A DNA stretch of 64,000 nt from Ferrimicrobium sp. (GTDB lineage Bacteria; Actinomycetota; Acidimicrobiia; Acidimicrobiales; Acidimicrobiaceae), in assembly GCF_027364955.1 (NCBI RefSeq), contig NZ_DAHXOI010000002.1, positions 62,001 to 126,000 on the forward strand. The letters run 5' to 3'. Shown piece by piece: positions 1-64,000 of this stretch; within the stretch, counting starts at the first letter, position 1, and each line of letters starts with the position of its first letter. The translations under genes and the position numbers were made by a program. The notes beneath the pieces are model-generated. The model saw nothing but the letters and a program-made list of their open reading frames with translations, did not search any database and had not been told where the DNA came from.

Positions 1-557
1 ACTGGGATGCCGAGACGAGCTGCCTCAGTGAGCGCGAGATGCTCCTTGACGGTGTCGATGACGAACAGAGCATCCGGCAACCTGTTCATGTTACGAACAC
101 CGCCGAGGTTGAGGTCCAGCTTGGTGAGTTCTCGCTGCAACAACAGCGCCTCCTTCTTCGGCATGGCGTCGAAGTCTCCCTGCACCTTCATCTGCTCGTA
201 CTCTTGCAGCTTGCGCACTCGCGAGGCAATCGTGGGGAAGTTAGTTAACATACCGCCTAGCCACCGGTGGCTTACGTAGGGCATGCTGGCCATCTTGGCG
301 TACTGCGTAATGGCATCTTGGGCTTGCTTTTTCGTACCGACGAAGAGCACACTGCCACCTCGAGCTGACAACGACCGAACGAAGCGAAAAGACTCGTCGA
401 TACCCTGGAGCGTCTGGCGAAGATCGAGCAAGTAGATGCCGTTGCGCTTATCGAAAATGTAGGGCTTCATCTTTGGGTTCCATCGCTTGGCTTGGTGACC
501 AAAATGGACTCCCGCCTCAAGAAGCTGAGACATGGTTACTAGTGGTTTATCTGGCAT
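1..557 (-). CDS. rpsB: 30S ribosomal protein S2 (rpsB), 3' end outside window
   Basis: Translating the minus strand from the ATG at 557 gives a protein that begins MPDKPLVTMSQLLEAG and continues with VHFGHQAKRWNPKMKPYIF, the strongly conserved N-terminus of ribosomal protein S2. About 185 codons are visible before the window edge cuts the gene. S2 binds late to the small subunit near the mRNA exit side and is needed for S1 function and initiation. A GGGAGG ribosome-binding sequence sits three bases before the ATG; the second Met (residue 9) is a less likely start because actinobacterial S2 proteins usually carry this short extension. The whiG-type sigma gene lies upstream on the same strand, the usual actinobacterial order before rpsB-tsf. 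Confidence 0.95.
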   Translation of the reverse strand, partial: MPDKPLVTMSQLLEAGVHFGHQAKRWNPKMKPYIFDKRNGIYLLDLRQTLQGIDESFRFVRSLSARGGSVLFVGTKKQAQDAITQYAKMASMPYVSHRWLGGMLTNFPTIASRVRKLQEYEQMKVQGDFDAMPKKEALLLQRELTKLDLNLGGVRNMNRLPDALFVIDTVKEHLALTEAARLGIP

Positions 558-875
558 GATCCTCCCATCGGTTGAACTAAGAAGTGTCCTCGCGACAAAC
601 GCCGACCGTGGGTCGAACACTCCCGTTACTTACTCAAATTTGAGCCTAAGGTAGCCTAGCAGCAACCACCATCGGGATCAGCCTTCTTAGACGAGGTGGT
701 CGGCGTTGCAATCGGCGCCTACGGCTGGCTACGCACCCTTCTTCAAACTCGGCGGGAGGTCCGCACTTCATCAAATCAAAGCTGCCAGAAAAAGGTAACT
801 GCTCGAAGAAGCCAAGCACTGCATCGAGGAACGCATGCACGCTCCACTCCGTAGAAAGTTGACCCACCAGCGGCG
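558..875. other. rpsB upstream region with a 12-bp palindrome
   Basis: No convincing gene is present. The region must hold the rpsB promoter and leader. A perfect palindrome, CTCAAATTTGAG, lies at 633-644, about 75 bases before the rpsB start; it could be a regulator site or chance. A 73-codon minus-strand open frame at 646-867 has no recognisable family and an Arg-rich tail typical of chance frames. Confidence 0.4.
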
Positions 876-1637
876 TTAACCGACGTCGCCGAGCTTACCA
901 CGGAGTTGCAATACTGCTTTCGAGTGAATCTGGCAGACCCGACTTTCGGTCACACCAAGGATTTCGCCGATCTCGGCAAGGGTAAAGCCTTCGTAGTAGT
1001 AAAGGGTCAGCACCATCTTTTCTCGGTCACCAAGTCGATTGATGGCATCAACAAGCATGCGCCGTGTCTCTTCTTGCTCAAAGGAGCCGTTGGCGCTCTC
1101 TTTACGATCAGCAATAGTATCGCCTAGCGTCATACCCTCGTTGCGCTCCCCGCCAAGGACCACCTCATCAAGCGCGGCAATGCCTAAGAAAGAGATCTTG
1201 GAGAAGATCGCCTGCAATTCGGACTCATCAATCTCTAGCTCGGCGGCGACTTCTTTGTCGGTTGGACTCCGATGAAGCTTGCCTTCCAGTTTTGCATAGG
1301 CCTGTTCAACTGCTTTTGCCTTCGCGCGGACCGATCGCGGCACCCAGTCGATTGCTCGGAGTTCATCGATAATAGCGCCCTTGATGCGGGTAATTGCATA
1401 GGTTTCAAACTTGATATTGCGCTCAAGGTCAAACTTCTCGATGGCGTCGATCAGACCGAAGGTCCCGTAGCTTGCGAGGTCAGCCTGTTCAACCGAGTTC
1501 GGCAGACCGATAGCGACTCTTGAGGCAACAAAGCGTACCAGCGGCGAATAGGCCACTAAAAGACGGTCCCGCAAACCCTGGTCGCCAGTCTCTTTGTATC
1601 TATGCCATAACTTATCTAAGTCGGCATCACCTTGCAT
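876..1637 (-). CDS. whiG: FliA/WhiG-family RNA polymerase sigma factor
   Basis: This 253-residue protein has the sigma-70 group 3 layout. Region 2 (about residues 30-95) contains LASYGTFGLIDAIEKFD and the -10 recognition helix ending IKGAIIDELRAIDWVPR. Region 3 follows at about 100-150. Region 4 (about 200-245) contains REKMVLTLYYYEGFTLAEI and a helix-turn-helix ending GVTESRVCQIH. The DWVPRS signature is typical of FliA/WhiG proteins. In Streptomyces WhiG commits aerial hyphae to sporulation; no flagellar genes are visible here, so a developmental or stress role is inferred. The gene lies 8 bp after xerC and upstream of rpsB on the same strand, as in many actinobacteria. The exact promoter specificity cannot be read from sequence. 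Confidence 0.9.
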   Translation of the reverse strand: MQGDADLDKLWHRYKETGDQGLRDRLLVAYSPLVRFVASRVAIGLPNSVEQADLASYGTFGLIDAIEKFDLERNIKFETYAITRIKGAIIDELRAIDWVPRSVRAKAKAVEQAYAKLEGKLHRSPTDKEVAAELEIDESELQAIFSKISFLGIAALDEVVLGGERNEGMTLGDTIADRKESANGSFEQEETRRMLVDAINRLGDREKMVLTLYYYEGFTLAEIGEILGVTESRVCQIHSKAVLQLRGKLGDVG

Positions 1638-1645
1638 CGCAGCCC

Positions 1646-2515
1646 CTACTTGCCCCGTGGATGTAACTCCCGATAGACCCTTGCTAACCGTTCGTGACTC
1701 ACATGAGTATAAATTTCCGTTGTGGATAGTCTAGCGTGTCCGAGAAGCTCCTGAAGGCTTCGCAAATCGGCACCGTTTTCTAGCAGATGGGTTGCATAAC
1801 TGTGGCGCAAGGAGTGAGGGTGCGCACCAGGAAAATACCGATCAACGATGCGTCGCACGGATCGAACACCGAGTCGGGAGCCGCGAGGACCCAGAAAGAG
1901 CGCGGTTGCACAGTCAGATCGGGTTCCCAGGTAGTGTTGCATCGCCTCAAGGGCGCATCGAGCAACGGGCACGACCCGCGGTCTCCCGCCTTTACCGTTG
2001 CGCACCGAGATCCGGCAGCCTGTGAAATCCACATCCCCACGATCGAGTTGCACCAACTCACCAACGCGTAAACCGGTGTCATACAGCGTCTCAAGCACGG
2101 CATAGTGCAGAGGGTTCGTGTCTGGAAGCGAACGAAGGCTATCGAGAGTTACACGAACGCTTGCCGTATCCAACGTTCGAGGAAGCTTCCGTTGCGTCGA
2201 TGTTCCAGGCTTCACGAGCGCCAGACGCAGCGGAGCAAGATCAAGGTCATCACGAAAGCGCAGATAAGACGAGAACGCCGCGAGATCAGTTCGAATCGTC
2301 GATCGGGCAACCCCACTCGCCTGTCGTTGCGAGATCACCCGCCGCACAAGGCGAACATTCAGATCTGCGGGGTCGAGCACACCAAGCTCAGCAGAGGCGC
2401 GAATCATCCAATCCAAACCCGTTCGATATCGGTGTTGGGTCGCTGGTGAGAGATAACTCAACGAGGCGCAGTACTCCTCCAGCCGCCAACAACCCTCATT
2501 ACCCACACCCATCAC
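1646..2515 (-). CDS. xerC: tyrosine recombinase XerC
   Basis: XerC works with XerD at dif to resolve chromosome dimers. The 289-residue protein has a SAM-like N-terminal DNA-binding domain (about 10-95) and a catalytic domain with all tyrosine-recombinase residues: Arg150 (YDTGLRVGEL), Lys175 (RNGKGGRPR), His234/Arg237 (HSLRHSYATH), His260 (LLGHARLSTT) and nucleophile Tyr269 (IYTH). Its place just upstream of whiG and rpsB is the standard locus of chromosomal xerC, so it is not an island integrase. The longest frame starts GTG-ATG at 2515; a TATTGT box at 2514-2519 lies 7 nt before an in-frame GTG at 2506, so a leaderless start at 2506 is also possible. Confidence 0.92.
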   Translation of the reverse strand: MMGVGNEGCWRLEEYCASLSYLSPATQHRYRTGLDWMIRASAELGVLDPADLNVRLVRRVISQRQASGVARSTIRTDLAAFSSYLRFRDDLDLAPLRLALVKPGTSTQRKLPRTLDTASVRVTLDSLRSLPDTNPLHYAVLETLYDTGLRVGELVQLDRGDVDFTGCRISVRNGKGGRPRVVPVARCALEAMQHYLGTRSDCATALFLGPRGSRLGVRSVRRIVDRYFPGAHPHSLRHSYATHLLENGADLRSLQELLGHARLSTTEIYTHVSHERLARVYRELHPRGK

Positions 2516-2614
2516 AATACTCTCTGCCAGTCACGTCTAGCCAGCTAGCCATCTAAAAACCGAAGCACGGGAGAACCTGAAACATCAGTGGCTACTGATC
2601 AGGCAGCCACAGGT

Positions 2615-2620
2615 TAGCCT
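2615..2620 (+). promoter_or_regulatory. -10 box for a leaderless transcript (lipoprotein)
   Basis: TAGCCT matches TANNNT and ends seven bases before the GTG start, so transcription would begin at or next to the start codon. No clear -35 element is visible. Confidence 0.5.
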
Positions 2621-2627
2621 TTGAGAA

Positions 2628-3395
2628 GTGCCCCGAAGAATACCTACTCTAGTCCTCGTCACATCAGCGCTCATTCTGAGTGCGATACTCTTGACGAGTT
2701 GTGGGTCCGCAAACGCCAAACCCGTGGCCGCTCATCCCAGCGGTGTGCTGAAACCAACTCCCACCACCGCGACGGATCGAGCTGATGCCAAGGCGTTTAG
2801 CGACGTCAACTGGTCTACGGTGACCTATCCGAGCCTTCTCCCCCACTGCCACGTAAACCCGGGGGCAAAAGTTGTCGAACACGGATCCGTCGTCGGCTAT
2901 CTCGTGGGGTCCCACGCACCTATCGCGATCGTGACCGCAAGCTGTGGCATCAATGCGTCATCCTTACCGAACGGGCTTTGGGCATTCGGTCCTCCCACCA
3001 GTGCGAGCAGCACCCGGCCACAGCTACTCTCCACGCTGGTCTCCCTTCCGCCAAGCCCACTGCAGCACGATTCTGCGACAAGCGTCCTCTACTTCTCAAA
3101 CCTGCTCCAAGGCGACCAACAGGCAAGAGCGGTCCCAAGCCCACCTGGAACCACGCAGAGCTCAGACTACAAAGCGGCAGGTCCGGTGCTCTCGACCGTC
3201 AACTGTTACACGAGCGGTCCGCAATTTGTCCACGGGAACGCGTTCACCGTCGTAGGACTTACCGGCATCGACTACTCCGTCCCCGACCAACCGCCGGCTG
3301 CCATGGAATCGCTAGAGTTCACCTTCACCCACAGTACCTTCCGGCTCGTCAAGCGATTTATCACCGCTACCGCTCGCTACAGCTGCCCCAGCTAA
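2628..3395 (+). CDS. secreted lipoprotein of unknown function
   Basis: The 255-residue product starts with a basic, hydrophobic signal peptide and a lipobox ILLTSC, so Cys25 is expected to be lipidated and the protein anchored outside the membrane. A Thr/Ala/Pro-rich linker follows. Four later cysteines (in LPHCHV, TASCGI, VNCYTS and ARYSCPS) could form two disulfides. I do not recognise a family. The GTG start at 2628 is preceded by TAGCCT (2615-2620) with a 7-nt gap and no Shine-Dalgarno sequence, which fits a leaderless mRNA. It is transcribed divergently from xerC. Confidence 0.75.
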   Translation: MPRRIPTLVLVTSALILSAILLTSCGSANAKPVAAHPSGVLKPTPTTATDRADAKAFSDVNWSTVTYPSLLPHCHVNPGAKVVEHGSVVGYLVGSHAPIAIVTASCGINASSLPNGLWAFGPPTSASSTRPQLLSTLVSLPPSPLQHDSATSVLYFSNLLQGDQQARAVPSPPGTTQSSDYKAAGPVLSTVNCYTSGPQFVHGNAFTVVGLTGIDYSVPDQPPAAMESLEFTFTHSTFRLVKRFITATARYSCPS

Positions 3396-3453
3396 CTGGC
3401 AACCCGCCTAGCGAGATGACTCCTCGACGATCACCATTGGGTAACAACTATTT

Positions 3454-3478
3454 CTCCTGAAGCACCAGCGCAGGGGAG
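3454..3478. terminator. probable bidirectional terminator between convergent genes
   Basis: CTCCTG pairs with CAGGGGAG (one bulged G) around an 11-base loop, followed on the plus strand by TTTTA. It sits between the stop of the lipoprotein gene and the stop of the malic enzyme gene, which converge. Confidence 0.55.
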
Positions 3479-3480
3479 TT

Positions 3481-4860
3481 TTACTTTGCCGCTGCCTCCA
3501 CCGCCTGGGCGATCGTGGGTGCCACCGCTGGATTAAAGACCGTTGGAACGATGTAGGCCGGTGATAACTCGTCTTCGGTAACGATCGCTGCCAGTGCACG
3601 GGCTGCCGCCAGCTCCATCGCCTCAGTAATTTTTGTCGCACCCGCGTCCAGAAGACCTCGGAAAAACCCCGGGAAAACCAGCACATTATTGATCTGATTT
3701 GGTTCATCACTGCGACCGGTCGCAACGACAGGCGCAACACGACGAGCCACAGAGGGCTCGACTTCGGGATCAGGGTTCGCAAGAGCGAAGACAATCGGAT
3801 CTGGCGCCATGTGACGCAGATCACCCTCGGTCAACAGGTTTGGCCCGGAGACTCCGATAACCACATCAGCCCCCTGGAGCGCGGTACGTAGATCCCCTCG
3901 AACGCCATCAGGGTTCGAGTGCTTTGCCACCCACAGGCGATTCTCGTCCAGCGAGCTCGACTGGGGATCAAGAACTCCGTCGCGGTCAACGGCGATCAGG
4001 TTACCAACACCCTCATTGATGAGCAACTTGGCGATTGCCACGCCAGCTGCTCCCACCCCGAGGACGACCACCTTTGCCGTGTCCAAACGCTTCTCCACGA
4101 CCCGAAGGGCATTGAGCAGGGCTGCCAGAACGACAATCGCCGTACCATGTTGGTCGTCATGAAATACCGGGATATCGAGGTGCTCTCGGAGGCGTCGCTC
4201 GACCTCGAAACAGCGCGGTGCGGAAATATCCTCAAGGTTGATACCTCCAAAGACGGGTGCAATCATGCGAACCGCCTGCACAATCTCGTCAACATCTTGA
4301 GATGCCAGGCACACTGGCCAGGCATCAACATCACCAAAACGCTTGAACAGCACCGCCTTGCCCTCCATCACTGGCAAGGCCGCCTCAGGACCAAGATTGC
4401 CGAGTCCGAGCACCGCCGATCCATCGGTCACCACCGCCACACTGTTGCGCTTGATAGTCAGATTTCTCGCCGCCCCATGATCGCGTGCAATCGCTAGTGA
4501 TACCCGCGCAACTCCTGGCGTATAGGCCATCGAGAGATCATCGCGTGTCTTCAGCGGGACCTTGGACTCCGTCGCCAATACACCTCCTAGGTGCAACAGA
4601 AGCGTGCGATCGCTCATGGCACGCACGGCGACGCCTTCGATGGCCTCGACCTCCGAACGCAACCGGGATGCATGCTCTTCATCGACAGCGTTGCAGGTGA
4701 TGTCGACCACAAGCCGTTCTCCCCGGGACTCCACTGTATCGAGGGCGGTAATAGCACCACCAGCTTCAGCTAACACCGTCGTGATCGCGCCGACCAAGCG
4801 CGAGTCGGAGATCTCCACTCGCAAAGTCACCGAAAACGAAGCACTCGGATTGCCCACCAT
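3481..4860 (-). CDS. NAD(P)-dependent malic enzyme with N-terminal ACT domain
   Basis: The enzyme oxidatively decarboxylates malate to pyruvate. The 459-residue form begins with an ACT-like regulatory domain (about 1-80, VTLRVEISDSRLVGAITTVL), followed by the malic domain with SMAYTPGVARVS, the catalytic-lysine segment VMEGKAVLFKRFGDVDAWP, and the metal-binding FHDDQHGTA motif. The Rossmann domain starts at VVVLGVGAAGVAIAKLL and ends with the family motif NQINNVLVFPGFFRG. An ACT domain on a malic enzyme suggests allosteric control by an amino acid or similar ligand, which is inferred. The start at 4860 was chosen over an upstream frame because AAAGGTGG lies just ahead of this ATG. The cofactor (NAD or NADP) cannot be decided from sequence. 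Confidence 0.9.
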   Translation of the reverse strand: MVGNPSASFSVTLRVEISDSRLVGAITTVLAEAGGAITALDTVESRGERLVVDITCNAVDEEHASRLRSEVEAIEGVAVRAMSDRTLLLHLGGVLATESKVPLKTRDDLSMAYTPGVARVSLAIARDHGAARNLTIKRNSVAVVTDGSAVLGLGNLGPEAALPVMEGKAVLFKRFGDVDAWPVCLASQDVDEIVQAVRMIAPVFGGINLEDISAPRCFEVERRLREHLDIPVFHDDQHGTAIVVLAALLNALRVVEKRLDTAKVVVLGVGAAGVAIAKLLINEGVGNLIAVDRDGVLDPQSSSLDENRLWVAKHSNPDGVRGDLRTALQGADVVIGVSGPNLLTEGDLRHMAPDPIVFALANPDPEVEPSVARRVAPVVATGRSDEPNQINNVLVFPGFFRGLLDAGATKITEAMELAAARALAAIVTEDELSPAYIVPTVFNPAVAPTIAQAVEAAAK

Positions 4861-5188
4861 TCCACCTTTCGCTCCACACCTGTGTCTATGTAGCTGCACC
4901 CACAATAGGGCATAAGTCCATCTACCTTCAAGTCTTCACGGATGCGACCCCCTCCAGCACCAACACGTTCATGCATTGCGTACTGAACAGCCCCAGTCCG
5001 ATCTTCTCTCTGGCCGAGATCTCCGAAATGGCACGCATCCAACCGGCGATGATGGGGATCGCACCCAGTGGTGCGCTACCGTGGACCGGGCGAGCATCCA
5101 CGGACACGCCAGCGCCACCACCGTGATGAGCGCCACCACAGGGGAACTATCTACCGTTGAAGTTGTCAACGTCGCATCCCTTGGGATC

Positions 5189-5194
5189 TACAAT
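5189..5194 (+). promoter_or_regulatory. -10 box for leaderless EamA transporter gene
   Basis: TACAAT is followed by exactly six bases and then the ATG at 5201. No Shine-Dalgarno sequence precedes the ATG. This decides the start and argues against the longer upstream frame. Confidence 0.6.
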
Positions 5195-5200
5195 CAGAAC

Positions 5201-6139
5201 ATGCATCCCCACCACATTCGCCAACGCCCAGGCATCATCGGGATCGTCACTGCTGCCATTCTGTGGGGATTTTCTGGCATTGCGGCACAACAACTTTTCC
5301 AGCATTATCACCTCGAGCCAACCTGGCTCGCCGCGGTACGAGTCACTGGGGCTGGAGTGCTCCTCGCCCTTTGGGCTGGACCCAGAGGGCGAGGAGCCGG
5401 TTTCAAGCGTTTCAGCGCCGACCGACGACGACTAGCCACCATCATCGTCTTTGGAGTTGTGGCCCTCGATGGCGTTCAACTCACCTTCTTTCTCGCTATC
5501 GCCCACGGCACCGCGGTGTCCGCCACGCTTCTCCAGTTCACAAGTCCCGTTCTTATCCTTGGCTGGATCTCGCTACGGCATTTCAAGGTACCAAAGCCCT
5601 TACTGATACTCCTGACAGCAGGTGCATTAGCTGGTGTCTTTCTCGTCGTCACCGACGGCTCCACCTCTGGACTGGCGATACCATTAGCGGGAGTCGCATG
5701 GGGACTGACCTCTGCACTCTTCACGGCGCTCTACAACCTGTTACCTACTGAACTCTTGGCACAACACAACGCGGAGGTCGTCGTCGCAGGTGCCTTCCTG
5801 ATCGGGTCTGTGGTCCTGTTGCCATGGCTCGTACTCGATGCACCAACCACCATGACCATGCCCGAGATCCTGCTCGTCCTCTTCATCATCGTCGGAGGCA
5901 CCGCGGTTCCGTTTCTGCTCTACCTCAGTGCCCTCGCCAACATTGCTCCACTGCTCGCCAATGTGGTAGGTACGCTTGAGCCGCTCACCGCAGCCGTCGC
6001 ATCGATCTTTCTCTTCAACTTGCGAGTGAGCTTTACGCTCATCGCAGGAGTGGTACTCGTCCTTGGTTCAGTCATCGGCCTCTCACTCCTCGACGATGGA
6101 TCCCGCCGCTCGGATGAACTGCCGACACCTCCCTCCTGA
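5201..6139 (+). CDS. EamA/DMT-family transporter
   Basis: The 312-residue protein has about ten hydrophobic segments arranged as two EamA repeats, the drug/metabolite transporter fold. The first segment, IIGIVTAAILWGFSGIAAQQ, and the later TAVPFLLYLSALANIAPLLA are typical of this family, in which many members export amino acids or metabolites across the inner membrane. The substrate cannot be told. The start at 5201 is supported by a leaderless promoter; an open frame extends upstream to 4976, but that part is polar and unlike the family. The gene stands alone between oppositely oriented neighbours. Confidence 0.85.
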   Translation: MHPHHIRQRPGIIGIVTAAILWGFSGIAAQQLFQHYHLEPTWLAAVRVTGAGVLLALWAGPRGRGAGFKRFSADRRRLATIIVFGVVALDGVQLTFFLAIAHGTAVSATLLQFTSPVLILGWISLRHFKVPKPLLILLTAGALAGVFLVVTDGSTSGLAIPLAGVAWGLTSALFTALYNLLPTELLAQHNAEVVVAGAFLIGSVVLLPWLVLDAPTTMTMPEILLVLFIIVGGTAVPFLLYLSALANIAPLLANVVGTLEPLTAAVASIFLFNLRVSFTLIAGVVLVLGSVIGLSLLDDGSRRSDELPTPPS

Positions 6140-6189
6140 GGACGGACACTAGTATCCCTCTCCATGCTATCGACCAACCAGCCATCACA

Positions 6190-6618
6190 TCAGAGCAGAT
6201 CGCCAGCCCCCGGCCCACCAGCACTACGCTCCCCAAGAATCATCAACTTCGCCGCAGCACTCGCCCTTACGACTCCTTGTTCATCACGGATCTCTGACTC
6301 CGCATCGACGACTCGACGCCGCCGACCGAGAAATCGACCCTCGATCGCGAGTAGCTCATCAACGCGAATAGGCAAGGAGTACCTCACCTCGAGACGAGCC
6401 GTGACAGTCACAAAGCCCATCGAATAGGGAACGTAGCTCGCAGCCTCGTCCAGCATCGTCGCGGTAATCCCTCCGTGCAGGACGTCATCCCATCCTACAA
6501 AACGCCGCTCAGCCCGATATTCCGCTCGAACCACGCCATCGGAGCCACTGAACTCCAGATGAAGGCCGATCGGGTTCTTTCTGCCACACGCAAAACAGTT
6601 CTCTTCGCCCAAGTCCAT
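6190..6618 (-). CDS. PaaI-type hotdog-fold thioesterase
   Basis: This 142-residue protein fits the PaaI/YigI-like hotdog thioesterases. The N-terminus holds CFACGRKNPIGLHLEF, common in this subgroup, and the helix segment LHGGITATMLDEAASY contains the conserved HGG followed by the acidic residue that polarises water. Members hydrolyse acyl-CoA thioesters; the acyl chain preferred here is unknown. It is convergent with the EamA gene (51-bp gap), and the next gene upstream on the same strand is more than 200 bp away. Confidence 0.82.
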   Translation of the reverse strand: MDLGEENCFACGRKNPIGLHLEFSGSDGVVRAEYRAERRFVGWDDVLHGGITATMLDEAASYVPYSMGFVTVTARLEVRYSLPIRVDELLAIEGRFLGRRRRVVDAESEIRDEQGVVRASAAAKLMILGERSAGGPGAGDLL

Positions 6619-6852
6619 CTACCTTTCCCGTTGCTCATCCAGTCACAGATCCGTACCAACACCAAGCCTATTAGCACATCGCTGCCCAGTACGGACTCGG
6701 ATAGAAGACCTCGCTGGTCTCCACAAGGACGTCCATGTGGTCCCTCGCTCCACCGATTATCAACGAGCACCAATGATCGGGCTCGCTCAAAGATCGGCGT
6801 CCGGACCGCGAGGGGCCATCGTCGCCTCTACGACACCACGACATGCGATGGC

Positions 6853-8370
6853 CTATCTCGCGTGACCCGCCCGCGTCACGAGCGACACGGCACCACCGAG
6901 CACAATCAGAGATCCAGCGACGATCAACGACACCGAGAGTCCAGCATGAAACGAGCTGTAGGCAGCACCGATGACCTTACCCACAATAGGTCCATAGATC
7001 TTGGCAGCACCTCCTTCGTGACCAGCGACACCACCGGTTTCGACCGCGTTGATAACGACCTGACGAAACGCTGGGGGCACCCCCAATCGCGCGAGTCGAC
7101 TCGATAGACCACCCGTTAATTCGCCGTTCAAGAAGCTACCCAAAATCGCTACACTCAAGGTAACCCCGAGGGCTCGCATCGTGTTGGTCGATGCGGCCGC
7201 CATGCCAGAATGCTCTGGAGGAACGGTTGATAGGGCGATACTTGTCACTGGCACGACCACCAATCCAAAACCAATCCCCGCGATAGCAAGGGTCGCAGCC
7301 AGCAAGAGCGGATGCGTTGGCCCCGAAAGTGCAAGGTCCGACAGTCCAATTCCCGCCGCTGCGAGAAGTGCGCCAAACCCAGTCGCCAACCTGGTACCCA
7401 CCTGTGTTGTCCAACGTCCGGCAACGATTGAGGCAACGATCATCGTGATCATCATCGCAGCGAAGACACCCGCTACTTGATAAGAACTGTCACCCTCGAC
7501 AACCTCCAAATACAGGGCAACGAAGAAAAAGATGGCAAATATCGAGAAGTAGATACTAAAGGCCAACATCAGCGCCCCGCTGAACCGAGCATTGCGCAAA
7601 AACCTCAGCCGTAAGAGTGGATTCGAGGCTCGATGCTCCGCGAAAATGAAGCCGACCGCACCCAGTAGAGCAAGCGCGAAACATATGACGATGATGGGCG
7701 AAGCGTAACCTCGCACCTCGCCCTCGACGATGCCTACAACGAGAACCCCTAGTGCGAATGGGCCAGTCAACGAACCCAAAACGTCCACTGATCCAATCGA
7801 TCGATCAGCACTCTCTGGTAAAACTCGGATCGCCATCACGATGATCACCATGCCAGCGACACAATTGAACCAAAATATGGTTGGCCAACCATCGAGTCCG
7901 ACGAGGATGCCACCGAGCACCGGGCCAATCGCAAGCGCAAAGCCTGCGACTGCCGCCCACGTCCCGAGCGCCTTAGTCCGATCTGACTCCTCGGGATAGA
8001 GATGACGGATCAGCGATAGCGTGCCGGGCTCGGAGGCCGCCGCACCGATACCCATCACGACCCTGGCAACGATCAAGAGAATGGCTGAGGGGGCAAGCGC
8101 GGCGACCACCGACCCGATGACGAAGAGTCCCAAACCAGCCACCATCATCCGGCGTCGACCGTACCTATCACCAATCGCACCAAACACCAAGATGAGTGCG
8201 GCAAAGGCCACCGCGTACCCACCGATCACCCACTGCAGCTCATCGACACCCGCATGGAGATGGCTCTGGATAGGTGCTAGCGCCACCGCTACGATCGTGG
8301 TATCGAGAAAGGTGAGAAATAGCACACCGCTCAGGACCGCTAGGGCGAGGCGGCGCCGTGACTGCCCCAC
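6853..8370 (-). CDS. DHA2-family (EmrB/QacA type) MFS drug efflux transporter
   Basis: The 505-residue protein has about 14 predicted membrane segments, the hallmark of DHA2 proton-driven multidrug exporters. TM1 contains LTFLDTTIVAVALAPIQ, matching family motif D1 (LDxTIVNVALP). The loop between TM2 and TM3 carries GAIGDRYGRRRMMVAG, matching MFS motif A, and TM5 has GPVLGGILVG, matching motif C of antiporters. The GTG start at 8370 lies 4 bp after the stop of the Mtb12-like lipoprotein gene, so the two genes should be co-transcribed. The substrate is not deducible. Confidence 0.88.
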   Translation of the reverse strand: MGQSRRRLALAVLSGVLFLTFLDTTIVAVALAPIQSHLHAGVDELQWVIGGYAVAFAALILVFGAIGDRYGRRRMMVAGLGLFVIGSVVAALAPSAILLIVARVVMGIGAAASEPGTLSLIRHLYPEESDRTKALGTWAAVAGFALAIGPVLGGILVGLDGWPTIFWFNCVAGMVIIVMAIRVLPESADRSIGSVDVLGSLTGPFALGVLVVGIVEGEVRGYASPIIVICFALALLGAVGFIFAEHRASNPLLRLRFLRNARFSGALMLAFSIYFSIFAIFFFVALYLEVVEGDSSYQVAGVFAAMMITMIVASIVAGRWTTQVGTRLATGFGALLAAAGIGLSDLALSGPTHPLLLAATLAIAGIGFGLVVVPVTSIALSTVPPEHSGMAAASTNTMRALGVTLSVAILGSFLNGELTGGLSSRLARLGVPPAFRQVVINAVETGGVAGHEGGAAKIYGPIVGKVIGAAYSSFHAGLSVSLIVAGSLIVLGGAVSLVTRAGHAR

Positions 8371-8374
8371 AAAC

Positions 8375-8845
8375 TTAGGAGTTCTTCTCGAATGTAGCGC
8401 AGGCGGGTACCTTGGTACCCTCCAGCGAGATCAGGCTACAGAAGCTGGCGTCCCCCACCTTCCATGTTCCATCCACCTTCACCGCCTCGCCATGCTGGTC
8501 CTTGAGGGCGGGCTGTCCGCCGAGATAGATGGTATAGGTTACTGTCGCCGCCACAGGTGACACCAAGGTGACGTTGGAGACCTTTGCGCTGGTACCCTTT
8601 GCGATGCTCGAGCTCGCCTGTGCCTTGATCACTGGGGAGAATGCACTCCCATTCTGTAGGAGTCTGATCTTGGTAGCTGCCGCGGAGGAACCGTCAAAGA
8701 ACGTCTGAAATGTCTTTGTGATCGTGACCTTGGTCGACGGTACCTTGGCAGGAGTTGCTGACGAACTACTCGTTCCACAGGCAGCCAACACGGCACTCGC
8801 CGTCATCATCGCCACCGCCATAAGCGCCATCTGCCTTCGTTCCAT
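8375..8845 (-). CDS. lipoprotein with Mtb12-like C-terminal domain
   Basis: The 156-residue product has a signal peptide with lipobox VLAACG and a Ser/Thr-rich linker. Its soluble domain runs from TKTFQTFFDGSSAAATKIRL through VKVDGTWKVGDASFCSLISL and resembles the C-terminal domain of mycobacterial low-molecular-weight antigen Mtb12, including the two cysteines near the end (FCSLI and VPACATF). Function in that family is unclear. The start at 8845 follows AAAGGA with proper spacing; a longer frame to 8890 lacks this. The downstream efflux-pump gene starts 4 bp after the stop, suggesting an outer accessory or a shared stress response. Confidence 0.75.
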   Translation of the reverse strand: MERRQMALMAVAMMTASAVLAACGTSSSSATPAKVPSTKVTITKTFQTFFDGSSAAATKIRLLQNGSAFSPVIKAQASSSIAKGTSAKVSNVTLVSPVAATVTYTIYLGGQPALKDQHGEAVKVDGTWKVGDASFCSLISLEGTKVPACATFEKNS

Positions 8846-9420
8846 TTGGCATCCTTTCTTCATGGTGCAAGCCCTCAACGGACACCTCACACCTACCGCT
8901 AGTTAGCATCCTATCGACTTGAAACGAAATTACTTGGTACTGCCAACTAAGGGGACTATTGTCACTTCTTTCTGAGTCAAAGAGCATAAATAAGCAAGTA
9001 CCATCGATGGGAAGTTCCACATTGTTGGTCACGCACGATGAAGCTTGACTTCCCAGACCGTGCACGGGAATCAAATCGTTCACCACTATTGGGTGAATCT
9101 CCTCCAGCGGTTGTTCTATCGAGAATTACAAACCTTCACGAAGCACCTCCAGCTGACCGCTTCGTCGAGAAGGTGGTTGATGTGCCTGTCACCGATCTCG
9201 CAACCATGTGCAGCTCTGGCTCCCCCATGGTTGTATTCGTCGGGGAGGAGCATCTCCGCCAGGATAGTACACCGTTACATCGAACAGTAGCACCGGCTCA
9301 ACACCGAACACGCCAGTACCAACCACGCTGTAGGCTGCCGTCCTCTTGCTGCCGTCGCGTCTCTTCCCCGGCGCAGATGCGCGCCGATTCGCCTACGACG
9401 GCGGTCTCCAACTCACCACG
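8846..9420. other. non-coding stretch upstream of the lipoprotein-MFS operon
   Basis: I see no supported gene here. Open frames of up to 128 codons exist on the plus strand but are proline/serine-rich, lack family signatures and overlap one another. The part next to 8846 must hold the promoter of the lipoprotein-MFS pair. Confidence 0.4.
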
Positions 9421-10206
9421 CTAGGTCGTACGAGCCTCAAGAATCGAATTCGCTCCGTCTACCACAATGACTTGCCCGGTGAGGTAAGACAGGCCTGGCA
9501 GACAAAGGGAGGCGATCACCGCTGCCACCTCTTCAGGTGATCCGGACCGACCGATGGGACTGGCCGTTCCATAGCGCAGCTCGTCATCGCTCGCTGAGCC
9601 GCTCGCGATCCAGCCGGGCGCCACTGCATTGACGGTGATCCCCAGAGAACCGACCTCGAGCGCAAGGGACCGCGTGAGCCCCACCATCGCCGCCTTTGCG
9701 GTGGCGTACACGGTATGACCTGGCATCGCATTAACGGGCCCCGTCGTGGAAGCAACCATCACCACCCGACCCCAACCGTTCGCTTTCATGTCGCCAAGAA
9801 ACGCTCGGCACACCAAGAATGCCGTATCAAGATTCCGGGAGAGCCCCAGATGCCACTCATCCAATGACAACGCCTCAACCACACCGACCGCATCCGAGCC
9901 ATATTGCACAGAGGTCATGCCAGCATTGTTGACCACAAGATCGACACCCCCGTAAGCATCCACACAACGCTCCCGAAGCTGTTGCACCTCATGGTCCAAG
10001 GTGAGATCAGCCACCACTCCACGTGCATCGATCCCCCGATCCATGAGCTCAGACGCTCGATCTTCTACACGTGCTGTCGTGGAGGTGAGAACGACCGATG
10101 CACCGAGCTCTCCAAGTGCAACCGACGTGGCAAACCCGATACCAGTGGGTGAGCCCGCCCCGGTCACGAGTGCCACTTTGCCCGTTAAGTCTCCCAAAAT
10201 ACTCAT
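9421..10206 (-). CDS. SDR-family NAD(P)-dependent oxidoreductase
   Basis: This 261-residue classical short-chain dehydrogenase has the cofactor motif TGAGSPTGIGFA near residue 17, the NNAGM strand, an active-site Ser in VASTTG and the catalytic YATAK pair. The C-terminus ends GQVIVVDGANSI, as in FabG-like enzymes. Substrate unknown; 3-oxoacyl or hydroxysteroid-type activity is possible. The start at 10206 is preceded by GGAGAG with a six-base spacer, better than the longer frame from 10245. Confidence 0.87.
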   Translation of the reverse strand: MSILGDLTGKVALVTGAGSPTGIGFATSVALGELGASVVLTSTTARVEDRASELMDRGIDARGVVADLTLDHEVQQLRERCVDAYGGVDLVVNNAGMTSVQYGSDAVGVVEALSLDEWHLGLSRNLDTAFLVCRAFLGDMKANGWGRVVMVASTTGPVNAMPGHTVYATAKAAMVGLTRSLALEVGSLGITVNAVAPGWIASGSASDDELRYGTASPIGRSGSPEEVAAVIASLCLPGLSYLTGQVIVVDGANSILEARTT

Positions 10207-10899
10207 GAAACTCTCTCCTATCCTGCGGAGCTGCCCAGTACGCATTACCCCGATTGTTCAATGTTGCTACAGTGCCGATGTGGCTACCGTCTCAACCGAT
10301 CGCCTGACAGCAAACTGTCTTCGTCTCCATCTGATCTCATGCTGTTCCGATCCAACCTACCACCCCTCCACAGGCACTCTCCTTCGTCTCGATCACGAAC
10401 CACTTCCGCCCTCCGTCCCCGCAACGGAGATGAAACGACACTCGTCGATCGTTGCCCCTAGAAGGCCCCTCGCGCATGTGGATGTTCGTAGACCCATCAT
10501 CGACGACACCACCGCTGCAACATGCAACCCAGGGCTCCGAATCGGGAGAGGAGGGACGCAACTGCACGGATGCGGCCAATTGTCTACACGGTGGAAGCCG
10601 CCATAACTGCAAGGCATGAGCGAAGTAACCTAGCCCCTCGGTCCCCGACGCTCCGCGGAACTCTTAGCCTTGCGGTGAAGACCAAAAAGAGACCCTGATC
10701 AACCTATATTCTGCTTTTCCACTCCACGCAACAATAGCCGAACCGCCACAGGCAGGAGCAAGACTAGTACAGTGAACGCAGACAACTTGCCTACACCAGC
10801 CAGCTTCGTCGTTACCCCGCCTGCGAGGAGGATCGAAGGCGATAGCGAATGCAGCTATTTGCCACGCCTTGTGCACAGGGCCTTACTTCGTCGAGCAGG
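10207..10899. other. intergenic stretch between SDR gene and prfC
   Basis: About 690 bp with only short overlapping chance frames. No repeat, RNA gene or strong hairpin was seen. It contains the SDR promoter region. Confidence 0.35.
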
Positions 10900-12507
10900 C
10901 TAACTCAGAACGCTGAAACCTGAGCCAAGCAACGCACCAAAATCGATCTCTGGATGGTCCCGCATCACCGTCTCCAACCTGATGACGCTCTCGAAAAGTG
11001 CCAACATGGTGCCATCTGTCCTGTGAAGTACTCGTACTCCCGGAACCCGTCCCATCTGCGTAACCCCTTCAGCCGTGATCGTTCTCGCCACGCGGTACGG
11101 CGTCGACAGGTATTCGATCAGCGCGCCGAACTCGTGTTCCATGCGGTATTGGAACACCTCAAACTGCATCTGACCAACTGCGGCAAGTACAGGTAGCGGA
11201 TCCCCGTCACCCTCGTAGAGCACCTGCAACACTCCCTCACGCTCCAGTTGATCGACGCCCCGACGAAACTGCTTCGCACGACCAGGGTCCTTCACTCGAA
11301 CTCGTCGGAACATCTCTGGCGCGAACTGCGGAAAAGATGGGAAGACAACCGGGGTTCCCGCGTACAGCGCATCGCCGATGCGCAGCTCACCTGCGTTGAC
11401 GAGACCGACCACATCGCCTGGAAACGCGACATCGACTGTCGATCGATCAGCACCGAACAGCGTGCTCGCATACTTCGTAGAGAGGGTGCGTCCCGTATCA
11501 GCATGCGTGAGATTCACACCCCGCACAAATTTACCCGAACAGAGCCGAACGAACGCCACATGGTCGCGATGCGATGGGTCCATATTCGCTTGGATCTTGA
11601 AGACAAAACCTGAAATTGGTGCCTCCAACGGCCGCAGCTTTCCATCAACAGCCTGCCGCGGTCCCGGCGAAGGTACAAATTCAACCACTGCGTCCAGTAA
11701 GGCGCGCACGCCAAAATTATTCATCGCAGAACCGACGAAGAGGGGACTCGTCTTGCCTTCGAGAAAGTTCACCTGCTCGTGTGTAGCACCCACCGCGTCT
11801 AACAAGGTGCACTCTTCAACGGCGTTGACCCAATCTGAACCCGCTTCGGCCTCCGCAACCGAGGCGTCGAGCTCGACTTCAACCGCAAGCGTCTTGCCAC
11901 GAACACTCCGTTCAAAGCGAGTAAAGCGGTTGTTTCGTCGATCAATAACCCCGCGAAACTCCCCAGGGATACCAACCGGCCACGTCACTGGGGTTGGTCG
12001 AACCCCAATCTTGTCCTCGATCTCGTCGAGAAGCTCCAACGGCGACTTACCTGGGCGATCCAATTTATTGAGAAAGGTCAGCATCGGTAGACCCAGGGAA
12101 CGACAGACCTCGAATAATTTAAGCGTCTGCGCCTCAACACCCTTGGCTACGTCAAGGACCATCACCACCGCATCTACCGCAGTCAACACCCGATAGGTAT
12201 CCTCTGAGAAATCACGGTGACCAGGAGTGTCCAACAGATTGATCAGGCAATCACGATACTCGAACTGCAGCGCGGTAGAGGTAACCGAGATACCACGTTC
12301 CTGCTCCATCGCCATCCAATCGGAACGGGTGTCACGTCTTCCAGCCCGTGCTTTCACAGCGCCAGCCTCAGCAATCACCCCAGCGTAGAGCAGAAACTTC
12401 TCCGTTAACGTCGTCTTCCCAGCATCAGGATGGCTGATAATAGCAAACGTTCGCCGCTTAGAAGCTTCCTCGATAATCTCTCGTCCCTCGGCATCCGCTA
12501 TCGCCAT
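10900..12507 (-). CDS. prfC: peptide chain release factor 3
   Basis: RF3 is the GTPase that recycles RF1/RF2 from the ribosome after termination. The 535-residue protein has the full translational GTPase set: P-loop SHPDAGKTTLTEK, the RF3-type switch region ending QERGISVTSTALQF, DTPGHRDFSEDTYRVL, and NKLDRPG for guanine recognition. The remaining domains match RF3 length (about 530 residues). The ATG at 12507 is the only sensible start. The gene stands alone, with a hairpin terminator of the next gene lying upstream. Confidence 0.94.
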   Translation of the reverse strand: MAIADAEGREIIEEASKRRTFAIISHPDAGKTTLTEKFLLYAGVIAEAGAVKARAGRRDTRSDWMAMEQERGISVTSTALQFEYRDCLINLLDTPGHRDFSEDTYRVLTAVDAVVMVLDVAKGVEAQTLKLFEVCRSLGLPMLTFLNKLDRPGKSPLELLDEIEDKIGVRPTPVTWPVGIPGEFRGVIDRRNNRFTRFERSVRGKTLAVEVELDASVAEAEAGSDWVNAVEECTLLDAVGATHEQVNFLEGKTSPLFVGSAMNNFGVRALLDAVVEFVPSPGPRQAVDGKLRPLEAPISGFVFKIQANMDPSHRDHVAFVRLCSGKFVRGVNLTHADTGRTLSTKYASTLFGADRSTVDVAFPGDVVGLVNAGELRIGDALYAGTPVVFPSFPQFAPEMFRRVRVKDPGRAKQFRRGVDQLEREGVLQVLYEGDGDPLPVLAAVGQMQFEVFQYRMEHEFGALIEYLSTPYRVARTITAEGVTQMGRVPGVRVLHRTDGTMLALFESVIRLETVMRDHPEIDFGALLGSGFSVLS

Positions 12508-12721
12508 ATCACCGCCATATCACCCTCTATCCCAGAGAGTCCACGCTTCCCACGCACTCCCATGGAACATTCTACAAGCAGACAACCTTAACCAACGAAG
12601 CGGAGAGCACCAATGGTTTAGCGGCCAGCGGTATATCATCAGTCGAGGTGATGCGGCAGATCGATCCATGAGCACCAACGAAGCCAGCAATCCCGGTCAT
12701 CATATGAGCGCGCCGCACAAC

Positions 12722-12753
12722 AAAGGTCCGGTACCTCTCGATACCGGACCTTT
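12722..12753 (-). terminator. strong hairpin downstream of the APC permease
   Basis: A perfect 12-bp stem, AAAGGTCCGGTA with TACCGGACCTTT, encloses an 8-base loop about 40 bp after the APC permease stop. There is no long T-tract, but position and strength suggest transcription termination or mRNA 3'-end protection. Confidence 0.65.
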
Positions 12754-12794
12754 GGCTTGGGACTAGCTCAACCTACCTCGTAGGCAAACGAGAC

Positions 12795-14456
12795 TCAATC
12801 AGTAGACGCCGGCCTCTCAAGCTGGCTCGCACGTTCGATCGCGTCCTCTGTCTCTTGGCTCCCCGATCCGGAGGCGACACCCCAATAGTAGAAACCAATC
12901 GCGACGACGACTACAACCACAAGATCCCACGGATAATGAATCAGACCATGCAGGTGATTGTACTGCCCACCGAAACGCTTGGACCCAAAGTACGTCTCTA
13001 CCAGCGAGACAGCAATGAAGGCAATCAACCAAATGCCCTGTTTCCAGGCCTTCGCATTGATTTTCGCAAGATCACCACGCACAGCAGAGACGATGAGATA
13101 GGCAATGATGCCAATGGCATAACCCACCGTGAGCTTCCAGACAGTCTCCCAACCGCTGAAGTAGATAATCAGCGCACCCATCACATAGGCGATAGGACTG
13201 ATGACGCTAGCGCCACCAAGTCGGTAGGGACGATGCGCAGAATCATGATGGCGTCGGAAAACAGCGAGTGACACTGGTCCCATGATGTAGGTGAACACAG
13301 TTGCCGCGGAGATGACGCCAACCAACGACTGCCATGTCGGGAACGGAAGCAGAAAGATCGCAGATGCGATGAGTGTCGTGACCATGGCGTACATCGGAAT
13401 ACCAGTCTTGTCTGAAATCTTTCTCCAAACCTGTCCAAGGTAGCCGTTGCGCGCACTACCGAGGATGACACGAGGAGTGGATGCGAAGTAGACGAGTCCA
13501 GTACCGGATGGAGACAGCACCGCATCAGCATAGAGAATCGTTGCCAGCCAGCCCAGACCCAACGCCGAGGCAACCTGGGCAAACGGCGATGTCAGGCTCA
13601 GCGACGCCCAGCCGTGTGCGAGCTCACTCTTCGGAATGGCAGCAATAAAGACCACCTGCAAAAGAACATAAACGATCATACCCACAACGAGTGCGGTAAT
13701 GATCGCACGGGGTGCATCGCGCTGGGGATGCTTTGCCTCCGCAGCCATCTCAACAGCCTGCCTGAACCCCAAGAATGAGAAGACGATTCCTGCAGTTGAC
13801 ACCGCTACCAACACCCCCGCAGTCCCATATGGCGCGAAACCGTGGGTGGCAGGGGCCGAATAGTTCGACCAGTCTTTGGCCACAAACAGCACGACCAGGA
13901 TGGTCAGTGTCGGAGTCAAGAACTTCAGAAATGTAATGAAACTATTAACCTTCGCGTAGAGCTTCACGCCGTAGATATTGATCACGAAGAACAGCACGAG
14001 CAAGATGGCCTCGACGATGTAGTCGATGGGCTGCTTGCCATTGAAGGCACCGTTCACGGTCGAACCAAATCCCTTGATGTAGTGCGATGCGTACTGAACC
14101 ACTGCTTCAGCCTCGATGGCCGGCACTGAGGCGTAGGCAATAAAGGCTGCCCAACTCACAATAAAGCCGACTAGTGGACCGTGCGAATATTGCGGATACC
14201 GTGTAGCCCCACCCGCCTCAGGGAGAAACCCTGAGAGTTCAGCGTAGACAAGAGCGATAAAAAGACACGCTATGCCACCCAATACCCAAGAGATAATTGC
14301 TGCGGGTCCTGCGGTCTGCGCGGCATAGAGCACCGCGAACAGCCACCCCGATCCGATGATTGCACCGAGCCCAGCAAAGCTCAGATCTAAGTAGGACATC
14401 TCCCTGCGGAGTCGTCCCGTCTGTCGTTGACCAGTCTGCACATGTCCCCCTTGCAT
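12795..14456 (-). CDS. APC-family amino acid permease
   Basis: The 553-residue membrane protein has about 12-14 hydrophobic helices. TM1 carries LSFAGLGAIIGSGWLFA, the unwound-helix GxIIGSG substrate motif of the amino acid-polyamine-organocation superfamily. AELSGFLPEAGGATRYPQY follows TM2-3, as in bacterial amino acid permeases. It should import an amino acid with protons or sodium; the substrate is unknown. It is monocistronic, with a hairpin terminator after the stop. Confidence 0.87.
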   Translation of the reverse strand: MQGGHVQTGQRQTGRLRREMSYLDLSFAGLGAIIGSGWLFAVLYAAQTAGPAAIISWVLGGIACLFIALVYAELSGFLPEAGGATRYPQYSHGPLVGFIVSWAAFIAYASVPAIEAEAVVQYASHYIKGFGSTVNGAFNGKQPIDYIVEAILLVLFFVINIYGVKLYAKVNSFITFLKFLTPTLTILVVLFVAKDWSNYSAPATHGFAPYGTAGVLVAVSTAGIVFSFLGFRQAVEMAAEAKHPQRDAPRAIITALVVGMIVYVLLQVVFIAAIPKSELAHGWASLSLTSPFAQVASALGLGWLATILYADAVLSPSGTGLVYFASTPRVILGSARNGYLGQVWRKISDKTGIPMYAMVTTLIASAIFLLPFPTWQSLVGVISAATVFTYIMGPVSLAVFRRHHDSAHRPYRLGGASVISPIAYVMGALIIYFSGWETVWKLTVGYAIGIIAYLIVSAVRGDLAKINAKAWKQGIWLIAFIAVSLVETYFGSKRFGGQYNHLHGLIHYPWDLVVVVVVAIGFYYWGVASGSGSQETEDAIERASQLERPASTD

Positions 14457-14977
14457 ATCCTGCAGCCCACCCCTTTAGAGGAGGAACCGTGCACAAAAAA
14501 TACCATAACTGCCTAAACTTGTCTAATCGTCACAGCAGCAGTGCTACGCGATCGTCCGGTCGGCCCTCGGCATGCATCCAACCGTACAAGACGAGAAGCA
14601 GTGTTCATTCGCATAAAGATACAGCGCCTTTCCATAGTTCTTCCCACATCAATAGGGTCCGCAAACGTGCATCCCCAGCAGTCAGCATCGACCTTTAGAA
14701 TCATTCCAGCCTGTCCACGGTGGAAACGCTGATATCGCAGGCATCCACCTCGCTGGTGCTTGGTGCTGCGAACGAGGGTTATCGGCCAAGATCCACGCCA
14801 AAACCACGACGGCAGTGGGTTGCGGCACGCCCCTTCCGCGAGAAGTCCGATGCCGTCACGGGCCAACTCGTATTCTCCACGACGACATTTATATATACAT
14901 ATTGCTGTTGCACCCAGTGCTATGGGAGTAAGGCGCGACAGTGATGCAGACACTCATCGAGTCGGGGCATCGCGAAA
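14457..14977. other. intergenic stretch upstream of the APC permease
   Basis: About 520 bp without a supported gene. A short AT-rich run (TTTATATATACATAT near 14890) stands out, but I cannot tie it to a promoter. The permease promoter must lie at the left side. Confidence 0.35.
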
Positions 14978-15664
14978 CTACCGACCAGAGGATGATCCTC
15001 GTCCAGTTTGCCCTGGCGACTCGGTGTCGGCCGACCATGGTCTACCAGCGTCGCGCTGAACGATCTGGCCCACGCTAGCGCGCAGCCGAGCCCTTGTTGG
15101 CGCGTCAACACTTGCCAGATCGCCATCACCAAAATAGGTGAGTGCTTTCAAAGACTCTGCTGGTTGAAAGGAGTTCCCGAAGAGCGTTTGCGCTCCCGCG
15201 AGACCGGCTCGTAGCGAAACGCCGTGTAGTAGCAGTGCGTCGACGTCCTGGTAGTCCTTGGCCTCAATTCGCTGCAGGATCACCTTGAGCTTGTGGGCCA
15301 AAAGGTCCACCGGTGATGCCACGAGGAGAACCCCGTCATTCGTACGTTCTGGTGGAGCGAGAGAGGTGAACCCGACCCCAAAGAACGATAGCTTGACCCC
15401 TGAGGTCATAACGGTGAGAGTATCAACCTCGTCTTGGAGAACCACCCCCTCTTGCACAATCGGCATCACCTGCCGCAGGGAGTCCTTGTCGAGGGGTTTT
15501 GGTCCGAAGAAATCAAAGTCTACCGACGAACGATTGCCGCATCGGAGCGCGACAGCAGTTCCGCCATATAGCACCAGGCCAAGATCTTGCGCGGGCCGGA
15601 GCAGAGGCCAAAGTGCCTGTTGAGGAGGAGGCAAGATAGACAGACGCGGCTCAAAGTTAGGCAC
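14978..15664 (-). CDS. AbiEii/AbiGii-type nucleotidyltransferase toxin
   Basis: The 228-residue protein has the nucleotidyltransferase signature of the AbiEii/MenT group: LYGGTAVALRCGNRSSVDFD, where GG(T/S) and the DxD-type acidic pair bind the nucleotide and metal. The helix SPVDLLAHKLKVILQRIEAKD supplies the conserved lysine and YxD region. Characterised AbiE and MenT proteins are type IV-like toxins that transfer nucleotides, some onto tRNA acceptor ends. The upstream partner gene overlaps by 8 bp, so both are translated from one mRNA. The C-terminal tail (Gly/Ser/Arg-rich) looks worn and may be altered. Confidence 0.8.
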   Translation of the reverse strand: MPNFEPRLSILPPPQQALWPLLRPAQDLGLVLYGGTAVALRCGNRSSVDFDFFGPKPLDKDSLRQVMPIVQEGVVLQDEVDTLTVMTSGVKLSFFGVGFTSLAPPERTNDGVLLVASPVDLLAHKLKVILQRIEAKDYQDVDALLLHGVSLRAGLAGAQTLFGNSFQPAESLKALTYFGDGDLASVDAPTRARLRASVGQIVQRDAGRPWSADTESPGQTGRGSSSGR

Positions 15665-15962
15665 TAAGGCTCCGATGTGGCATCATAGGTGGCTCGGCAT
15701 CGAACGGTACGACTTTAAGCCGATAGTTCCAGAAGGACCACGACTTCGGGCGGAACCAGCCTGGTTCAGCGTTGACCAAAATATTACGCAGTAACTCCTC
15801 GCCAAGCATGTCTTCAAGGTCGCATTCATCCACCCAATCTCCGATATCCATAATCTGGGCGATGAGCCGCTCTGGACGGGCAAGTGACTCCTCGGGACTT
15901 TGCCACCAGATGTAGTGCGTGAGACGACTCAGTACGTCTCGCTGTTCTGCGGTGAGATCCAC
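15657..15962 (-). CDS. partner (putative antitoxin) of the AbiEii-like toxin
   Basis: The 101-residue protein contains RLTHYIWWQSPEESLARPER, LIAQIMDIGDWVDE and SWSFWNYRLKV. This pattern is shared by short proteins I know to be encoded immediately upstream of AbiEii-like nucleotidyltransferases in many bacteria. It does not resemble the usual winged-helix AbiEi antitoxin, so its antitoxin role is inferred from the tight pairing. The GTG start at 15962 follows TAGAAT by 7 nt, indicating a leaderless operon mRNA. Confidence 0.7.
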   Translation of the reverse strand: MDLTAEQRDVLSRLTHYIWWQSPEESLARPERLIAQIMDIGDWVDECDLEDMLGEELLRNILVNAEPGWFRPKSWSFWNYRLKVVPFDAEPPMMPHRSLSA

Positions 15963-15969
15963 GCAGACA

Positions 15970-15975
15970 ATTCTA
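15970..15975 (-). promoter_or_regulatory. -10 box of the AbiEii-type operon (leaderless)
   Basis: On the minus strand TAGAAT is followed by seven bases (TGTCTGC) and the GTG start at 15962. No Shine-Dalgarno sequence is present. Confidence 0.55.
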
Positions 15976-16532
15976 CCTGGGCTGTCGAACTGCTGGTGAC
16001 CGTACGAAGTCCTGGGTAACCGATGAACGCGAGCTGACTCCTATAACCACACACCTTGATTACCATTCATCTTTGTCTCATATTGGTAGCTGACATCATC
16101 TAGCCGCAGGGGCCTTCCAGGCCCAATTCGGTAGTGCTCGCAATCAGTACGATCGGCATGTTTAAAAACCAGCAGGGGACGTGTGTCAAGGTTGCGCTAA
16201 CTACGTTCGTACCAGCAATACATAATCAACCAGGATTGGTTTGTACTCATGGGATCGTTCTTAGTTAAAAGGTGAATACCTAATATCCGGCGAGAGCAAC
16301 AGTACTCCTAACGGAAAGCCCACCGTACTTGCCCAGATGTCGCTTTGTGGCACTAACTGACTTCGCACACCGTCGTAATACCATCCAATGAAACCCATCT
16401 GGAAGCAGGCTGATGGGCAGGGTGATCCAAGATGTCAGCAACTTGTGTCCGGCAAGCGATCTCACTGTGAAAGGCCTTTGCACTCATGATCCGCCAAGCC
16501 TCAAGCGATCCGCTGTGCATACTCTGACCTGC
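15976..16532. other. island left arm without clear genes
   Basis: I see no recognisable gene. A minus-strand frame of about 55 codons from a Met near 16520 ends at a stop near 16353 and matches no family I know. The last 20 bases, ending in CTCTGACCTG, resemble the right end of the array elements that precede the tRNA-Val fragments, so an older element probably ended here. Confidence 0.4.
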
Positions 16533-16577
16533 GGGCGCTAAGGGACTCGAACCCCTGACCTGCTGGTTGTAAGCCAG
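16533..16577 (-). repeat. att repeat A: displaced 3' half of tRNA-Val
   Basis: The 45 bp match the intact tRNA-Val gene (25514-25558) exactly, from the anticodon-loop side of the anticodon stem to the acceptor end. Beyond the anticodon stem the match stops (TACGAAG instead of CCGCTCT), so this cannot be a tRNA gene. It marks a strand-exchange site in the anticodon arm. Confidence 0.85.
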
Positions 16578-16710
16578 TACGAAGTTGTCCAAGTGCGTGG
16601 TTCTAGTGTCCGAGGCTGTCGCATTTTTGCAGTTCGTTAGGGTGTTTTTGCAAGCGCCGCGAGACGGGGTGGGGCGTTCTCGGACGCAACTGTTGGGTCA
16701 AAAGTTGAGT
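16578..16710. repeat. element left-end module A
   Basis: Conserved sequence follows the att repeat here and at four other places. It contains GTCCGAGGCTGTC with a partial inverted copy and ends TTCTCGGACGCAACTGTTGGGT plus a second GTTGAGT. It is non-coding and is likely a cluster of integrase or excision-factor arm sites, or the operator and leader region of the elements. Confidence 0.65.
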
Positions 16711-16884
16711 ATCCCAGTGCGCAACCAGCGCGACATTGACGCGGCCCATGATTGGCGGAAGCATCGAAAGACAAAAAGTGGCGTAGCCAACTCGCTTACG
16801 AAGCGGACCGGGCGCTAACGCCTGTCCAAGGCAAGCTAGACAGACGAAGCTATTTTGTAGCACTCATTGTGCCACACTCAAAGC

Positions 16885-17163
16885 ATGACCAGGATAGGGA
16901 TACGAGAGCTCCGCCAGCACGCCAGCCGCTACCTCGAGCAAGTGAAGGCGGGCGAAACGATCGAAGTTACTGAACGTGGAAGACTGATTGCCCTGTTGGT
17001 GGCGCCGACTCCAGCTGTCACCTCGCGAGATCGACTCATCGCCTCGGGTCGGTTGACTCCAGCGAAGGGTCCGCTGCAGTTGCCCAGCCAACGACACGTC
17101 ACCCGCACTGCAAACTCCGCATCTCAGCAACTGGATGAGTTGCGCGATGATCGGTTTGTATGA
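16885..17163 (+). CDS. Phd/YefM-family antitoxin (copy 1)
   Basis: The 92-residue protein begins MTRIGIRELRQHASRYLEQV and continues with AGETIEVTERGRLIALLVAP, the Phd/YefM fold that binds operator DNA as a dimer. The disordered C-terminal half would wrap the VapC toxin. Its last four bases overlap the vapC start (ATGA), giving translational coupling. The start at 16885 is preceded by CACACT and six bases, a spacing seen at other leaderless genes here. The frame could open 18 bases earlier, but that segment does not fit the family. Confidence 0.85.
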   Translation: MTRIGIRELRQHASRYLEQVKAGETIEVTERGRLIALLVAPTPAVTSRDRLIASGRLTPAKGPLQLPSQRHVTRTANSASQQLDELRDDRFV

Positions 17164-17552
17164 TCTACATCGACTCTTCGGCACTCGCGAAGTTGCTGTT
17201 CGAAGAGCCTGAGAGCTCCGCTCTGTCGCACTGGCTAGCCGAAGAATACGAGACCCCTAAGGTCAGCAGTGATTTTGCAAGCGTAGAACTGCTCCGCACG
17301 TGCTATCGAATCGGAGAATCACTGGTCCATGACGCTAGGCAACTCCTAGAAGGAATTGACCTCGTGCCCATTAGTCACGCAATCGTCGAGGTGGCCACAA
17401 TTTTGATCCCACGCAAGCTAGGCAGTCTGGATGCCATCCACCTCGCAAGCGCGTTATCGCTGAAAGAAGACCTCACGGATTTTGTCGCCTACGATGCTGG
17501 CCTCTGCCAGGCCGCCGCAGATGCTGAGTTACCAGTGGTATCGCCAAGGTAG
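17160..17552 (+). CDS. vapC: VapC-family PIN-domain ribonuclease toxin (copy 1)
   Basis: The 130-residue PIN domain carries the acidic metal-binding residues Asp5 (MIYIDSSALAK), Glu43 (SVELLR), Asp91 (SLDAIHLASAL) and Asp112 (VAYDAGL). VapC toxins cleave tRNA or rRNA and are silenced by the cognate antitoxin. This copy differs from the one at 22264 by Gly114 (Asp there) and Gln117 (Leu there). The other copy reads YDADLCLAA, closer to the family consensus, so this copy has probably drifted. All catalytic acids remain. Confidence 0.87.
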   Translation: MIYIDSSALAKLLFEEPESSALSHWLAEEYETPKVSSDFASVELLRTCYRIGESLVHDARQLLEGIDLVPISHAIVEVATILIPRKLGSLDAIHLASALSLKEDLTDFVAYDAGLCQAAADAELPVVSPR

Positions 17553-17561
17553 GTTGCAGAC

Positions 17562-17872
17562 TCGCCAAGCTTACCGTGGGTCAAGCAAACACGTAGACAC
17601 TCGCCTTGACTCTCTCACCGCGAGCAATACGACTCCTTGCGCCAACGGCCTCCCCAAGATGCCGGTCGGCACTCATCCTGGAGTGTTCCACATCAGCAAA
17701 TGGCAGGGTCGCTATGTACGTAAATCTAGCAAGCGACTATTGCGACCCATGGTGTTGGAGGCTTGTCGTAGGGTCTCTGTATCGACAAATCGTGAGTGAT
17801 CCCTAGCTGTACGCCACGGGGAGGATTTCTCGCACCAGATCAACGTGAAGGACTCAGGAAGCTACACAATTG
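17562..17872. other. spacer between Phd-VapC and RHH-MazF
   Basis: About 310 bp without a supported gene. The first 60 bp show weak similarity to the sequence after the second Phd-VapC copy (22666 onward), suggesting older common descent beyond the exact duplication. Confidence 0.35.
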
Positions 17873-17878
17873 TATACT
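17873..17878 (+). promoter_or_regulatory. -10 box of the RHH-MazF operon (leaderless)
   Basis: TATACT is followed by exactly six bases and the ATG at 17885. It defines the start of the antitoxin. Confidence 0.65.
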
Positions 17879-17884
17879 CTAGGA

Positions 17885-18124
17885 ATGAGCACCACGATTA
17901 GGGTCAGGAATGAAACCAGAGATCGGTTTGCGCGTCTCGCTGCCTCTACTGGCCGCCCCATGACTGTTCTTCTTGACGAGGCAGCCGATGCCCTGGAACG
18001 ACGAGTTTTCTTCTCGCAGCTGGCAAGCAGATACTCGGAGCTTCGCAATGACCCAGAAGCTTGGTCTGGTATGCAGGAGGAACGCACCATTGAAGGTATC
18101 TCCCTGCACGATCAATCTAAGTGA
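17885..18124 (+). CDS. ribbon-helix-helix antitoxin paired with MazF
   Basis: The 79-residue protein starts MSTTIRVRNETRDRFARLAA, an N-terminal beta strand followed by helices typical of CopG/Arc ribbon-helix-helix repressors. The later part, DPEAWSGMQEERTIEGISL, would be the toxin-binding tail. It overlaps the toxin start by four bases (GTGA). As in other MazEF/PemIK systems it should repress its own operon. The start is fixed by a TATACT box six bases upstream. Confidence 0.78.
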   Translation: MSTTIRVRNETRDRFARLAASTGRPMTVLLDEAADALERRVFFSQLASRYSELRNDPEAWSGMQEERTIEGISLHDQSK

Positions 18125-18453
18125 GCGCGCTTAGAGGCGAAGTCTGGCTGATCGACTTCGGAGATCCTGTAGGGAGAGAACAGGTAAGGCAACGTCCAGG
18201 AGTTGTGATCTCAGTTGACGCACTCAACGAAAGTCGGGCGGGCGTGATCATCGTTGTGCCGACTACTACGCGGCACCGAGGCCTCCCTTCACATATCGAA
18301 CTAGACCCCGCAAGTTCGGGTCTTAGCGCAATTAGCTACGCCAAATGCGAAGATATCAAATCGATCTCAGAAGAACGCCTGATCGCGCGCCTTGGCCTGA
18401 TAGGTCAAGAGCCGCTATTCGAGACCGGGGGGGGTGCTAAGGTTCTTGTTTGA
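18121..18453 (+). CDS. MazF/PemK endoribonuclease toxin, C-terminus shifted at a G8 tract
   Basis: The 110-residue product has the MazF beta-barrel motifs RGEVWLIDFGDPVGREQ, RPGVVISVDALN, IIVVPTTTRHRGLPSHIEL and AKCEDIKSISEERLIARLG. MazF toxins cut mRNA or other RNA at short sequences. After LFET the frame runs through eight Gs (18427-18434) and ends GGGAKVLV. With seven Gs the frame would read GGVLRFLFDI and stop at 18460, which looks like the usual amphipathic C-terminal helix of MazF. The present form may be altered or off, or the tract may vary between cells. The start is GTG at 18121. Confidence 0.8.
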   Translation: MSALRGEVWLIDFGDPVGREQVRQRPGVVISVDALNESRAGVIIVVPTTTRHRGLPSHIELDPASSGLSAISYAKCEDIKSISEERLIARLGLIGQEPLFETGGGAKVLV

Positions 18454-18551
18454 TATCTGACCCCAACAGTGGGTGCCGCCTCTGCGGCAAGTGTGCAGTT
18501 GTGGCGTCCGCTGCAGCGCACTTGATGGCCTGCTCTCATACATCGCTGCGT

Positions 18552-18590
18552 GGGCGCTGACAAACCCTTAACCGGCGGGTTGTAAGCCAG
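18552..18590 (-). repeat. att repeat B: degenerate 3' half of tRNA-Val
   Basis: GGGCGCT and GGTTGTAAGCCAG are preserved, but the T-arm part between them has several changes and deletions. It is the most worn of the full-length att copies, suggesting the oldest junction. Confidence 0.65.
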
Positions 18591-18733
18591 CGCGAAGCTG
18601 TCCGAGTACATGGTGATAGTGTCCGAGATTGTCTCAATTTCGCAGCTCATTGGGGTGTTTTGGCAAGGCCCCTGAGACAGACTCGGACTGGATGGGACGT
18701 TCTTGAACGCAGCTGTTGGGTGAAGCGTTGGGT
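18591..18733. repeat. element left-end module B
   Basis: After CGCGAAGCTGTCCGAGTAC comes GTCCGAGATTGTCTCA, with the inverted partner TGAGACAGACTCGGAC about 40 bp further on, and then CGCAGCTGTTGGGTGAAG and GTTGGGT. The order of motifs is the same as in the other modules. Confidence 0.65.
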
Positions 18734-18924
18734 ATCAGTATTCGCCAACGACACGGGATTGGTGCGATTCTTAGTTGGTGGCATCAGTGATTTAACCCTG
18801 CCACCATATCTCCTTCTCAGTGCGGTGGGCTCTGGAGTATCGTAAAATTGCCGCTCTTCGAGCAGTGATCGTTCATGCGCCCAGTTACTGGTAGTACAAT
18901 GGACGTACAGAGAGGAGATAGACA

Positions 18925-19206
18925 GTGTCCACAACATCGAGACGCCGTAGCAGGAGAATGGACCTTCGGACTACTCCAGAGGAGAGACATCTAATCGACC
19001 GTGCGGTCGAAGCGTGTTCTACCGATCTTACTGACTTTGTCATCTCACATGCCTGCGAGGCTGCGCAACGCGTGCTAGCCAATCGGGACAGTTTTGCCCT
19101 TGACACAGCAGCACTTGAAGAGTGGAACAGAATGAATGCTAGGCCAGCACGAGATCTCCCAGGTCTTCACCAATTCCTTCAGCGCTCGTCTCCCTTTAGC
19201 GAGTGA
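18925..19206 (+). CDS. TacA-type (DUF1778) antitoxin
   Basis: The 93-residue protein has the DUF1778 pattern: RMDLRTTPEERHLIDRAVEA, then SLTDFVI-like TDLTDFVISHACEAAQRVL and a C-terminal toxin-binding tail ending LPGLHQFLQRSSPF. TacA proteins are ribbon-helix-helix repressors that neutralise GNAT toxins. The GTG start at 18925 follows GAGAGGAG with a suitable spacer, and a TACAAT box lies near 18894-18899. The stop overlaps the toxin start by four bases. Confidence 0.85.
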   Translation: MSTTSRRRSRRMDLRTTPEERHLIDRAVEACSTDLTDFVISHACEAAQRVLANRDSFALDTAALEEWNRMNARPARDLPGLHQFLQRSSPFSE

Positions 19207-19721
19207 CCCCAAGATATAAGCCACCAGAGCTCCTCTCGCCCAGTCATGATCTAAGCCAGTTCCATTGTCGTTCATCGGAACAAACTGACTGGCTGCGCCG
19301 GCACGCCCTTCAATCTACCGCTAGCGGCACAACGCGAGTCTTTGTGGTCACACAACAGCCCGGCAACTCGGTTGTAGCCTACTATGCGTGGTGCATGGCA
19401 CAGATCCGCTTTGACGCTGCACCCATAAGAGTTCAGCAGGGTGCAGGACACTATCCCCAACCAATTGCCCTCCTAGCGCGTCTTGGAGTTGACATTAGGC
19501 ATGAGAAGCAAGGGCTTGGAGCCGCCCTTCTGCGAGACGCAGTTATGCGACTCCTCGAGCTGTCTGACAAGATCGGTTGCCGCGGGCTTCTTGTTCATGC
19601 TGAATCCGGCGAGGCCCGAGACTTTTATCTCCACCTCATCCCCGAATTCGAAGAAAGTCCAACGGATGACCTTCATCTAGTTTTGTTAATGAAGGACATT
19701 CGTCGCACTTTACAGGCCTGA
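19203..19721 (+). CDS. TacT-type GNAT acetyltransferase toxin
   Basis: This 172-residue GNAT protein contains the acetyl-CoA pyrophosphate loop in RLGVDIRHEKQGLGAALLRD and the following strand CRGLLVHAESGEARDFYLHL. TacT toxins acetylate the amino acid on charged tRNAs and block translation. The protein is close to the usual 160-175 residues of the family, and the motifs appear intact. The GTG start at 19203 is coupled to the DUF1778 antitoxin. Confidence 0.85.
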   Translation: MTPRYKPPELLSPSHDLSQFHCRSSEQTDWLRRHALQSTASGTTRVFVVTQQPGNSVVAYYAWCMAQIRFDAAPIRVQQGAGHYPQPIALLARLGVDIRHEKQGLGAALLRDAVMRLLELSDKIGCRGLLVHAESGEARDFYLHLIPEFEESPTDDLHLVLLMKDIRRTLQA

Positions 19722-19939
19722 AACATCACTCACAGAATTCCGCCTATATTAAAACTGATCTACCTCAAAGCGCCGGTGGTCCAGCGCACACCACAATTCA
19801 AATGCGCGTATTGGTTGTGGGGAGGTCGTCGCATACGTCATCGAACGTATCTAGAACGAAAGCACTTCCCTGCCCCGTATGAATTCACGCCTTAGCCTGC
19901 CCGAGATCCGACTGTTCAGCGAAAATATCGGCCTCAGAA
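19722..19939. other. spacer after the TacAT module
   Basis: No gene is recognisable between the toxin stop and the integrase remnant. Confidence 0.35.
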
Positions 19940-20233
19940 GTCATGGTAAGGCCGAACTGTCGTTGGGTCAGGATCATCCCAGCCGATCTTGCACCATGCG
20001 GCGATCGCATCGTTGATAGAGCGATGAGGAGTTCCAAGCAAGCTCCGACTCGATCAGCGGTGCAAGTTCATCCTCTTGATCAATCACAAGCCGTGCAAGC
20101 TCACGCTCAGCCTGTCGCTTTGTGTTCCGGAAACGGACGTAGCGATGTTTTACTCTGCCGAGGCTGTCTCATCCGATGAAAACTCGGAGCTCACAGGTGT
20201 TTGACTGACCACGAGGCGCATGTCTCCTGCCAT
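19940..20233 (-). pseudogene. decayed tyrosine-integrase N-terminus (remnant 1)
   Basis: Read from the ATG at 20233 on the minus strand, the pieces MAGDMRLV, CELRVFIG, LAPLIESELAWNSS and INDAIAAWCKIGWDD can be joined only across frameshifts and an in-frame stop. They correspond to the arm-binding and SAM-like N-terminal domains of an actinophage or ICE-type tyrosine integrase (full length usually 370-420 residues). The catalytic domain is absent. It is homologous to the remnant at 25085-25429 and occupies the same place beside an att copy. Confidence 0.8.
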
Positions 20234-20317
20234 AAACCCCTTGGACTCCATACCCCTTGTTGGGTTTTTCGGCGGGTATTAGCGTTGTCAGTTTTACGAG
20301 ACATGCTCTGAACTGGT

Positions 20318-20362
20318 GGGCGCTAAGGGACTCGAACCCCTGACCTGCTAGTTGTAACCCAG
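20318..20362 (-). repeat. att repeat C: displaced 3' half of tRNA-Val
   Basis: The 45 bp match the intact tRNA-Val with two changes in the anticodon stem. The flanking CATGCTCTGAACTGGT on the left matches the sequence just past the 3' end of the intact tRNA (CATGCTCTGACCTGGT), including the encoded CCA. Confidence 0.83.
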
Positions 20363-20505
20363 CACGAAACTGTCCGAGTACGTAGTGGTAGCGTCCGAGT
20401 ACGTCTCATTTTTCCAGCTCGTCGAGGTGCTTTGGCGAGGGCAATGAGACAGCCTCGGACGGGGCGCGACGTTCTCGGACGCAACTGTTGGGTGAAAAGT
20501 TGGGT
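20363..20505. repeat. element left-end module C (best preserved)
   Basis: Two direct GTCCGAGTACGT motifs occur at about 20372 and 20393. The second begins a 16-bp arm (20393-20408) whose inverted partner is TGAGACAGCCTCGGAC (20445-20460), 13 of 16 positions pairing. TTCTCGGACGCAACTGTTGGGT and GTTGGGT close the module. Confidence 0.68.
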
Positions 20506-20724
20506 GAACGGCGGGCGGGAGATCGAGTCCCCGCAGTTGAAGACTACCGAAACGTGGACAAGGAGTCGAGCACCCTAGCACAACGCACACTAGCCGCTCA
20601 CGCGCCGATGGACCTCTTGGGAACCGAAGTCACAGAACACACCCATTGCCAGGACATGGTAAAGCTGTACTGTCGCGGCAAAGCATCAGTTAGAATGGGG
20701 TTAAGTAGAAAGGTCGCAGTCAGC

Positions 20725-20946
20725 GTGGCGTCGGATCGTATCACAATTGACCCTTCGCAAGGTAATGGTCGTCCATGCATTCGTGGCATGCGGATTCGAG
20801 TGCAAGATATCCTCGAACTGCTCGTATCTGGAGCCTCCAACGAGGAGATTCTAGAGGAATACCCCTATCTTGAACTAGACGACATTAAGGCCGCTCTCCA
20901 TTATGCCGCAGTACAGCTAGATCATCCGGTCCTCTTCGTTGCATAA
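20725..20946 (+). CDS. DUF433 antitoxin (VapB-like)
   Basis: The 73-residue form starting at GTG 20725 reads through DRITIDPSQGNGRPCIRGMR, RIRVQDILELLVSGASNEEI and LEEYPYLELDDIKAALHYAA, a clear DUF433 domain, a winged-helix DNA-binding fold that pairs with PIN-like toxins. AAAGG lies 11 bases ahead, and a TAGAAT box at 20691-20696 could be the -10 element. An ATG at 20695 overlaps that box and is less likely. The stop (TAA) overlaps the toxin ATG by one base. Confidence 0.83.
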   Translation: MASDRITIDPSQGNGRPCIRGMRIRVQDILELLVSGASNEEILEEYPYLELDDIKAALHYAAVQLDHPVLFVA

Positions 20947-21320
20947 TGCAATTTGTCGTAGATGCGCAGCTTCTACCCATCCTGGCTCATTGGATCAGCT
21001 CTCAGGGTTACGACGCACGACACTTGATCGATCTTCACATGCTTGGAGCCAAGGATCAAGAGATTTGGGCACTCGGGCACCACGAAGGCTCAATCATTGT
21101 CAGCAAAGATCGAGACTTCGCAGCGTTAAGCCTTTCCGACAACCGTGGCTCATCTGTCGTATGGCTACGTTTGGCCAATTGTCGCACCCCAGAACTGATA
21201 AGGATCCTCACACCACTATGGCCATTAGCCATAGCTCGACTGGCAGATGGCGAAAAACTCGTGGAGCAAGGGGGAAATCACAACTCATCAAATCAATGCC
21301 CAATCGTCGAAGCACGGTAG
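20946..21320 (+). CDS. DUF5615 PIN-like toxin
   Basis: The protein starts MQFVVDAQLLPILAHWISSQ, then DARHLIDLHMLGAKDQEIWAL and IIVSKDRDFAALSL, matching the DUF5615 PIN-like family, whose acidic residues (Asp6, the Asp/Glu of KDQEIW and the KDRDF motif) form a nuclease-like site. These proteins are regular partners of DUF433 antitoxins. The 124-residue length is slightly over the norm; the tail after EKLVEQGG may be extra. Nuclease activity is inferred from the fold only. Confidence 0.8.
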   Translation: MQFVVDAQLLPILAHWISSQGYDARHLIDLHMLGAKDQEIWALGHHEGSIIVSKDRDFAALSLSDNRGSSVVWLRLANCRTPELIRILTPLWPLAIARLADGEKLVEQGGNHNSSNQCPIVEAR

Positions 21321-21486
21321 ACCTTCAGCCGGGTAGTGACATATGAGATCACGCCCGGTGTCTGTGCGACTCCGGCTTTCCAATACGGTTGAGAACAGCT
21401 AGGTCTTAACGAACTCGCTGTCATGGGGCACTAGGAACGGAGCAACTACGAGAGCTAACATCGTCGATTTTCAGTGGATTGGCACC
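21321..21486. other. spacer after the DUF433-DUF5615 module
   Basis: No gene was recognised before the short integrase remnant. Confidence 0.3.
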
Positions 21487-21552
21487 TCGGTAGGCTAGAA
21501 CCTCGCAGCTCCCAGGTGTCTGCTGGGCCACAAGGCGCATGGTTCCTGCCAT
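21487..21552 (-). pseudogene. short integrase N-terminal fragment (remnant 2)
   Basis: From the ATG at 21552, MAGTMRLVA matches the start of the other remnants (MAGSMRLVA). A one-base loss then shifts the frame in the CTGGGAGCT part and similarity fades. The upstream AAGGA and TTTGTTGGGTG motifs are also conserved. Only about 20 codons survive. Confidence 0.65.
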
Positions 21553-21636
21553 CGAATCCTTCAACTTCAAAACATTTGTTGGGTGTTTCAGTGGGTAGGA
21601 GCCTTGTTAGCTTCGGGAAATATGCTCTGACCAGGT

Positions 21637-21681
21637 GGGCGCTAAGGGACTCGAACCCCTGACCTGCTGGTTGTAAGCCAG
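21637..21681 (-). repeat. att repeat D: displaced 3' half of tRNA-Val
   Basis: All 45 bp are identical to the tRNA-Val segment 25514-25558. The left flank ATGCTCTGACCAGGT keeps the element right-end sequence. Confidence 0.85.
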
Positions 21682-21814
21682 TACGAAGTTGTCCAAGTGC
21701 GTGGTTCTAGTGTCCGAGGCTGTCGCATTTTTGCAGTTCGTTAGGGTGTTTTTGCAAGCGCCGCGAGACGGGGTGGGGCGTTCTCGGACGCAACTGTTGG
21801 GTCAAAAGTTGAGT
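21682..21814. repeat. element left-end module D
   Basis: It is identical to module A. It includes GTCCGAGGCTGTCGC, TTCTCGGACGCAACTGTTGGGT and GTTGAGT. Confidence 0.65.
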
Positions 21815-21988
21815 ATCCCAGTGCGCAACCAGCGCGACATTGACGCGGCCCATGATTGGCGGAAGCATCGAAAGACAAAAAGTGGCGTAGCCAACTCGCT
21901 TACGAAGCGGACCGGGCGCTAACGCCTGTCCAAGGCAAGCTAGACAGACGAAGCTATTTTGTAGCACTCATTGTGCCACACTCAAAGC

Positions 21989-22267
21989 ATGACCAGGATA
22001 GGGATACGAGAGCTCCGCCAGCACGCCAGCCGCTACCTCGAGCAAGTGAAGGCGGGCGAAACGATCGAAGTTACTGAACGTGGAAGACTGATTGCCCTGT
22101 TGGTGGCGCCGACTCCAGCTGTCACCTCGCGAGATCGACTCATCGCCTCGGGTCGGTTGACTCCAGCGAAGGGTCCGCTGCAGTTGCCCAGCCAACGACA
22201 CGTCACCCGCACTGCAAACTCCGCATCTCAGCAACTGGATGAGTTGCGCGATGATCGGTTTGTATGA
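21989..22267 (+). CDS. Phd/YefM-family antitoxin (copy 2)
   Basis: The sequence is identical to the antitoxin at 16885-17163 over all 92 residues, including upstream CACACT and the ATGA overlap with vapC. Two identical antitoxins would cross-protect against both VapC copies and may recombine. Confidence 0.85.
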   Translation: MTRIGIRELRQHASRYLEQVKAGETIEVTERGRLIALLVAPTPAVTSRDRLIASGRLTPAKGPLQLPSQRHVTRTANSASQQLDELRDDRFV

Positions 22268-22656
22268 TCTACATCGACTCTTCGGCACTCGCGAAGTTGC
22301 TGTTCGAAGAGCCTGAGAGCTCCGCTCTGTCGCACTGGCTAGCCGAAGAATACGAGACCCCTAAGGTCAGCAGTGATTTTGCAAGCGTAGAACTGCTCCG
22401 CACGTGCTATCGAATCGGAGAATCACTGGTCCATGACGCTAGGCAACTCCTAGAAGGAATTGACCTCGTGCCCATTAGTCACGCAATCGTCGAGGTGGCC
22501 ACAATTTTGATCCCACGCAAGCTAGGCAGTCTGGATGCCATCCACCTCGCAAGCGCGTTATCGCTGAAAGAAGACCTCACGGATTTTGTCGCCTACGATG
22601 CTGACCTCTGCCTGGCCGCCGCAGATGCTGAGTTACCAGTGGTATCGCCAAGGTAG
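22264..22656 (+). CDS. vapC: VapC-family PIN-domain toxin (copy 2)
   Basis: The 130-residue toxin has Asp5, Glu43, Asp91 and Asp112 in place. It differs from copy 1 only at Asp114 and Leu117, within YDADLCLAAADAELP. This form is nearer to the family consensus, so it is probably the less changed copy. It is coupled to the antitoxin by a four-base overlap. Confidence 0.87.
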   Translation: MIYIDSSALAKLLFEEPESSALSHWLAEEYETPKVSSDFASVELLRTCYRIGESLVHDARQLLEGIDLVPISHAIVEVATILIPRKLGSLDAIHLASALSLKEDLTDFVAYDADLCLAAADAELPVVSPR

Positions 22657-22665
22657 GTTGCAGAC

Positions 22666-22979
22666 CTACTCAACCTACAATGCGTCGAGTAAACACACTC
22701 GAACTTCACTTTGCCACGCGTGGTCGAAAGCCTTGGCTCCCGCACCGTCCGGATCACGAGTTTATCCTACGTGAGCGCCAACGGACCCCTGACGATGCTT
22801 TGCTAGTGCAAAGGAGCACAAGAGCTCGGTGATCTCCTCGTCCACGCTGCCATCTTTGCATCGTCGGGCCGTTCTCTGGGTTGGCCGCGGCTAACCCGTG
22901 AACTTACAGGCACATGACTCTGAGACTCCCAACCGCCGGCGTAACAGCTCGACCGCGCTGTGGGCCCGCGGCTTAAGGG
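22666..22979. other. spacer with no recognised gene
   Basis: About 310 bp of GC-rich DNA between the duplicated unit and the IS3 remnant. No family or structured element was recognised. Confidence 0.3.
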
Positions 22980-23150
22980 CTAGCGTTTTCCTAAAGCCTT
23001 CGCCTTGCCCGCGGCCCTGTCAACGCTGAGCTCAGCCACCACGATCTTGAACTTGCGCCTCTCTGCCTTGAGCTCTTTGAGGCGCTTGACGTCAGGACCT
23101 TTCATACCGCCGTAGCTGTTCTTCCACCTATGCCAGGTGGTCTCGATCAC
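22980..23150 (-). pseudogene. IS3-family transposase OrfA fragment
   Basis: The minus-strand frame reads ETTWHRWKNSYGGMKGPDVK and RLKELKAERRKFKIVVAELS, then VDRAAGKA. This is the end of the helix-turn-helix and the leucine-zipper region of IS3-type OrfA (consensus WRxxYGGM...RLKELExEN). The N-terminal third and all of OrfB are missing. The open frame upstream to 23237 is unrelated sequence. Confidence 0.75.
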
Positions 23151-23244
23151 CCGTGCGTCTGGGCCAAGTGTACCCTTTACGACCGTTACACCCCCTTTTG
23201 GCAACGTATCGCCCGTTGACCGATCGGCCCGTAGCACGGAGTGC

Positions 23245-23250
23245 TATAGT
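23245..23250 (+). promoter_or_regulatory. -10 box of the third Phd-VapC operon (leaderless)
   Basis: TATAGT is followed by six bases (GACAAT) and the ATG at 23257, without a Shine-Dalgarno sequence. Confidence 0.62.
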
Positions 23251-23256
23251 GACAAT

Positions 23257-23511
23257 ATGGCAAGAGACGTCACGCAACGGGAGCTTCGAAACGAGAGCGG
23301 TCAGATCATGAGGGCGTTAGACCAGGGTGAGAGTTTCGTTGTTACCCGAAACGGCGTCCCCGTAGGCGAACTAACTCCGCTGCGACGCCATCGATTCGTG
23401 AGTGCCGACACCGCCATCGCGATGTTCCGCAATGCTCCAAGCATTGACCTAGACCGACTTCGCGCGGACCTTGATCGCGTGGCATCCCAGGACACCGAAC
23501 CTCGTGCCTGA
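23257..23511 (+). CDS. Phd/YefM-family antitoxin (third module)
   Basis: The 84-residue protein reads MARDVTQRELRNESGQIMRA, then GESFVVTRNGVPVGELTPL, a typical Phd/YefM domain, and ends with a helical tail DRLRADLDRVAS. It belongs to a different lineage from the duplicated Phd genes. The start is set by a TATAGT box six bases upstream. Its last eight bases overlap the toxin start. Confidence 0.85.
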   Translation: MARDVTQRELRNESGQIMRALDQGESFVVTRNGVPVGELTPLRRHRFVSADTAIAMFRNAPSIDLDRLRADLDRVASQDTEPRA

Positions 23512-23917
23512 ATCTCGACGTGTCAAACGAGGAATCCTCGACACCTCCGTGGTGATCGACCTGGAACGACTTGAGGCAGAACAGCTCCCGATTGAGGTCG
23601 CGGTCAGCGCAGTTACCATGGCGGAACTCGCAGCTGGCCCTCACGCGACCCAAGACGTGAGAGAGCGCGCACGCCGACAGGACCGATTGCAGCGGGCAGA
23701 AGCGACCTTCGATTCACTCCCGTTCGACGCAGAGGTAGCTCGCGCTTATGGCCGGGTCTACGCCGCAGAGATGGCGAGTGGACGCAAAGCACGCGGGACT
23801 CGAGCCCTGGATCTCATGATTGCCGCGACCGCCTGTGCCGCAAAGCTGCCGCTCTATACACGCAACCCGGAGGACTTCCGAAGTCTGCACGGTTTGGTCG
23901 AAATCATCACGATTTGA
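23504..23917 (+). CDS. vapC: VapC-family PIN-domain toxin (third module)
   Basis: Starting at GTG 23504, the 137-residue protein carries GILDTSVVIDLERL (Asp13), VTMAELAAG (Glu41), RALDLMIAATA and YTRNPEDFRSL, the standard VapC PIN layout with all acidic positions except that the last site is the usual N-P-E-D-F form. A longer frame begins at 23471 but would overlap the antitoxin more and lacks family similarity. The expected role is an RNA-cleaving toxin. Confidence 0.87.
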   Translation: MPESRRVKRGILDTSVVIDLERLEAEQLPIEVAVSAVTMAELAAGPHATQDVRERARRQDRLQRAEATFDSLPFDAEVARAYGRVYAAEMASGRKARGTRALDLMIAATACAAKLPLYTRNPEDFRSLHGLVEIITI

Positions 23918-24120
23918 GCCACCGCCCGAGGGGCAACGCCAGTGGACTAATTCTAGCAGCTCACCCCACCCCACACCGACCGTCTGTCATTACGCAACTC
24001 GCAGATGGGGAAAACTCGTAGGGTTCGGAAAATAATCAGCAAATTTAATGCTTGAGCGATGAACCGCTATCTGCCTAGAGCTCTGCCGAACAACCCGCCC
24101 CCAAAATGAGGAGAAAATGA

Positions 24121-24163
24121 GAGGGGCCTTCCACTGGGGATCCTTGGCAGTGGAAGGCCCCTC
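24121..24163. terminator. perfect 16-bp inverted repeat beside att repeat E
   Basis: GAGGGGCCTTCCACTG (24121-24136) pairs perfectly with CAGTGGAAGGCCCCTC (24148-24163) over an 11-base loop. It replaces the acceptor part of the tRNA-Val fragment. It could act as a bidirectional terminator between the converging vapC and DUF5615 operons, although no T-tract follows, or it could be the footprint of a small insertion. Confidence 0.5.
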
Positions 24164-24192
24164 GTACCCCTGAACTGCTGGTTGTAAGCCAG
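24161..24192 (-). repeat. att repeat E: truncated 3' half of tRNA-Val
   Basis: CTCGTACCCCTGAACTGCTGG and TTGTAAGCCAG retain the T-arm to anticodon-stem part of tRNA-Val, while the acceptor end has been replaced by the hairpin. Confidence 0.75.
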
Positions 24193-24314
24193 CGCGAAAT
24201 TGTCCGAGTACGTAGTGATAGTGATCGAGTACGTCTCATTTTTGCAGCTCATTCATGTCCTTTACAAAAATGGTAAGACGTTCCCGAACGCAACTGTTGG
24301 GTGAAAAGTTGGGT
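24193..24314. repeat. element left-end module E
   Basis: CGCGAAATTGTCCGAGTACG, then a changed second motif GATCGAGTACGTCTCA, and GAACGCAACTGTTGGGTGAA plus GTTGGGT. The inverted arm is largely lost (GGTAAGACGTTCC), so this copy is partly decayed. Confidence 0.62.
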
Positions 24315-24399
24315 GCGACGCATCGAGACTGCTGCGGTACGGGTGGCCATGACCTCGTATACCACAATCTGTAGTCAGCCAATCAGACCAGTCCCATCA

Positions 24400-24741
24400 T
24401 CAACTTGACTCCCGCAGTTCCACAACTGCTACATCTGGCTGTCCCAAATATGTCGCCAACTCTTTATGCTTCTTAATGATTGGAGAGGCCATATCCCGCC
24501 AGCGGCAATTAGATATCTGTAAGACAATCACCTTGGGTGGTGGACCGTGCAATGCGGCAAGTTCGCTAAAGTCACTATCTCTAGTTACTATGACAAAATT
24601 ACTTTCACCAGCGAACGACCAAATCTCACTGTCCTTTGCACCTTCGAGTCCGACGAGGCTAACGTGAGAACTTTCCGGAAAATAGGGCTCCAGGATCCCG
24701 AGCATCCGACGCGATAGATTTTCATCTAGAAGAAGCTTCAA
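24400..24741 (-). CDS. DUF5615 PIN-like toxin (second module)
   Basis: The 113-residue protein reads MKLLLDENLSRRMLGILEPY, then LEGAKDSEIWSFA and FVIVTRDSDFSELAAL, the DUF5615 PIN-like pattern with Asp6/Glu7, the KDSEIW acids and TRDSDF. It starts with TTG at 24741, overlapping the antitoxin stop (TTGA). It is diverged from the toxin at 20946 and is not a recent copy. Its antitoxin gene appears damaged, so this toxin may be weak, silent or protected by another antitoxin. Confidence 0.8.
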   Translation of the reverse strand: MKLLLDENLSRRMLGILEPYFPESSHVSLVGLEGAKDSEIWSFAGESNFVIVTRDSDFSELAALHGPPPKVIVLQISNCRWRDMASPIIKKHKELATYLGQPDVAVVELRESS

Positions 24742-24975
24742 GCAGTGACACTCACGCTGCGATGTTCCCGTTCAGCAGCATATGCCAGGCACGCAAGAAT
24801 GTCTTCTTGCTCCAGTTCCGGATAGTCTTCGAGGATCTCCCCCTGTGCCATACCTGAAGCCAACATGGCCAGAACATCATAGACTGTAATACGTAGTCCG
24901 CGGACGCAGGGTTTTCCGCTCCGCTTCCCGGGTTCTATAGTGATGCGTCCGCCGGTATCGATTTCGATTCCTCAT
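24738..24975 (-). pseudogene. DUF433 antitoxin gene without an in-frame start
   Basis: On the minus strand the frame reads IEIDTGGRITIEPGKRSGKP, CVRGLRITVYDVLAMLASGM and ILEDYPELEQEDILACLAYA, an intact DUF433 domain. Upstream, however, an in-frame TGA comes before any ATG, GTG or TTG. The ATGs at 24975 and 24993 are one base out of frame. Removing a single A (GGAATC to GGATC) would restore MRIEIDTGG. Either the gene is frameshifted, or it starts at a rare ATC codon (24968). Confidence 0.72.
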
Positions 24976-24993
24976 TTCACTGGCTAGGGACAT

Positions 24994-25084
24994 TCCCTAC
25001 GTACTACTGTACCTACTTCACTTCCACCGTGCGACACTTACCCCAACAGGAGCTGTCCTCAAAACTAGCATTACCTTTTCTGAA
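24994..25084. other. short spacer between the DUF433 gene and integrase remnant 3
   Basis: No gene. On the minus strand TACAGT lies 12 bases ahead of the out-of-frame ATG at 24993 and may be the old antitoxin promoter. Confidence 0.3.
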
Positions 25085-25429
25085 GAAACCCAGCCCACAA
25101 TCAGAGATGTCAAGCCGATCGTGTCGATCCCAGACCTCTTGGCAGTGTCGAACCTTGGTTGGGCTAAGGTCACCCCAGCCGTACTAGCGACATGTCACGA
25201 TCGCGTCGTTAATGGTAGTTGAGGAGTTCCAAGCAAGCTCCGACTCGATCAGCGGTGCAAGCTTGTCCTCTTGCTCAATCACAAGCCGTGCAAGTTCACG
25301 CTCAGCCTGCCCCCTTGTGCCGCGAAAACGAACGTAGCGATGCTTGACCCTCCCGAGGCTGTCTCGTCCGATGAAAACTCGGAGCTCCCAGGTGTCTGGC
25401 CGGGCCACAAGGCGCATGCTTCCTGCCAT
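25085..25429 (-). pseudogene. truncated tyrosine-integrase gene next to tRNA-Val (remnant 3)
   Basis: From ATG 25429, with GGAGG five bases ahead, the frame reads MAGSMRLVARPDTWELRVFI, then VKHRYVRFRGTRGQAERELA and LIESELAWNSSTTINDAIV. A TAG stop follows, after which YGWGDLSPTKVRHCQEVWDR continues the same protein. This is the arm-binding AP2-like domain and the start of the core-binding domain of a tyrosine integrase. The catalytic domain is deleted. Its start lies 80 bp from the 3' end of the intact tRNA-Val, where a tRNA-targeting integrase gene is expected. Confidence 0.85.
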
Positions 25430-25509
25430 CAAATCCTCCAACTTCGAAACCCCTGTTGGGTTATTTGCTGGGCTTTGGTCTATTGTGATTTAGGAAACAT
25501 GCTCTGACC

Positions 25510-25586
25510 TGGTGGGCGCTAAGGGACTCGAACCCCTGACCTGCTGGTTGTAAGCCAGCCGCTCTAACCAACTGAGCTAAGCGCCC
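25510..25586 (-). tRNA. tRNA-Val (anticodon TAC), CCA encoded
   Basis: The 77-nt minus-strand gene folds as a full cloverleaf. The acceptor GGGCGCT pairs with AGCGCCC, the D-arm is GCTC/GAGC, the anticodon stem GCTGG/CCAGC encloses loop CTTACAA (anticodon TAC, reading GUA), and the T-arm AGGGG/CCCTT encloses TTCGAGT. The discriminator A and CCA are encoded. It is the only complete copy among six related sequences in the window and the target of the array; each incoming element restores its 3' half. Confidence 0.96.
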
Positions 25587-25602
25587 TCACGGTTGCTACA
25601 GT

Positions 25603-26370
25603 CTACCCCCGTTGAGTAGGATCGTCAGGCTGACCCAGAAGGGCGGACAAAATAAGGGAATTGCAGGCGGCCGCAACCTTACGGCGTGTCCGGTCCAATG
25701 GAGGCATCATCAGTTCCACGTCCTGAACGCGAACCACACCGCCAGCTTCTATCAAAATCAGAGCAGCTGCCAAGTAATCCCAGACAGCAAGTCCATCCGA
25801 GCAGTCAATAAACCCGTCACCACTTCCCCTTGCCAACAATGAGATCTCGAGCGCTGCGGAACCAAGAGAGCGCATTTGTGCCCAACCTAGATGTTGACGC
25901 GGATAACCGTTGACGAATATCACCGAACGATTCAACGAATCAGCCAATGATGGAACAACATGTTGACCATTGAAAGTAGCACCTTGGCCAACCTTAGCCG
26001 CGAAAACTCCCTCAGAACCAGACAGTCTCACTACCCCTACCACTGGACTGCCGTGGTGCAAGAGGCAGATAGCGCTGGTCCAGTACGGAAGTCCTCGCGC
26101 CGCATTTGTCGAGCCATCGATCGGATCCAGCACCGCTGTGACCGAGGAGCCCTGGTCCAAGAGGCCAGACTCCTCCGAGAACACATTGACTCCAGCATTG
26201 ACGAGAAGCTGTAGGCCCGCCTCGTCGGCGACGACATCACCGACATGTTGCCCTCTTGCCTGCCCAGTCGCCGACCAGTCCGAGGAACTATTGACCGTTG
26301 CAAGGCAAGCTTCCGTCACCCGCAACCCAAGGTCTAGCAGCTGATCCGGTTTCCACTCCAAGATCACCAT
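25603..26370 (-). CDS. inositol monophosphatase family protein
   Basis: The 255-residue protein shows the lithium-sensitive phosphatase motifs: VADEAGLQLL, FSEESGLLD (metal-binding Glu), the signature DPIDGSTNAARGLPYW, and the C-terminal GLAVWDYLAAALILIEAGG. Family members dephosphorylate inositol-1-phosphate, histidinol phosphate or PAP. Inositol phosphatase fits an actinobacterium (inositol lipids or mycothiol), but the substrate is not proven. A GGAGGTG sequence precedes the ATG at 26370. A TAGGAT box overlapping this ATG also allows a leaderless TTG start at 26361. The tRNA-Val gene lies 16 bp downstream. Confidence 0.87.
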   Translation of the reverse strand: MVILEWKPDQLLDLGLRVTEACLATVNSSSDWSATGQARGQHVGDVVADEAGLQLLVNAGVNVFSEESGLLDQGSSVTAVLDPIDGSTNAARGLPYWTSAICLLHHGSPVVGVVRLSGSEGVFAAKVGQGATFNGQHVVPSLADSLNRSVIFVNGYPRQHLGWAQMRSLGSAALEISLLARGSGDGFIDCSDGLAVWDYLAAALILIEAGGVVRVQDVELMMPPLDRTRRKVAAACNSLILSALLGQPDDPTQRG

Positions 26371-26398
26371 CCTAGCAACACCTCCACCGGTTCTCTAA

Positions 26399-27085
26399 TT
26401 AGCGAGTGGGGTGTACTGAGAAAAAACTCGACCAATGAGCAACGGCAGGAAAGACTGCCCACGCCAGGAGCCCACCGATGATCACTGCAAGCACGATACT
26501 GATAAGACGCCCCTGACGTCCGATCAACGAGTGATAACGGCTGTAGCGAAGATCGTAACTTGACGTACCTACGGCCCTACGCACATAGGCGAGCACATGA
26601 AAGACCATCAGCGCAAACCACGCCACGAAATCATCCCGGTGGATGTTGAGCCAAAGCGCGGCTGTTGGCGTATTCGGGCGTGCGTAGACCAGGATGATGC
26701 CACTCACCATCAGGATCACCGTCGTGACCACCAGCAGTGGTCCGATAACCCGCAGAACCAACTCAGGGGGTCCGGCGTGTTTGAAGTCAGGGGCGCCGAG
26801 GTAGTACATCGCGAACCGATAGGTCGCCACAATGATCTTGTAGGCCATGATTGGGAGCAGAATCAGTCCGAGTACGACATGGAGTGCGATCAGCTGACCG
26901 ATAAAAACAACGGTCACCCCTTCTATGGCCAGGCCAATGAAGAGCACTGAGCCGAGCAGGGCCAGCAACCTGGCGACCGCACGCACGCGTCGCGACGACG
27001 AGAGTTCTTCAGCAGGAACAGTTTCAGTGAAGACCGTATCAAAAACGCGTTGCAGCAACGAGAACCTCAACCTTTTCGATTGCAA
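26399..27085 (-). CDS. cytochrome b561-like / DUF4405-type membrane protein
   Basis: The 228-residue protein has about five hydrophobic segments: LLALLGSVLFIGLAI, FIGQLIALHVVLGLILLPIM, VIGPLLVVTTVILMVSGIIL, DDFVAWFALMVFHVLAYV and the last SIVLAVIIGGLLAWAVF. Histidines within or next to helices (IALHVVL, LNIHRDD, MVFHVLAYV) could bind heme b, as in cytochrome b561-like electron carriers. Function is inferred only. The start is uncertain: TTG 27085, or TTG 27058, which has GAGG six bases upstream. Confidence 0.65.
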   Translation of the reverse strand: MQSKRLRFSLLQRVFDTVFTETVPAEELSSSRRVRAVARLLALLGSVLFIGLAIEGVTVVFIGQLIALHVVLGLILLPIMAYKIIVATYRFAMYYLGAPDFKHAGPPELVLRVIGPLLVVTTVILMVSGIILVYARPNTPTAALWLNIHRDDFVAWFALMVFHVLAYVRRAVGTSSYDLRYSRYHSLIGRQGRLISIVLAVIIGGLLAWAVFPAVAHWSSFFSVHPTR

Positions 27086-27224
27086 ACGAAACTATCAGCA
27101 CCATTGTAACAAGGACCATGCCTGCAGAAGTCACAGATCCCCCGGCGACACCAACTCGCACATACGCATCCCTTAAGGGTGCTTCATGTGCTAATCTCGA
27201 CACAACAAAGGCGACGCGGTGACG

Positions 27225-28046
27225 CTACTCGCGATACCTGTCAGCAGTGCTCAAGAGTCCCATCTTGCTGACCAGCTCGCCAACTCCTCCTTGATCATTC
27301 GATGACACCACATCGGCTGCCACCGCCAGCACCGATGGATGTGCATTTGCTACGGCAACCGGATGGCCAACGCTCATCAACATTGGTAGATCATTGAGGT
27401 GATCTCCAATAGCCACTGCGTCTTCGAGCTCCACCCCCAGCACCTCTGCCGCCAGGCCAACACCAAAGCCCTTGCTCACTCCCTTTGGAACGATCTCGAC
27501 CCAGTCAGTCGACCCGCTAATGAGCTGTACTCCCGAGACCTCTTGCGCAAGGAGATCAATGAGTGCAGTGGCAGGATGATCCTTATGTCGAACGATCACC
27601 TTGACCACCGAATCGAGTTCAAAAAGCCCCGCTAACTCCCACTCGAGCTCGGTCATGGTCGGATCCTTCAAAAACGCCCGTTGGGGACGAAACTCGATCG
27701 GGGAGGAGGCTGCGAAGAAAAAGCCATCGTCTAGCTTGACGAGGCTCTCGATCGTGGCGCGTACAAACTCGCGAGACAGCTCCCTCACCCACAGCAACGA
27801 CCCTCGCTCAAGATGGTAACCAACTGCACCGTTGTGGCAGACCGCAACGGGACCGAGATTAACGAGCTGCGCCACCTGCAGCACGCCTCTCACACCACGC
27901 GCAGTCGCCGGCACCACGGAAACGCCACGACTGCGGGCACCCTGTATTTGGCTCACCACGCTCGAATGGATGGTTGCGTTCGTCGTGAGGAGCGTCCCAT
28001 CGAGATCAGTAAAGAGGAGTGAAAGCCTATCGAGTTGCGTCGGCAT
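27225..28046 (-). CDS. HAD-superfamily hydrolase, Cof type
   Basis: The product has LLFTDLDGTLLTTNATI (nucleophile Asp and acid/base Asp of HAD phosphatases), VVPATARG, the Lys in VSKGFGVGLAAEVLGV and AIGDHLNDLPML for metal binding, with the C2B cap of Cof/sucrose-phosphatase-like enzymes in between. It likely dephosphorylates a sugar or cofactor phosphate. The ATG at 28046 lies within the last 20 bases of the upstream MpaB-like gene; AGGAGG directly abuts it, so initiation may be coupled. An in-frame extension to 28124 overlaps the neighbour and does not fit the family. Confidence 0.83.
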   Translation of the reverse strand: MPTQLDRLSLLFTDLDGTLLTTNATIHSSVVSQIQGARSRGVSVVPATARGVRGVLQVAQLVNLGPVAVCHNGAVGYHLERGSLLWVRELSREFVRATIESLVKLDDGFFFAASSPIEFRPQRAFLKDPTMTELEWELAGLFELDSVVKVIVRHKDHPATALIDLLAQEVSGVQLISGSTDWVEIVPKGVSKGFGVGLAAEVLGVELEDAVAIGDHLNDLPMLMSVGHPVAVANAHPSVLAVAADVVSSNDQGGVGELVSKMGLLSTADRYRE

Positions 28047-28830
28047 CCTCCTGAGCGTACTGGGATTGGGCGCGGAGCCGGCGAGGCGATGGAGCGGTAA
28101 TCCCCATAGAGAGCTCTCCTCCAATTTTGAGCCCCACCCAAATCAGCGACTCCTCCAGCGTTGAAACCGGTCGATCGAGTTGGAGCGTCACCCAGCTCGG
28201 CAGCGATGCATACAGCCACCTCATGACGAAGGGATAAACCTGCCCCACAAAACCGACTGGTCGAAGCCGCTCCAAGATCGTAAACGCTTCCATCGTTGCT
28301 GCATTGACGACGAGGCTGGGTTGGCGCCAAACCCACTGGTTGAGGTCTGCATAGCGCAAGGGAACTTCAGTCATCTCACAACCCATCAATTCGGCAAATC
28401 GTGTCATCTCTGTGACATAACGGTCATAGAGCGCACGGTCAACTTCGGGGTGGAACCGCTCGTAGGCGAAACAGATAGACTCGACCATCGCATTATGGAC
28501 CCATGCCAAGAGGAACGGGTCGTTAGCCGAAAACGCTGCCCCACCGTCAGGGACAACCCCTTCCACAGGTTCGTGAAGCCTACGAACTGCGGCAATCGCC
28601 GATCTCACCTCGTCCATGTCTCCGTAGGTAATCGTGTCGATGAAGTCGATCGTCTCGCGTAGGCGCTCATCTGGACGGTCGCCAAATCGCGAGAATTGAC
28701 GCACTCCTGCAAGCGCTCGTGGTTCAAGCGACTGCACCGCCAGGGCACGCAAACCACCGACAAGTCCTGAGAAGTCGCTGTGTAACTGCCAAACCGCCGA
28801 ATCGGGGCCAAAGAGGGTATCCATGTCCAA
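28027..28830 (-). CDS. oxygenase MpaB family protein (DUF2236)
   Basis: The 267-residue protein matches DUF2236: LFGPDSAVWQLHSDFSGLVG at the start, FSRFGDRPDERLRETIDFID, then NDPFLLAWVHNAMVESICFA and the C-terminal helices. MpaB and latex-clearing relatives are heme b proteins that oxidise terpenoid or polymer chains; here the conserved His in AWVHNAMVES is a candidate heme ligand. The substrate is unknown. The HAD gene overlaps its 3' end by 20 bp, so both form one transcript. Confidence 0.8.
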   Translation of the reverse strand: MDMDTLFGPDSAVWQLHSDFSGLVGGLRALAVQSLEPRALAGVRQFSRFGDRPDERLRETIDFIDTITYGDMDEVRSAIAAVRRLHEPVEGVVPDGGAAFSANDPFLLAWVHNAMVESICFAYERFHPEVDRALYDRYVTEMTRFAELMGCEMTEVPLRYADLNQWVWRQPSLVVNAATMEAFTILERLRPVGFVGQVYPFVMRWLYASLPSWVTLQLDRPVSTLEESLIWVGLKIGGELSMGITAPSPRRLRAQSQYAQEDADATR

Positions 28831-28922
28831 AGCCTACCAAACACCATGCGCTACCGTTAGCCTGGAATCGTGGACGAGCAAGGTACAACAGAGTGAATCA
28901 TGCCAACGGATGGCCCCTGCAC

Positions 28923-29321
28923 GTGCGTTCCCTTCCGAGCAAGAGAAGAGCCGTGCTTCTTGGATCGATCGCACTGACAGGTGCGCTGCTCTCCTCCTGC
29001 GGCGCAAGTGCCACCACAGAGGCTGACCAGGCCTGCACGCTCGTTCACCAATCGATTCGCCTGTATGACGCCTCACAAACCGCTGATGCCTCAAGGGCCC
29101 GCACAGACCTTGCCCGGGCGGAACTGCTGCTCGCACAGGCCGTCTCTCCTGCCAACCTCGCAGCATCAACAGACTCCTATTGGCAACCACTAGCCGGAAC
29201 GCTCGCTGAGACAGAGCAGCTCCCTGAGTCACGCCTCGTCATTGCCTTACGGGCGCAATGTGCTCCTTCGGCCACCAACCAGGGTGAGTACGTTGTGCCC
29301 TACAAGTCCCAGGGACAGTGA
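28923..29321 (+). CDS. small lipoprotein of unknown function
   Basis: From GTG 28923 the 132-residue product has a basic start RSLPSKRRAVLLG, a hydrophobic core and lipobox GALLSSCG. The mature part is mostly helical (ARTDLARAELLLAQAVSPAN), with cysteines at DQACTLVH and LRAQCAPS that could form a disulfide. No family was recognised. It precedes the penicillin-acylase gene by 57 bp on the same strand. No good Shine-Dalgarno sequence is visible, so the start is uncertain. Confidence 0.65.
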   Translation: MRSLPSKRRAVLLGSIALTGALLSSCGASATTEADQACTLVHQSIRLYDASQTADASRARTDLARAELLLAQAVSPANLAASTDSYWQPLAGTLAETEQLPESRLVIALRAQCAPSATNQGEYVVPYKSQGQ

Positions 29322-29378
29322 CCACTCCAGCGATCAATTGTCTGCTAGGATCTGGCGAACAACGGAAGAAAGGAATCC

Positions 29379-31844
29379 ATGGCTCGGCGCCCTCTCCTCG
29401 GCACTCTGGGCATTATTGTCGCGCTTCTCGCGCTAGCTGTCCTTCAGCTTCGGGGCATCGCCACCGTGCCGCCGCTCGGCTCGACGTTGGACCCAACCAC
29501 CGGCGCGTTCAATCTCGGTGCGCGAGCAGCCCTGCCGACATCGGCCACCATACACCCCGCCGGCATACCTGCTGCCGTCACAATCTCCTATTCAACTCAG
29601 GGTATCCCCGATCTTCACGCAAGCAATGAACGTGCCCTTTGGTACGCAATGGGATATCTCGAGGCGCGCAATCGGCTTTTCGAGATGGACCTCATCCGCC
29701 GTGAGGCCGGAGGCCAACTGTCAGCTGTTCTCGGACCAAGCTACCTGACCTCCGACCTCTTCGAACTTCGGCTCGGACTCATTCGAACCGCCGAGGCGAA
29801 CTTCCAAGCGCTACCATCAGCTGACAAAGAGATTCTAGAGATTTTCTCGAACGGTGTGAATGCGGCACGTGCCTACGATATCAGCCACCATCAACTCCCC
29901 GTAGAGTTCCGTCTCCTCAACTACACCCCTGCTCCTTGGACACCCGTCGACTCGATGTTGGTCCAAGGGTACTTGACGCAGACCCTCGATTACTCGCAGA
30001 ATCCCGTCGATTACTCGATCCTGGTTGGGCACCTTGGCTTCCAACGGACCATGGACCTGTTCCCGGTGATCGCGAAGAACCAGCAGGAACCATATGATCC
30101 CGGACCGTATCACTTTCACCACACCACCCCCACCGACCCACCCACCACCGTCACACCCTCGCTGCTTGACTCGCTCCAGTCGCTTGCCAACATGAGCACC
30201 AAACTCCCACCAGGAGCCATCCACTCGTTCTCAAACTCCAACAACTGGGCTATCGCGGGAGATAAATCAACCACCGGTAACGCTATTGTGGCAGGCGATC
30301 CGCATCTCAACCAGACACTTCCCGCCGTGTGGTACTGGGTCAACGCGCACGCCCCTGGGGTAAGCTTTGCTGGCGTTACCGTTCCCGGTCTGCCCATCAT
30401 CCTGATCGGGAGAAATCACTGGATTGCCTGGAGCGAGACTGACGTCCAGAACCAATCGACCTTCTTCTACCAGGAGACCACCAGTAAGGCCCATCCTGGC
30501 GACTACCTGCTGCGAGGGAGATGGGTGCCGTTTACAGATTACGACTATACCGTCCAGGTGAAAGGGGGCACCAGTCAGCATCTCGTCGTACAGACAACGA
30601 CCAATGGCCCCATCATCACGATCCACGGCGTCAAGGTAGCTGTTGACTGGATGGGGGCCGCTGTCTCCAAGGATTTTGCCTCACTGATGGGTATCCTCCA
30701 CGCCACGAACTGGAGACAGTTTACGGCTGCGCTCTCGATCTGGCGCGCTCCATCACAAAACTTCGTCTTCGGTGACCGCCACGGCAATATCGGCCTCATC
30801 TCAGCTGGCGACTACCCGATTCTGCGCGCACGTGATCCGTGGTTGGTGATGAACGGTAACGATGGTACCCGCATTGTCGGATCGATTCCCAATAGCGAGA
30901 TCCCGCAAAGCTACGATCCAAGATCAGGTTTTGTCTTCAGTGCAAACCAACGACCGGTCAGTGCGGACTACCCATACTACCTCGGGACCTCTTTTAACTT
31001 CTTCTCTAATGGTTATCGAGCTGACGAGATCCACTCCTTCCTCACTGCTCACCAGCGAGTGACCCCCACTGAGGTCGCTCACCTTCAGAACTCGGTGACT
31101 GACTACCTCGCCACCCAACTCGTCCCATGGCTCGTGCGCCAGTTCAATGGGGTCCATTCCACACCCGCGGTTGAGGAGGCTGTCACGACCTTGCGTCATT
31201 GGAATGGCTCCATGGGCACCACCTCAACGGCGGCGAGCATCTGGTGGACCTTTCTCGGCGACGACATCAGCGACACCTTCGAACCTTGGTTCCGTTACTA
31301 CCACGTTCCCGAACCTTCCGGTAGCTCACTCGTCGTCAATCAACTCAATGCCCCACTGGTCGAGGACCTCCAATACCTGGATATCAACGACCCAGCAAAT
31401 CCATTCTTCACCCCACCAACCAGCCGTTTTCATCGTGATGCTGGTACTGTTGCGCGAGAGGCACTGACACAAGCCGTCGCGAGCCTCGCCCGCAGACTCG
31501 GCGATCAAGAGACGACATGGCACTGGGATCGGCTCCACTTTCGCGAGTTTCCCTCCCTGAGCGGCGTGGCCGGTCTGGGTTATGGACCCCGGGGATCATC
31601 CGGGGATGCCTGGACGGTGGATGCCGCCGACGGAGGTCTGCTCTCAGAGGCCGGTCCGAGTTGGCGGATGATCGTGGCATTCGGCGATCGGGGTGTGGCC
31701 ATCTATCCCGGAGGGCAGTCCGAGAATCCCTTGTCGAGCTGGTATGAGAATCAGATACCCGATTGGTTCGATGGGCACTATTTGCCGTTTGGGCTCGGCC
31801 CTCAGCCCAGCATCGCCACCTGGAGATTGGAGCCAAGCAGATGA
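29379..31844 (+). CDS. penicillin acylase family protein (Ntn hydrolase)
   Basis: The 821-residue precursor has an N-terminal membrane or signal segment, an alpha-chain region with ALWYAMGYLEARNRLFEMDL, and an internal SFSNSNNWAIAG. The Ser just before NNW, about residue 287, would be the autocatalytic nucleophile and new N-terminus of the beta chain. AGDPHLNQTLPAVWYWVNAH follows as in the family. Penicillin acylases and relatives cleave amides such as acyl-homoserine lactones or beta-lactam side chains outside the membrane. Substrate unknown. GAAAGGA precedes the ATG, and TAGGAT at 29347-29352 is a possible -10 box. Confidence 0.87.
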   Translation: MARRPLLGTLGIIVALLALAVLQLRGIATVPPLGSTLDPTTGAFNLGARAALPTSATIHPAGIPAAVTISYSTQGIPDLHASNERALWYAMGYLEARNRLFEMDLIRREAGGQLSAVLGPSYLTSDLFELRLGLIRTAEANFQALPSADKEILEIFSNGVNAARAYDISHHQLPVEFRLLNYTPAPWTPVDSMLVQGYLTQTLDYSQNPVDYSILVGHLGFQRTMDLFPVIAKNQQEPYDPGPYHFHHTTPTDPPTTVTPSLLDSLQSLANMSTKLPPGAIHSFSNSNNWAIAGDKSTTGNAIVAGDPHLNQTLPAVWYWVNAHAPGVSFAGVTVPGLPIILIGRNHWIAWSETDVQNQSTFFYQETTSKAHPGDYLLRGRWVPFTDYDYTVQVKGGTSQHLVVQTTTNGPIITIHGVKVAVDWMGAAVSKDFASLMGILHATNWRQFTAALSIWRAPSQNFVFGDRHGNIGLISAGDYPILRARDPWLVMNGNDGTRIVGSIPNSEIPQSYDPRSGFVFSANQRPVSADYPYYLGTSFNFFSNGYRADEIHSFLTAHQRVTPTEVAHLQNSVTDYLATQLVPWLVRQFNGVHSTPAVEEAVTTLRHWNGSMGTTSTAASIWWTFLGDDISDTFEPWFRYYHVPEPSGSSLVVNQLNAPLVEDLQYLDINDPANPFFTPPTSRFHRDAGTVAREALTQAVASLARRLGDQETTWHWDRLHFREFPSLSGVAGLGYGPRGSSGDAWTVDAADGGLLSEAGPSWRMIVAFGDRGVAIYPGGQSENPLSSWYENQIPDWFDGHYLPFGLGPQPSIATWRLEPSR

Positions 31845-32200
31845 CAACGACACGGCGATCGATCCTGCTAGTACTCCTTGGTGCTGTGATCGCCTTCCTC
31901 GGCAATAGCGTCGGTCTCTGGTGGCTTGGCTATCTCGTCGGTGCAGGATTGGCGTTCGCGATCCGTCCAAGCCTCGCCGGCTGTTCTGTTGCCCTCGGGT
32001 GGATCGCTGGCTTCGTGCAGAGCGCAATGAGTGCACATCTTGCACAAGCCGCGCGTGTCGTCGCCCTACTCGCAGGTCTTCCGGCGACCCTCGGACTCCT
32101 TCTCGTTCTCTTTGCCCTCGTCCTTGCTTTTCTCGAGGGCTGGCTCCCAGCACTCGTCGTCGCTCGCCTCCGAGGAAACCAGCACGCGAACGCCAGGTGA
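31841..32200 (+). CDS. small integral membrane protein
   Basis: The 119-residue protein has three or four hydrophobic segments: SILLVLLGAVIAFLGNSVGL, WLGYLVGAGLAFAI, GWIAGFVQSAM and LPATLGLLLVLFALVLAFLE. No family was recognised. Its ATG overlaps the acylase stop (ATGA), so it is translated with the acylase and could anchor or assist it; this is inference. It converges with the YihY gene 12 bp away. Confidence 0.68.
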   Translation: MTTTRRSILLVLLGAVIAFLGNSVGLWWLGYLVGAGLAFAIRPSLAGCSVALGWIAGFVQSAMSAHLAQAARVVALLAGLPATLGLLLVLFALVLAFLEGWLPALVVARLRGNQHANAR

Positions 32201-32212
32201 CCCAACCGCGTG

Positions 32213-33142
32213 TTACTGCGTCATGGCTCTGCGGTGAGTCGCGATGGAGTGGTCGATTTCAGCACCCATGAGCACCACAACAAAGGTGAGGTAGAGCCAC
32301 AGCAGGAGCACTGCCACACCCGCTAGCGGTCCATAGGTCGCCGACTCGCCCGCTGAGTGGGTGAGGTAAAGGCTATAGCCAAGCGATGCGAGTACCCAGC
32401 CCACTGTTGCTATCGCGCTCCCCAGGGATAGCACCCTCCACCTCTTCCACGACCTTCCCTGTGCGGCCCCGTAGTAGATCGACAGCAACAACGTCATAGC
32501 GATCAACGAACCGACGATCCGTACCACCCATGCACCGACATCAAGAACGCCATGCAGCCCTAACGGCAACTGATCCGCGACCAACTTTTCGATTGCTCCA
32601 CCAAAGACGAGCAACGCAACGGCGATGCCAGCAAGCACGATCGTAACTGCGAGCAATGGCAGCGCACGGACCCGGCGAAGGATAAAGCCATGCGGCTTGG
32701 CGACATCGAAGGCGACATCAAGTGCTTGCTGCAGTGCGGAGATGGCTTCGATCGCAGACCAGGCGGCTACCGCCAAGCCTGCCACGACGGCGATCAAATC
32801 CGCGCGCCTCGATCCGCTACTCTTGAGTGCTGCCGTCAAGATCGCCGCGACGGAGGTTGGCAGTAAGACCGACAGGTCATGCACGACCGTACCGAGCGTA
32901 GCAGGCGTCAACCCAATGAGCCTTGCCAACCCGACCGCTGCAATAATCGCTGGAAAAATAGCGAGGAATCCGTGAAATGCGAGCCCAGCGGCGGCCAAGG
33001 TTAGTCGATTGCGGCCGGTGGCTTTGGCGGCATCTACGGCGATGTCAACCGCCGTATCATCGACCAAGCGTTCCCGGAGAATCGTTAGAGGTTTAACGAC
33101 CCTTCCCCCCAAAGCGACGATGGCCCAAGCGACCCAGTCCAA
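32213..33142 (-). CDS. YihY/virulence factor BrkB family membrane protein
   Basis: The 309-residue protein has six membrane helices and the YihY/BrkB pattern: RNRLTLAAAGLAFHGFLAIF near the start, YYGAAQGRSWKRWRVLSLGSA and TYGPLAGVAVLLLWLYLTFV near the end. Once taken for RNase BN, these are now viewed as transporters or envelope proteins of unclear function. The TTG start at 33142 overlaps the 3' end of the small membrane-protein gene by 50 bp; later starts are possible. Confidence 0.83.
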   Translation of the reverse strand: MDWVAWAIVALGGRVVKPLTILRERLVDDTAVDIAVDAAKATGRNRLTLAAAGLAFHGFLAIFPAIIAAVGLARLIGLTPATLGTVVHDLSVLLPTSVAAILTAALKSSGSRRADLIAVVAGLAVAAWSAIEAISALQQALDVAFDVAKPHGFILRRVRALPLLAVTIVLAGIAVALLVFGGAIEKLVADQLPLGLHGVLDVGAWVVRIVGSLIAMTLLLSIYYGAAQGRSWKRWRVLSLGSAIATVGWVLASLGYSLYLTHSAGESATYGPLAGVAVLLLWLYLTFVVVLMGAEIDHSIATHRRAMTQ

Positions 33143-33329
33143 CGTCGCCCAAGAGCACCAATGTCAATACGACCGCGACCACAATCGGCACTGCCAACCA
33201 ACCCCCACTGTCATGGCGCACCCCTAGTGCCACTACCCCGGCGACGACGGCACCAAGTGCCAACCAGGGCTGGTCCCCAACGATGAAGTTCCAGAGGAAC
33301 ACAAAGGGACCTACGACTATCCGCATCAT
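33093..33329 (-). CDS. small two-helix membrane protein
   Basis: The 78-residue protein reads MMRIVVGPFVFLWNFIVGDQ, with two hydrophobic stretches, ALGAVVAGVVALGVR and LAVPIVVAVVLTLVLLG. Short proteins with the LWxFIVGD motif occur in other actinobacteria, but no function is known to me. It begins 13 bp after the stop of the membrane-protein gene upstream and overlaps the yihY-like gene, so it belongs to a three-gene operon. Confidence 0.65.
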   Translation of the reverse strand: MMRIVVGPFVFLWNFIVGDQPWLALGAVVAGVVALGVRHDSGGWLAVPIVVAVVLTLVLLGDVGLGRLGHRRFGGKGR

Positions 33330-33341
33330 TGCCGGCCGATC

Positions 33342-34067
33342 TCATGCATCTGCAGCCGTCCTTCGCCGTCCGAACGCCACCAATAGCAGCGCAGTGAGTG
33401 CAAACCATCCCACCATTGGCAGTAGAAAGATGTCCCCTCCCGGCCAGTGCAGACCTAATCCCTGGGCCATCCAGAACGTCCCAAAACTGGTCAACATCAC
33501 ACCCACCACCATCTTGAGCTTGTTCTCTGGCACCTCCGTCAAGGCCCGGGCCAACACGATGCCAAGGGCGGCGACGACGAGCACCGCCACCAAAGCCGCG
33601 AGCGAAGCCTGACCAAGCGCACGGGCGCTCGACCCCAGCGATATCACAATAACCGCCACCTCGAGCCCTTCGAGCAAAACACCTTTGAATGCGATCACAA
33701 AGCCCTGGCGATCCGCCTCGTGTTTGAGTCGAGTCACCTGCCGCTCAAAGATCGCAGCCTCATCATGCATCGCCTTGGCCCCGATCGAGCGCAGCACCGC
33801 TTTGTGAAGCCACTGTAGGCCAAAGACCAGCAGCACAAACCCAACCACGGTGCGCAAAAGCGCAAGTGGGACATAGTGCACCATCGCCGTCCCTAGGACC
33901 ACTACGGTGAGGACGAGGATACCAATCGCTAGCACCGCACCGCGGAGTGCAATACGCCAGCCATGGGTAAAACCGACCGCGAGAACGATCGTCAGTGCCT
34001 CAACAGCCTCCACTGCGCTTGCAAAAAAGACCGGAAGAACAAGCGCCCAATCCATACGTGGCGCCAC
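33342..34067 (-). CDS. COG4280/GDT1-like membrane protein
   Basis: The 241-residue protein has six to seven helices arranged as two repeats. ASAVEAVEALTIVLAVGFTH in the first and GVLLEGLEVAVIVISLG in the second place paired glutamates in the membrane, recalling the ExGD motifs of GDT1/UPF0016 cation exchangers. A cation transport role is inferred. The frame starts with GTG at 34067, overlapping the upstream HAD stop by one base; ATG at 34055 is an alternative. Confidence 0.7.
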   Translation of the reverse strand: MAPRMDWALVLPVFFASAVEAVEALTIVLAVGFTHGWRIALRGAVLAIGILVLTVVVLGTAMVHYVPLALLRTVVGFVLLVFGLQWLHKAVLRSIGAKAMHDEAAIFERQVTRLKHEADRQGFVIAFKGVLLEGLEVAVIVISLGSSARALGQASLAALVAVLVVAALGIVLARALTEVPENKLKMVVGVMLTSFGTFWMAQGLGLHWPGGDIFLLPMVGWFALTALLLVAFGRRRTAADA

Positions 34068-34819
34068 TATCTCGAAACGAGCTTCTCGAGGAATTCAACG
34101 TCAATGAGGCCACTACCCTCCGCTCCTGAGGCCAACCGCCAGTGGGCTGGCTCGCCGGGGTCACCGAGACTCGAGGCCACACAGGCCGCCTCGGAGAAAT
34201 CCTGGTCTTGGGTGTAGTCACTCGGGGTGATCAAGGTGGGAATACCTGCACCGACACTGGCCAACAGTCCAGCGCGTGTATCCTCAAGCGTCACCACGTG
34301 GTGTGCAGCTGCACGGTGCCGCTCAAGCAACCAAAGATAGATGCCCGGATCAGGCTTCTTGCGTGGGACGATATCACCAATGCCGAGATGTTGGAAACGG
34401 TCCTGCCAATCGTCGCCGAGACTCCTGCGCAACAGGGCATCAAGCCCCTCAAAGGTGATCGTCGAAGCGATAGAGATCGGAATGCGTCGGGAAGCGAGTT
34501 CATCCAGCAGGCGTCGTACGCCCACGCGAAGTTCAATACCACCTTCGTCGACCAGTTCACGAAAGTAACGTGCCTTGACATCATGGATCTGCTCAACCTG
34601 CGCATCACTCAAGGTCCCTAGCTCAGGGTGTTGGCTCCAATAGAAACGGATTCGCTCCTTACCACCCATAATGGCAAGGAGCTCACCATAGAGTTGGGGA
34701 TCCCAGTCAACGGGATAACCCAGCTCACGAAAGGCGGAGTTGTAGGCCACGCGATGACCTCCACGCTCCGTCTCCGCTATCGTTCCATCGACATCAAAGA
34801 AAACCGCCTCAAGTGTCAT
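34067..34819 (-). CDS. HAD hydrolase, CbbY/phosphatase-like subfamily
   Basis: The 250-residue protein reads AVFFDVDGTIAETERGGHRV (nucleophile DVDGT), ISIASTITFEGLDALL, IVPRKKPDPGIYLWLLER and VVTLEDTRAGLLASVGAGI, matching CbbY-type HAD proteins. CbbY removes xylulose bisphosphate, a RuBisCO inhibitor, in autotrophs. No RuBisCO gene is visible here, so another sugar phosphate is possible. It is the first gene of the run down to the YihY gene. Confidence 0.83.
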   Translation of the reverse strand: MTLEAVFFDVDGTIAETERGGHRVAYNSAFRELGYPVDWDPQLYGELLAIMGGKERIRFYWSQHPELGTLSDAQVEQIHDVKARYFRELVDEGGIELRVGVRRLLDELASRRIPISIASTITFEGLDALLRRSLGDDWQDRFQHLGIGDIVPRKKPDPGIYLWLLERHRAAAHHVVTLEDTRAGLLASVGAGIPTLITPSDYTQDQDFSEAACVASSLGDPGEPAHWRLASGAEGSGLIDVEFLEKLVSR

Positions 34820-34848
34820 CGTTGACCTTTCTACTCTCGTGACGGAGG

Positions 34849-36024
34849 TTAGCGAGACCTCCGCGAGTACTGTGCTGGCCGACGTGGTCGCCTGGAGCCA
34901 CCACCACGACCTCCGCCATAGGACCCACCATCGCTACCCGGCACACCAGTCTGTAGCTGTTGTTCAATCGAGCGTGCCTTGGAGCGATCTCGATCAGAGA
35001 CCAGCGAGATGACTACACCAGTATTTCCCGCCCGTCCAGTGCGGCCAGACCGGTGAAGATAATCGGTGAAGTTGTTCGGAAGATCATAGTGAAGGACAAG
35101 TGCCACCTCATCGACGTGGATACCACGAGCGGCGACATCCGTCGCGATCAACACCTGTGTCCGCTTGGTCAGGAAACGCCGCAGGGCTGCATCGCGTTGG
35201 CGCTGCGAGAGACCGCCATGTACTGCAGAGGCGTCCATGCCCAAATCGGCTAGCTCGTCATCGAGTCGATCAACCTGATCACGGGTGTTGCAAAAAACGA
35301 TGGTCGGACCATGACCAAGTGCGTAATCCGAAACCAGACCCGCCTTCTCGTAGCGGCCAGCAGGTACGAAACGATGCTCAAGTTTTGGTTCATCAGCCTC
35401 AATCGTGATGAATGTCGGGTCCGTCAGGTACCGTTGTACTAGCGATCTTACTGGATTGTCAAGGGTAGCCGAGAAGAAAGCTGTCTGCCGACGAGCGGTT
35501 AAGGAGCCAAGAATCTCTGCAACCGCCGGGCCAAACCCCATATCAGCCATGCGATCAACCTCATCAAGAACGACATGGGTTACCGCATCCAGCGAGACGG
35601 CCCGCCGATCTACCAGATCCATCAAACGTCCAGGAGTGGCGACAAGAACGTCGACCCCACGCTTGAGCTGTTGGATCTGCTTTCCGTAGGGTGTTCCTCC
35701 GTACACGGCCATCACCCAGAAGTCCCTCGGAGCCAAGCTCACAAGCGCTTTTTGCACCTGTTGTGCCAACTCACGTGTCGGCACCAAAATAAGACCGAGT
35801 GGTCCGGTCGCGCGGCCACGAACCCCCTCGAGCAGTGAGACCAAAGGAACACCGAAGGCAAAGGTCTTTCCAGATCCCGTTGGTGCTTGTGCGATCAGAT
35901 CATGGCCAGCAAGCGAAGCAGGAATTGCCTGGGCTTGGACCGCAGTGGGTTCAGTAATTCCAATCGCAGTCAAGCGCGCTTGAATTTGGGCGTCAACGCC
36001 CAAGGTATCGAATATATTCGACAA
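34849..36024 (-). CDS. DEAD-box ATP-dependent RNA helicase (DEVD variant)
   Basis: The 391-residue helicase has AQAPTGSGKTFAFGVPL (motif I), PTRELAQQV (Ia), TPGRLMDLV (Ib), VVLDEVDRMADMGF (motif II, DEVD in place of DEAD), FFSATLDN (III), ATDVAARGIHVDEV (V) and YLHRSGRTGRAG (VI). A Gly/Arg-rich tail, YGGGRGGGSRRPRRP, should bind RNA. It likely unwinds RNA during cold or ribosome assembly. The TTG start at 36024 is chosen because GAGGAG lies six bases upstream; the frame opens further to 36075 without family similarity. Confidence 0.9.
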   Translation of the reverse strand: MSNIFDTLGVDAQIQARLTAIGITEPTAVQAQAIPASLAGHDLIAQAPTGSGKTFAFGVPLVSLLEGVRGRATGPLGLILVPTRELAQQVQKALVSLAPRDFWVMAVYGGTPYGKQIQQLKRGVDVLVATPGRLMDLVDRRAVSLDAVTHVVLDEVDRMADMGFGPAVAEILGSLTARRQTAFFSATLDNPVRSLVQRYLTDPTFITIEADEPKLEHRFVPAGRYEKAGLVSDYALGHGPTIVFCNTRDQVDRLDDELADLGMDASAVHGGLSQRQRDAALRRFLTKRTQVLIATDVAARGIHVDEVALVLHYDLPNNFTDYLHRSGRTGRAGNTGVVISLVSDRDRSKARSIEQQLQTGVPGSDGGSYGGGRGGGSRRPRRPAQYSRRSR

Positions 36025-36185
36025 AGAAGTCTCCTCTACATACACGCGGAACTCCCACGTGCGTAGAAACTCCACATTCTTCGTGCCCGAATGGGCAGGC
36101 GCCGTTCGACAATCGAACAGGCCTTCACTAGCCTAGCAGGTCGCCACGTTCCCTCAGGCACTCGTTGCGTAACAAGAAAGGGCTC

Positions 36186-36878
36186 TCAACTCACCAACCA
36201 GCGGAAGAGGTTCAACTGTGTCGGGTCGAGATCGATCAATCGCTCTGGATGCCACTGTACCGCGACGAGTCCTGGCCGTTCCATCGCCTCGACGACACCA
36301 TCCTCTGACACCGCCGTCACCACCAGATCTCCCCCTGGCACATCGACTGCCTGGTGATGGAGCGAGTTCGCCTGCTCGATACCTGGCAGCAGCCGGGCGA
36401 GCTCCGAGTCATCGGAGACGCTGATGCTATGGGCGTACTCGTACTCGTGTTCTGTGAGGGAATGCCGGTTTTTACCGCTCGTCTCAAGATCCTGAATAAG
36501 CGTTCCACCGAAGAAGACATTGACGACCTGTATGCCACGACAGATCGCGAGAATCTTACGATCCTGATGGAGTGCCTCATCCAGTAAGGCTCGCTCAATC
36601 CGGTCACGATTGACCTCAATCCCATAGACCTTGTCAGAGTTCACCGTCTGTCCATAGAGAGCGGGATCGACGTCACCACCTCCAGTAAGCATGAGTGCAT
36701 CGGTAGAGGCGATCAGCTCCTTGGCTATCCTCTTGATCTCCGACTCAGCGAGATCACCGATCTGCGCCGGTGCCATCATCCCGTAGGATCCAAGACGAGC
36801 AAGAGCATCCAGATAGCCTTCGTGGGCCCCAGTACGCCTCCCCGATAATTGCCCCGCAGTTACTACAACCCGTGCCAT
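36186..36878 (-). CDS. class I glutamine amidotransferase-like peptidase C26 (PuuD-like)
   Basis: The 230-residue protein has LTGGGDVDPALYG, the nucleophile elbow AICRGIQVVNVFFGG (Cys), LHHQAVD and the catalytic His-Glu in VAVQWHPERL. This matches gamma-glutamyl-GABA hydrolase PuuD and related C26 peptidases that free GABA or another amine from a gamma-glutamyl conjugate. No other putrescine-pathway genes adjoin it. Its start faces a repeat-rich region shared with the divergent DedA gene. Confidence 0.85.
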   Translation of the reverse strand: MARVVVTAGQLSGRRTGAHEGYLDALARLGSYGMMAPAQIGDLAESEIKRIAKELIASTDALMLTGGGDVDPALYGQTVNSDKVYGIEVNRDRIERALLDEALHQDRKILAICRGIQVVNVFFGGTLIQDLETSGKNRHSLTEHEYEYAHSISVSDDSELARLLPGIEQANSLHHQAVDVPGGDLVVTAVSEDGVVEAMERPGLVAVQWHPERLIDLDPTQLNLFRWLVS

Positions 36879-36916
36879 TACAAAACCTCCCCGTCCCTAT
36901 CGCAGTCGACATCGCT

Positions 36917-37001
36917 AGCTGTCAACGTTCTTACCGTCGACTCTGCAGCTGTCAACGTTCTTACCGTCGACTCTGCAGCTGTTCGCGTTCTTATTGTCGA
37001 C
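36917..37001. repeat. 30-bp tandem repeat, 2.8 copies
   Basis: AGCTGTCAACGTTCTTACCG TCGACTCTGC (30 bp) is present at 36917-36946 and again exactly at 36947-36976; a third copy with five changes runs 36977-37001. Each unit contains GTCGAC, and CTGCAG occurs at the unit borders. It lies 40-120 bp ahead of the PuuD-like gene in the divergent control region. It may be an operator array; no spacers or arrays like CRISPR are present. Confidence 0.75.
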
Positions 37002-37274
37002 GTAATCGTTGCCGAGCACACCAAAAGGCAAAACCCTCAACTGCCAGCCTATCTGTCAACACATCGCCAGCCGCACCACCTCACCATCTGACGCGTATCG
37101 TCTGTCCCATATCGTTGGTAGTACCGGTGTCTTAGCTCCTCGCGATGTATGAGCGGCGTGGGTGGGAGTTCTCCACCAACACCTACGATGACGATTAAGC
37201 CGTGCCAACGCGGCAAAGATTGGACAACGGACCGACAGCGATCAACTTGTGGAGGTGCTAGTGTCTAGGTAACT
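37002..37274. other. upstream region of the DedA gene
   Basis: No gene. GGAGGTGC at about 37251 and TAGTGT (37259-37264) are possible translation and -10 signals of the DedA gene at 37275. Confidence 0.35.
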
Positions 37275-38045
37275 ATGGAGCACCTCATCTCAACATGGGG
37301 CTACCTGGCAATCTTCCTTCTTTCAATTGCCCAGTCGGCCTGCGTTCCCACCTCGTCAGAGCTCACCTTCGGTTTTGCTGGTTTTCTCGCCTACACCGGT
37401 CACTTCAATATCGTTGAGGTCGTCGTCGTTGGTGCCCTCGGTGAACTGATCGGCGCCTACATTGCTTGGGCCTTTGGCATGACCGGTGGTCGCGCGCTCG
37501 TACTCCGCTACGGCAAATACATTCGTGTCGACCACGAACAGCTCGATCGCCTGCAAGCATGGTACGAGCGTCACCCTCGTTGGGGTGTCTTTGCCAGCCG
37601 TCTCCTACCGGTGGTTCGCAACTTCGTGGCCCTTGCCGCTGGACTCGCCGAGGTCCCGCCCCTCGCTTTTGGAGTCCTCACGTTGCTCGGATCGCTCGTG
37701 TGGGATGGTGGGCTTACCTTGCTCGGCTACTCCGTTGGATCAGCCTGGCAGCATATGGTCCACACCGTCTCCGACGCGGGCTATGCGGTGGTCCTCCTCG
37801 TTGTGATCGTCGTCGCATTCCTCTTCATGGCCCATCGCAAAGCGTCAGGGTCGCGCCGTCGAGCGGGTGACCAGCGGGTACCGTCGTCACCAGAGCCAGT
37901 CCGCTCCTCCGATGAGGTGGCACTCACACCGACTGCCTCCTCCACTCGAGCTGACTACAGCGACCCTACCGGCTATCTCTCGGCGCTCTCAAAACTTGCT
38001 CGCGCCAAAGCCGTTGTCCAAGACCCCGATACACCTACCCCATAG
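37275..38045 (+). CDS. DedA-family (VTT domain) membrane protein
   Basis: The 256-residue protein has the DedA layout: SELTFGFAGFLAYTGHFN, the re-entrant segment ALGELIGAYIAWAFGMTGGR, YGKYI, and the conserved RLLPVVRNFVALAAGLAEVP followed by LGSLVWDGGLTLLGYSVGSA. DedA proteins are lipid scramblase-like and support undecaprenyl phosphate recycling and proton homeostasis. The roughly 70-residue tail is polar and cytoplasmic. The ATG at 37275 follows TCTAGGTAACT. Confidence 0.87.
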   Translation: MEHLISTWGYLAIFLLSIAQSACVPTSSELTFGFAGFLAYTGHFNIVEVVVVGALGELIGAYIAWAFGMTGGRALVLRYGKYIRVDHEQLDRLQAWYERHPRWGVFASRLLPVVRNFVALAAGLAEVPPLAFGVLTLLGSLVWDGGLTLLGYSVGSAWQHMVHTVSDAGYAVVLLVVIVVAFLFMAHRKASGSRRRAGDQRVPSSPEPVRSSDEVALTPTASSTRADYSDPTGYLSALSKLARAKAVVQDPDTPTP

Positions 38046-38548
38046 CTCATCCGCGCCCGCTGCCGAGTAGGTCGTCGTGGCGAAGACTCGGCCCTCCCTG
38101 GGGTGTCCATGCGCCAAAGCCGCCGCCCCGTGGGGCGCAATGGCCGGTAGCTGCGAAGCAAGTTGTTCGTGATTGCGTCCTACCTCTTTCCACAATCGTT
38201 GCACCACAACGGACGCCGACGACCCAACCGCCGCAGACCCCGGTCGACAATGCACAATATCCACTCCCGTAGACCAGTTGGGGAGCGCAAATCTGCGGCC
38301 AGTCGCTGAATTCCAGCGATGAAACTCACACAATGACCGTCAGCGAATCCTCCCCCCATAGGGTAGGGTGTCGTGATATCGATGGCCACAACCAGGTATC
38401 GGAGCATACCCAGACGGCATGATACTCCCGGCCACCTGGCGCTGTCGCTTTGGGTATCTGCTGTGCAAAAGGATGTCTACATCTTTTGGCTCCGCGTCGG
38501 TGGCAACGACCGTCGGCGCCGGCTCGACCATTGGACAAAGGAGAGAGG
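38046..38548. other. intergenic stretch between DedA and DMFase-like genes
   Basis: About 500 bp without a supported gene. Several overlapping minus-strand frames exist, but none shows a family. A GC-rich imperfect hairpin near 38110-38136 (GCGCC with GGCGC) might end the DedA transcript. Confidence 0.35.
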
Positions 38549-40174
38549 TTGGCAGGACAACATCAACGAATAACCGCGAAACAACGAGGGCGCCGGCTCC
38601 TCATCGTCGTCATCGTGATCCTCGTCATCGGCGCCGGAACTTCGATCGCTTTTGCGACCTCCTCCTCAACGACTACCCACCCCACCAAGGTCGCCCCAAC
38701 CAAGGCGTCTGGGACAAAACGACTCGCGGCTACCTTCAATGGTCCTGATGGTGTCGAAGCCCGGTGGGTTATCCAACAGAACAAACTGCCTGGGACCACC
38801 GCTTGGAAGATAACCGGATCACAAACTCCAGATGCCATCATGGGCTACACCAACCGTCCACAAGCGCGCCTGGGCCAAACGGTCAATGTCTACGTCTCGA
38901 CCGTCGCTCCCACGTACCGTATCGAAGCCTTCCGAATGGGCTATTACCAAGGACTCGGCGCTCGGTTGGTCTGGACATCCAAGCAGCTCACTGGCGTGGT
39001 ACAACCAAGCTGTCCAGCCTCTGCCCCCCTCTATATGGTGCAATGCAACTGGCAGCGCTCGACCTCCTTTCCCATCACAAAGGCGTTTGTCCAAGGTGAC
39101 TATCTCTTGAAGCTGGTGGGCGCAGGTGGACAGCAAAGCTATATTCCCCTCACGGTCTGGGATCCCCACTCAACGGCGACCTATGTCGTCATGAACGCTG
39201 TCTTTACCTGGCAGGCCTTTAACCCCTTCGGTGGCTATGACCTCTATCAGGGTGCCACGCCTGAGCCAGGTTATCCACCTCCCAATCGGTCGCGCGTCCT
39301 CTCCTTCGACCGTCCCTATGGCTACGGCAATGGAGCAGCAAACTTCTTAACCAACGAATACCCGCTGGTACGCTACATGGAAAAGCATGGTCTCAATGTG
39401 ACCTACTGGACCAACATTACCCTCACGGTCCATGGCAACCTCCTTACCAACCACCAGGCGCTACTCTCTCTCGGACATGACGAGGAGTGGTCGACGAGGA
39501 TGCGTTCAAATGCAGTTGCTGCCAGCACCCACGGCGTCAATCTGGTCTTCTTCGGTGCGAGCCCGATCCTGCGCAAGGTCCGCCTCCAGTCCTCACCCCT
39601 TGGACCAAACCTGGAGGTCGTGAATTACCGCGACCCGCAGGCCGATCCACTCTATGGGGTCGACAATGCTCGCGTCACACAGAACTGGTGGGGTCAGCCC
39701 CCCGCCAACTTACCCGCCTCGTCCTTGGTGGGCGATACCTATATCGGCTACAACAACAACCTCAGCTTTCCGCTCGTGGTCACCGACGCGCGCACTTGGC
39801 TCTTTGCGGGTACCGGCCTCACCAACGGCTCGAAGATACCAGGTCTCTTGAAGTATGACTTTGACGGCTACGATCCCAGCCGCCCGAACCCTCCCAACGT
39901 CGAGATCCTCAGTCACTCGCCAGTTGTCATCGGCTTTGATAACCACAAAACTTACGCTGACACGACTTACGTCACCAACCCCACCAGCAAAGCCGGCATC
40001 TTCGAGAGCGGTACCAACAATTGGATCGCTGCCATGCAAGCTTGTCAACCGGGAACCACCGCCTGCCCGAGCCACCTTGTTCGCGTGATGACCGGCAATA
40101 TTCTCCGACTCTTTGGAACTGGCCCGACTGGCTTCACGAACCCCTCCACCGCCAACTGGTCACAGTTTTATTAA
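38549..40174 (+). CDS. membrane-anchored N,N-dimethylformamidase beta-subunit-like protein
   Basis: The 541-residue protein begins with one membrane anchor, RRLLIVVIVILVIGAGTSIA. The outer domain carries VVMNAVFTWQAFNPFGGYDL, RSRVLSFDRPYGYGNGAANF, EYPLVRYMEKHGLNVTYWTN and LLSLGHDEEWSTRMR, the pattern of the large (beta) subunit of N,N-dimethylformamidase and its many uncharacterised secreted relatives. No small subunit is adjacent, so real DMF hydrolysis is doubtful. AAAGGAG lies ahead of the TTG start at 38549, which is chosen over the longer frame from 38450. Confidence 0.78.
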   Translation: MAGQHQRITAKQRGRRLLIVVIVILVIGAGTSIAFATSSSTTTHPTKVAPTKASGTKRLAATFNGPDGVEARWVIQQNKLPGTTAWKITGSQTPDAIMGYTNRPQARLGQTVNVYVSTVAPTYRIEAFRMGYYQGLGARLVWTSKQLTGVVQPSCPASAPLYMVQCNWQRSTSFPITKAFVQGDYLLKLVGAGGQQSYIPLTVWDPHSTATYVVMNAVFTWQAFNPFGGYDLYQGATPEPGYPPPNRSRVLSFDRPYGYGNGAANFLTNEYPLVRYMEKHGLNVTYWTNITLTVHGNLLTNHQALLSLGHDEEWSTRMRSNAVAASTHGVNLVFFGASPILRKVRLQSSPLGPNLEVVNYRDPQADPLYGVDNARVTQNWWGQPPANLPASSLVGDTYIGYNNNLSFPLVVTDARTWLFAGTGLTNGSKIPGLLKYDFDGYDPSRPNPPNVEILSHSPVVIGFDNHKTYADTTYVTNPTSKAGIFESGTNNWIAAMQACQPGTTACPSHLVRVMTGNILRLFGTGPTGFTNPSTANWSQFY

Positions 40175-40222
40175 TCAGCATCCCGGCGAAGTACTTTCCA
40201 TGCAGAGTTCTAGGAGGCATCG

Positions 40223-41002
40223 ATGGCAGCTATCTATATTCACGGTCATGACCCATCGGTCCTTGCGTCACATCGTTGGCGGGGTGCCGAAAACTCCGCT
40301 GGCTACCTCGTACCCGTCCTGCAAGAGGACGACACCCTACTCGATGTTGGCTGTGGACCAGGAACCATCACGCGCGACTTTGCACAACTCCTCTCCAGAG
40401 GTCGTGTCATCGCCCTCGACCAAACCACGCCGATCGTCAAGGAAGCCGTTGGGGCCAGTCCGTACGGCTTTGGCATCGTTGGTGACGCCTACGCACTACC
40501 CTTTCAGAACAAGAGCTTTGACGTCGTCCATGCTCACCAGGTACTTCAACATCTTCGTGATCCACGACGAGCCGTGAGCGAGATGGCCAGGGTGGCCCGG
40601 CGCTACCTCGCCTTCGCCGACGCCGACTACGACCGGATGCTGTGGTGGCCCACCTCGGAGGGACTCGAGCGCTGGATGCAGGTGTACCAGGGCATCGCTT
40701 CGGCCAATCATGTCAATCCCAACATTGGCCGCGAACTCCCGTCGCTCGCGCTTGCCTGCGGGCTCGCACGCCACAGCGTCAACACCATCACCTGGACCTA
40801 TGCCACACCCGAGCTGTGCCATTGGTGGGGAGGGTTATGGGCTGGCCGGGTGCGACACTCCACTTTTGCGAGCGAGGCACTGCGGCTTGGACTCGCCAAC
40901 GCTGAGGAACTCGACTTCATTGCCCAAGGGTGGCAGAGCTGGGCAAACCAACCTGGAGCGATCTTTGTGATCACATCAGTAGCGATTCTGGCGGAAATTT
41001 AG
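40223..41002 (+). CDS. class I SAM-dependent methyltransferase
   Basis: The 259-residue protein has motif I LLDVGCGPGTITRDFAQLL, a motif II acid in RVIALDQT, DAYALPFQNKSFDVVHAHQV and motif post I LQHLRDPRRAVSEMARV, as in UbiE/MenG-like enzymes. The acceptor is unknown. AGGAGG precedes the ATG by four bases. It follows the DMFase-like gene by 48 bp and ends in a 4-bp overlap with the convergent channel gene. Confidence 0.85.
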   Translation: MAAIYIHGHDPSVLASHRWRGAENSAGYLVPVLQEDDTLLDVGCGPGTITRDFAQLLSRGRVIALDQTTPIVKEAVGASPYGFGIVGDAYALPFQNKSFDVVHAHQVLQHLRDPRRAVSEMARVARRYLAFADADYDRMLWWPTSEGLERWMQVYQGIASANHVNPNIGRELPSLALACGLARHSVNTITWTYATPELCHWWGGLWAGRVRHSTFASEALRLGLANAEELDFIAQGWQSWANQPGAIFVITSVAILAEI

Positions 41003-41976
41003 CGCTTGGACTCCTGGGGGCGAGGGCGAAGTACGAGAATCGTGTCCCCAGATTCGATCACCGGATCCGTCGAGACACCCATGTGGATCTGACCCTGTTT
41101 GACGACGCCGAGCAACAGCCCCTGCTCGATCGAACGGGCCTGACTGAGCGTACGGCCGATCACCCCCGGTTCGGCGGGATATTCGCGAAACATCATCTCG
41201 GGGGAGCGCACCATCTCCAGCAGTAGATCACCAGCGTGGGGAGTCTCGATACTCTTGGCAAGTGTATGCCCCAACAGATCCTCGATCGAGACCGTCGTCT
41301 CCACCCCCAAATCCGTGAGTGCCGTCGCAATCCTCGAGGAGTTGGCGACGGCGATGAGCGGGACAGCCGGTGCAAGATGTCGGAGCATCACAGCGATCAG
41401 CAGTGCGTCCTTCTCATCCTCGACAGCGATGAGAAGCCGCGAGGCCCGCTCTGGCTCCGAGCGCCGGAGGACGGTCTCAAGGGTCGGATCCCCCTTGATC
41501 GTCTCGATCGTTGCCGGGAGACTCTCCAGATTGCTCTCCGCGACCACCACCACCCGCTCTCCCGTGGCGGCGACCTCACTCGCAATCTTGCGCACGGCAT
41601 CGTGCATGCCATAGATCGCAACAAAACTTCCTTTGGGGGGTCCTTCTCGCATGTGCAAGAGCTTAGCGAGCCGAGTGGCGGTGAGCGATGCCGCCAGAAA
41701 GGCAAAGGCGGCGCCAAAGAGTGGAATTGTCGTCACCATCACAAGAATGGCGATCACTCGGCCGACGGTGTTGTGTGGTGTCACATCCCCATAGCCGACG
41801 GTTGTCGCTGTGGTGACCGCCCAGTAAAGACCGATGCCAACACTGACATGCTGGGTAAGGGCAAAGGCGATGGCGCCGATCACCAAACAGGTGATCGAAG
41901 CGACCAACAGCGTCACAATCTGGCTACGTTTGACCTTCGTCAACAGGACAGCAAACAACGTGGGCATGGCAGCCAC
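40999..41976 (-). CDS. two-TM potassium channel with RCK (TrkA-N/TrkA-C) domains
   Basis: The 325-residue protein starts with two membrane helices enclosing the selectivity filter TATTVGYGD. It then has an RCK/TrkA-N domain (FVAIYGMHDAVRKIASEVA to about residue 240) and a C-terminal TrkA-C domain (VIGRTLSQARSIEQGLLLGV to the end). Such channels control potassium flux gated by calcium, NAD(H) or nucleotides. The Rossmann glycine pattern is degenerate (YGMHDA), so the ligand is uncertain. Confidence 0.87.
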   Translation of the reverse strand: MAAMPTLFAVLLTKVKRSQIVTLLVASITCLVIGAIAFALTQHVSVGIGLYWAVTTATTVGYGDVTPHNTVGRVIAILVMVTTIPLFGAAFAFLAASLTATRLAKLLHMREGPPKGSFVAIYGMHDAVRKIASEVAATGERVVVVAESNLESLPATIETIKGDPTLETVLRRSEPERASRLLIAVEDEKDALLIAVMLRHLAPAVPLIAVANSSRIATALTDLGVETTVSIEDLLGHTLAKSIETPHAGDLLLEMVRSPEMMFREYPAEPGVIGRTLSQARSIEQGLLLGVVKQGQIHMGVSTDPVIESGDTILVLRPRPQESKR

Positions 41977-42025
41977 AGCCTACCAGCGCAACACCCAACT
42001 CCACCAAGACCACCATGAGAAGCAT

Positions 42026-43243
42026 TTACTGGCGAAAATCAGGAGTCAGCTGCACGGTTCCAGAACGACCCCGCAGATCCAGCACTGCCCCTTCGAAGGG
42101 GCCAAGGTTGCGAAGGTCGCCGCGACTCATCAGCGGTCGCGCCCGTCGATGGGTGCTCGTTGTGAGCCGCAAGAAACCTCCGCGCTGCCACCCCACCTCC
42201 TCTCGGTTCACATCCCCGAAGAGCTCCTCCAACATACGCAGGGTCTCGATGTCCCCGATCCCACCGAGGACCATCGTCGTGCCAAAGAGTGTCAAAAGGC
42301 CTCGCATGAGTTGTGGCCATCGAAGTCTCGCCTGTGAAAGATCTTGCAGGGCACCGAGTAGGTGGACACCTTGACTGACCCCTTCGGAGAGTAGCGAGCC
42401 AAGCGAAGGGAGCGGAGCTATGTTGGCCATCTCATCGAGCAGCAAGGCCACCATCGGCTGTATCCCCATGACGGTAGCGCGATAGGCGGCACGACGAATC
42501 TCGTCGATCAGCGCGACTACCACCGGAGCAACGACCGTCTGCACGAGGGACGGCGAGACAATGAGGAGCAGATCACGACTCACGACAAAACGTGAGGGTG
42601 CAAACTCCTCTCCCTGATCCTGGTCTCGGAAACGGTAGGCCCCAAGGGCACCCGAGGTCGAGGAGATGATCGCCGATCGCTCCCTCGCCTCGGTCCCTAA
42701 GATCCCCTGAAGTACGCCAAGGGCGCGTACCTCTCCGGCGAATTGGAGAGTATCGGTCGCCTCTCCAAATTCACGCCCGTCGACCCATTGGGCAATCACC
42801 GTCGCTGACACTCCGAGAAGATTGCCAGCCAGCAAAAGCGGAGCGAGAAGGGCCTTCGCTCGATCAATCCAGTGTCGATCCGATGAGCCCCCAACGCCGA
42901 GCGCTACGGCGACAAAACCCTCAGCCACCAGGACCGCCTCTTCGAAACTGGTTGCTGCCATGACAGGGGACCAGCTCGCGCGACGGACCCCCTCCATGAG
43001 TGGCACCTCTCCGCTCGGGTCAAAAACCCAAACCTTGCCGACCTCGAGACGGCGGGCCAAAATAGCGTCCAGGATATCATTCTTCGTCGAAGTGACGACG
43101 ACAGCCCCAGGAAAAAGGCGTGCATTGGGAATGACCAACGAGGAGGTCTTCCCAGACCTTGGCGGACCTAACACCAGCAGATGTGACCGATCAGAGGTAA
43201 AGAACGGGGCACCACTGGCCTCTCTCCCCAGGTAGAACACCAA
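42026..43243 (-). CDS. orphan VirD4/TraG-type coupling ATPase
   Basis: The 405-residue protein has Walker A VLGPPRSGKTSSLVIPN, TSTKNDILDAILARR and Walker B VALLLDEMANIAPLPSLGSL, with sensor-like QDLSQARLRWP, as in VirD4/TraG type IV coupling proteins (TraM-recognition family). The usual N-terminal membrane helices are missing or reduced, and no relaxase or T4SS genes lie nearby. It closes a tightly spaced operon of envelope and metabolic genes (3 bp after the racemase). It may be a soluble DNA or protein pump of unknown purpose. Confidence 0.75.
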   Translation of the reverse strand: MVFYLGREASGAPFFTSDRSHLLVLGPPRSGKTSSLVIPNARLFPGAVVVTSTKNDILDAILARRLEVGKVWVFDPSGEVPLMEGVRRASWSPVMAATSFEEAVLVAEGFVAVALGVGGSSDRHWIDRAKALLAPLLLAGNLLGVSATVIAQWVDGREFGEATDTLQFAGEVRALGVLQGILGTEARERSAIISSTSGALGAYRFRDQDQGEEFAPSRFVVSRDLLLIVSPSLVQTVVAPVVVALIDEIRRAAYRATVMGIQPMVALLLDEMANIAPLPSLGSLLSEGVSQGVHLLGALQDLSQARLRWPQLMRGLLTLFGTTMVLGGIGDIETLRMLEELFGDVNREEVGWQRGGFLRLTTSTHRRARPLMSRGDLRNLGPFEGAVLDLRGRSGTVQLTPDFRQ

Positions 43244-43246
43244 AAC

Positions 43247-44377
43247 CTACTCGATAACGAGCTCTTGGTTTAACAGCGCGTCGATCTCGTCCCGGGCTAC
43301 ACCGATCTCGGCCAGGATGCCTGTCGAGTCGTAGACAAGCTCACGCCGGAGCCGTCGCTCCTCTTCGTCGTAGTTTCCAAAACGAGGAGCTGGCCCCGGT
43401 TGACGCAGTTCTCCCACCTTGACAAAACTCCCTCGCTCCTGATGAAGTGGGTGATCGAGTGCCTCAACCATGGTCAACACCGGCGTCACGCAGGCATCCG
43501 ACGTTGCAAACACCGACTCCCACTCCGCTCGTGTGCGACGGAGGAACCGCTCCGTGAAGGCCCTACGCATCTCCGGCCAACGACCCTGATCATACTGATT
43601 CGCAGTAGTGAAGCGCTCCCCAAGGTCGAGCACCTCAACAAGCTCCTTAAAGAACTGGGGCTCGAGTGCCCCCACTGCCACCCAGCGACCATCCTTGGTG
43701 CCATAGGTGCAGTAGAAAGGGGCGCCGCCATCAAGGAGATTGCTTCCTGGCCCAGACGACCAACCTCCCTCCTGAAACATCGAGTAGATCATCGTCATGA
43801 GCAACAGTGAACCATCGACCATCGCCGCATCTACCACCTGGCCCTTTCCGGTCCGGTGGGATTCGATGAGCGCGGCGAGCACGCCAGCCACAAGCAACAT
43901 GCCACCGCCGCCAAAATCTCCGACCAGATTCAGTGGAATAGATGGTCCGTGGACCTCGTCCCCGATGGAGCCCAATACGCCGGACATCGAAATATAGTTG
44001 ATATCGTGTCCCGAACGCGCTGCTTTTGGTCCATCCTGACCCCATCCAGTCATCCGCCCGTAGATCAACCGTGGATTGACGACCATCAGTTCCGAGGGTC
44101 CAAGTCCTAACCGTTCCATAACGCCCGGGCGGAACCCCTCAATCAGGATCGACGAACGCTCCACAATCCGTCCTATCAACTCAGCAGCGCCGGGTTTCTT
44201 GGCATCGATGGCGATGGCGCGCTTTCCCCGACCCATCAGATCGGCACCGATTCCCGGTCGCTTGGGCGGATCGATTCGGATCACCGTCGCTCCAAGGTCA
44301 GCAAGGATCATGCCAGCAAATGGGGCAGGACCAATCCCCGCCATCTCAACGACCCGAATACCCTGTAGTGGCCCCAC
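43247..44377 (-). CDS. CaiB/BaiF CoA-transferase family protein (alpha-methylacyl-CoA racemase-like)
   Basis: The 376-residue protein starts GPLQGIRVVEMAGIGPAPFA and has LADLGATVIRID, YGRMTGWGQDGPKAARSGHD and INYISMSG, which match bacterial alpha-methylacyl-CoA racemases (AMACR), including the catalytic His in SGHDINY and the Asp in VGDFGGGG. It would invert 2-methyl branched acyl-CoAs for beta-oxidation. The stop lies 3 bp before the coupling ATPase gene. Confidence 0.87.
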   Translation of the reverse strand: MGPLQGIRVVEMAGIGPAPFAGMILADLGATVIRIDPPKRPGIGADLMGRGKRAIAIDAKKPGAAELIGRIVERSSILIEGFRPGVMERLGLGPSELMVVNPRLIYGRMTGWGQDGPKAARSGHDINYISMSGVLGSIGDEVHGPSIPLNLVGDFGGGGMLLVAGVLAALIESHRTGKGQVVDAAMVDGSLLLMTMIYSMFQEGGWSSGPGSNLLDGGAPFYCTYGTKDGRWVAVGALEPQFFKELVEVLDLGERFTTANQYDQGRWPEMRRAFTERFLRRTRAEWESVFATSDACVTPVLTMVEALDHPLHQERGSFVKVGELRQPGPAPRFGNYDEEERRLRRELVYDSTGILAEIGVARDEIDALLNQELVIE

Positions 44378-44380
44378 AAC

Positions 44381-45253
44381 CTACCCCCCCGCTTCGGCGA
44401 TTGTTTTTAGCATCTCTGCCGCCAGCCTATCCCAGCACCAAGCGGGTAGGTCATGCCCGAGATCGGCAAAGAGAAGGAGTCGCGAGCCCGCCAACACCCG
44501 AAAGGTATCGATGCCCCCAGATACGTTGACGAGCGGATCGATCACCCCGTGTACAACCAGCGAAGGCAAGGCCGCAAGCGTCGACAGTGCAGTAGAACGG
44601 TCAGGCGAAGCGAGCACGGCGCTCAACTGACGCACACTTGCCACCGGGTCATCAATGCCGGCCGCCGCCAACCGAGCGGCACCTCGATCGATGCGATCGA
44701 GGATCGCTTGTCGTTCTTGCGTTGAACGAGGCCGACCGACAACCAACTCTAAGGGTTCCTCGCGGTTCGGGTTCATGAGCGCTGCGAGGGCCATCTCGCT
44801 CGGCTGGCCAACACCGGTGCGTCCAGTGGAACCGAGCATGCTAATCAACGACAGAACACGTTTGGGCTCCTCGATGAGGAACTGCTGCGCCACCATCGCT
44901 CCCATCGAAACGCCAACGAGGTGGACTTGATCGATGCCGAGACGATCAAGTAACTCGAGCAGATCGTCTGCCATATCCGCCAACGTATAGGGAGCGAGGT
45001 CACGGCGTCCCATATAGATCGACAACAGATCGGGAATACCTACGCTCGTCAATCGGGTCGAAAGCCCACTATCACGCTGGTCATAGGTCAAGACCTGATA
45101 ACCAGCCCCAACAAAGCGCGCGATGGCAGGCCCTGGCCAGTCCGTTAACTGACCGCCAAGACCATGAATCAACACAACTACTGGGCGATCCGGTGGACCC
45201 GTACGTTCGTAGTGCAGCTGCACCTGGCCCACCTCACGCACTGGCACACTCAC
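44381..45253 (-). CDS. alpha/beta-fold hydrolase
   Basis: The 290-residue hydrolase has the oxyanion motif VLIHGLGGQLTDWP, TYDQRDSGLST, the nucleophile elbow LVGVSMGAMVAQQ, the acid in VVHGVIDPLVNVSG and a His in ADLGHDLPAW, a complete Ser-Asp-His triad. Its substrate is unknown. Its start overlaps the 3' end of the methyltransferase gene by 20 bp, and the racemase gene follows 3 bp after its stop. Confidence 0.85.
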   Translation of the reverse strand: MSVPVREVGQVQLHYERTGPPDRPVVVLIHGLGGQLTDWPGPAIARFVGAGYQVLTYDQRDSGLSTRLTSVGIPDLLSIYMGRRDLAPYTLADMADDLLELLDRLGIDQVHLVGVSMGAMVAQQFLIEEPKRVLSLISMLGSTGRTGVGQPSEMALAALMNPNREEPLELVVGRPRSTQERQAILDRIDRGAARLAAAGIDDPVASVRQLSAVLASPDRSTALSTLAALPSLVVHGVIDPLVNVSGGIDTFRVLAGSRLLLFADLGHDLPAWCWDRLAAEMLKTIAEAGG

Positions 45254-46037
45254 AGATGAGGGTCACCGTTGGATTGACAAGCATGCGACCCGCTTGGATG
45301 GCTGCCTGTATGGCCCGATCCTCCGTCGGCGCCAGGCAGAGCCTTTTCCTCGTGGAGATGATCTGTTGGGCAGGGTCCATGGAGCGTCGCAATCCAGGTC
45401 CGATCACCACCTTTGGGGAGACACCGAGCACCGTCAATGCCTCGATAACATCAGTTGCGCTGGGATCCGTCGGACGCTGGAGCTGATGGAACTCCTCCCA
45501 AAGCAAATTGAGGCCATAGTGTGGATGATGCAGGGTCATTTCAAGCACGACTCCTACCTCAGCATGGGCAAGGAGTCCCTCGAGAAAACCGAAGAGATCC
45601 GAGATGTTATAGATAACGTTCTGCGAGGTGACCACGTCAAAACGTCCAAGCTCCGGTTCAAGGTCGAAGAAGTCACCGACTCGCGTCTCGACTAACAGCT
45701 CAGGCGATGCTTCACTCTCAAGGGCGAGCACCTCAAGCATCTCCGCATTCTGATCGAGAGCCAGTAGAGAACGAATAGCGGAGCCAATCGGAAGAACTGC
45801 CGCACCAGCACCCGCCCCAACATCGAGAACACTGCGGTGCGCAGACCGAGCGAGCAGCTCGACAAGGGCCAACTGGGTCTGGTTCAGTGGCACGTCCCTG
45901 AGTGGGCGAAACCCATTGGGGTCAAAGGTCCATGGCGACTCCGGGGCCTTAGCGAGTAGCTCCTCGGGTATCGCCCAATCCTGGAGCTGTCGAGACCACC
46001 GCTGCGCTAGCGCGCTCCGAACTGCGTCATCAGGCAT
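45234..46037 (-). CDS. class I SAM-dependent methyltransferase
   Basis: The 267-residue protein has motif I SVLDVGAGAGAAVLPIG, the acidic strand end SLLALDQNAEML and FDVVTSQNVIYNISDLFGFL. The SAM-binding core is clear, but the acceptor is not. The ATG at 46037 overlaps the preceding PH-SHOCT stop (TGATG), so translation is coupled. Confidence 0.8.
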   Translation of the reverse strand: MPDDAVRSALAQRWSRQLQDWAIPEELLAKAPESPWTFDPNGFRPLRDVPLNQTQLALVELLARSAHRSVLDVGAGAGAAVLPIGSAIRSLLALDQNAEMLEVLALESEASPELLVETRVGDFFDLEPELGRFDVVTSQNVIYNISDLFGFLEGLLAHAEVGVVLEMTLHHPHYGLNLLWEEFHQLQRPTDPSATDVIEALTVLGVSPKVVIGPGLRRSMDPAQQIISTRKRLCLAPTEDRAIQAAIQAGRMLVNPTVTLICECASA

Positions 46038-46738
46038 CAGTAGCGCGTTCCCTGTTCCCCATCGAGCTCACGCAACAAGGACGACTTCGCCCGCTCAAAC
46101 TCCGTATCGCTCAAGAATCCTCCTGCCCGTAGGATCGTTAACCGCTCAAGCCGACTGAGCGAATCCGTGTTGGTGTTGACGGCCGAGGAAGCACCGCCAG
46201 ACCCTGCCTGCTGGGCATCCTCCAGGCTGGCAAGGAGCTGACGCAATCGTATAGGATTCGGGACAAAGGTGATGAGTTCATCACCAAAGGCGTCACCTGA
46301 GTCGATGTGCAGGCGTCCAAAATGAAGAATTCTGCCGATAATTCCCTGTTGGGTGGTGATATCATTCACGTGGCGCAACGGAATCTCACTGGTCTTACGC
46401 AGCAGTACCCCTCGCGAAAACCGAACACGCCGATCGGTGATCACCAACATCTCAAAGTACCACTGCAAGCCGCGGAAGAGCATGTTCACCACGGCGGCCC
46501 CCAGGATGAGCAGACCGAAGAGGCTGAGCAGAGCATAGTTAAAGGTAGTCAAGACAACCGCGACGATGCTCGCCGCCACAAAGGTCGCCGCAGGTCCGAG
46601 CACCAACCACCAGTGTGGGTGGACGATGGCAACCACCCGCTCATCCGGATCAACCATCGCGCCGACGATGCGTTGTGTGCGACCCGACAGCTGTCCGAGA
46701 CTTGGCGTCATTGGCTCGTGGGCGGTCATAAAGGTCAC
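46037..46738 (-). CDS. PH-domain (bPH2) membrane protein with C-terminal SHOCT
   Basis: The 233-residue protein has two adjacent membrane helices (WLVLGPAATFVAASIVAVVL and YALLSLFGLLILGAAVV) followed by a bacterial PH domain: YFEMLVITDRRVRFSRGVLL, TSEIPLRHVNDITTQQGI, DSGDAFGDELITFVPNPIRL. A C-terminal SHOCT motif, LERLTILRAGGFLSDTEFER, probably mediates assembly. Such proteins are common in actinobacteria, and their role is unknown. The gene follows ddl by 1 bp. Confidence 0.82.
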   Translation of the reverse strand: MTFMTAHEPMTPSLGQLSGRTQRIVGAMVDPDERVVAIVHPHWWLVLGPAATFVAASIVAVVLTTFNYALLSLFGLLILGAAVVNMLFRGLQWYFEMLVITDRRVRFSRGVLLRKTSEIPLRHVNDITTQQGIIGRILHFGRLHIDSGDAFGDELITFVPNPIRLRQLLASLEDAQQAGSGGASSAVNTNTDSLSRLERLTILRAGGFLSDTEFERAKSSLLRELDGEQGTRY

Positions 46739-46739
46739 T

Positions 46740-47849
46740 CTAGGCTAGTTTTTGTGCGATCGTCGCCGCCGACTGCAAAACACTCCCATCCGCCCCTTGC
46801 GTCACTGGAGTGTAGGTGGGTCGCTCCCGAGCTTCGCGGATATCCTTGGCCAGCTGTTCTGCCAGCGTCTCCTTCGGTTCGATGAACAGATAGTGGGACA
46901 GAGAGCCGGGAATCGTGTTCACTTCGTTGAGAAAAAGATCGCCGTTCTCACTCGCGAGAAAATCAATCCGCGCCACTCCACGAGACCCGATGAGGGCCGC
47001 AGTCCTCGTGGCCACCTCACGAATCTGCTCCTCAGTTTCGGGTTTTAAGAGCGCCGGCAACTCTCTCGGCGCCGCCGCCATCCCGGTGCCCGGCCGATAC
47101 TTATCTGAGTAGGTCAGGATCGCTGCCATACCGCCGGAACGGGTTGGCCGTTCAATGGCCGAAAGTTGGAGCTCAGGATAGCTTCTAATAGCGATCTGGA
47201 GATCATAGAGATCCTCCCGAAACGGCTCCACCACCGCTCCTGTGCGTAGATGCACGCTGTCACGAACCCGATCCCGGAGTGTCCCCCGATCACGAATGAC
47301 CTCAATGCCGATGGATGAACCACCAAAACGTGGCTTCACGATGTACGGCCCCTCGAAGGGGATCTCCCCATCAGCAGCAACACGCGGCAGCGCCGGAAGT
47401 CCTGCTCCGACAGCCAGGGCGCCAAAGCTCAGTTTGTCCATCCCGATAGCGGCGGTGGCCGTCGAAGGACCGGTATACCGAAGACCCGCAAGATCCATAG
47501 CTGCCTGAATCGATCCATCCTCTCCAGGGCCACCATGACAACAATTGACAACCACATCGATGGAGATCATCTCTAGCTTTGGTCGCAAACCCGACGAAAG
47601 GCTACCAAATCCAGCGCGACTGCCCGTGATGAGCATCAACGGTTCAGCTCCTGATGGGACCCCTTGAGCGAAGGCCGGCGCCTCTAGGGTTGGTGCAACA
47701 CGATAGAACTCACCCGTCTTGGACCAGTAGATGCCCGTCACCGCGCTCTCGGTTCCAAGCAACGCATGCGCCGCCTGCAACCCCGTCAGGATCGAGATGT
47801 CATGCTCGGGCGAAGGTCCTCCAAAGAGGACCGCAATCATCGCACTCAT
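46740..47849 (-). CDS. ddl: D-alanine--D-alanine ligase
   Basis: Ddl joins two D-Ala for the peptidoglycan stem. The 369-residue ATP-grasp protein reads IAVLFGGPSPEHDISILTG at the start, VNCCHGGPGEDGSIQAAMDL, YIVKPRFGGSSIGIEVIRD, ARIDFLASENGDLFLNEVNT and IPGSLSHYLF at the metal and D-Ala sites. The Ser in PGSLSHY and the nucleotide loops are intact. It is clustered with the Mur ligase gene upstream, the next enzyme in the pathway. Confidence 0.92.
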   Translation of the reverse strand: MSAMIAVLFGGPSPEHDISILTGLQAAHALLGTESAVTGIYWSKTGEFYRVAPTLEAPAFAQGVPSGAEPLMLITGSRAGFGSLSSGLRPKLEMISIDVVVNCCHGGPGEDGSIQAAMDLAGLRYTGPSTATAAIGMDKLSFGALAVGAGLPALPRVAADGEIPFEGPYIVKPRFGGSSIGIEVIRDRGTLRDRVRDSVHLRTGAVVEPFREDLYDLQIAIRSYPELQLSAIERPTRSGGMAAILTYSDKYRPGTGMAAAPRELPALLKPETEEQIREVATRTAALIGSRGVARIDFLASENGDLFLNEVNTIPGSLSHYLFIEPKETLAEQLAKDIREARERPTYTPVTQGADGSVLQSAATIAQKLA

Positions 47850-47905
47850 ATACGCTCCACCACTTCAACGGCCATACTGGAGTTCCTTTCCACAGTTCAA
47901 CTATA

Positions 47906-47957
47906 GGGCCCAAACAGAGAGCCCAAACAGAGGGCCCAAACAGAGGGCCCAACTCAC
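47906..47957. repeat. 13-bp tandem repeat, four copies
   Basis: GGGCCCAAACAGA occurs at 47906 and 47932, GAGCCCAAACAGA at 47919, and a fourth copy diverges at its end (GGGCCCAACTCAC, 47945-47957). Each full unit contains the palindrome GGGCCC. The repeats lie in the 237-bp gap upstream of ddl. Confidence 0.75.
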
Positions 47958-48086
47958 AGCGTCACCGGCGGTGTCGCAGGCTGATCCAGGCTGCTACCCG
48001 CAACACGCTACCCGATCTGGGCTACGTCTCAACTCTATCGGATGCCAGTCGCCCAGAAGTCGGAGCGTATCGGGAGCGGCGCGCAC

Positions 48087-49688
48087 CTACGGGTAATGAT
48101 CAGGCAGATCGTTCTCGTAGAGAACAACGTCACCCGGCTTCGCCGTGCGCTTGACCTGCGCAATCGCAGCCGTTCGATCCTTGACGGTGAGCACTTTTCT
48201 GAGACGGCAGCCTTGGGCATCCGCCTGCGCCTCGGCGGCCCCTTCAATCAGTGCAGCTCGGTTCGTCTTGGCAACCACGATCAACTCGTCAGCGACGCGA
48301 CCTACCGCCTTTCCAAGCGCGTAGTTCTCCGGGTATTGACGCGTACCAAGCTCCACCATGCCAGGAGTAACGACAAACTTGGTCGACGTTTCGCCACCGC
48401 GTCGGTCAAGAGCCGCGAGCGCGCGACGAGCTCCCGCAGGATTCGAGTTGTAGGTGTCATCGATGACCTCCACACCACTCTCGGGGACCACTGCCGTCAC
48501 CAGTCGGTTCGCTGGTGAGGCGATGAAGGCGAGGCGAGCACAGATGGCCTCGCCGGTGACACCGCACTCAAGCGCAGCGGCGATCGCACAGGCTAAGTTC
48601 GTAGGAGCGATGTCGCCAGCATCAATCTTGTCAAGCTTCTGGCCCCCAAGATAGATGACCAACTCCCCCTCTTCATTGGGCTTGACCGTCACGTCTACGT
48701 CAAGCTGGACCGCCGAGACCTTAATGATCTTTCGCTCAGTCGCGCTGCCGGCAAGTGCCTTCGCAGCGAGAGCAAGGCGGGGGTAGTCCACATTGATGAT
48801 CACGACCGATGCCTGCTCTGTGATCTCAAGTTTCGCCCGCAAAATTGATGCCTCGGACCCAAAGCGTTCGAGATGGACAGGGCCAAGCGCGGTCAGTACC
48901 GCGATCTGGGGTGGGATCCAAGAACAAAGTGCGGCAATCTCTCCCGGCCCAAAAGTACCCATCTCAGCGATGAAGACCTCAGTACCTGGCACCAGTCGTT
49001 CATTGATAGAACGGGCAAGACCTCCCCGGTTGTTGAAGGACGCTGGTGAGGCGATGGCACGCACAGATCCCTCGAGCAGGGTCGCCAGATAGTTCTTCGT
49101 CGTCGTCTTACCAAAGGAGCCAGTGATGCCAACCACCTTTGGACGGATGCGCAGGAGTCGCTCCGTCGCATCATCCACATAGCGCCCGAGTAGACGGTCC
49201 TCGAGCGGTTGGGTTGCGATGAGTCCAAGCTCGACCATCAAGGGTGCCAGGTAGCCACTTAACAAGGCAAACCCGAGAGGGGCCCCAATGAGCCAGCCGA
49301 TGAGCGTCACCAGGGCATCGATAACTCCTACCGTCACCAGCAGGCGCCTCATCCGCGAGGTCAGTGCGAGTTTCGAGGTTCGGCCCCGAAACCCAAGACC
49401 GACTGGTGCGGCTAACAGACAGAGCACCAACAGCGCAGCGAGGCCGAGATGCGCGTCGGTCCCAAAGGAGCGAACAAAACTTCCGACCAGGAGTATCAAA
49501 CCGACAACGAGCAACGCCTGGTTGATGAAGGAAGCTCTGAACCAAAGTGCGAAAAACCCACCGATACGCCCGGGAAGATAATGCTCCCGTTGGGCGACAC
49601 GAACCCACTTCAGTGCCGGAAGCTGAGCGATCACACCGATTATGACGGCCGCTACAACAGCAAGCTCGTGACCCATTGCTTTGGTCAA
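48087..49688 (-). CDS. membrane-anchored Mur ligase (MurF-like)
   Basis: The 533-residue protein has an N-terminal part with four to five membrane segments (to about residue 165), then a Mur ligase core: VVGITGSFGKTTTKNYLATL (P-loop), INERLVPGTEVFIAEMGTFG, LTALGPVHLERFGS, IDDTYNSNPAGARRALAAL and the ending YENDLPDHYP. The order matches MurF, which adds D-Ala-D-Ala to UDP-MurNAc-tripeptide, and ddl lies next to it. The membrane domain is unusual for MurF, so a related envelope ligase is possible. Confidence 0.78.
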   Translation of the reverse strand: MTKAMGHELAVVAAVIIGVIAQLPALKWVRVAQREHYLPGRIGGFFALWFRASFINQALLVVGLILLVGSFVRSFGTDAHLGLAALLVLCLLAAPVGLGFRGRTSKLALTSRMRRLLVTVGVIDALVTLIGWLIGAPLGFALLSGYLAPLMVELGLIATQPLEDRLLGRYVDDATERLLRIRPKVVGITGSFGKTTTKNYLATLLEGSVRAIASPASFNNRGGLARSINERLVPGTEVFIAEMGTFGPGEIAALCSWIPPQIAVLTALGPVHLERFGSEASILRAKLEITEQASVVIINVDYPRLALAAKALAGSATERKIIKVSAVQLDVDVTVKPNEEGELVIYLGGQKLDKIDAGDIAPTNLACAIAAALECGVTGEAICARLAFIASPANRLVTAVVPESGVEVIDDTYNSNPAGARRALAALDRRGGETSTKFVVTPGMVELGTRQYPENYALGKAVGRVADELIVVAKTNRAALIEGAAEAQADAQGCRLRKVLTVKDRTAAIAQVKRTAKPGDVVLYENDLPDHYP

Positions 49689-49697
49689 CCTCCCGGA

Positions 49698-50480
49698 CTA
49701 GGACCCGATTACTCTAGTCGTAATCAGCTCCGCAATCGACTGAGGATCCTCAAGTGGGACCAGATGATGAACCCCATCGAGCACCTTGAGCGTTGCCCAG
49801 GAACTGGCGCTTGCCACCTGGCGTGCCAATGCAACTGGACACGCTTGATCAAGCGCACCCCAGAGCATCCAGATCGGCCGCTGAACCAAGAGGAGATGAT
49901 CGAGATACTCCTCCTTCACCACCGCGACAAAGATCTGACGCATCACACCACGAGCCTGGCGGTAATCGTCCGAGCCGTAGCGTTGCCGCGCTCGTTCCAG
50001 GCGCTCCTCGGAGACCACCCCCAACCCCGCAAGCGATCGAATGAGTCGGTAGCCCAATGGTGACCTTGCCTGATTCGGCGGTCGGATAATGGGTACACCA
50101 ATGAGTACAAGCGCATCGGTGAGCTCTGGGGCCACCACGCTGGCCAGTTCAATAGCGACCCGACCACCAAACGAATGGCCGACCACCACCACACGACCAA
50201 CCCCTGCCTCGTGGCGCCACTCACGGATGACCTCTGCGACCGCCTGCGCATAGCCCACCGAGTTCAGGGCGGTCAGTGGCTCCGGTGAATCCCCAAAGCC
50301 GGGGAGATCGAGCGCAAGAATCGAGAGATCCTCACCCAGCAATTCGATCACCTTGGACCAATCATGCAGGTCACGGCGCCAACCATGAAGAAACACTACC
50401 CCGAGGCTACCCGCATCGCGCGAACGTCCCACCATGGAGGAGATGGCCGAAGAGGGTTGTGTGAACGAGATCGTAAACAA
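49698..50480 (-). CDS. alpha/beta-fold hydrolase
   Basis: The 260-residue protein has VVFLHGWRRDLHDWSKVI, LALDLPGFGDSPEP, the nucleophile elbow VVVGHSFGGRVAIE, the acid in LWGALDQACP and His in LDGVHHLVPLEDP. The triad is complete, as in small esterases and MenH-like enzymes. The start is uncertain (TTG 50480 or ATG near residue 16). It precedes the Mur ligase gene by 9 bp and may act on an envelope lipid or peptide; this is inference. Confidence 0.82.
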   Translation of the reverse strand: MFTISFTQPSSAISSMVGRSRDAGSLGVVFLHGWRRDLHDWSKVIELLGEDLSILALDLPGFGDSPEPLTALNSVGYAQAVAEVIREWRHEAGVGRVVVVGHSFGGRVAIELASVVAPELTDALVLIGVPIIRPPNQARSPLGYRLIRSLAGLGVVSEERLERARQRYGSDDYRQARGVMRQIFVAVVKEEYLDHLLLVQRPIWMLWGALDQACPVALARQVASASSWATLKVLDGVHHLVPLEDPQSIAELITTRVIGS

Positions 50481-50495
50481 TGCAGCGGCTACGAC

Positions 50496-50693
50496 TCAAT
50501 CCTCCGAATCTTCGTCACGCCCATAGGAGGATGGAGCAGCCTGGAGCTCTTCGTCATCGAGATAGGCCATACACCAATCGGCATGCCCATGGACCGAATC
50601 CCCTCCACACTCCTCACAGCGAATGAGTGGCATTGGAATACCTCGCTTTGCCTTTCGCGCCTCTTCGTATCGACGATGACGACCCTTCTTCAC
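50496..50693 (-). CDS. small Cys-rich, basic-start protein
   Basis: The 65-residue protein begins MKKGRHRRYEEARKAKRG and has CEECGG and a later HADWC, which together could hold one zinc ion. Similar short proteins starting KKGRHRR(F/Y)EEAR occur widely in actinobacteria, without known function. GGGAG precedes the GTG start at 50693. It lies 15 bp ahead of the hydrolase gene and is probably the first gene of the envelope run. Confidence 0.7.
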   Translation of the reverse strand: MKKGRHRRYEEARKAKRGIPMPLIRCEECGGDSVHGHADWCMAYLDDEELQAAPSSYGRDEDSED

Positions 50694-50955
50694 GCGCTAC
50701 TCCCACTCACTCTGACGAGACCTATTCATTCCTCGCACGTCCAACAGCCAGTTTAGCGATTTTGCTCTCGCAGATCTCCAGCTACCAGGTCAAAACACCT
50801 TGAGGGTAGGATAGATTCCAACGACAACGGCTTGGCTAAGGGTGGTCGAGGGTCGGCCTTAGTCGGTGCGGTGAGGGCGTGCGAGCGCCACCGACGCACC
50901 AAGGCGACGCCAATCTTGTCCCCAAGGCACAAGCGCAAACGACAAGGGAGTGATC

Positions 50956-51180
50956 ATGACAGATGCCTTCAATCCAGACGAGATGATCGAGCGATTCCAA
51001 CGACGTGCCGCGGCTGTCAAATCTCGCCCGATACCTCCCGTAGAGGGTAGTGAACGAGCGAAGTTCGTTGAGCAAGCCTCCGTGGACTACTTCGATTATG
51101 CCGTCATTGGGGACGCAGTTGCCAAGCTTGAGGACGGTATCCTCACCCTTACCATCGATCTACGCCCACCAGAGAGCTGA
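50956..51180 (+). CDS. conserved short actinobacterial protein
   Basis: The 74-residue protein reads MTDAFNPDEMIERFQRRAAA, VKSRPIPPVEGSERAKFVEQ and FDYAVIGDAVAKLEDGILTL, a pattern I know from short hypothetical proteins of Acidimicrobiia. AAGGGAG stands five bases before the ATG at 50956, which decides the start over GTG 50950. Function unknown. Confidence 0.7.
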   Translation: MTDAFNPDEMIERFQRRAAAVKSRPIPPVEGSERAKFVEQASVDYFDYAVIGDAVAKLEDGILTLTIDLRPPES

Positions 51181-51761
51181 GCGGGCAACGTCGCTTGAAT
51201 TGGTGACAAACCGATGCTGCACGCCGTGACGGTACGAATCATGAGGGTGAGCAGCATGACGGTCGATCGCTCGTTGGGTCGTCAAGGAACGACCCACAAG
51301 CCTCATGGAGATGACGACTTCGCGCCATCAGGCCCACCAACGCGGCGGTGGCTCTGGGTATCGGTGATCACCATGTCACTGTGCCTGGCTCGTGATAGCG
51401 CCAGAGCACGATCGGATTGCCGCTGCTACGACCCACCGGTTGCGGGGACTGAGAACGCGCCGAGTTGTGCCTCGATCAGCGGCGCGGCGCCACCGAGCGC
51501 AGCGGCCAAGGATCGTCCTCTGCAACAGCTTGCCAATCGCTCAGCGGTCCTCGTCGGTATTCATCGGGCCACAACGCCAAGGAGATAGGCAACGATCTTT
51601 TAGTGAATGGTCCTGGGTTTGCCAAGAGAACTCCCGCCTACTTGTGGAGCCAATCAAGGTGTGAGAACACCCTTTGATCGGGAACATGCAGCTGATGGCG
51701 CACCTCAATGATCCACTGCGTGGGCGAATCATCCATTGCGTGGGCGCTCTGCCCATTGCTG
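51181..51761. other. intergenic stretch downstream of RNase D
   Basis: About 580 bp without a supported gene. Short frames on both strands have no family features. CCACTGCGTGGGCGAATCATCC near 51712-51735 is followed by a similar CCATTGCGTGGGCG, a small direct repeat (TGCGTGGGCG, 16-bp period). Confidence 0.35.
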
Positions 51762-52946
51762 CTATCGCAAACCTGGAGATGGATGGACCTGGAGACGATG
51801 ATCCTCGACCACTTGGATGGTACGCTCACCAGTCAACAACGCCCCGACCTCACAGCCGCATACTTCGTAACGCCAACCACGCGAGAGTCCGCCACGCCGG
51901 CGGATCACAAAATCGACAATATCGTCTCGAGCGGCGATCAATGAAGGATCGATTCCAAGCTCCATGGCTTTGGCCTGCACGACCGCAGCGGTCAACAGCA
52001 CAATCGGGGCCAACTCTGGTCGCATGGTCGCCGAGATCGCGAGCTCCGCGGTGACGGTACCAATCGGTTCATCGCTCGCCACCAACTCAAGCAGTTGACC
52101 GACCGCCTCAGCGTCAAGCCGTCGTGGGTCTACCCCACGCAGCCGAGTTAACTCCGAACGCGACGCAGGAGCGGCTCTGGCGATGGAGGAGATGGCAAGG
52201 TCCGACAAAATGGAACGTGCGGGAACATCGCGCACCCGAGCCTGCTCCTCTCGCCATGCGGCGACTCGCGCGGCGATTCGTCGATTCTGCTCATCATCGA
52301 GACTGCGGCATTCGCGAATGCGCGTCCAAGCTAGTTCCACCGGAGCCTCGAACCGACGGCGACGCACGACCGCCTGCATCTCTTCCATCGCCCAGCTCCG
52401 ACGGTTTGTGGCTTCGAGCTCAGCGACAATCTTGCGTTCGAGCTCCTCCAGATAGAGGACATCTGTCGCCGCATAATCAATCTGCTCGGGAGTGAGGGGA
52501 CGTGCCATCCAATCCGAGAGCCGAGCCCCCTTCGCAATCGTGACGTGGAGATACTGGTTGAGCAACGCACCGAGGGAGGCGTGACTCATGCCCAGAAAAC
52601 CCGCCGCTACTTGTGTATCGAAAAGTTGGACCGGACGGGTGCCAACTGCGCGCTCAAGGATCTCAAGGTCCTGTTCGCTCGCGTGAAAGACGAACTTGAT
52701 CTCCTCGTCGCCAAAGATTTCCCCCAGCGGGGCCAGATCGACGACAAGCGGATCGATGAGAAAGATAAGGTCGCCAACCCGCGCCTGCACCAGCGCTAAC
52801 TTTGGATAATAGCTTCGCTCTCGATGGAACTCCGTGTCAACCGCCACCGAGCCCACCGTTTGGGCCTCTTTGACGACCTCCACCAGGTCGGCTTCGGTTG
52901 CCACCCAACGCAACCGAATCCCCTGTCGATGCACTTGTCCCGCCAT
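51762..52946 (-). CDS. rnd: ribonuclease D-like 3'-5' exonuclease with HRDC domain
   Basis: The 394-residue protein has DEDD exonuclease motifs: VAVDTEFHRERSYYPKLAL (Exo I), FVFHASEQDLEIL and LFDTQVAAGFLG (Exo II), and QIDYAATDVLYLEELERKI (Exo III with Tyr and Asp). An HRDC-type helical domain follows (about 210-300). RNase D trims tRNA 3' ends. ATG 52946 is chosen because the upstream part of the frame to 53084 does not fit the family; GTG 52934 is also possible. Confidence 0.87.
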   Translation of the reverse strand: MAGQVHRQGIRLRWVATEADLVEVVKEAQTVGSVAVDTEFHRERSYYPKLALVQARVGDLIFLIDPLVVDLAPLGEIFGDEEIKFVFHASEQDLEILERAVGTRPVQLFDTQVAAGFLGMSHASLGALLNQYLHVTIAKGARLSDWMARPLTPEQIDYAATDVLYLEELERKIVAELEATNRRSWAMEEMQAVVRRRRFEAPVELAWTRIRECRSLDDEQNRRIAARVAAWREEQARVRDVPARSILSDLAISSIARAAPASRSELTRLRGVDPRRLDAEAVGQLLELVASDEPIGTVTAELAISATMRPELAPIVLLTAAVVQAKAMELGIDPSLIAARDDIVDFVIRRRGGLSRGWRYEVCGCEVGALLTGERTIQVVEDHRLQVHPSPGLR

Positions 52947-53032
52947 GAGGTCAGGAGGGCCATCGTTGACCTGAACGCTATTGGTATCTTTCTCGCGACG
53001 GAAATACTCCAAACTACCTCTTTCCTGCTTCG

Positions 53033-53551
53033 TTAGCCGCCATAACGCATTCGAGTATCGGACATCGACAGCACTGATGACCACGCTTCAAGTGGTTGGC
53101 GTACTACCATGCTATCGACTGAACTCGTGATCAGCCAATGGCTACCTAGCTCGTCCATAGCTACAACCCTTCCTAGCACCATACCAAGGGCATCCCTTGG
53201 CAAGAGCAACCCCGACACCTCATCACGGACAACTGGTACACCGCTCGCAGTCATCGCTACAGCGTCGACAACTGGAGGTTTGGCGAACTTGCGGGCGAGG
53301 GGAACCTGTGCCACGTCGAGGAAGACCAACCCGACGGCTGCGCCCTGATGCAAGAACTCGAGCGCCAACGCCCCACGTTCGACCGACATCGCAAGGATTC
53401 TTGGCTCCTTGGAGACCTGCATAACCAGCGAGATCGTCATGAGATGGGATCGATCGCCATCCGTCAAACTGAGAAGATACAGACCCGATGCCATCGCCCA
53501 AAGCGCACGTCGCAGCTGGGCATCATCATCGGTTACTACACTCTCAGCCAT
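53033..53551 (-). CDS. flavin reductase-like (FMN-binding split-barrel) protein
   Basis: From ATG 53551 the 172-residue product reads RRALWAMASGLYLLSLTDGD, RSHLMTISLVMQVSKEPRIL and VGLVFLDVAQVPLARKFA, matching flavin reductase-like split-barrel proteins that bind FMN, with the conserved MT(I/A)S...VS.EP segment. Its partner oxygenase is not evident. Its ATG overlaps the start of the divergent HIT gene within CATG. A longer frame to 53812 is a shadow of the HIT gene. Confidence 0.78.
   Translation of the reverse strand: MAESVVTDDDAQLRRALWAMASGLYLLSLTDGDRSHLMTISLVMQVSKEPRILAMSVERGALALEFLHQGAAVGLVFLDVAQVPLARKFAKPPVVDAVAMTASGVPVVRDEVSGLLLPRDALGMVLGRVVAMDELGSHWLITSSVDSMVVRQPLEAWSSVLSMSDTRMRYGG
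53537..53542 (+). promoter_or_regulatory. -10 box of the HIT-protein gene (leaderless)
   Basis: TACACT ends seven bases before the ATG at 53550; it therefore lies inside the first codons of the divergent flavin-reductase-like gene region. Confidence 0.5.
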
Positions 53552-53990
53552 GTTCTGCCCGTTCTGCGACCTGATCAGCGATCCCCACAATCCGCTCGTC
53601 GTCGAGGTTGCCACAGAGACGTCGGTGCTCCTCGACCATGCGCCGGTCTTTCTCGGACATGCCCTCGTGATCCCTACCGACCATGTGGAGCATCTTTTGG
53701 TCGCTTCGCCTGAAACAGTGACACAGGTAGCACACAGGACCCAAGCCGTCGCGCGAGCGGCGGTGACCGCTTTTGGAGCAGACGGCGTTCTCACCGTCAC
53801 GAACACCGTCATCTCTCAGTCGGTACCACATCTTCACACCCATGTTATTCCGAGACGCCACAAGGACGGTCTACGCGGATTCCTCTGGCCCCGCCAACGC
53901 TACGCCTCTGATACGGAGCTCATCGACTATCGCGATCGACTGCGTGATGCACTCCATGGCTACTGTGCACCACAGCGAACCAAACAGTAA
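53550..53990 (+). CDS. HIT-family nucleotide hydrolase
   Basis: The 146-residue protein begins MFCPFCDLI, a CxxC zinc half-site common in HIT proteins, and contains LDHAPVFLGHALVIPTDHVE and the histidine triad SVPHLHTHVIPRR. HIT proteins hydrolyse nucleotide phosphoramidates or dinucleotides. The start is set by TACACT seven bases upstream. It converges on tyrS with a 31-bp overlap of the 3' ends. Confidence 0.87.
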   Translation: MFCPFCDLISDPHNPLVVEVATETSVLLDHAPVFLGHALVIPTDHVEHLLVASPETVTQVAHRTQAVARAAVTAFGADGVLTVTNTVISQSVPHLHTHVIPRRHKDGLRGFLWPRQRYASDTELIDYRDRLRDALHGYCAPQRTKQ

Positions 53991-55228
53991 TCTTTCTTGC
54001 CACGGCGCAGCACCAAGAGACGGCCATCGATCAGCAGATCCTTGGTGACGGTGATGCTCTCCCGTTGGGCCACGCCATTGAGATAGACACCGCCCTGACC
54101 CAACGTGCGTCGCAGTTCTGACCTTGAGACAAACAGGGGACTACGCGATATGAGTTCGATGAGATCGATGCCCTCCTCAAACTCAACTGCATCGACATTC
54201 AAGGTAGGAGCCTCACCGAGCGCCTCCTCGAGCAGGTCCGGTTCCAACAGCTCAAGTTCTCCAACAAAGAGTGAACGGCTTGCCCGTTTAGCCCGCTCAG
54301 CCTCCTCCTGGCCGTGCACCAACGTCACCAGCTCCGAGGCGAGCCGATGGTGAGGATCGCGCCGTTCGGGGTGTTCACGATGGGACTGATCAAGCTCGGC
54401 GATCTCCTCCTGATCGAGAAAGGTGAACTGCTTGAGGTAGGACATCACCATAACGTCATCGGAGCGAACAAGAAACTGATAGAGCTGATACGGCGAGGTC
54501 CGGCGAGGATCGAGCCAGATCGCTCCTCCAACCGATTTACCGAACTTCGTACCATCGGCCTTGGTGATTAACGGCCACGTCAAACCGAAGGCCTCACGTT
54601 GATCCACCCTCCGAATCAGGTCGATCCCCGCCGTGATGTTTCCCCATTGATCAGAGCCGCCCAGCTGCAGCGTACAATCCAAACGCCGGCTGAGCTCCAG
54701 AAAGTCGATCGCCTGCAGCACCATGTAGCTGAACTCGGTGTAGGAGATCCCTTCGCTGCCAAGACGCGCCTTGACCGAATCCTTGGCCAACATGGTCGCA
54801 ACAGAGAAGTGCTTACCGTACTCACGGAGATAGTCGATCAGATTGAGGTCTTGGAGCCACTCACGGTTATCGACCAATACGCCAGCTGCCTCGCCAGAGA
54901 AGTCGATAAAACGTTCGAGCTGTAGGCGAATTGCCGCAGTGTTTTTGGTCAGTGTCTCGTCATCGAGAAGAGTCCGCTCGGTGGAGCGCCCGGAGGGATC
55001 GCCAATCATCCCAGTACCGCCACCTGCCACCATAATCGGGCGATGACCAGCCCGCTGGAATCTCCGCAACATAATGAGGCCCAGCAGGTTGCCTAGGTGC
55101 AAGGAGTCAGCTGTCGGATCAAAGCCGACGTAGAGCGAAAGGTGAGCCGAGTCCATCCGCTCGACGAGCCCCTCTGCACTCATCTGGTTGATGAGTCCAC
55201 GGTACTGAAGGTCCTCGGATAGAGTCAT
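53960..55228 (-). CDS. tyrS: tyrosyl-tRNA synthetase
   Basis: The 422-residue class I synthetase has YVGFDPTADSLHLGNLLGL (HIGH-like HLGN), the tyrosine/tRNA pocket YTEFSYMVLQAIDFLEL, LQLGGSDQWGNITAGIDLI and KADGTKFGKSVGGAIWL (KMSKS-like KFGKS). A C-terminal S4-like RNA-binding domain follows (SRSELRRTLGQGGVYLNG). It charges tRNA-Tyr. The ATG at 55228 overlaps the menD stop (ATGA), so tyrS and menD are co-translated. Confidence 0.94.
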   Translation of the reverse strand: MTLSEDLQYRGLINQMSAEGLVERMDSAHLSLYVGFDPTADSLHLGNLLGLIMLRRFQRAGHRPIMVAGGGTGMIGDPSGRSTERTLLDDETLTKNTAAIRLQLERFIDFSGEAAGVLVDNREWLQDLNLIDYLREYGKHFSVATMLAKDSVKARLGSEGISYTEFSYMVLQAIDFLELSRRLDCTLQLGGSDQWGNITAGIDLIRRVDQREAFGLTWPLITKADGTKFGKSVGGAIWLDPRRTSPYQLYQFLVRSDDVMVMSYLKQFTFLDQEEIAELDQSHREHPERRDPHHRLASELVTLVHGQEEAERAKRASRSLFVGELELLEPDLLEEALGEAPTLNVDAVEFEEGIDLIELISRSPLFVSRSELRRTLGQGGVYLNGVAQRESITVTKDLLIDGRLLVLRRGKKDYCLVRCGAQ

Positions 55229-57027
55229 GGGTTGCGCTGCTCCTTTGCGAGTTGGTGATCGATCTGTGCGTAAAGACTACCGAGAGCCTCGTGACTAGCC
55301 GCCCGAGTCCCCTCGAGCACGGCGATAAGGAACTCGCCGTTGCGAGATCGTTGCACCAGCGCGGCAAGGTCCGCGGCAGCGGTGATCCTCGTCACCTCGA
55401 ACCCCATTCCCTCGAGGACCGATGCTGGGCGCACGCGTGGTGGCGTCACAAAAAACTCCGTCTGGACATCAGCGGCGATGCTCGCAGCCGGTGGCACCTG
55501 ATCGAAGATGAGCCCACCTTGGTTGTCAAGTACCACAATCAAGCCTCGACTTGGGAGAGGCAGATGAATGAGGGCGCTGACGTCATAGAGAGTAGCGAGA
55601 TCACCCACAAGGAGTGCAGTGAGGCGTTGGGGTTCTGCGTGGGCGAACCCTAGATAACTCGAAAGAACGCCGTCAATCCCATTCGCTCCCCGGTTCATCG
55701 CCACCAACGGTGGATCGGAGTGATAGCCACGGAACTGATCAAGGTACCGAATCGGCATCGATGCGGAGGAAAATAGCGCTTCATCGCCTCCCAACAACCC
55801 ATAGAGCGCGCGGGCGACCGCGATCTCCGTAGCAGGATGATCCTGTGCAAAGTTCTGCAGCGAGCGGTCAATACTCTGGTCGAGTGCAAGCAGCTGAACC
55901 CGTTCGGAGACGACTGGCGACCTCTCGACCGGTGCCAGGCTCTCTGTCAACACTGACTGAAGTGTCGACTCTACATCGGCAACATACCCAGCCGTCACAA
56001 AACGCCCCGGATCACGAACCACAAACCGATCACCAAGCGTCACCACGTCACCACCGGCCTCGACAACCCTTCGCAAGGCATTCATGGAGCTGCGAGCCAG
56101 TGGAAAATCACCGATCACGACCACCACTTCCGGTGTGGGAGTGGATCCGCGGGTCAGTAGATCCAGGTGGATCACCGTTGTATCCCGCCGGGCCAATGGC
56201 GTACGTGCATCGACCGCCAGAGTCCAACCCAACTGGTTAGTTACGGCCTCTGCCGCCGCAATCGTCTCATGGGTGCTCTCACTAACGCCGCCGAGCAGCA
56301 ACCATCCCGAGCGCCCAGAGCGAAAGATCTCATTCGCCACCTCTGGATCTAACGCTGCTAAGCGAGGCGCGAGAGGGCGATGCAGGGCGATGTCACCGCG
56401 TCGTGCTCCTTCTTGGAGTACCGTTGCCTGGCGCTGTTCATCCTCGACTACCTGTCCCAAGAGCGGCTCCTCGATACCCACGTTCAGGTGGACCGGGCCT
56501 GGCCCATTTGGGGCCCCACCTAACTCGGTGACCAACTGGAGTGCGACGGAGGCGAGATCACGAGGGGTAAGCGAGCTGACAAACTCCAACGAGATCGTGG
56601 CGCGCACAAAGCTCGCCATGGCTTGGATCTGATCGAGTGTCTGGGGTGCACTCACCCCTTTGAGTCGGGTTGGACGATCGGCCGTCACCAGCAACAACGG
56701 AAGACCGGAGAGAGAGGCCTCCGCGAGTGCCGGTAGGAGTTCAAGACTCGCCGTTCCCGAGGTGGTCACCACCATCACCGGCGCACCACTCCGACGAGCG
56801 AGGCCACAGGCGAAGAATGCAGCCGCGCGCTCGTCCAGGCAGACCGAAACCGACAGAGGAGCAGTTGCCAGCGCGACGGCCAACGGCGTCGAACGAGAGC
56901 CTGGAGCGAGCACCACCTGGTGGAGTCCGAGCCTGTTAAGCTGCTCCAGCAGGATGGCAAAGAGACGAACATTGGCCCCAGAGGGCTCTGAGGTTGGGGG
57001 GTGGGGTGCCGACGCTGACGATTTCAC
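55225..57027 (-). CDS. menD: 2-succinyl-5-enolpyruvyl-6-hydroxy-3-cyclohexene-1-carboxylate synthase
   Basis: MenD condenses isochorismate with 2-oxoglutarate for menaquinone. The 600-residue ThDP enzyme reads VVLAPGSRSTPLAVALAT (isochorismate-binding PGSRS), VTTSGTASLELLPALAEASL, LVTADRPTRLKGVSAPQTLD, MNRGANGIDGVLSSYLGFA and the ThDP/metal segment LVGDLATLYDVSAL to VLDNQGGLIF. AAGGAG stands five bases before the GTG start at 57027. It is divergent from the menH-like gene. Confidence 0.93.
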   Translation of the reverse strand: MKSSASAPHPPTSEPSGANVRLFAILLEQLNRLGLHQVVLAPGSRSTPLAVALATAPLSVSVCLDERAAAFFACGLARRSGAPVMVVTTSGTASLELLPALAEASLSGLPLLLVTADRPTRLKGVSAPQTLDQIQAMASFVRATISLEFVSSLTPRDLASVALQLVTELGGAPNGPGPVHLNVGIEEPLLGQVVEDEQRQATVLQEGARRGDIALHRPLAPRLAALDPEVANEIFRSGRSGWLLLGGVSESTHETIAAAEAVTNQLGWTLAVDARTPLARRDTTVIHLDLLTRGSTPTPEVVVVIGDFPLARSSMNALRRVVEAGGDVVTLGDRFVVRDPGRFVTAGYVADVESTLQSVLTESLAPVERSPVVSERVQLLALDQSIDRSLQNFAQDHPATEIAVARALYGLLGGDEALFSSASMPIRYLDQFRGYHSDPPLVAMNRGANGIDGVLSSYLGFAHAEPQRLTALLVGDLATLYDVSALIHLPLPSRGLIVVLDNQGGLIFDQVPPAASIAADVQTEFFVTPPRVRPASVLEGMGFEVTRITAAADLAALVQRSRNGEFLIAVLEGTRAASHEALGSLYAQIDHQLAKEQRNP

Positions 57028-57059
57028 AAACTCTCCTTGATTCCACGGTAGCGGCTCTC

Positions 57060-57827
57060 ATGGTCCAGACCCGTGCACCGGATGGAGACCTGGTATGTCT
57101 TCATGGGTTTACTCAGAACCGCTTCGCGATGGTGAAGGACTTTGTGGGAACCCTCGCGCCACTCTATCGGCGTATCTGGTTCGTTGACTGTCCTGGCCAT
57201 GGCGCAACACCTATCGGCCCCAACGAACCCAACCAATTCTTCGACGCCTTGGGCACCATTGCTCCTCACTTTGATCTCTTTGGCTACTCGATGGGGGGTC
57301 GTCTCGCGCTCTGGATGCTCGCGACCCATCCCGGGGTGATCGAACGCGCGGTCATCGTCTCCGCCCACCTCGGCATCACCTCCACCGAGGCACGACTCAC
57401 ACGACAGAGCTCCGACGAACTGCTCGCACAACGCCTCGACTCGCTCCCCTACACCGCTGGGCTTGGGAGCCACAACCTAGCATTCAAGACCTTTCTCGAA
57501 GAGTGGAATCAGGCACCGCTTTTTGGGGATCGCACCTTGACCGAAAGCGACATCCGGCTCCGTCTCATGAACCGCCCCAGCCAGCTCGCTGGTGCTCTCC
57601 GTAGCTACGGGACCGGTCAACAACCCGATCTCACCCCCTCGCTAGGTGATACCACCACCCAACTGCTGTATCTCTTCGGGGCAAACGATGCTGTCTATCG
57701 GGCTATGGCCGATCGGGCGCGCCAACTGAGCACCTGTGAAGTACAGATGATCGACCAGGCCGCCCACGACGTACTCCATGATCAGCCGGGCACCGTCGCC
57801 GAAGTAATGGCTCACTTCCTCCGATGA
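57060..57827 (+). CDS. menH: MenH-like alpha/beta hydrolase (SHCHC synthase candidate)
   Basis: The 255-residue protein has LVCLHGFTQNRFAMVKDF, FVDCPGHGATPIG, the nucleophile elbow LFGYSMGGRLALWMLATHP, the acid in LFGANDAVY and His in IDQAAHDVLHD. The LHGFTQ opening and its place beside menD fit MenH, which eliminates pyruvate in menaquinone synthesis. ATG 57060 leaves only 32 bp to the divergent menD start; the frame opens earlier to 56994, but that part would overlap menD. Confidence 0.8.
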   Translation: MVQTRAPDGDLVCLHGFTQNRFAMVKDFVGTLAPLYRRIWFVDCPGHGATPIGPNEPNQFFDALGTIAPHFDLFGYSMGGRLALWMLATHPGVIERAVIVSAHLGITSTEARLTRQSSDELLAQRLDSLPYTAGLGSHNLAFKTFLEEWNQAPLFGDRTLTESDIRLRLMNRPSQLAGALRSYGTGQQPDLTPSLGDTTTQLLYLFGANDAVYRAMADRARQLSTCEVQMIDQAAHDVLHDQPGTVAEVMAHFLR

Positions 57828-58357
57828 TGCCTGCACGCAAGTAACATCGAGAACGTCCGTAGCCCACTTGTAACCCAAATGCGCGAGGGTCTCATCGCTC
57901 AATGGTCTACTAGTCCTGCTTACCCTGGAATGAACGTTCGCTGTGGCCACTCTGGTCTGCTGTACGGGATTGGCCGAGCCTGATTACTCAACGACAAGCC
58001 CGATTCCCAGCCTCACGGTTCGACACCTTCATGGCAGACGAATGCAAACACCGTGGCTTCGATCAATACCATCTTCTCGCCACTGCCAACAATCCCGACA
58101 TCCCCAATCTCGTCCCCCTACTATCTTTTGGTCAATAATCCCACACCAGGGCGACACGATGATCTTGGATATCTCGCATATTGCCCTCGGATTTTATAGC
58201 CCCTACGGAAGCCTTGCCATCAGGAGAGCTTGAGTGAACGCGAACGTAAGCCGGTTTGTTTCAGATCCGTTAACGATTCAAACTCTAGGAGGTCTAACGA
58301 AACAAAGGAGCTAGTCTCAGCTTGAGCTTTTGCATCGGAGGTACTCCTCGCTGGTTG
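57828..58357. other. intergenic stretch upstream of the binding-protein gene
   Basis: About 530 bp. A 96-codon frame at 57943-58233 has no family features or ribosome-binding site. CTAGGAGGTCTAACG near 58287 looks like a Shine-Dalgarno sequence but leads to no lasting frame. Confidence 0.35.
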
Positions 58358-58386
58358 TTGACAGCACTAAAGCGGTGGAGTATGCT
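58358..58386 (+). promoter_or_regulatory. consensus sigma-70 type promoter of the binding-protein gene
   Basis: TTGACA (58358-58363), a 17-bp spacer and TATGCT (58381-58386) make a near-consensus promoter. Transcription should start near 58393, giving a leader of about 73 nt before the ATG at 58466. Confidence 0.75.
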
Positions 58387-58465
58387 TTCGTGGCAACTCA
58401 GTCTGGTGGGTATATGATTCGCGCAACAGTCTCGGCATGATGCGCCTATTTTGACAGGGGCGGTA

Positions 58466-60394
58466 ATGGTTTTCGCAAACTCCAATCGACATAGTATAAA
58501 TTCTAATCGAAATAACAAGAGTCTCAATGCTAACGACAAAGCACATCACAAACCATGGAGACAATCGAGACTTCTCAAGATTCTTGGCATCGCCTTTACT
58601 GGATCACTCTTGCTGGCGGCCTGTGGTAGCGCATCGACTAGTTCATCGACCACCACGACCGTCAAGAGCACCTCTGGCACTCCTATTCATGGGGGTGTCG
58701 CTAGCTATGCATTACCCATTGGAGAGGAGTTCAGTTGGATACTCCCACTGGAGAATGAGGCCAACTACGAAGACTATGACTCCAACGTGGAGAGTGGGCT
58801 TTGGCGGCCCCTGTACTTTGCGGGAGCGAGAGGTAAAGCGGGCGTCAACTACAAACTCTCAATCGCCGATCCCCCTGTGTACTCCCATGGTGATACCGAA
58901 GTCACGGTTGACCTGAAACAGGGGTGGAAGTGGTCAGACGGACAGCCAGTCACCACCAGCGATGTGCGCTTCTTCTTTGAACTTGAAGCCGCTGGAGCCA
59001 AGCTTGGGGACTATGCACCTTACGTCCCTGGCGAGATGCCAGACGACATCAGGAGTGTCACCTACAACGGCCCGTATAGCTTCACGATCCACTTGGCACA
59101 TTCGTACAATCCCGAGTGGTTCACCGGGAACCAACTCACTTGGATCTACCCCCTCCCTCGCCAAGTATGGGACAAAACCTGCGCGACTTGCGCCGTCGGT
59201 CACGACGCAGCGACACCCTCAGGCGCCACCGCTGTCTACAAGTATCTCTACAAGGAGTCTGGCAACCTTTCGACCTACTCCACCAACCCACTCTGGAAGG
59301 TTGTCGATGGGCCCTGGACTCTAAAAAGCTTCAACCCTACAACCTACTACTCCGTCTTTTCCGCCAACCACGCCTACACCGGGCCCGAGAAACCGTATCT
59401 CGGTGGCTACTCGATCTATAGTTTTCAATCAGATACCGCCGAGACCGATGCCGTGCGTTCTGGCGTTCTCGACTTTGGGTTTATCCCCTACAGCGATGCT
59501 GGTCAAATCGGCTACTTTCAAACCCACGGTTTTAAGGTGGCTCCTTGGAAGTACTTCTATAACGAAGTCGTAGAGTTCGGCTACACCGGTCCATGGAAGG
59601 CGCTCGTAAACCAGCTCTACGTACGCCAAGCGATGCAACACTTGGTGAATGAAAAGCTATATCTGGATCAGACACTTCATGGCTATGGCTTGCTCGACTA
59701 CGGTGTCGCTCCTGTCTACCCCAATTCGGATCTTGTCGCACCAGGCCTTCAATCTGATCCGTATCCCTATAGCATTTCAGCGGCAAAAACACTCTTAACT
59801 GACCATGGTTGGGTCAAGAACTCCAGCGGCGTCGACGTCTGCGAGCGCCCTGGCGATGCCAGCAACGAATGTGGCCCAGGGATCCCAAAGGGGAAGGTCT
59901 TCACCATCTCCTTCACCTACCAGACTGGCGTACAAAGCTACCTTTCACAGGTCGAGGCATTCGTGAGCGCGGCAGCACAGGCTGGCATTGATGTCTCACT
60001 GACCGGCCAATCGCTGACCAGCATGTACTCCAATGATGGGGTATGTCCCCCAGGCCCTTGCAACTGGGGCATGGCAGGTTACTCCGCCTACATGTGGGAT
60101 TTTGGACAGTACGAGATCATCCCCGCGGGTGGCAACGAGTTCGGCAAGGGTAACTATTGGGCGGGCGGCTACGACTCAAAGGAGGCGAACCAACTGATCA
60201 CCGCCGCCCATGAGCAGCCAGGGCTGCAGCCGCTCTATGCAGATGAGGAGTACCTAACAAAACAAGTAGCTTCCCTCTGGTGGCCGCTGGCAGACTACGA
60301 GATTGTCGTTGCAAAGAACAGCTTGGGTGGCTGGTATCCCTTGAATCCGTATGCCAACTTCCGTCCCTCCACCTGGTACTTCACGAAATCGTGA
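58466..60394 (+). CDS. ABC-type peptide/solute-binding lipoprotein (SBP_bac_5)
   Basis: The 642-residue protein has a long basic start and a lipobox GSLLLAACG. The mature domain has VTVDLKQGWKWSDGQPVTTS, DVRFFFELEAAG and LVNQLYVRQAMQHLVNEKLY, characteristic of oligopeptide/dipeptide-binding proteins of family 5. No permease or ATPase genes follow, so it is an orphan receptor. AGGGGCGG precedes the ATG at 58466. The ligand cannot be deduced. Confidence 0.88.
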   Translation: MVFANSNRHSINSNRNNKSLNANDKAHHKPWRQSRLLKILGIAFTGSLLLAACGSASTSSSTTTTVKSTSGTPIHGGVASYALPIGEEFSWILPLENEANYEDYDSNVESGLWRPLYFAGARGKAGVNYKLSIADPPVYSHGDTEVTVDLKQGWKWSDGQPVTTSDVRFFFELEAAGAKLGDYAPYVPGEMPDDIRSVTYNGPYSFTIHLAHSYNPEWFTGNQLTWIYPLPRQVWDKTCATCAVGHDAATPSGATAVYKYLYKESGNLSTYSTNPLWKVVDGPWTLKSFNPTTYYSVFSANHAYTGPEKPYLGGYSIYSFQSDTAETDAVRSGVLDFGFIPYSDAGQIGYFQTHGFKVAPWKYFYNEVVEFGYTGPWKALVNQLYVRQAMQHLVNEKLYLDQTLHGYGLLDYGVAPVYPNSDLVAPGLQSDPYPYSISAAKTLLTDHGWVKNSSGVDVCERPGDASNECGPGIPKGKVFTISFTYQTGVQSYLSQVEAFVSAAAQAGIDVSLTGQSLTSMYSNDGVCPPGPCNWGMAGYSAYMWDFGQYEIIPAGGNEFGKGNYWAGGYDSKEANQLITAAHEQPGLQPLYADEEYLTKQVASLWWPLADYEIVVAKNSLGGWYPLNPYANFRPSTWYFTKS

Positions 60395-60499
60395 GCACAG
60401 TGACGCCACGCGCAATGGTCATAGCTCCAGCAGGTTGCAAAGCGACCCTCTTTGTCGGAGCTCACTGGTGGTGGAATCACTGAACGAAGGGGAGACGCC

Positions 60500-61942
60500 A
60501 TGACTGTTCAAGAGTTGGGTTGTTACATCGATGGTGCAATGTATGTGCCCCAGTCAGGGGAGGTTGTCGTCGTTACCAGCCCAGCAACAGGAGAGCCCAT
60601 TGCGAACGTAGCCATCGCTGGCAAGCACGAGGTCACAATGGCCGTGATGGCGGCGCGACGCGCCCAAGCAACGTGGTCCGAGGTTGGGCCGTGGCAACGG
60701 GCAGAGATCTGTCATCGCATCGGAGAAGCTATCGCGCGTCGCATCGACGAGTTTGCAGAACTTCACACGCTCGAACAGGGGAAACCCCTCTCCGAGTCGA
60801 TCGCCGACATCAAGGAGGCTAGCCAACTCTATCATCTTCACGCCGAGGATCTGTTACGATTTCATGGCGAGACCATGCCCTCTTCAGATCCGAAGAAGAG
60901 GATGTTCACCTTCTACCGCCCTGTCGGCACCTGGGCGATCATTACCCCTTGGAATTTTCCTGTCCTGATGATGGCCGAATTTGTCGCACCGGGGCTCGCA
61001 ACCGGTAACGCACACATCGTAAAGCCACCTACCCATACAGCGATGACCGTCTTAGCAACGCTGGAATGCTTCGAGGAGGCGGGCGTTCCCTCAGGACTCG
61101 TGAACGTACTACCAGGCGGTGGAGAACTTGGGGATCTGTTGGTAACCCATCCTGATATCGACGCGGTTGGCTTTATTGGCTCATCCGTCACTGGAGCACG
61201 GATTCAGTCGCGGTCGGGTCTCAAGCGCACGGTCATGGAGTGCTCCGGCAATGGTCCACTGATCGTCTGCTCGGATGCCGACCTTGCGAAAGCGGCCAAA
61301 GCCGCAGTCTACGGTGCCTATTTTTGCGCCGGACAGGTGTGCTGCGCCACAGAACGAGTGTTGGTCGATGCATCAGTCCATGATGAGTTTGTCTCCCTCT
61401 GCCTCAGTGAGGCGGAGAAGGTTCGTCTCGGTGATCCGTTCGACAACGACACCATGCTCGGCCCACTGAACAATCAAGAGGTGGCCAAGAAGATGGACCG
61501 ACACCTTGCCGACGCGCGAGCCCATGGCGCTTCGATTCTCACCGGTGGAGGACACAAGCCAGGAATGCCCACGGACCTTTACTACGAGTTGACCGTCATC
61601 GACGACGTGCGCGAGGAGATGCTTGTCGCTCGGGAAGAGACCTTCGGTCCCGTTGTCCCCATCCTCTCCGCATCTGGAGACGAAGAACTGCTCGCAGTCG
61701 CCAACCGAGATCCGCTTGGACTCCAAGCGGCGGTCTTCACGGAGAGCACCCGCAGAGCCTATTTTTTCATGGAGAAACTGCGCGTGGGCCAGGTAATCGT
61801 CAATGACTCCACCGGCTTTTGGGACATCAATATGCCCTTTGGCGGAGCGGGAGGTAGCGCCACAGGTTGGGGACGTATCGGCGGCAAATATACCCTCATG
61901 GAGATGTCAGATCTACGGACCGGCGTGATCGACCTGTCATAG
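60500..61942 (+). CDS. NAD(P)-dependent aldehyde dehydrogenase
   Basis: The 480-residue enzyme reads VGTWAIITPWNFPVLMMAEF, IVKPPTHTAM, VGFIGSSVTGARI, the catalytic-Glu segment TVMECSGNGPLIV, the catalytic Cys in FCAGQVCCATERVLV and EETFGPVVPI near the end. It oxidises aldehydes to acids; succinate-semialdehyde-type substrates are possible. The Glu segment reads ECSGNGP where most relatives have ELGG(K/N). AAGGGGAG precedes the ATG at 60500. It follows the binding-protein gene by 105 bp. Confidence 0.89.
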   Translation: MTVQELGCYIDGAMYVPQSGEVVVVTSPATGEPIANVAIAGKHEVTMAVMAARRAQATWSEVGPWQRAEICHRIGEAIARRIDEFAELHTLEQGKPLSESIADIKEASQLYHLHAEDLLRFHGETMPSSDPKKRMFTFYRPVGTWAIITPWNFPVLMMAEFVAPGLATGNAHIVKPPTHTAMTVLATLECFEEAGVPSGLVNVLPGGGELGDLLVTHPDIDAVGFIGSSVTGARIQSRSGLKRTVMECSGNGPLIVCSDADLAKAAKAAVYGAYFCAGQVCCATERVLVDASVHDEFVSLCLSEAEKVRLGDPFDNDTMLGPLNNQEVAKKMDRHLADARAHGASILTGGGHKPGMPTDLYYELTVIDDVREEMLVAREETFGPVVPILSASGDEELLAVANRDPLGLQAAVFTESTRRAYFFMEKLRVGQVIVNDSTGFWDINMPFGGAGGSATGWGRIGGKYTLMEMSDLRTGVIDLS

Positions 61943-62101
61943 ATACACCAACTCGATCAACCCGGCCCAGAAGAACGAAACATCGCGATTCACTATCCTC
62001 GGGTGGGAGAATCCTGCAACTGATGTCGGATTCCACTGCGCTAGCCGGGCTTTCAGCACATGCAAGGGCGAAGGGTGCTACCACTTCTCTTGAGGACATG
62101 G

Positions 62102-62446
62102 TCAGCGCTTGTTGCCCCCCTCGAGCAGGTCGAATGTCTGGAGAGACAGAGCCTCAAGCTCACTGACAAGGCGACGGAGTTTGCGAGCGTTGTCGAACCA
62201 CGCCTGGTAGCGGACCTGCTGGTCTTCGCTGATCTTGCGGGTCACGGTCTTGCCAGCTACTGCCCGGGTCCAGGTGAGGTAAGGTCCGTGCAAGACCGGT
62301 GGGTCGTCCTGGCAGTGACAACCAGATCTACCACACGCGGTGGTGCGCCACACCAGGCTGCCTGGTAGAGCAAAACCTATCTCACCCAATTCAGCGGCGA
62401 TCTGTGCCTGCGCTTGTTGTTGTCGTGCAAATGTCTCCGTCATCAT
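62102..62446 (-). CDS. DUF6788-type protein associated with the IS element
   Basis: The 114-residue protein reads ALPGSLVWRTTACGRSGCHC, DDPPVLHGPYLTWTRAVAG and TVTRKISEDQQVRYQAWFDN, with a CxxxxCxC-like cluster. I recognise this pattern as DUF6788, often encoded beside IS1634-type transposases. It is divergent from the transposase, with a palindrome in the shared control region. GAGGAG precedes the ATGs at 62446/62443. It may be a passenger or regulator of the element. Confidence 0.68.
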   Translation of the reverse strand: MMTETFARQQQAQAQIAAELGEIGFALPGSLVWRTTACGRSGCHCQDDPPVLHGPYLTWTRAVAGKTVTRKISEDQQVRYQAWFDNARKLRRLVSELEALSLQTFDLLEGGNKR

Positions 62447-62460
62447 CTCCTCGTGTGCTA

Positions 62461-62486
62461 TTCTTGAAGTGTACACGCTTCAAGAA
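62461..62486. promoter_or_regulatory. 26-bp inverted repeat between the divergent IS genes
   Basis: TTCTTGAAG and CTTCAAGAA are perfect 9-bp arms around TGTACACG, whose core GTGTACAC with the adjacent base is itself palindromic. It lies between the DUF6788 start and the transposase start and looks like an operator for a dimeric repressor. Confidence 0.6.
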
Positions 62487-62516
62487 CGCCAAGCAATCAT
62501 CATCGAGGAGATCACC

Positions 62517-64000
62517 GTGCCAAGACGCCAGATCCGTTATGGGCCAGTCAGTGTGGAGAAGGCGCTCGGGGCGCTCCCGGTCATAGCTGCGTTCTGCCGA
62601 CGTCTCGACATCGCCGGCATCGTCGATCGTGCTGCTCCGGTGCGCGACATCGCCTATGTCACCCATGGCCAGGTGATCGAGGCCTTGGTGGCTAACCGCC
62701 TGACCTCTCCCACTCCACTGGTCCATGTAGAGGACTGGGCACGAGCCTGGGCAGTCGAAGAGGTGTTCTCCATAACGCCCGAAGTCCTAAACGACGACCG
62801 TATCGGCCGGGCGCTCGATGCCCTCGCCCCTGAGCTTTTAGGGGTTGTCGGTTCCATTGGCGCTCAGGCGATCACTGAGTTCGGTGTCGATGTTGGGCGC
62901 ATCCACTGGGACATGACCTCGATCAGCCTCTATGGCGCCTATACGTCGCCGGATCATGACTACATCGAGCCCCGTTTTGGGCATCCAAAGGACCATCGAC
63001 CCGACCTGTTGCAGATCCAGGCCGGACTCGCGGTTAGCGCGGATGGCGGGATCCCTATCTGGCACCGGGCCTATGACGGCGGAGCCGGAGAAGTCGCCCA
63101 GGTGGTTCCGGCGATGGAGGCACTGTCCAAGCTCGCCGGGACACGTCAGTTCTTGATGGTCGGTGACTCCAAGCTGGTGTCCTATACGAACTTGGCCGCG
63201 ATGATCGCTGCCAAGGTGAGCTTCATCGCTCCGGCATCAAAGACCTACGTGGGTGCCGAGGTGCTGGCTGAGTGCGACTTCGACGCTGGTGTTCCTGTCG
63301 ACTACGTGGCTGAGCGTGACGCCAACAAGGCAGAAGGCAAGCGGGGTTCCTATCGGGTGTTAGAGGACACCATGGTCATTCAGGGTAAAAAGAAGGCCGA
63401 ACCCGATCTTCATCTGCGCCGGGTATTTGTATGGTCAAGCGCCCGGGCCGGCGCCGCCGCCAAGGCCCGAGCAAAGAAGCTCGAGCGGGCCCGCGGTGAT
63501 CTCGATCGCCTGGGGCGAGGACTCGGAGGCCGGTACTACCCGACCGAGAAAGAGGTCATTGAACGGGTCGCGGTTATCGCACGAGAGCGTCGGGTGAAGG
63601 GCTCGTTGAGAACGACCGTCAGCACTGACCCAGTGACGGCCAAGCCCATCTTGGAGTGGCACTTCGACGAGGTAGCGCTTAGCGCCGAGGCTTCCACAGA
63701 CGGATGGTATGCATTGCTCACCAATCTTGGCTCTGAGGTCAGCACTGCTGAGGTGTTCTACCGCTACAAGGGGCAAGAGACACCCGAGAGGCGCTATCAC
63801 AACTTCAAGGGCCCGATTGCCGTCGCGCCTATGAATTTATGCGAACAATCGCCGTATCGAGGCACTTATCAGCGTCATCTGCCTAGCACTGCTCATCTTT
63901 AGCCTCGTCGAACGCCAAGTACGTCTGGCTCTCAGTCCCGCGGTCAAGCTCGCCGGGCTGTGGGCAGGCCAGCCAGCCAAACCAACAGGTCGACTCATCT
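62517..64000 (+). pseudogene. IS1634-family transposase with a C-terminal frameshift, cut by window end
   Basis: From GTG 62517, preceded by GAGGAG, the frame reads RIHWDMTSISLYGAY (a DDE acid), FLMVGDSKLVSYTNLAAMIA, FIAPASKTYVG and YKGQETPERRYHNFKGPIAV, an IS1634-type (IS4 superfamily) DDE transposase. The frame stops at 63902 after an odd tail, NLCEQSPYRGTYQRHLP. In the next frame, just after APM (about 63845), the sequence continues as NNRRIEALISVICLALLIF, VERQVRLALSPAVKLAGLWA and QPAKPTGRLI, the expected end. A one-base change near 63835-63848 therefore breaks the gene. Confidence 0.82.

Follow-up and report, generated by a model that had tools for sequence, protein, structure and literature searches.

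A gene for a soluble VirD4-type ATPase, here called VD4sol, lies in the window (the whole 64,000-nucleotide stretch analysed) and is probably the displaced coupling ATPase of a relaxase encoded elsewhere in the genome, both belonging to a vertically inherited, dispersed, conjugation-type system of ssDNA transfer. The evidence suggests that this system, the genes of which are spread over three loci, is a property of the chromosome of these acidophilic Acidimicrobiales, not of a mobile element. To our knowledge, conjugation machinery is held to belong nearly always to mobile elements. If the reading is right, the order would possess, by vertical inheritance, a set with its own relaxase, a bacterial counterpart of the domesticated archaeal machinery; the ssDNA substrate of this set would have a known kind of source, and these Acidimicrobiales would have a route of gene exchange. 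Full-text searches, judged by titles and abstract openings and with most subscription journals outside their coverage, showed no paper describing such a system among the matches listed.

The minus-strand open reading frame at 42026-43243 matches the Pfam profiles of VirD4/TraG-type ATPases, TraG-D_C (2.7e-15; 56.8 bits against a cut-off of 22) and T4SS-DNA_transf (6.6e-13; 48.7 against 20.1), and matches NCBIfam coupling-protein models below cut-off only. The alignment of orthologs favours GTG 43240 over TTG 43243 as the start, with a gap of 6 bp to the upstream gene; the gap is the same at this junction in a close relative (L035). Both Walker motifs (Table 1) are intact, and across 22 aligned orthologs they vary at a single position, Ser or Cys in Walker A. 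The segment preceding Walker A is 23-42 residues long and free of hydrophobic stretches in all 22 orthologs, and the N-terminal transmembrane domain of classical VirD4 is absent from VD4sol and found in none of them (0/22). The predicted structure (pLDDT 89.1) aligns with the cytosolic domain of TrwB with a Z score of 30.3 and an rmsd of 3.1 over 365 residues (model residues 1-405), residue 1 of the model falling on TrwB 108; the scores against VirB4 (21.9) and HerA (20.4) are lower. A phmmer search of the PDB with the window protein gave no match, whereas the fold comparison did match TrwB. By its Walker motifs, its Pfam profiles and its predicted TrwB-like fold, VD4sol can be placed in the type IV coupling protein family. 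The earlier note's reading of a coupling-protein-type ATPase with intact Walker motifs is thus upheld by Pfam and the alignment, and the structure prediction that it proposed for the missing membrane part yields a model that matches the TrwB cytosolic domain, in a family whose aligned orthologs have no membrane anchor.

Table 1. Features of the VD4sol gene run and its downstream neighbour in the window
Feature	Positions	Strand	Basis or remark
VD4sol, VirD4/TrwB-type ATPase without transmembrane anchor, 404 aa, GTG start	42026..43240	-	Pfam, 22-ortholog alignment, model
Walker A, GPPRSGKT	43145..43168	-	residues 26-33 counted from TTG 43243
Walker B region, LDEMANIAP	42413..42439	-	residues 269-277 counted from TTG 43243
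Potassium-channel-like protein (Ion_trans_2, TrkA_N)	40999..41976	-	downstream of VD4sol
CoA-transferase family III (AMACR-type)	43247..44377	-	upstream neighbour of VD4sol in most own-family loci
Alpha/beta hydrolase	44381..45253	-	VD4sol run
Methyltransferase	45234..46037	-	VD4sol run
Bacterial PH-domain protein, two hydrophobic segments	46037..46738	-	VD4sol run
D-Ala-D-Ala ligase (ddl)	46740..47849	-	VD4sol run
Mur ligase, middle and C-terminal domains	48087..49688	-	VD4sol run
Alpha/beta hydrolase	49698..50480	-	VD4sol run, upstream of Mur ligase

VD4sol closes a dense run of minus-strand genes, ddl and that of a Mur ligase among them, as the note had described; the 3 bp that it gave for the distance to the AMACR-type gene become 6 bp from GTG 43240. 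The potassium-channel-like neighbour is also found in close relatives and in genome G014. That relaxase and T4SS genes are missing nearby holds for the window. In profile searches of the own genome, the four TrwC matches and the three VirB4-type matches all lie outside it, and the sole TrwB-type match inside it is VD4sol (the Pfam scan covered part of the window ORFs). A MobA/VirD2-type relaxase (PF03432) was not found in this one genome, and no integrase was found among the neighbouring genes scanned, which were part of those at the window, relaxase and T4SS loci.

The relaxase of the genome, a short MOB_F (TrwC) protein, is encoded at locus C1. It exceeds the cut-offs of MobF (126.6 against 100) and PF08751 (130.1 against 25) and matches TrwC in the PDB at 5e-14. 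It has both the HUH motif (HxH), present in 34 of the 36 relaxases compared, and the N-terminal Tyr pair, present in 21 of the 36, the others having at least one Tyr within the first 80 residues. TrwC/TraI relaxases carry a C-terminal helicase; Pfam recognises no helicase domain in three own-family relaxases, and nine relaxases of a second family, f4, are just 333-427 residues long. An alignment of five close genomes revealed no clear conserved non-coding block, as a candidate oriT, upstream of the relaxase. No coupling protein gene lies beside the chromosomal relaxase in the window's genome, and the view of VD4sol as the displaced coupling protein of this relaxase therefore probably comes near the truth.

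The third locus, C18, adjoins flagellar genes and encodes a reduced T4SS of the SCO6880/6881 type. A VirB4 ATPase, a VirB6-like protein, SCO6880 and an anchored VirD4 are encoded in a single run, together with a VirB2-like subunit; VirB8-like and VirB1-like genes were not recognised within the locus. The SCO6880 and DUF6112 matches are above their cut-offs, those to SCO6881 (NCBIfam) and TrbC/VirB2 are below, and the VirB4 matches VirB4 in the PDB at 6.5e-10. The distant virB4 and virB6 homologues that had been suggested as a search target are therefore present at C18. At 14 of 17 own-family-type loci and 11 of 12 f4 loci, the T4SS has a kinase/regulator pair next to it. The earlier note had named, as the case against its own reading, a T4CP displaced from a cluster that lacks one; this origin of VD4sol, from an incomplete T4SS cluster, is rejected because C18 and a further cluster, C10, each encode their own VirD4. 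A division of labour between VD4sol and the T4SS-locus VirD4 is suggested by the Walker A sequences of six Acidithrix-type loci, where the latter reads GPTQSFKT, Phe replacing Gly, and VD4sol reads GPPRCGKT. The split into anchored and soluble forms is not general, since a clear membrane segment is missing from the T4SS-locus VirD4, read from longest-ORF starts, at 2 of 17 own-family-type loci and 7 of 10 f4 loci. The VirD4 tree was built after removal of six rows that were partial or duplicates.

A clear VD4sol ortholog is present in 109 of the 397 genomes sampled from the order. Among these carriers TrwC occurs in 107, a VirB4 matching that of C18 in 105 and all three in 103; the 288 genomes that have no VD4sol include 92 with TrwC and 53 with VirB4. 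The term "orphan" used in the note is hence wrong at the scale of the genome. The match totals of the order sample are 130 for VD4, 199 for TrwC and 158 for VirB4; 21 of the VD4 matches are weak (E between 1e-20 and 1e-45) and are not counted as orthologs, and a version without them gives the same picture. All three parts are present in 18 of 18 own-family genomes. In the class sample TrwC and VirB4 each occur in 18 of 18 carriers, and in 31 and 13, respectively, of 180 non-carriers. The named assemblies (n=27, a set overlapping the other samples, with L062 from Enteractinococcus left out at 28% identity) give 26 of 27 for TrwC and 27 of 27 for VirB4; those called own-family-type are so labelled by a VD4sol in the f1 clade, not by taxonomy. 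The co-occurrence is phylogenetically correlated, so that Fisher p-values are not independent tests.

Gene order at the VD4sol locus is largely conserved across the own family, the ddl/Mur-ligase run recurs in many own-family-type loci, and the location of the loci is largely stable. The conservation of the neighbourhood, put forward for checking in the note, therefore holds within the family; some other families have VD4sol beside the relaxase instead. VD4sol adjoins the relaxase in f4, f16, f58 and f79, and the envelope neighbourhood was seen, in the loci examined, in own-family-type genomes and perhaps f80 only. In f4 the TrwC and VD4sol genes overlap convergently, tail to tail, by 37-116 bp in all six loci measured (out of nine with both clusters labelled), which leaves recruitment for another transport task, as previously proposed, unsupported. 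The retained ddl/Mur-ligase run would suit a separate task of VD4sol in the cell envelope or on protein substrates, with co-occurrence due to common descent only, and some T4SSs do transport proteins. The narrow range of the envelope neighbourhood and the position beside the relaxase in four other families make such a task very improbable.

The other proposal of the note, a conserved chromosomal protein of this class, agrees with the spread over the order, the synteny and the purifying selection, under which all parts are found. The dN/dS of VD4sol is 0.06-0.07, on par with its CoA-transferase neighbour. The distances of VD4sol correlate with those of TrwC (r 0.93), VirB4 (0.96) and the CoA transferase (0.97), and the distances of the parts correlate with those of a housekeeping neighbour at r 0.95-0.97. 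Synteny, selection, distances and co-occurrence together indicate, at the level of sequence comparison, a system that is chromosomal and vertically inherited. Alternatively, the three loci might be leftovers of integrative mobilizable or conjugative elements that inserted long ago, became immobile and have persisted by chance. VD4sol and TrwC look mobile in f16 and f78, which have several copies of both per genome; the own genome also contains three TrwC matches besides that of C1, and element-type VirD4/VirB4 genes at C10 and C2:171-190 kb; and distant homologs are found on actinobacterial plasmids, in 320 records that are all below 60% identity, with 33% at best among the 12 of 320 listed. 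Leftovers are nevertheless unlikely because all parts are under purifying selection; the synteny and distances above, and the retention of all three parts throughout the own family, also count against them.

A plasmid origin of VD4sol itself is rejected, the plasmid homologs being distant and, in H1 and H3, longer (608 and 619 residues by coordinates); the PLSDB table, which is incomplete, annotates no gene of H1 or H3 as a relaxase. A viral origin is rejected as well, two short patterns having found no relative in viral contigs, and so is a defence system, since the PADLOC mad8 matches of the ATPases and the HerA matches of VirB4 are weak only.

The ancestry of the relaxase, as read from its sequences, is less clean than that of the other parts. 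The relaxase sequence changes faster than those of its neighbours (identity to G568 88% against 96-99%; dN/dS 0.16-0.19). The relaxase tree leaves out three proteins that do not match the motif regular expression. In it, 5 of the 20 own-family-type relaxases branch away from the main clade, and the relaxases adjacent to VD4sol in f16, f58 and elsewhere are interspersed with mobile-type ones. In the named assemblies G208, G215 and G218, the TrwC matches found lie outside the conserved locus and may be mobile ones.

The mechanism that we propose begins with the MOB_F relaxase of C1, which would nick chromosomal DNA and remain attached to one strand at its 5' end. VD4sol, soluble and TrwB-like, would pick up the relaxase-ssDNA complex, dock on the inner-membrane channel of C18, which is VirD4/VirB4/VirB6-like and has a VirB2-like subunit, and drive the complex; the ssDNA would exit to a sibling cell or to the surroundings. 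We infer the joint working of the three loci, the DNA substrate, the direction of transport and the transfer of ssDNA. More tentatively, the relaxase, the soluble coupling ATPase, the second VirD4 and the reduced T4SS could form a cell-owned, vertically inherited, three-locus conjugation system, family- to order-wide, that exports chromosomal ssDNA for exchange among kin.

TrwB of plasmid R388 serves the TrwC relaxase. VD4sol has the same cytosolic-domain fold and Walker motifs and, like TrwB, is encoded in one genome with a MOB_F/TrwC relaxase, but it has no N-terminal membrane domain, is chromosomal and is encoded apart from the T4SS. Coupling proteins that have no TMD are known, for example TraJ of pIP501 with its membrane partner TraI (available parts of PMC7434980, PMC4981023). 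Both TraJ and VD4sol are soluble ATPases of the VirD4 type, for which a partner in the membrane would be required; unlike TraJ, as described there, VD4sol is chromosomal and away from the T4SS, the locus of which has a second VirD4, and no conserved small membrane-partner gene lies directly beside VD4sol.

Archaeal Ced/Ted, according to the available parts of PMC9905601, is also conjugation machinery that has been domesticated on the chromosome, and it has VirB2-, VirB4- and VirB6-like parts. Ced imports DNA with this set, and C18 combines these three kinds of part with a VirD4, so that T4SS and soluble ATPase might pull DNA in for the relaxase to process. We hold import to be improbable: relaxase and coupling ATPases are donor-side parts, and the authors state there that no apparent relaxase homologs are known to them from archaea. 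The Acidimicrobiales set is bacterial, has both, is spread over three loci and has a function predicted from its genes. It is quite unlikely that the set serves as a DNA pump in chromosome partition or differentiation, making no transfer between cells. The model for such a pump would be Streptomyces cmdABCDEF, mutants of which mis-segregate chromosomes, and S. coelicolor SCO6878, SCO6880 and SCO6881 resemble cmdB, cmdC and cmdD (PMC2782261, available parts); C18 and the cmdABCDEF and SCO6871-6884 clusters share SCO6880/SCO6881-type membrane proteins on an actinobacterial chromosome. The same parts of that paper give differentiation and segregation as the phenotype and name no relaxase for cmd, whereas here a motif-intact relaxase is retained with the ATPase.

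The chromosomal T4SS of Patescibacteria is likewise conserved and monoderm-type, with a coupling protein often distant from virB4, but most have no relaxase (PMC12102498, available parts), in contrast to the VD4sol genomes. The gonococcal genetic island of Neisseria likewise combines a chromosomal relaxase with a T4SS and moves chromosomal ssDNA; it is an F-like island (PMC12857230, available parts), and the Acidimicrobiales loci are three, separate and kept across the family.

For the displaced coupling ATPase and its relaxase, a tie to DNA damage is conceivable. With up to two mismatches, the mycobacterial PafBC-dependent promoter consensus has no match in promoter position at the VD4sol, relaxase and T4SS starts of the window and eight loci, and the link to PafBC is therefore drawn from gene neighbourhood. 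Mycobacterial PafBC is an ssDNA-sensing activator of the DNA-damage response, and for this reason transfer may be damage-linked, by analogy with archaeal Ced. The 26 own-family-type relaxase loci considered exclude L185 (the second G199 copy), L245 and L246 (G208), L247 (G215) and L248 (G218), since none of the conserved-locus neighbours was seen there. A PafBC gene lies beside the relaxase in 16 of these 26 loci and in 11 of 11 f4 loci, which looks like the ancestral arrangement.

The reading frame at 42026-43243 (minus strand) encodes, by Pfam, a VirD4/TraG-type ATPase (TraG-D_C, 2.7e-15; T4SS-DNA_transf, 6.6e-13; TrwB_AAD_bind, 8.7e-6) without a membrane anchor, here called VD4sol. A gap of 3 bp separates it from the preceding CoA_transf_3 gene, and it closes a run encoding an abhydrolase, a Mur ligase, Ddl, a PH-domain protein, a methyltransferase, an abhydrolase and the CoA transferase. 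The likely start is the GTG at 43240 (404 aa), as a shared MF opens most rows of an alignment of 22 orthologs, the row starts being our choice of start codon. This start leaves 6 bp to the CoA-transferase gene, the same spacing as at the fetched locus L035. The motifs GPPR[SC]GKT (Walker A) and LDEMANIAP show no other variation among the aligned orthologs.

The searches of the genome (3.08 Mb in 84 contigs) with TrwC, VirB4-type and MobA-type proteins gave no match in the window. VD4sol, described in the earlier note as an orphan, is not one at the scale of the genome: a relaxase is found on contig C1 and a reduced T4SS on contig C18 (Table). The C1 relaxase, one of four TrwC matches, also matches TrwC in the PDB (5e-14). 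The C18 run is followed by FlgK (Pfam) and by genes that read like FlgL, FliW, CsrA and CheA. No VirB8 or VirB1 was found in the C18 T4SS locus, and no oriT upstream of the relaxase.

Table. The relaxase of contig C1 and the T4SS run of contig C18
Feature	Position	Length (aa)	Character
TrwC relaxase	C1:171904-174060 (= L160:8905-11061)	718	MobF by NCBIfam, above cut-off
C18 run, protein with two hydrophobic segments		108	DUF6112 above cut-off; TrbC/VIRB2 4.8e-4, below cut-off
C18 run, polytopic protein		357	SCO6881 family 6.7e-7, below cut-off
C18 run, SCO6880-family protein		415	above cut-off
C18 run, VirB4-type ATPase		384	
C18 run, VirD4		432	one membrane segment

Two further regions, on C10 and at C2:171-190 kb, look like mobile elements. 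The first (L063, C10:8000-27900) is an ICE- or plasmid-like cluster with SCO6880-family, VirB4, ArdC-like, VirD4 and DnaG-like proteins; the second (L065, C2:171000-190900) encodes an 800-aa VirD4-like ATPase whose N-terminal part has two hydrophobic segments, and a further ORF there, of 903 aa, matches VirB4-type proteins.

In all 22 aligned orthologs of VD4sol, the 23-42 residues ahead of Walker A are without a hydrophobic segment. Among the T4SS-locus VirD4 proteins, taken from longest-ORF starts, 15 of 17 of own-family type have such a segment (19-residue mean of at least 1.6), but only 3 of 10 from the second family, f4, do; most element-type VirD4s have two or three. The AlphaFold2 model of VD4sol, made with 22 sequences, has a mean pLDDT of 89.1 and a pTM of 0.87. 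Cag-beta and TrwB take the top ranks in Foldseek, and VIA-align superimposes the model on TrwB with a Z of 30.3 (rmsd 3.1, 365 aligned, model residue 1 at TrwB 108), the Z being 26.5 for Cag-beta, 24.5 for DndH, 21.9 for VirB4 and 20.4 for HerA. As modeled, VD4sol is in effect a natural TrwB minus the membrane domain; T4CPs without TMD have already been described as a subfamily (PMC7434980).

VD4sol is accompanied by TrwC and VirB4 in nearly all carriers. It has matches at 1e-10 in 30 of the 198 genomes of the class sample, of which 18, of at least 38% identity, are taken as orthologs (16 placed by the VirD4 tree, G141 and G165 by identity). All 18 ortholog carriers have both TrwC and VirB4; TrwC is present in 31 and VirB4 in 13 of the other 180. 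Among the named assemblies, which overlap the other sample sets and include Ferrithrix thermotolerans and Acidithrix ferrooxidans, TrwC is found in 26/27 and VirB4 in 27/27; G202 gave no TrwC match, nor any with the own relaxase as query, and the TrwC matches in G208, G215 and G218 may be of the mobile type. In the order sample, 130 of 397 genomes have a VD4sol match at 1e-20 and 109 at 1e-45 or better. Of these 109, 107 have TrwC (no match in G270 and G508, 85% and 82% complete), 105 have VirB4 (no match in G332, G442, G498 and G519) and 103 have all three, as do 18/18 genomes of the own family. The other 288 genomes contain TrwC in 92 and VirB4 in 53 cases. Beyond the own family and f4, all TrwC and VirB4 tallies take in mobile elements. 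Fisher p-values for the co-occurrence are descriptive only, because the genomes are akin.

The surroundings of the T4SS are largely conserved. A VirD4 like that of C18 is labelled in all 17 own-family-type loci retrieved and VirB4 in 15, a VirB4 search match falling inside the remaining two. A divergent response regulator/kinase pair adjoins 14 of the 17 (two of the other three begin at a contig edge), and FlgK lies downstream in 12. In f4 the same pair adjoins 11 of 12 loci and FlgK none, so the position of the T4SS seems older than the split between the two families.

PafBC is present in 16 of 26 own-family-type relaxase loci (three of which, L234, L237 and L243, are shortened by contig ends), mostly with CtaG, BipA and AMP-ligase. 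In six Ferrimicrobium-type loci the relaxase is close to genes for an AsnC regulator, a class-III aminotransferase, a carboxyltransferase, an amine oxidase or an LPG-synthase-like protein. The order in G014 is AsnC-aminotransferase-TrwC-CtaG-BipA, and in the own genome the relaxase lies about 20 kb from PafBC-CtaG-BipA. At L157 (G193:C26:5000-24900) the relaxase adjoins the T4SS, standing divergently beside a VirB6-like/VirB4 cluster and an LPG-synthase-like gene. The f4 loci have the PafBC cluster in 11/11 (PafBC itself Pfam-checked in one member) and a TrwC-cluster gene in 9. Spacings measured at six loci place TrwC -89 to +39 bp after PafBC, by longest-ORF starts, and its tail-to-tail overlap with VD4sol is 37-116 bp. 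In families f16 and f58 VD4sol is immediately preceded by a TrwC gene in the same orientation at five loci (L273-L275, L279, L280), and genomes of f16 and f78 have multiple copies of TrwC and VD4sol. At L273-L281 (f16, f58, f59, f78) TrwC is an ORF of 929-1143 aa, directly upstream of VD4sol in several loci; these pairs, of which some genomes have two or more, are apparently mobile forms. The simplest history would be an ancestral relaxase-VD4sol neighbourhood, from which VD4sol, in the own family, later relocated to its place behind the ddl run. In family f80 a few kb separate a VD4sol match from bPH-ddl-Mur ligase genes (L282, G258:C17:343000-362000), a hint that the ddl neighbourhood predates the own family.

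In the VirD4 tree, VD4sol of the own family (support 0.991) is joined with that of f4 and others (0.865); this group is next to the C10 element type, and the T4SS-locus VirD4 is separate. A single clade of the relaxase tree (0.982) holds 15 of 20 own-family-type proteins. Those of G205, G206, G207, G210 and G211 fall outside it despite the same gene neighbourhood, and VD4sol-adjacent relaxases from other families are intermixed with mobile-type ones; the history of the ATPase is thus cleaner than that of the relaxase. Of 36 relaxases, 34 have the HUH motif and 21 an N-terminal Tyr pair. The distances between VD4sol proteins correlate with those of TrwC (r 0.93, n 17), VirB4 (0.96, n 15) and the CoA transferase (0.97, n 14), and CoA-transferase distances correlate with those of TrwC, VirB4 and T4SS-locus VirD4 at r 0.95-0.97; p is 0.0005 for every one of these correlations (2000 permutations). 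The dN/dS (NG86) against G568 is 0.070 for VD4sol, 0.078 for the CoA transferase and 0.025 for ddl; the relaxase has a value of 0.19, and the T4SS parts range over 0.05-0.21. In the comparison with G198, where dS exceeds 1 for many genes, VD4sol has a dN/dS of 0.058 and the relaxase one of 0.16.

Based on this anatomy, the relaxase would nick DNA and bind the single strand, VD4sol would pump it, and it would cross the membrane through a VirB4/VirB6-like/VirD4 channel. In six Acidithrix-type loci (G213, G216, G217, G219, G220 and G221, including L064/L255/L256) the Walker A of the T4SS-locus VirD4 is GPTQSFKT, Phe replacing the conserved Gly before Lys; the aligned Acidithrix-type VD4sol proteins keep GPPRCGKT. 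By these motifs VD4sol may be the motor and the T4SS-locus VirD4 the dock in the Acidithrix type, one hint that such a split explains the two VirD4s. The proposed division resembles that of pIP501, where the coupling task is described as divided between TraJ and membrane-associated TraI (PMC4981023). Gene order by itself would tie PafBC to the transfer genes; ssDNA is reported as the activator of mycobacterial PafBC (PMC11804915).

The archaeal Ced/Ted systems are described as domesticated conjugation machinery; the authors state that they know of no apparent relaxase homologs in archaea and of no comparable domestication elsewhere (PMC9905601). Patescibacteria are described as having a chromosomal T4SS, with the relaxase absent in most (PMC12102498), and the Streptomyces cmd genes, which resemble SCO6878/6880/6881, as affecting segregation (PMC2782261). 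A 2011 survey of actinobacterial T4SS-based ICEs, defined by VirD4, VirB4 and TrwC plus an integrase, found 17 (PMC3218068). Other systems that move chromosomal DNA are reviewed in PMC12857230.

Elsewhere in the window, a small-ORF stretch of partly lower GC with direct repeats (16353-25600) adjoins tRNA-Val (25510-25586). An exact 300-nt repeat, its copies 5.1 kb apart, covers a group of small ORFs that is thereby present twice; one of these ORFs encodes a PIN domain. A 160-nt repeat occurs at 20203, at 21522 and at 25399, where it overlaps tRNA-Val. The stretch resembles a tRNA-linked island carrying genes of the toxin-antitoxin type. A penicillin amidase family protein (PF01804, 1e-171) is encoded at 29379-31844.
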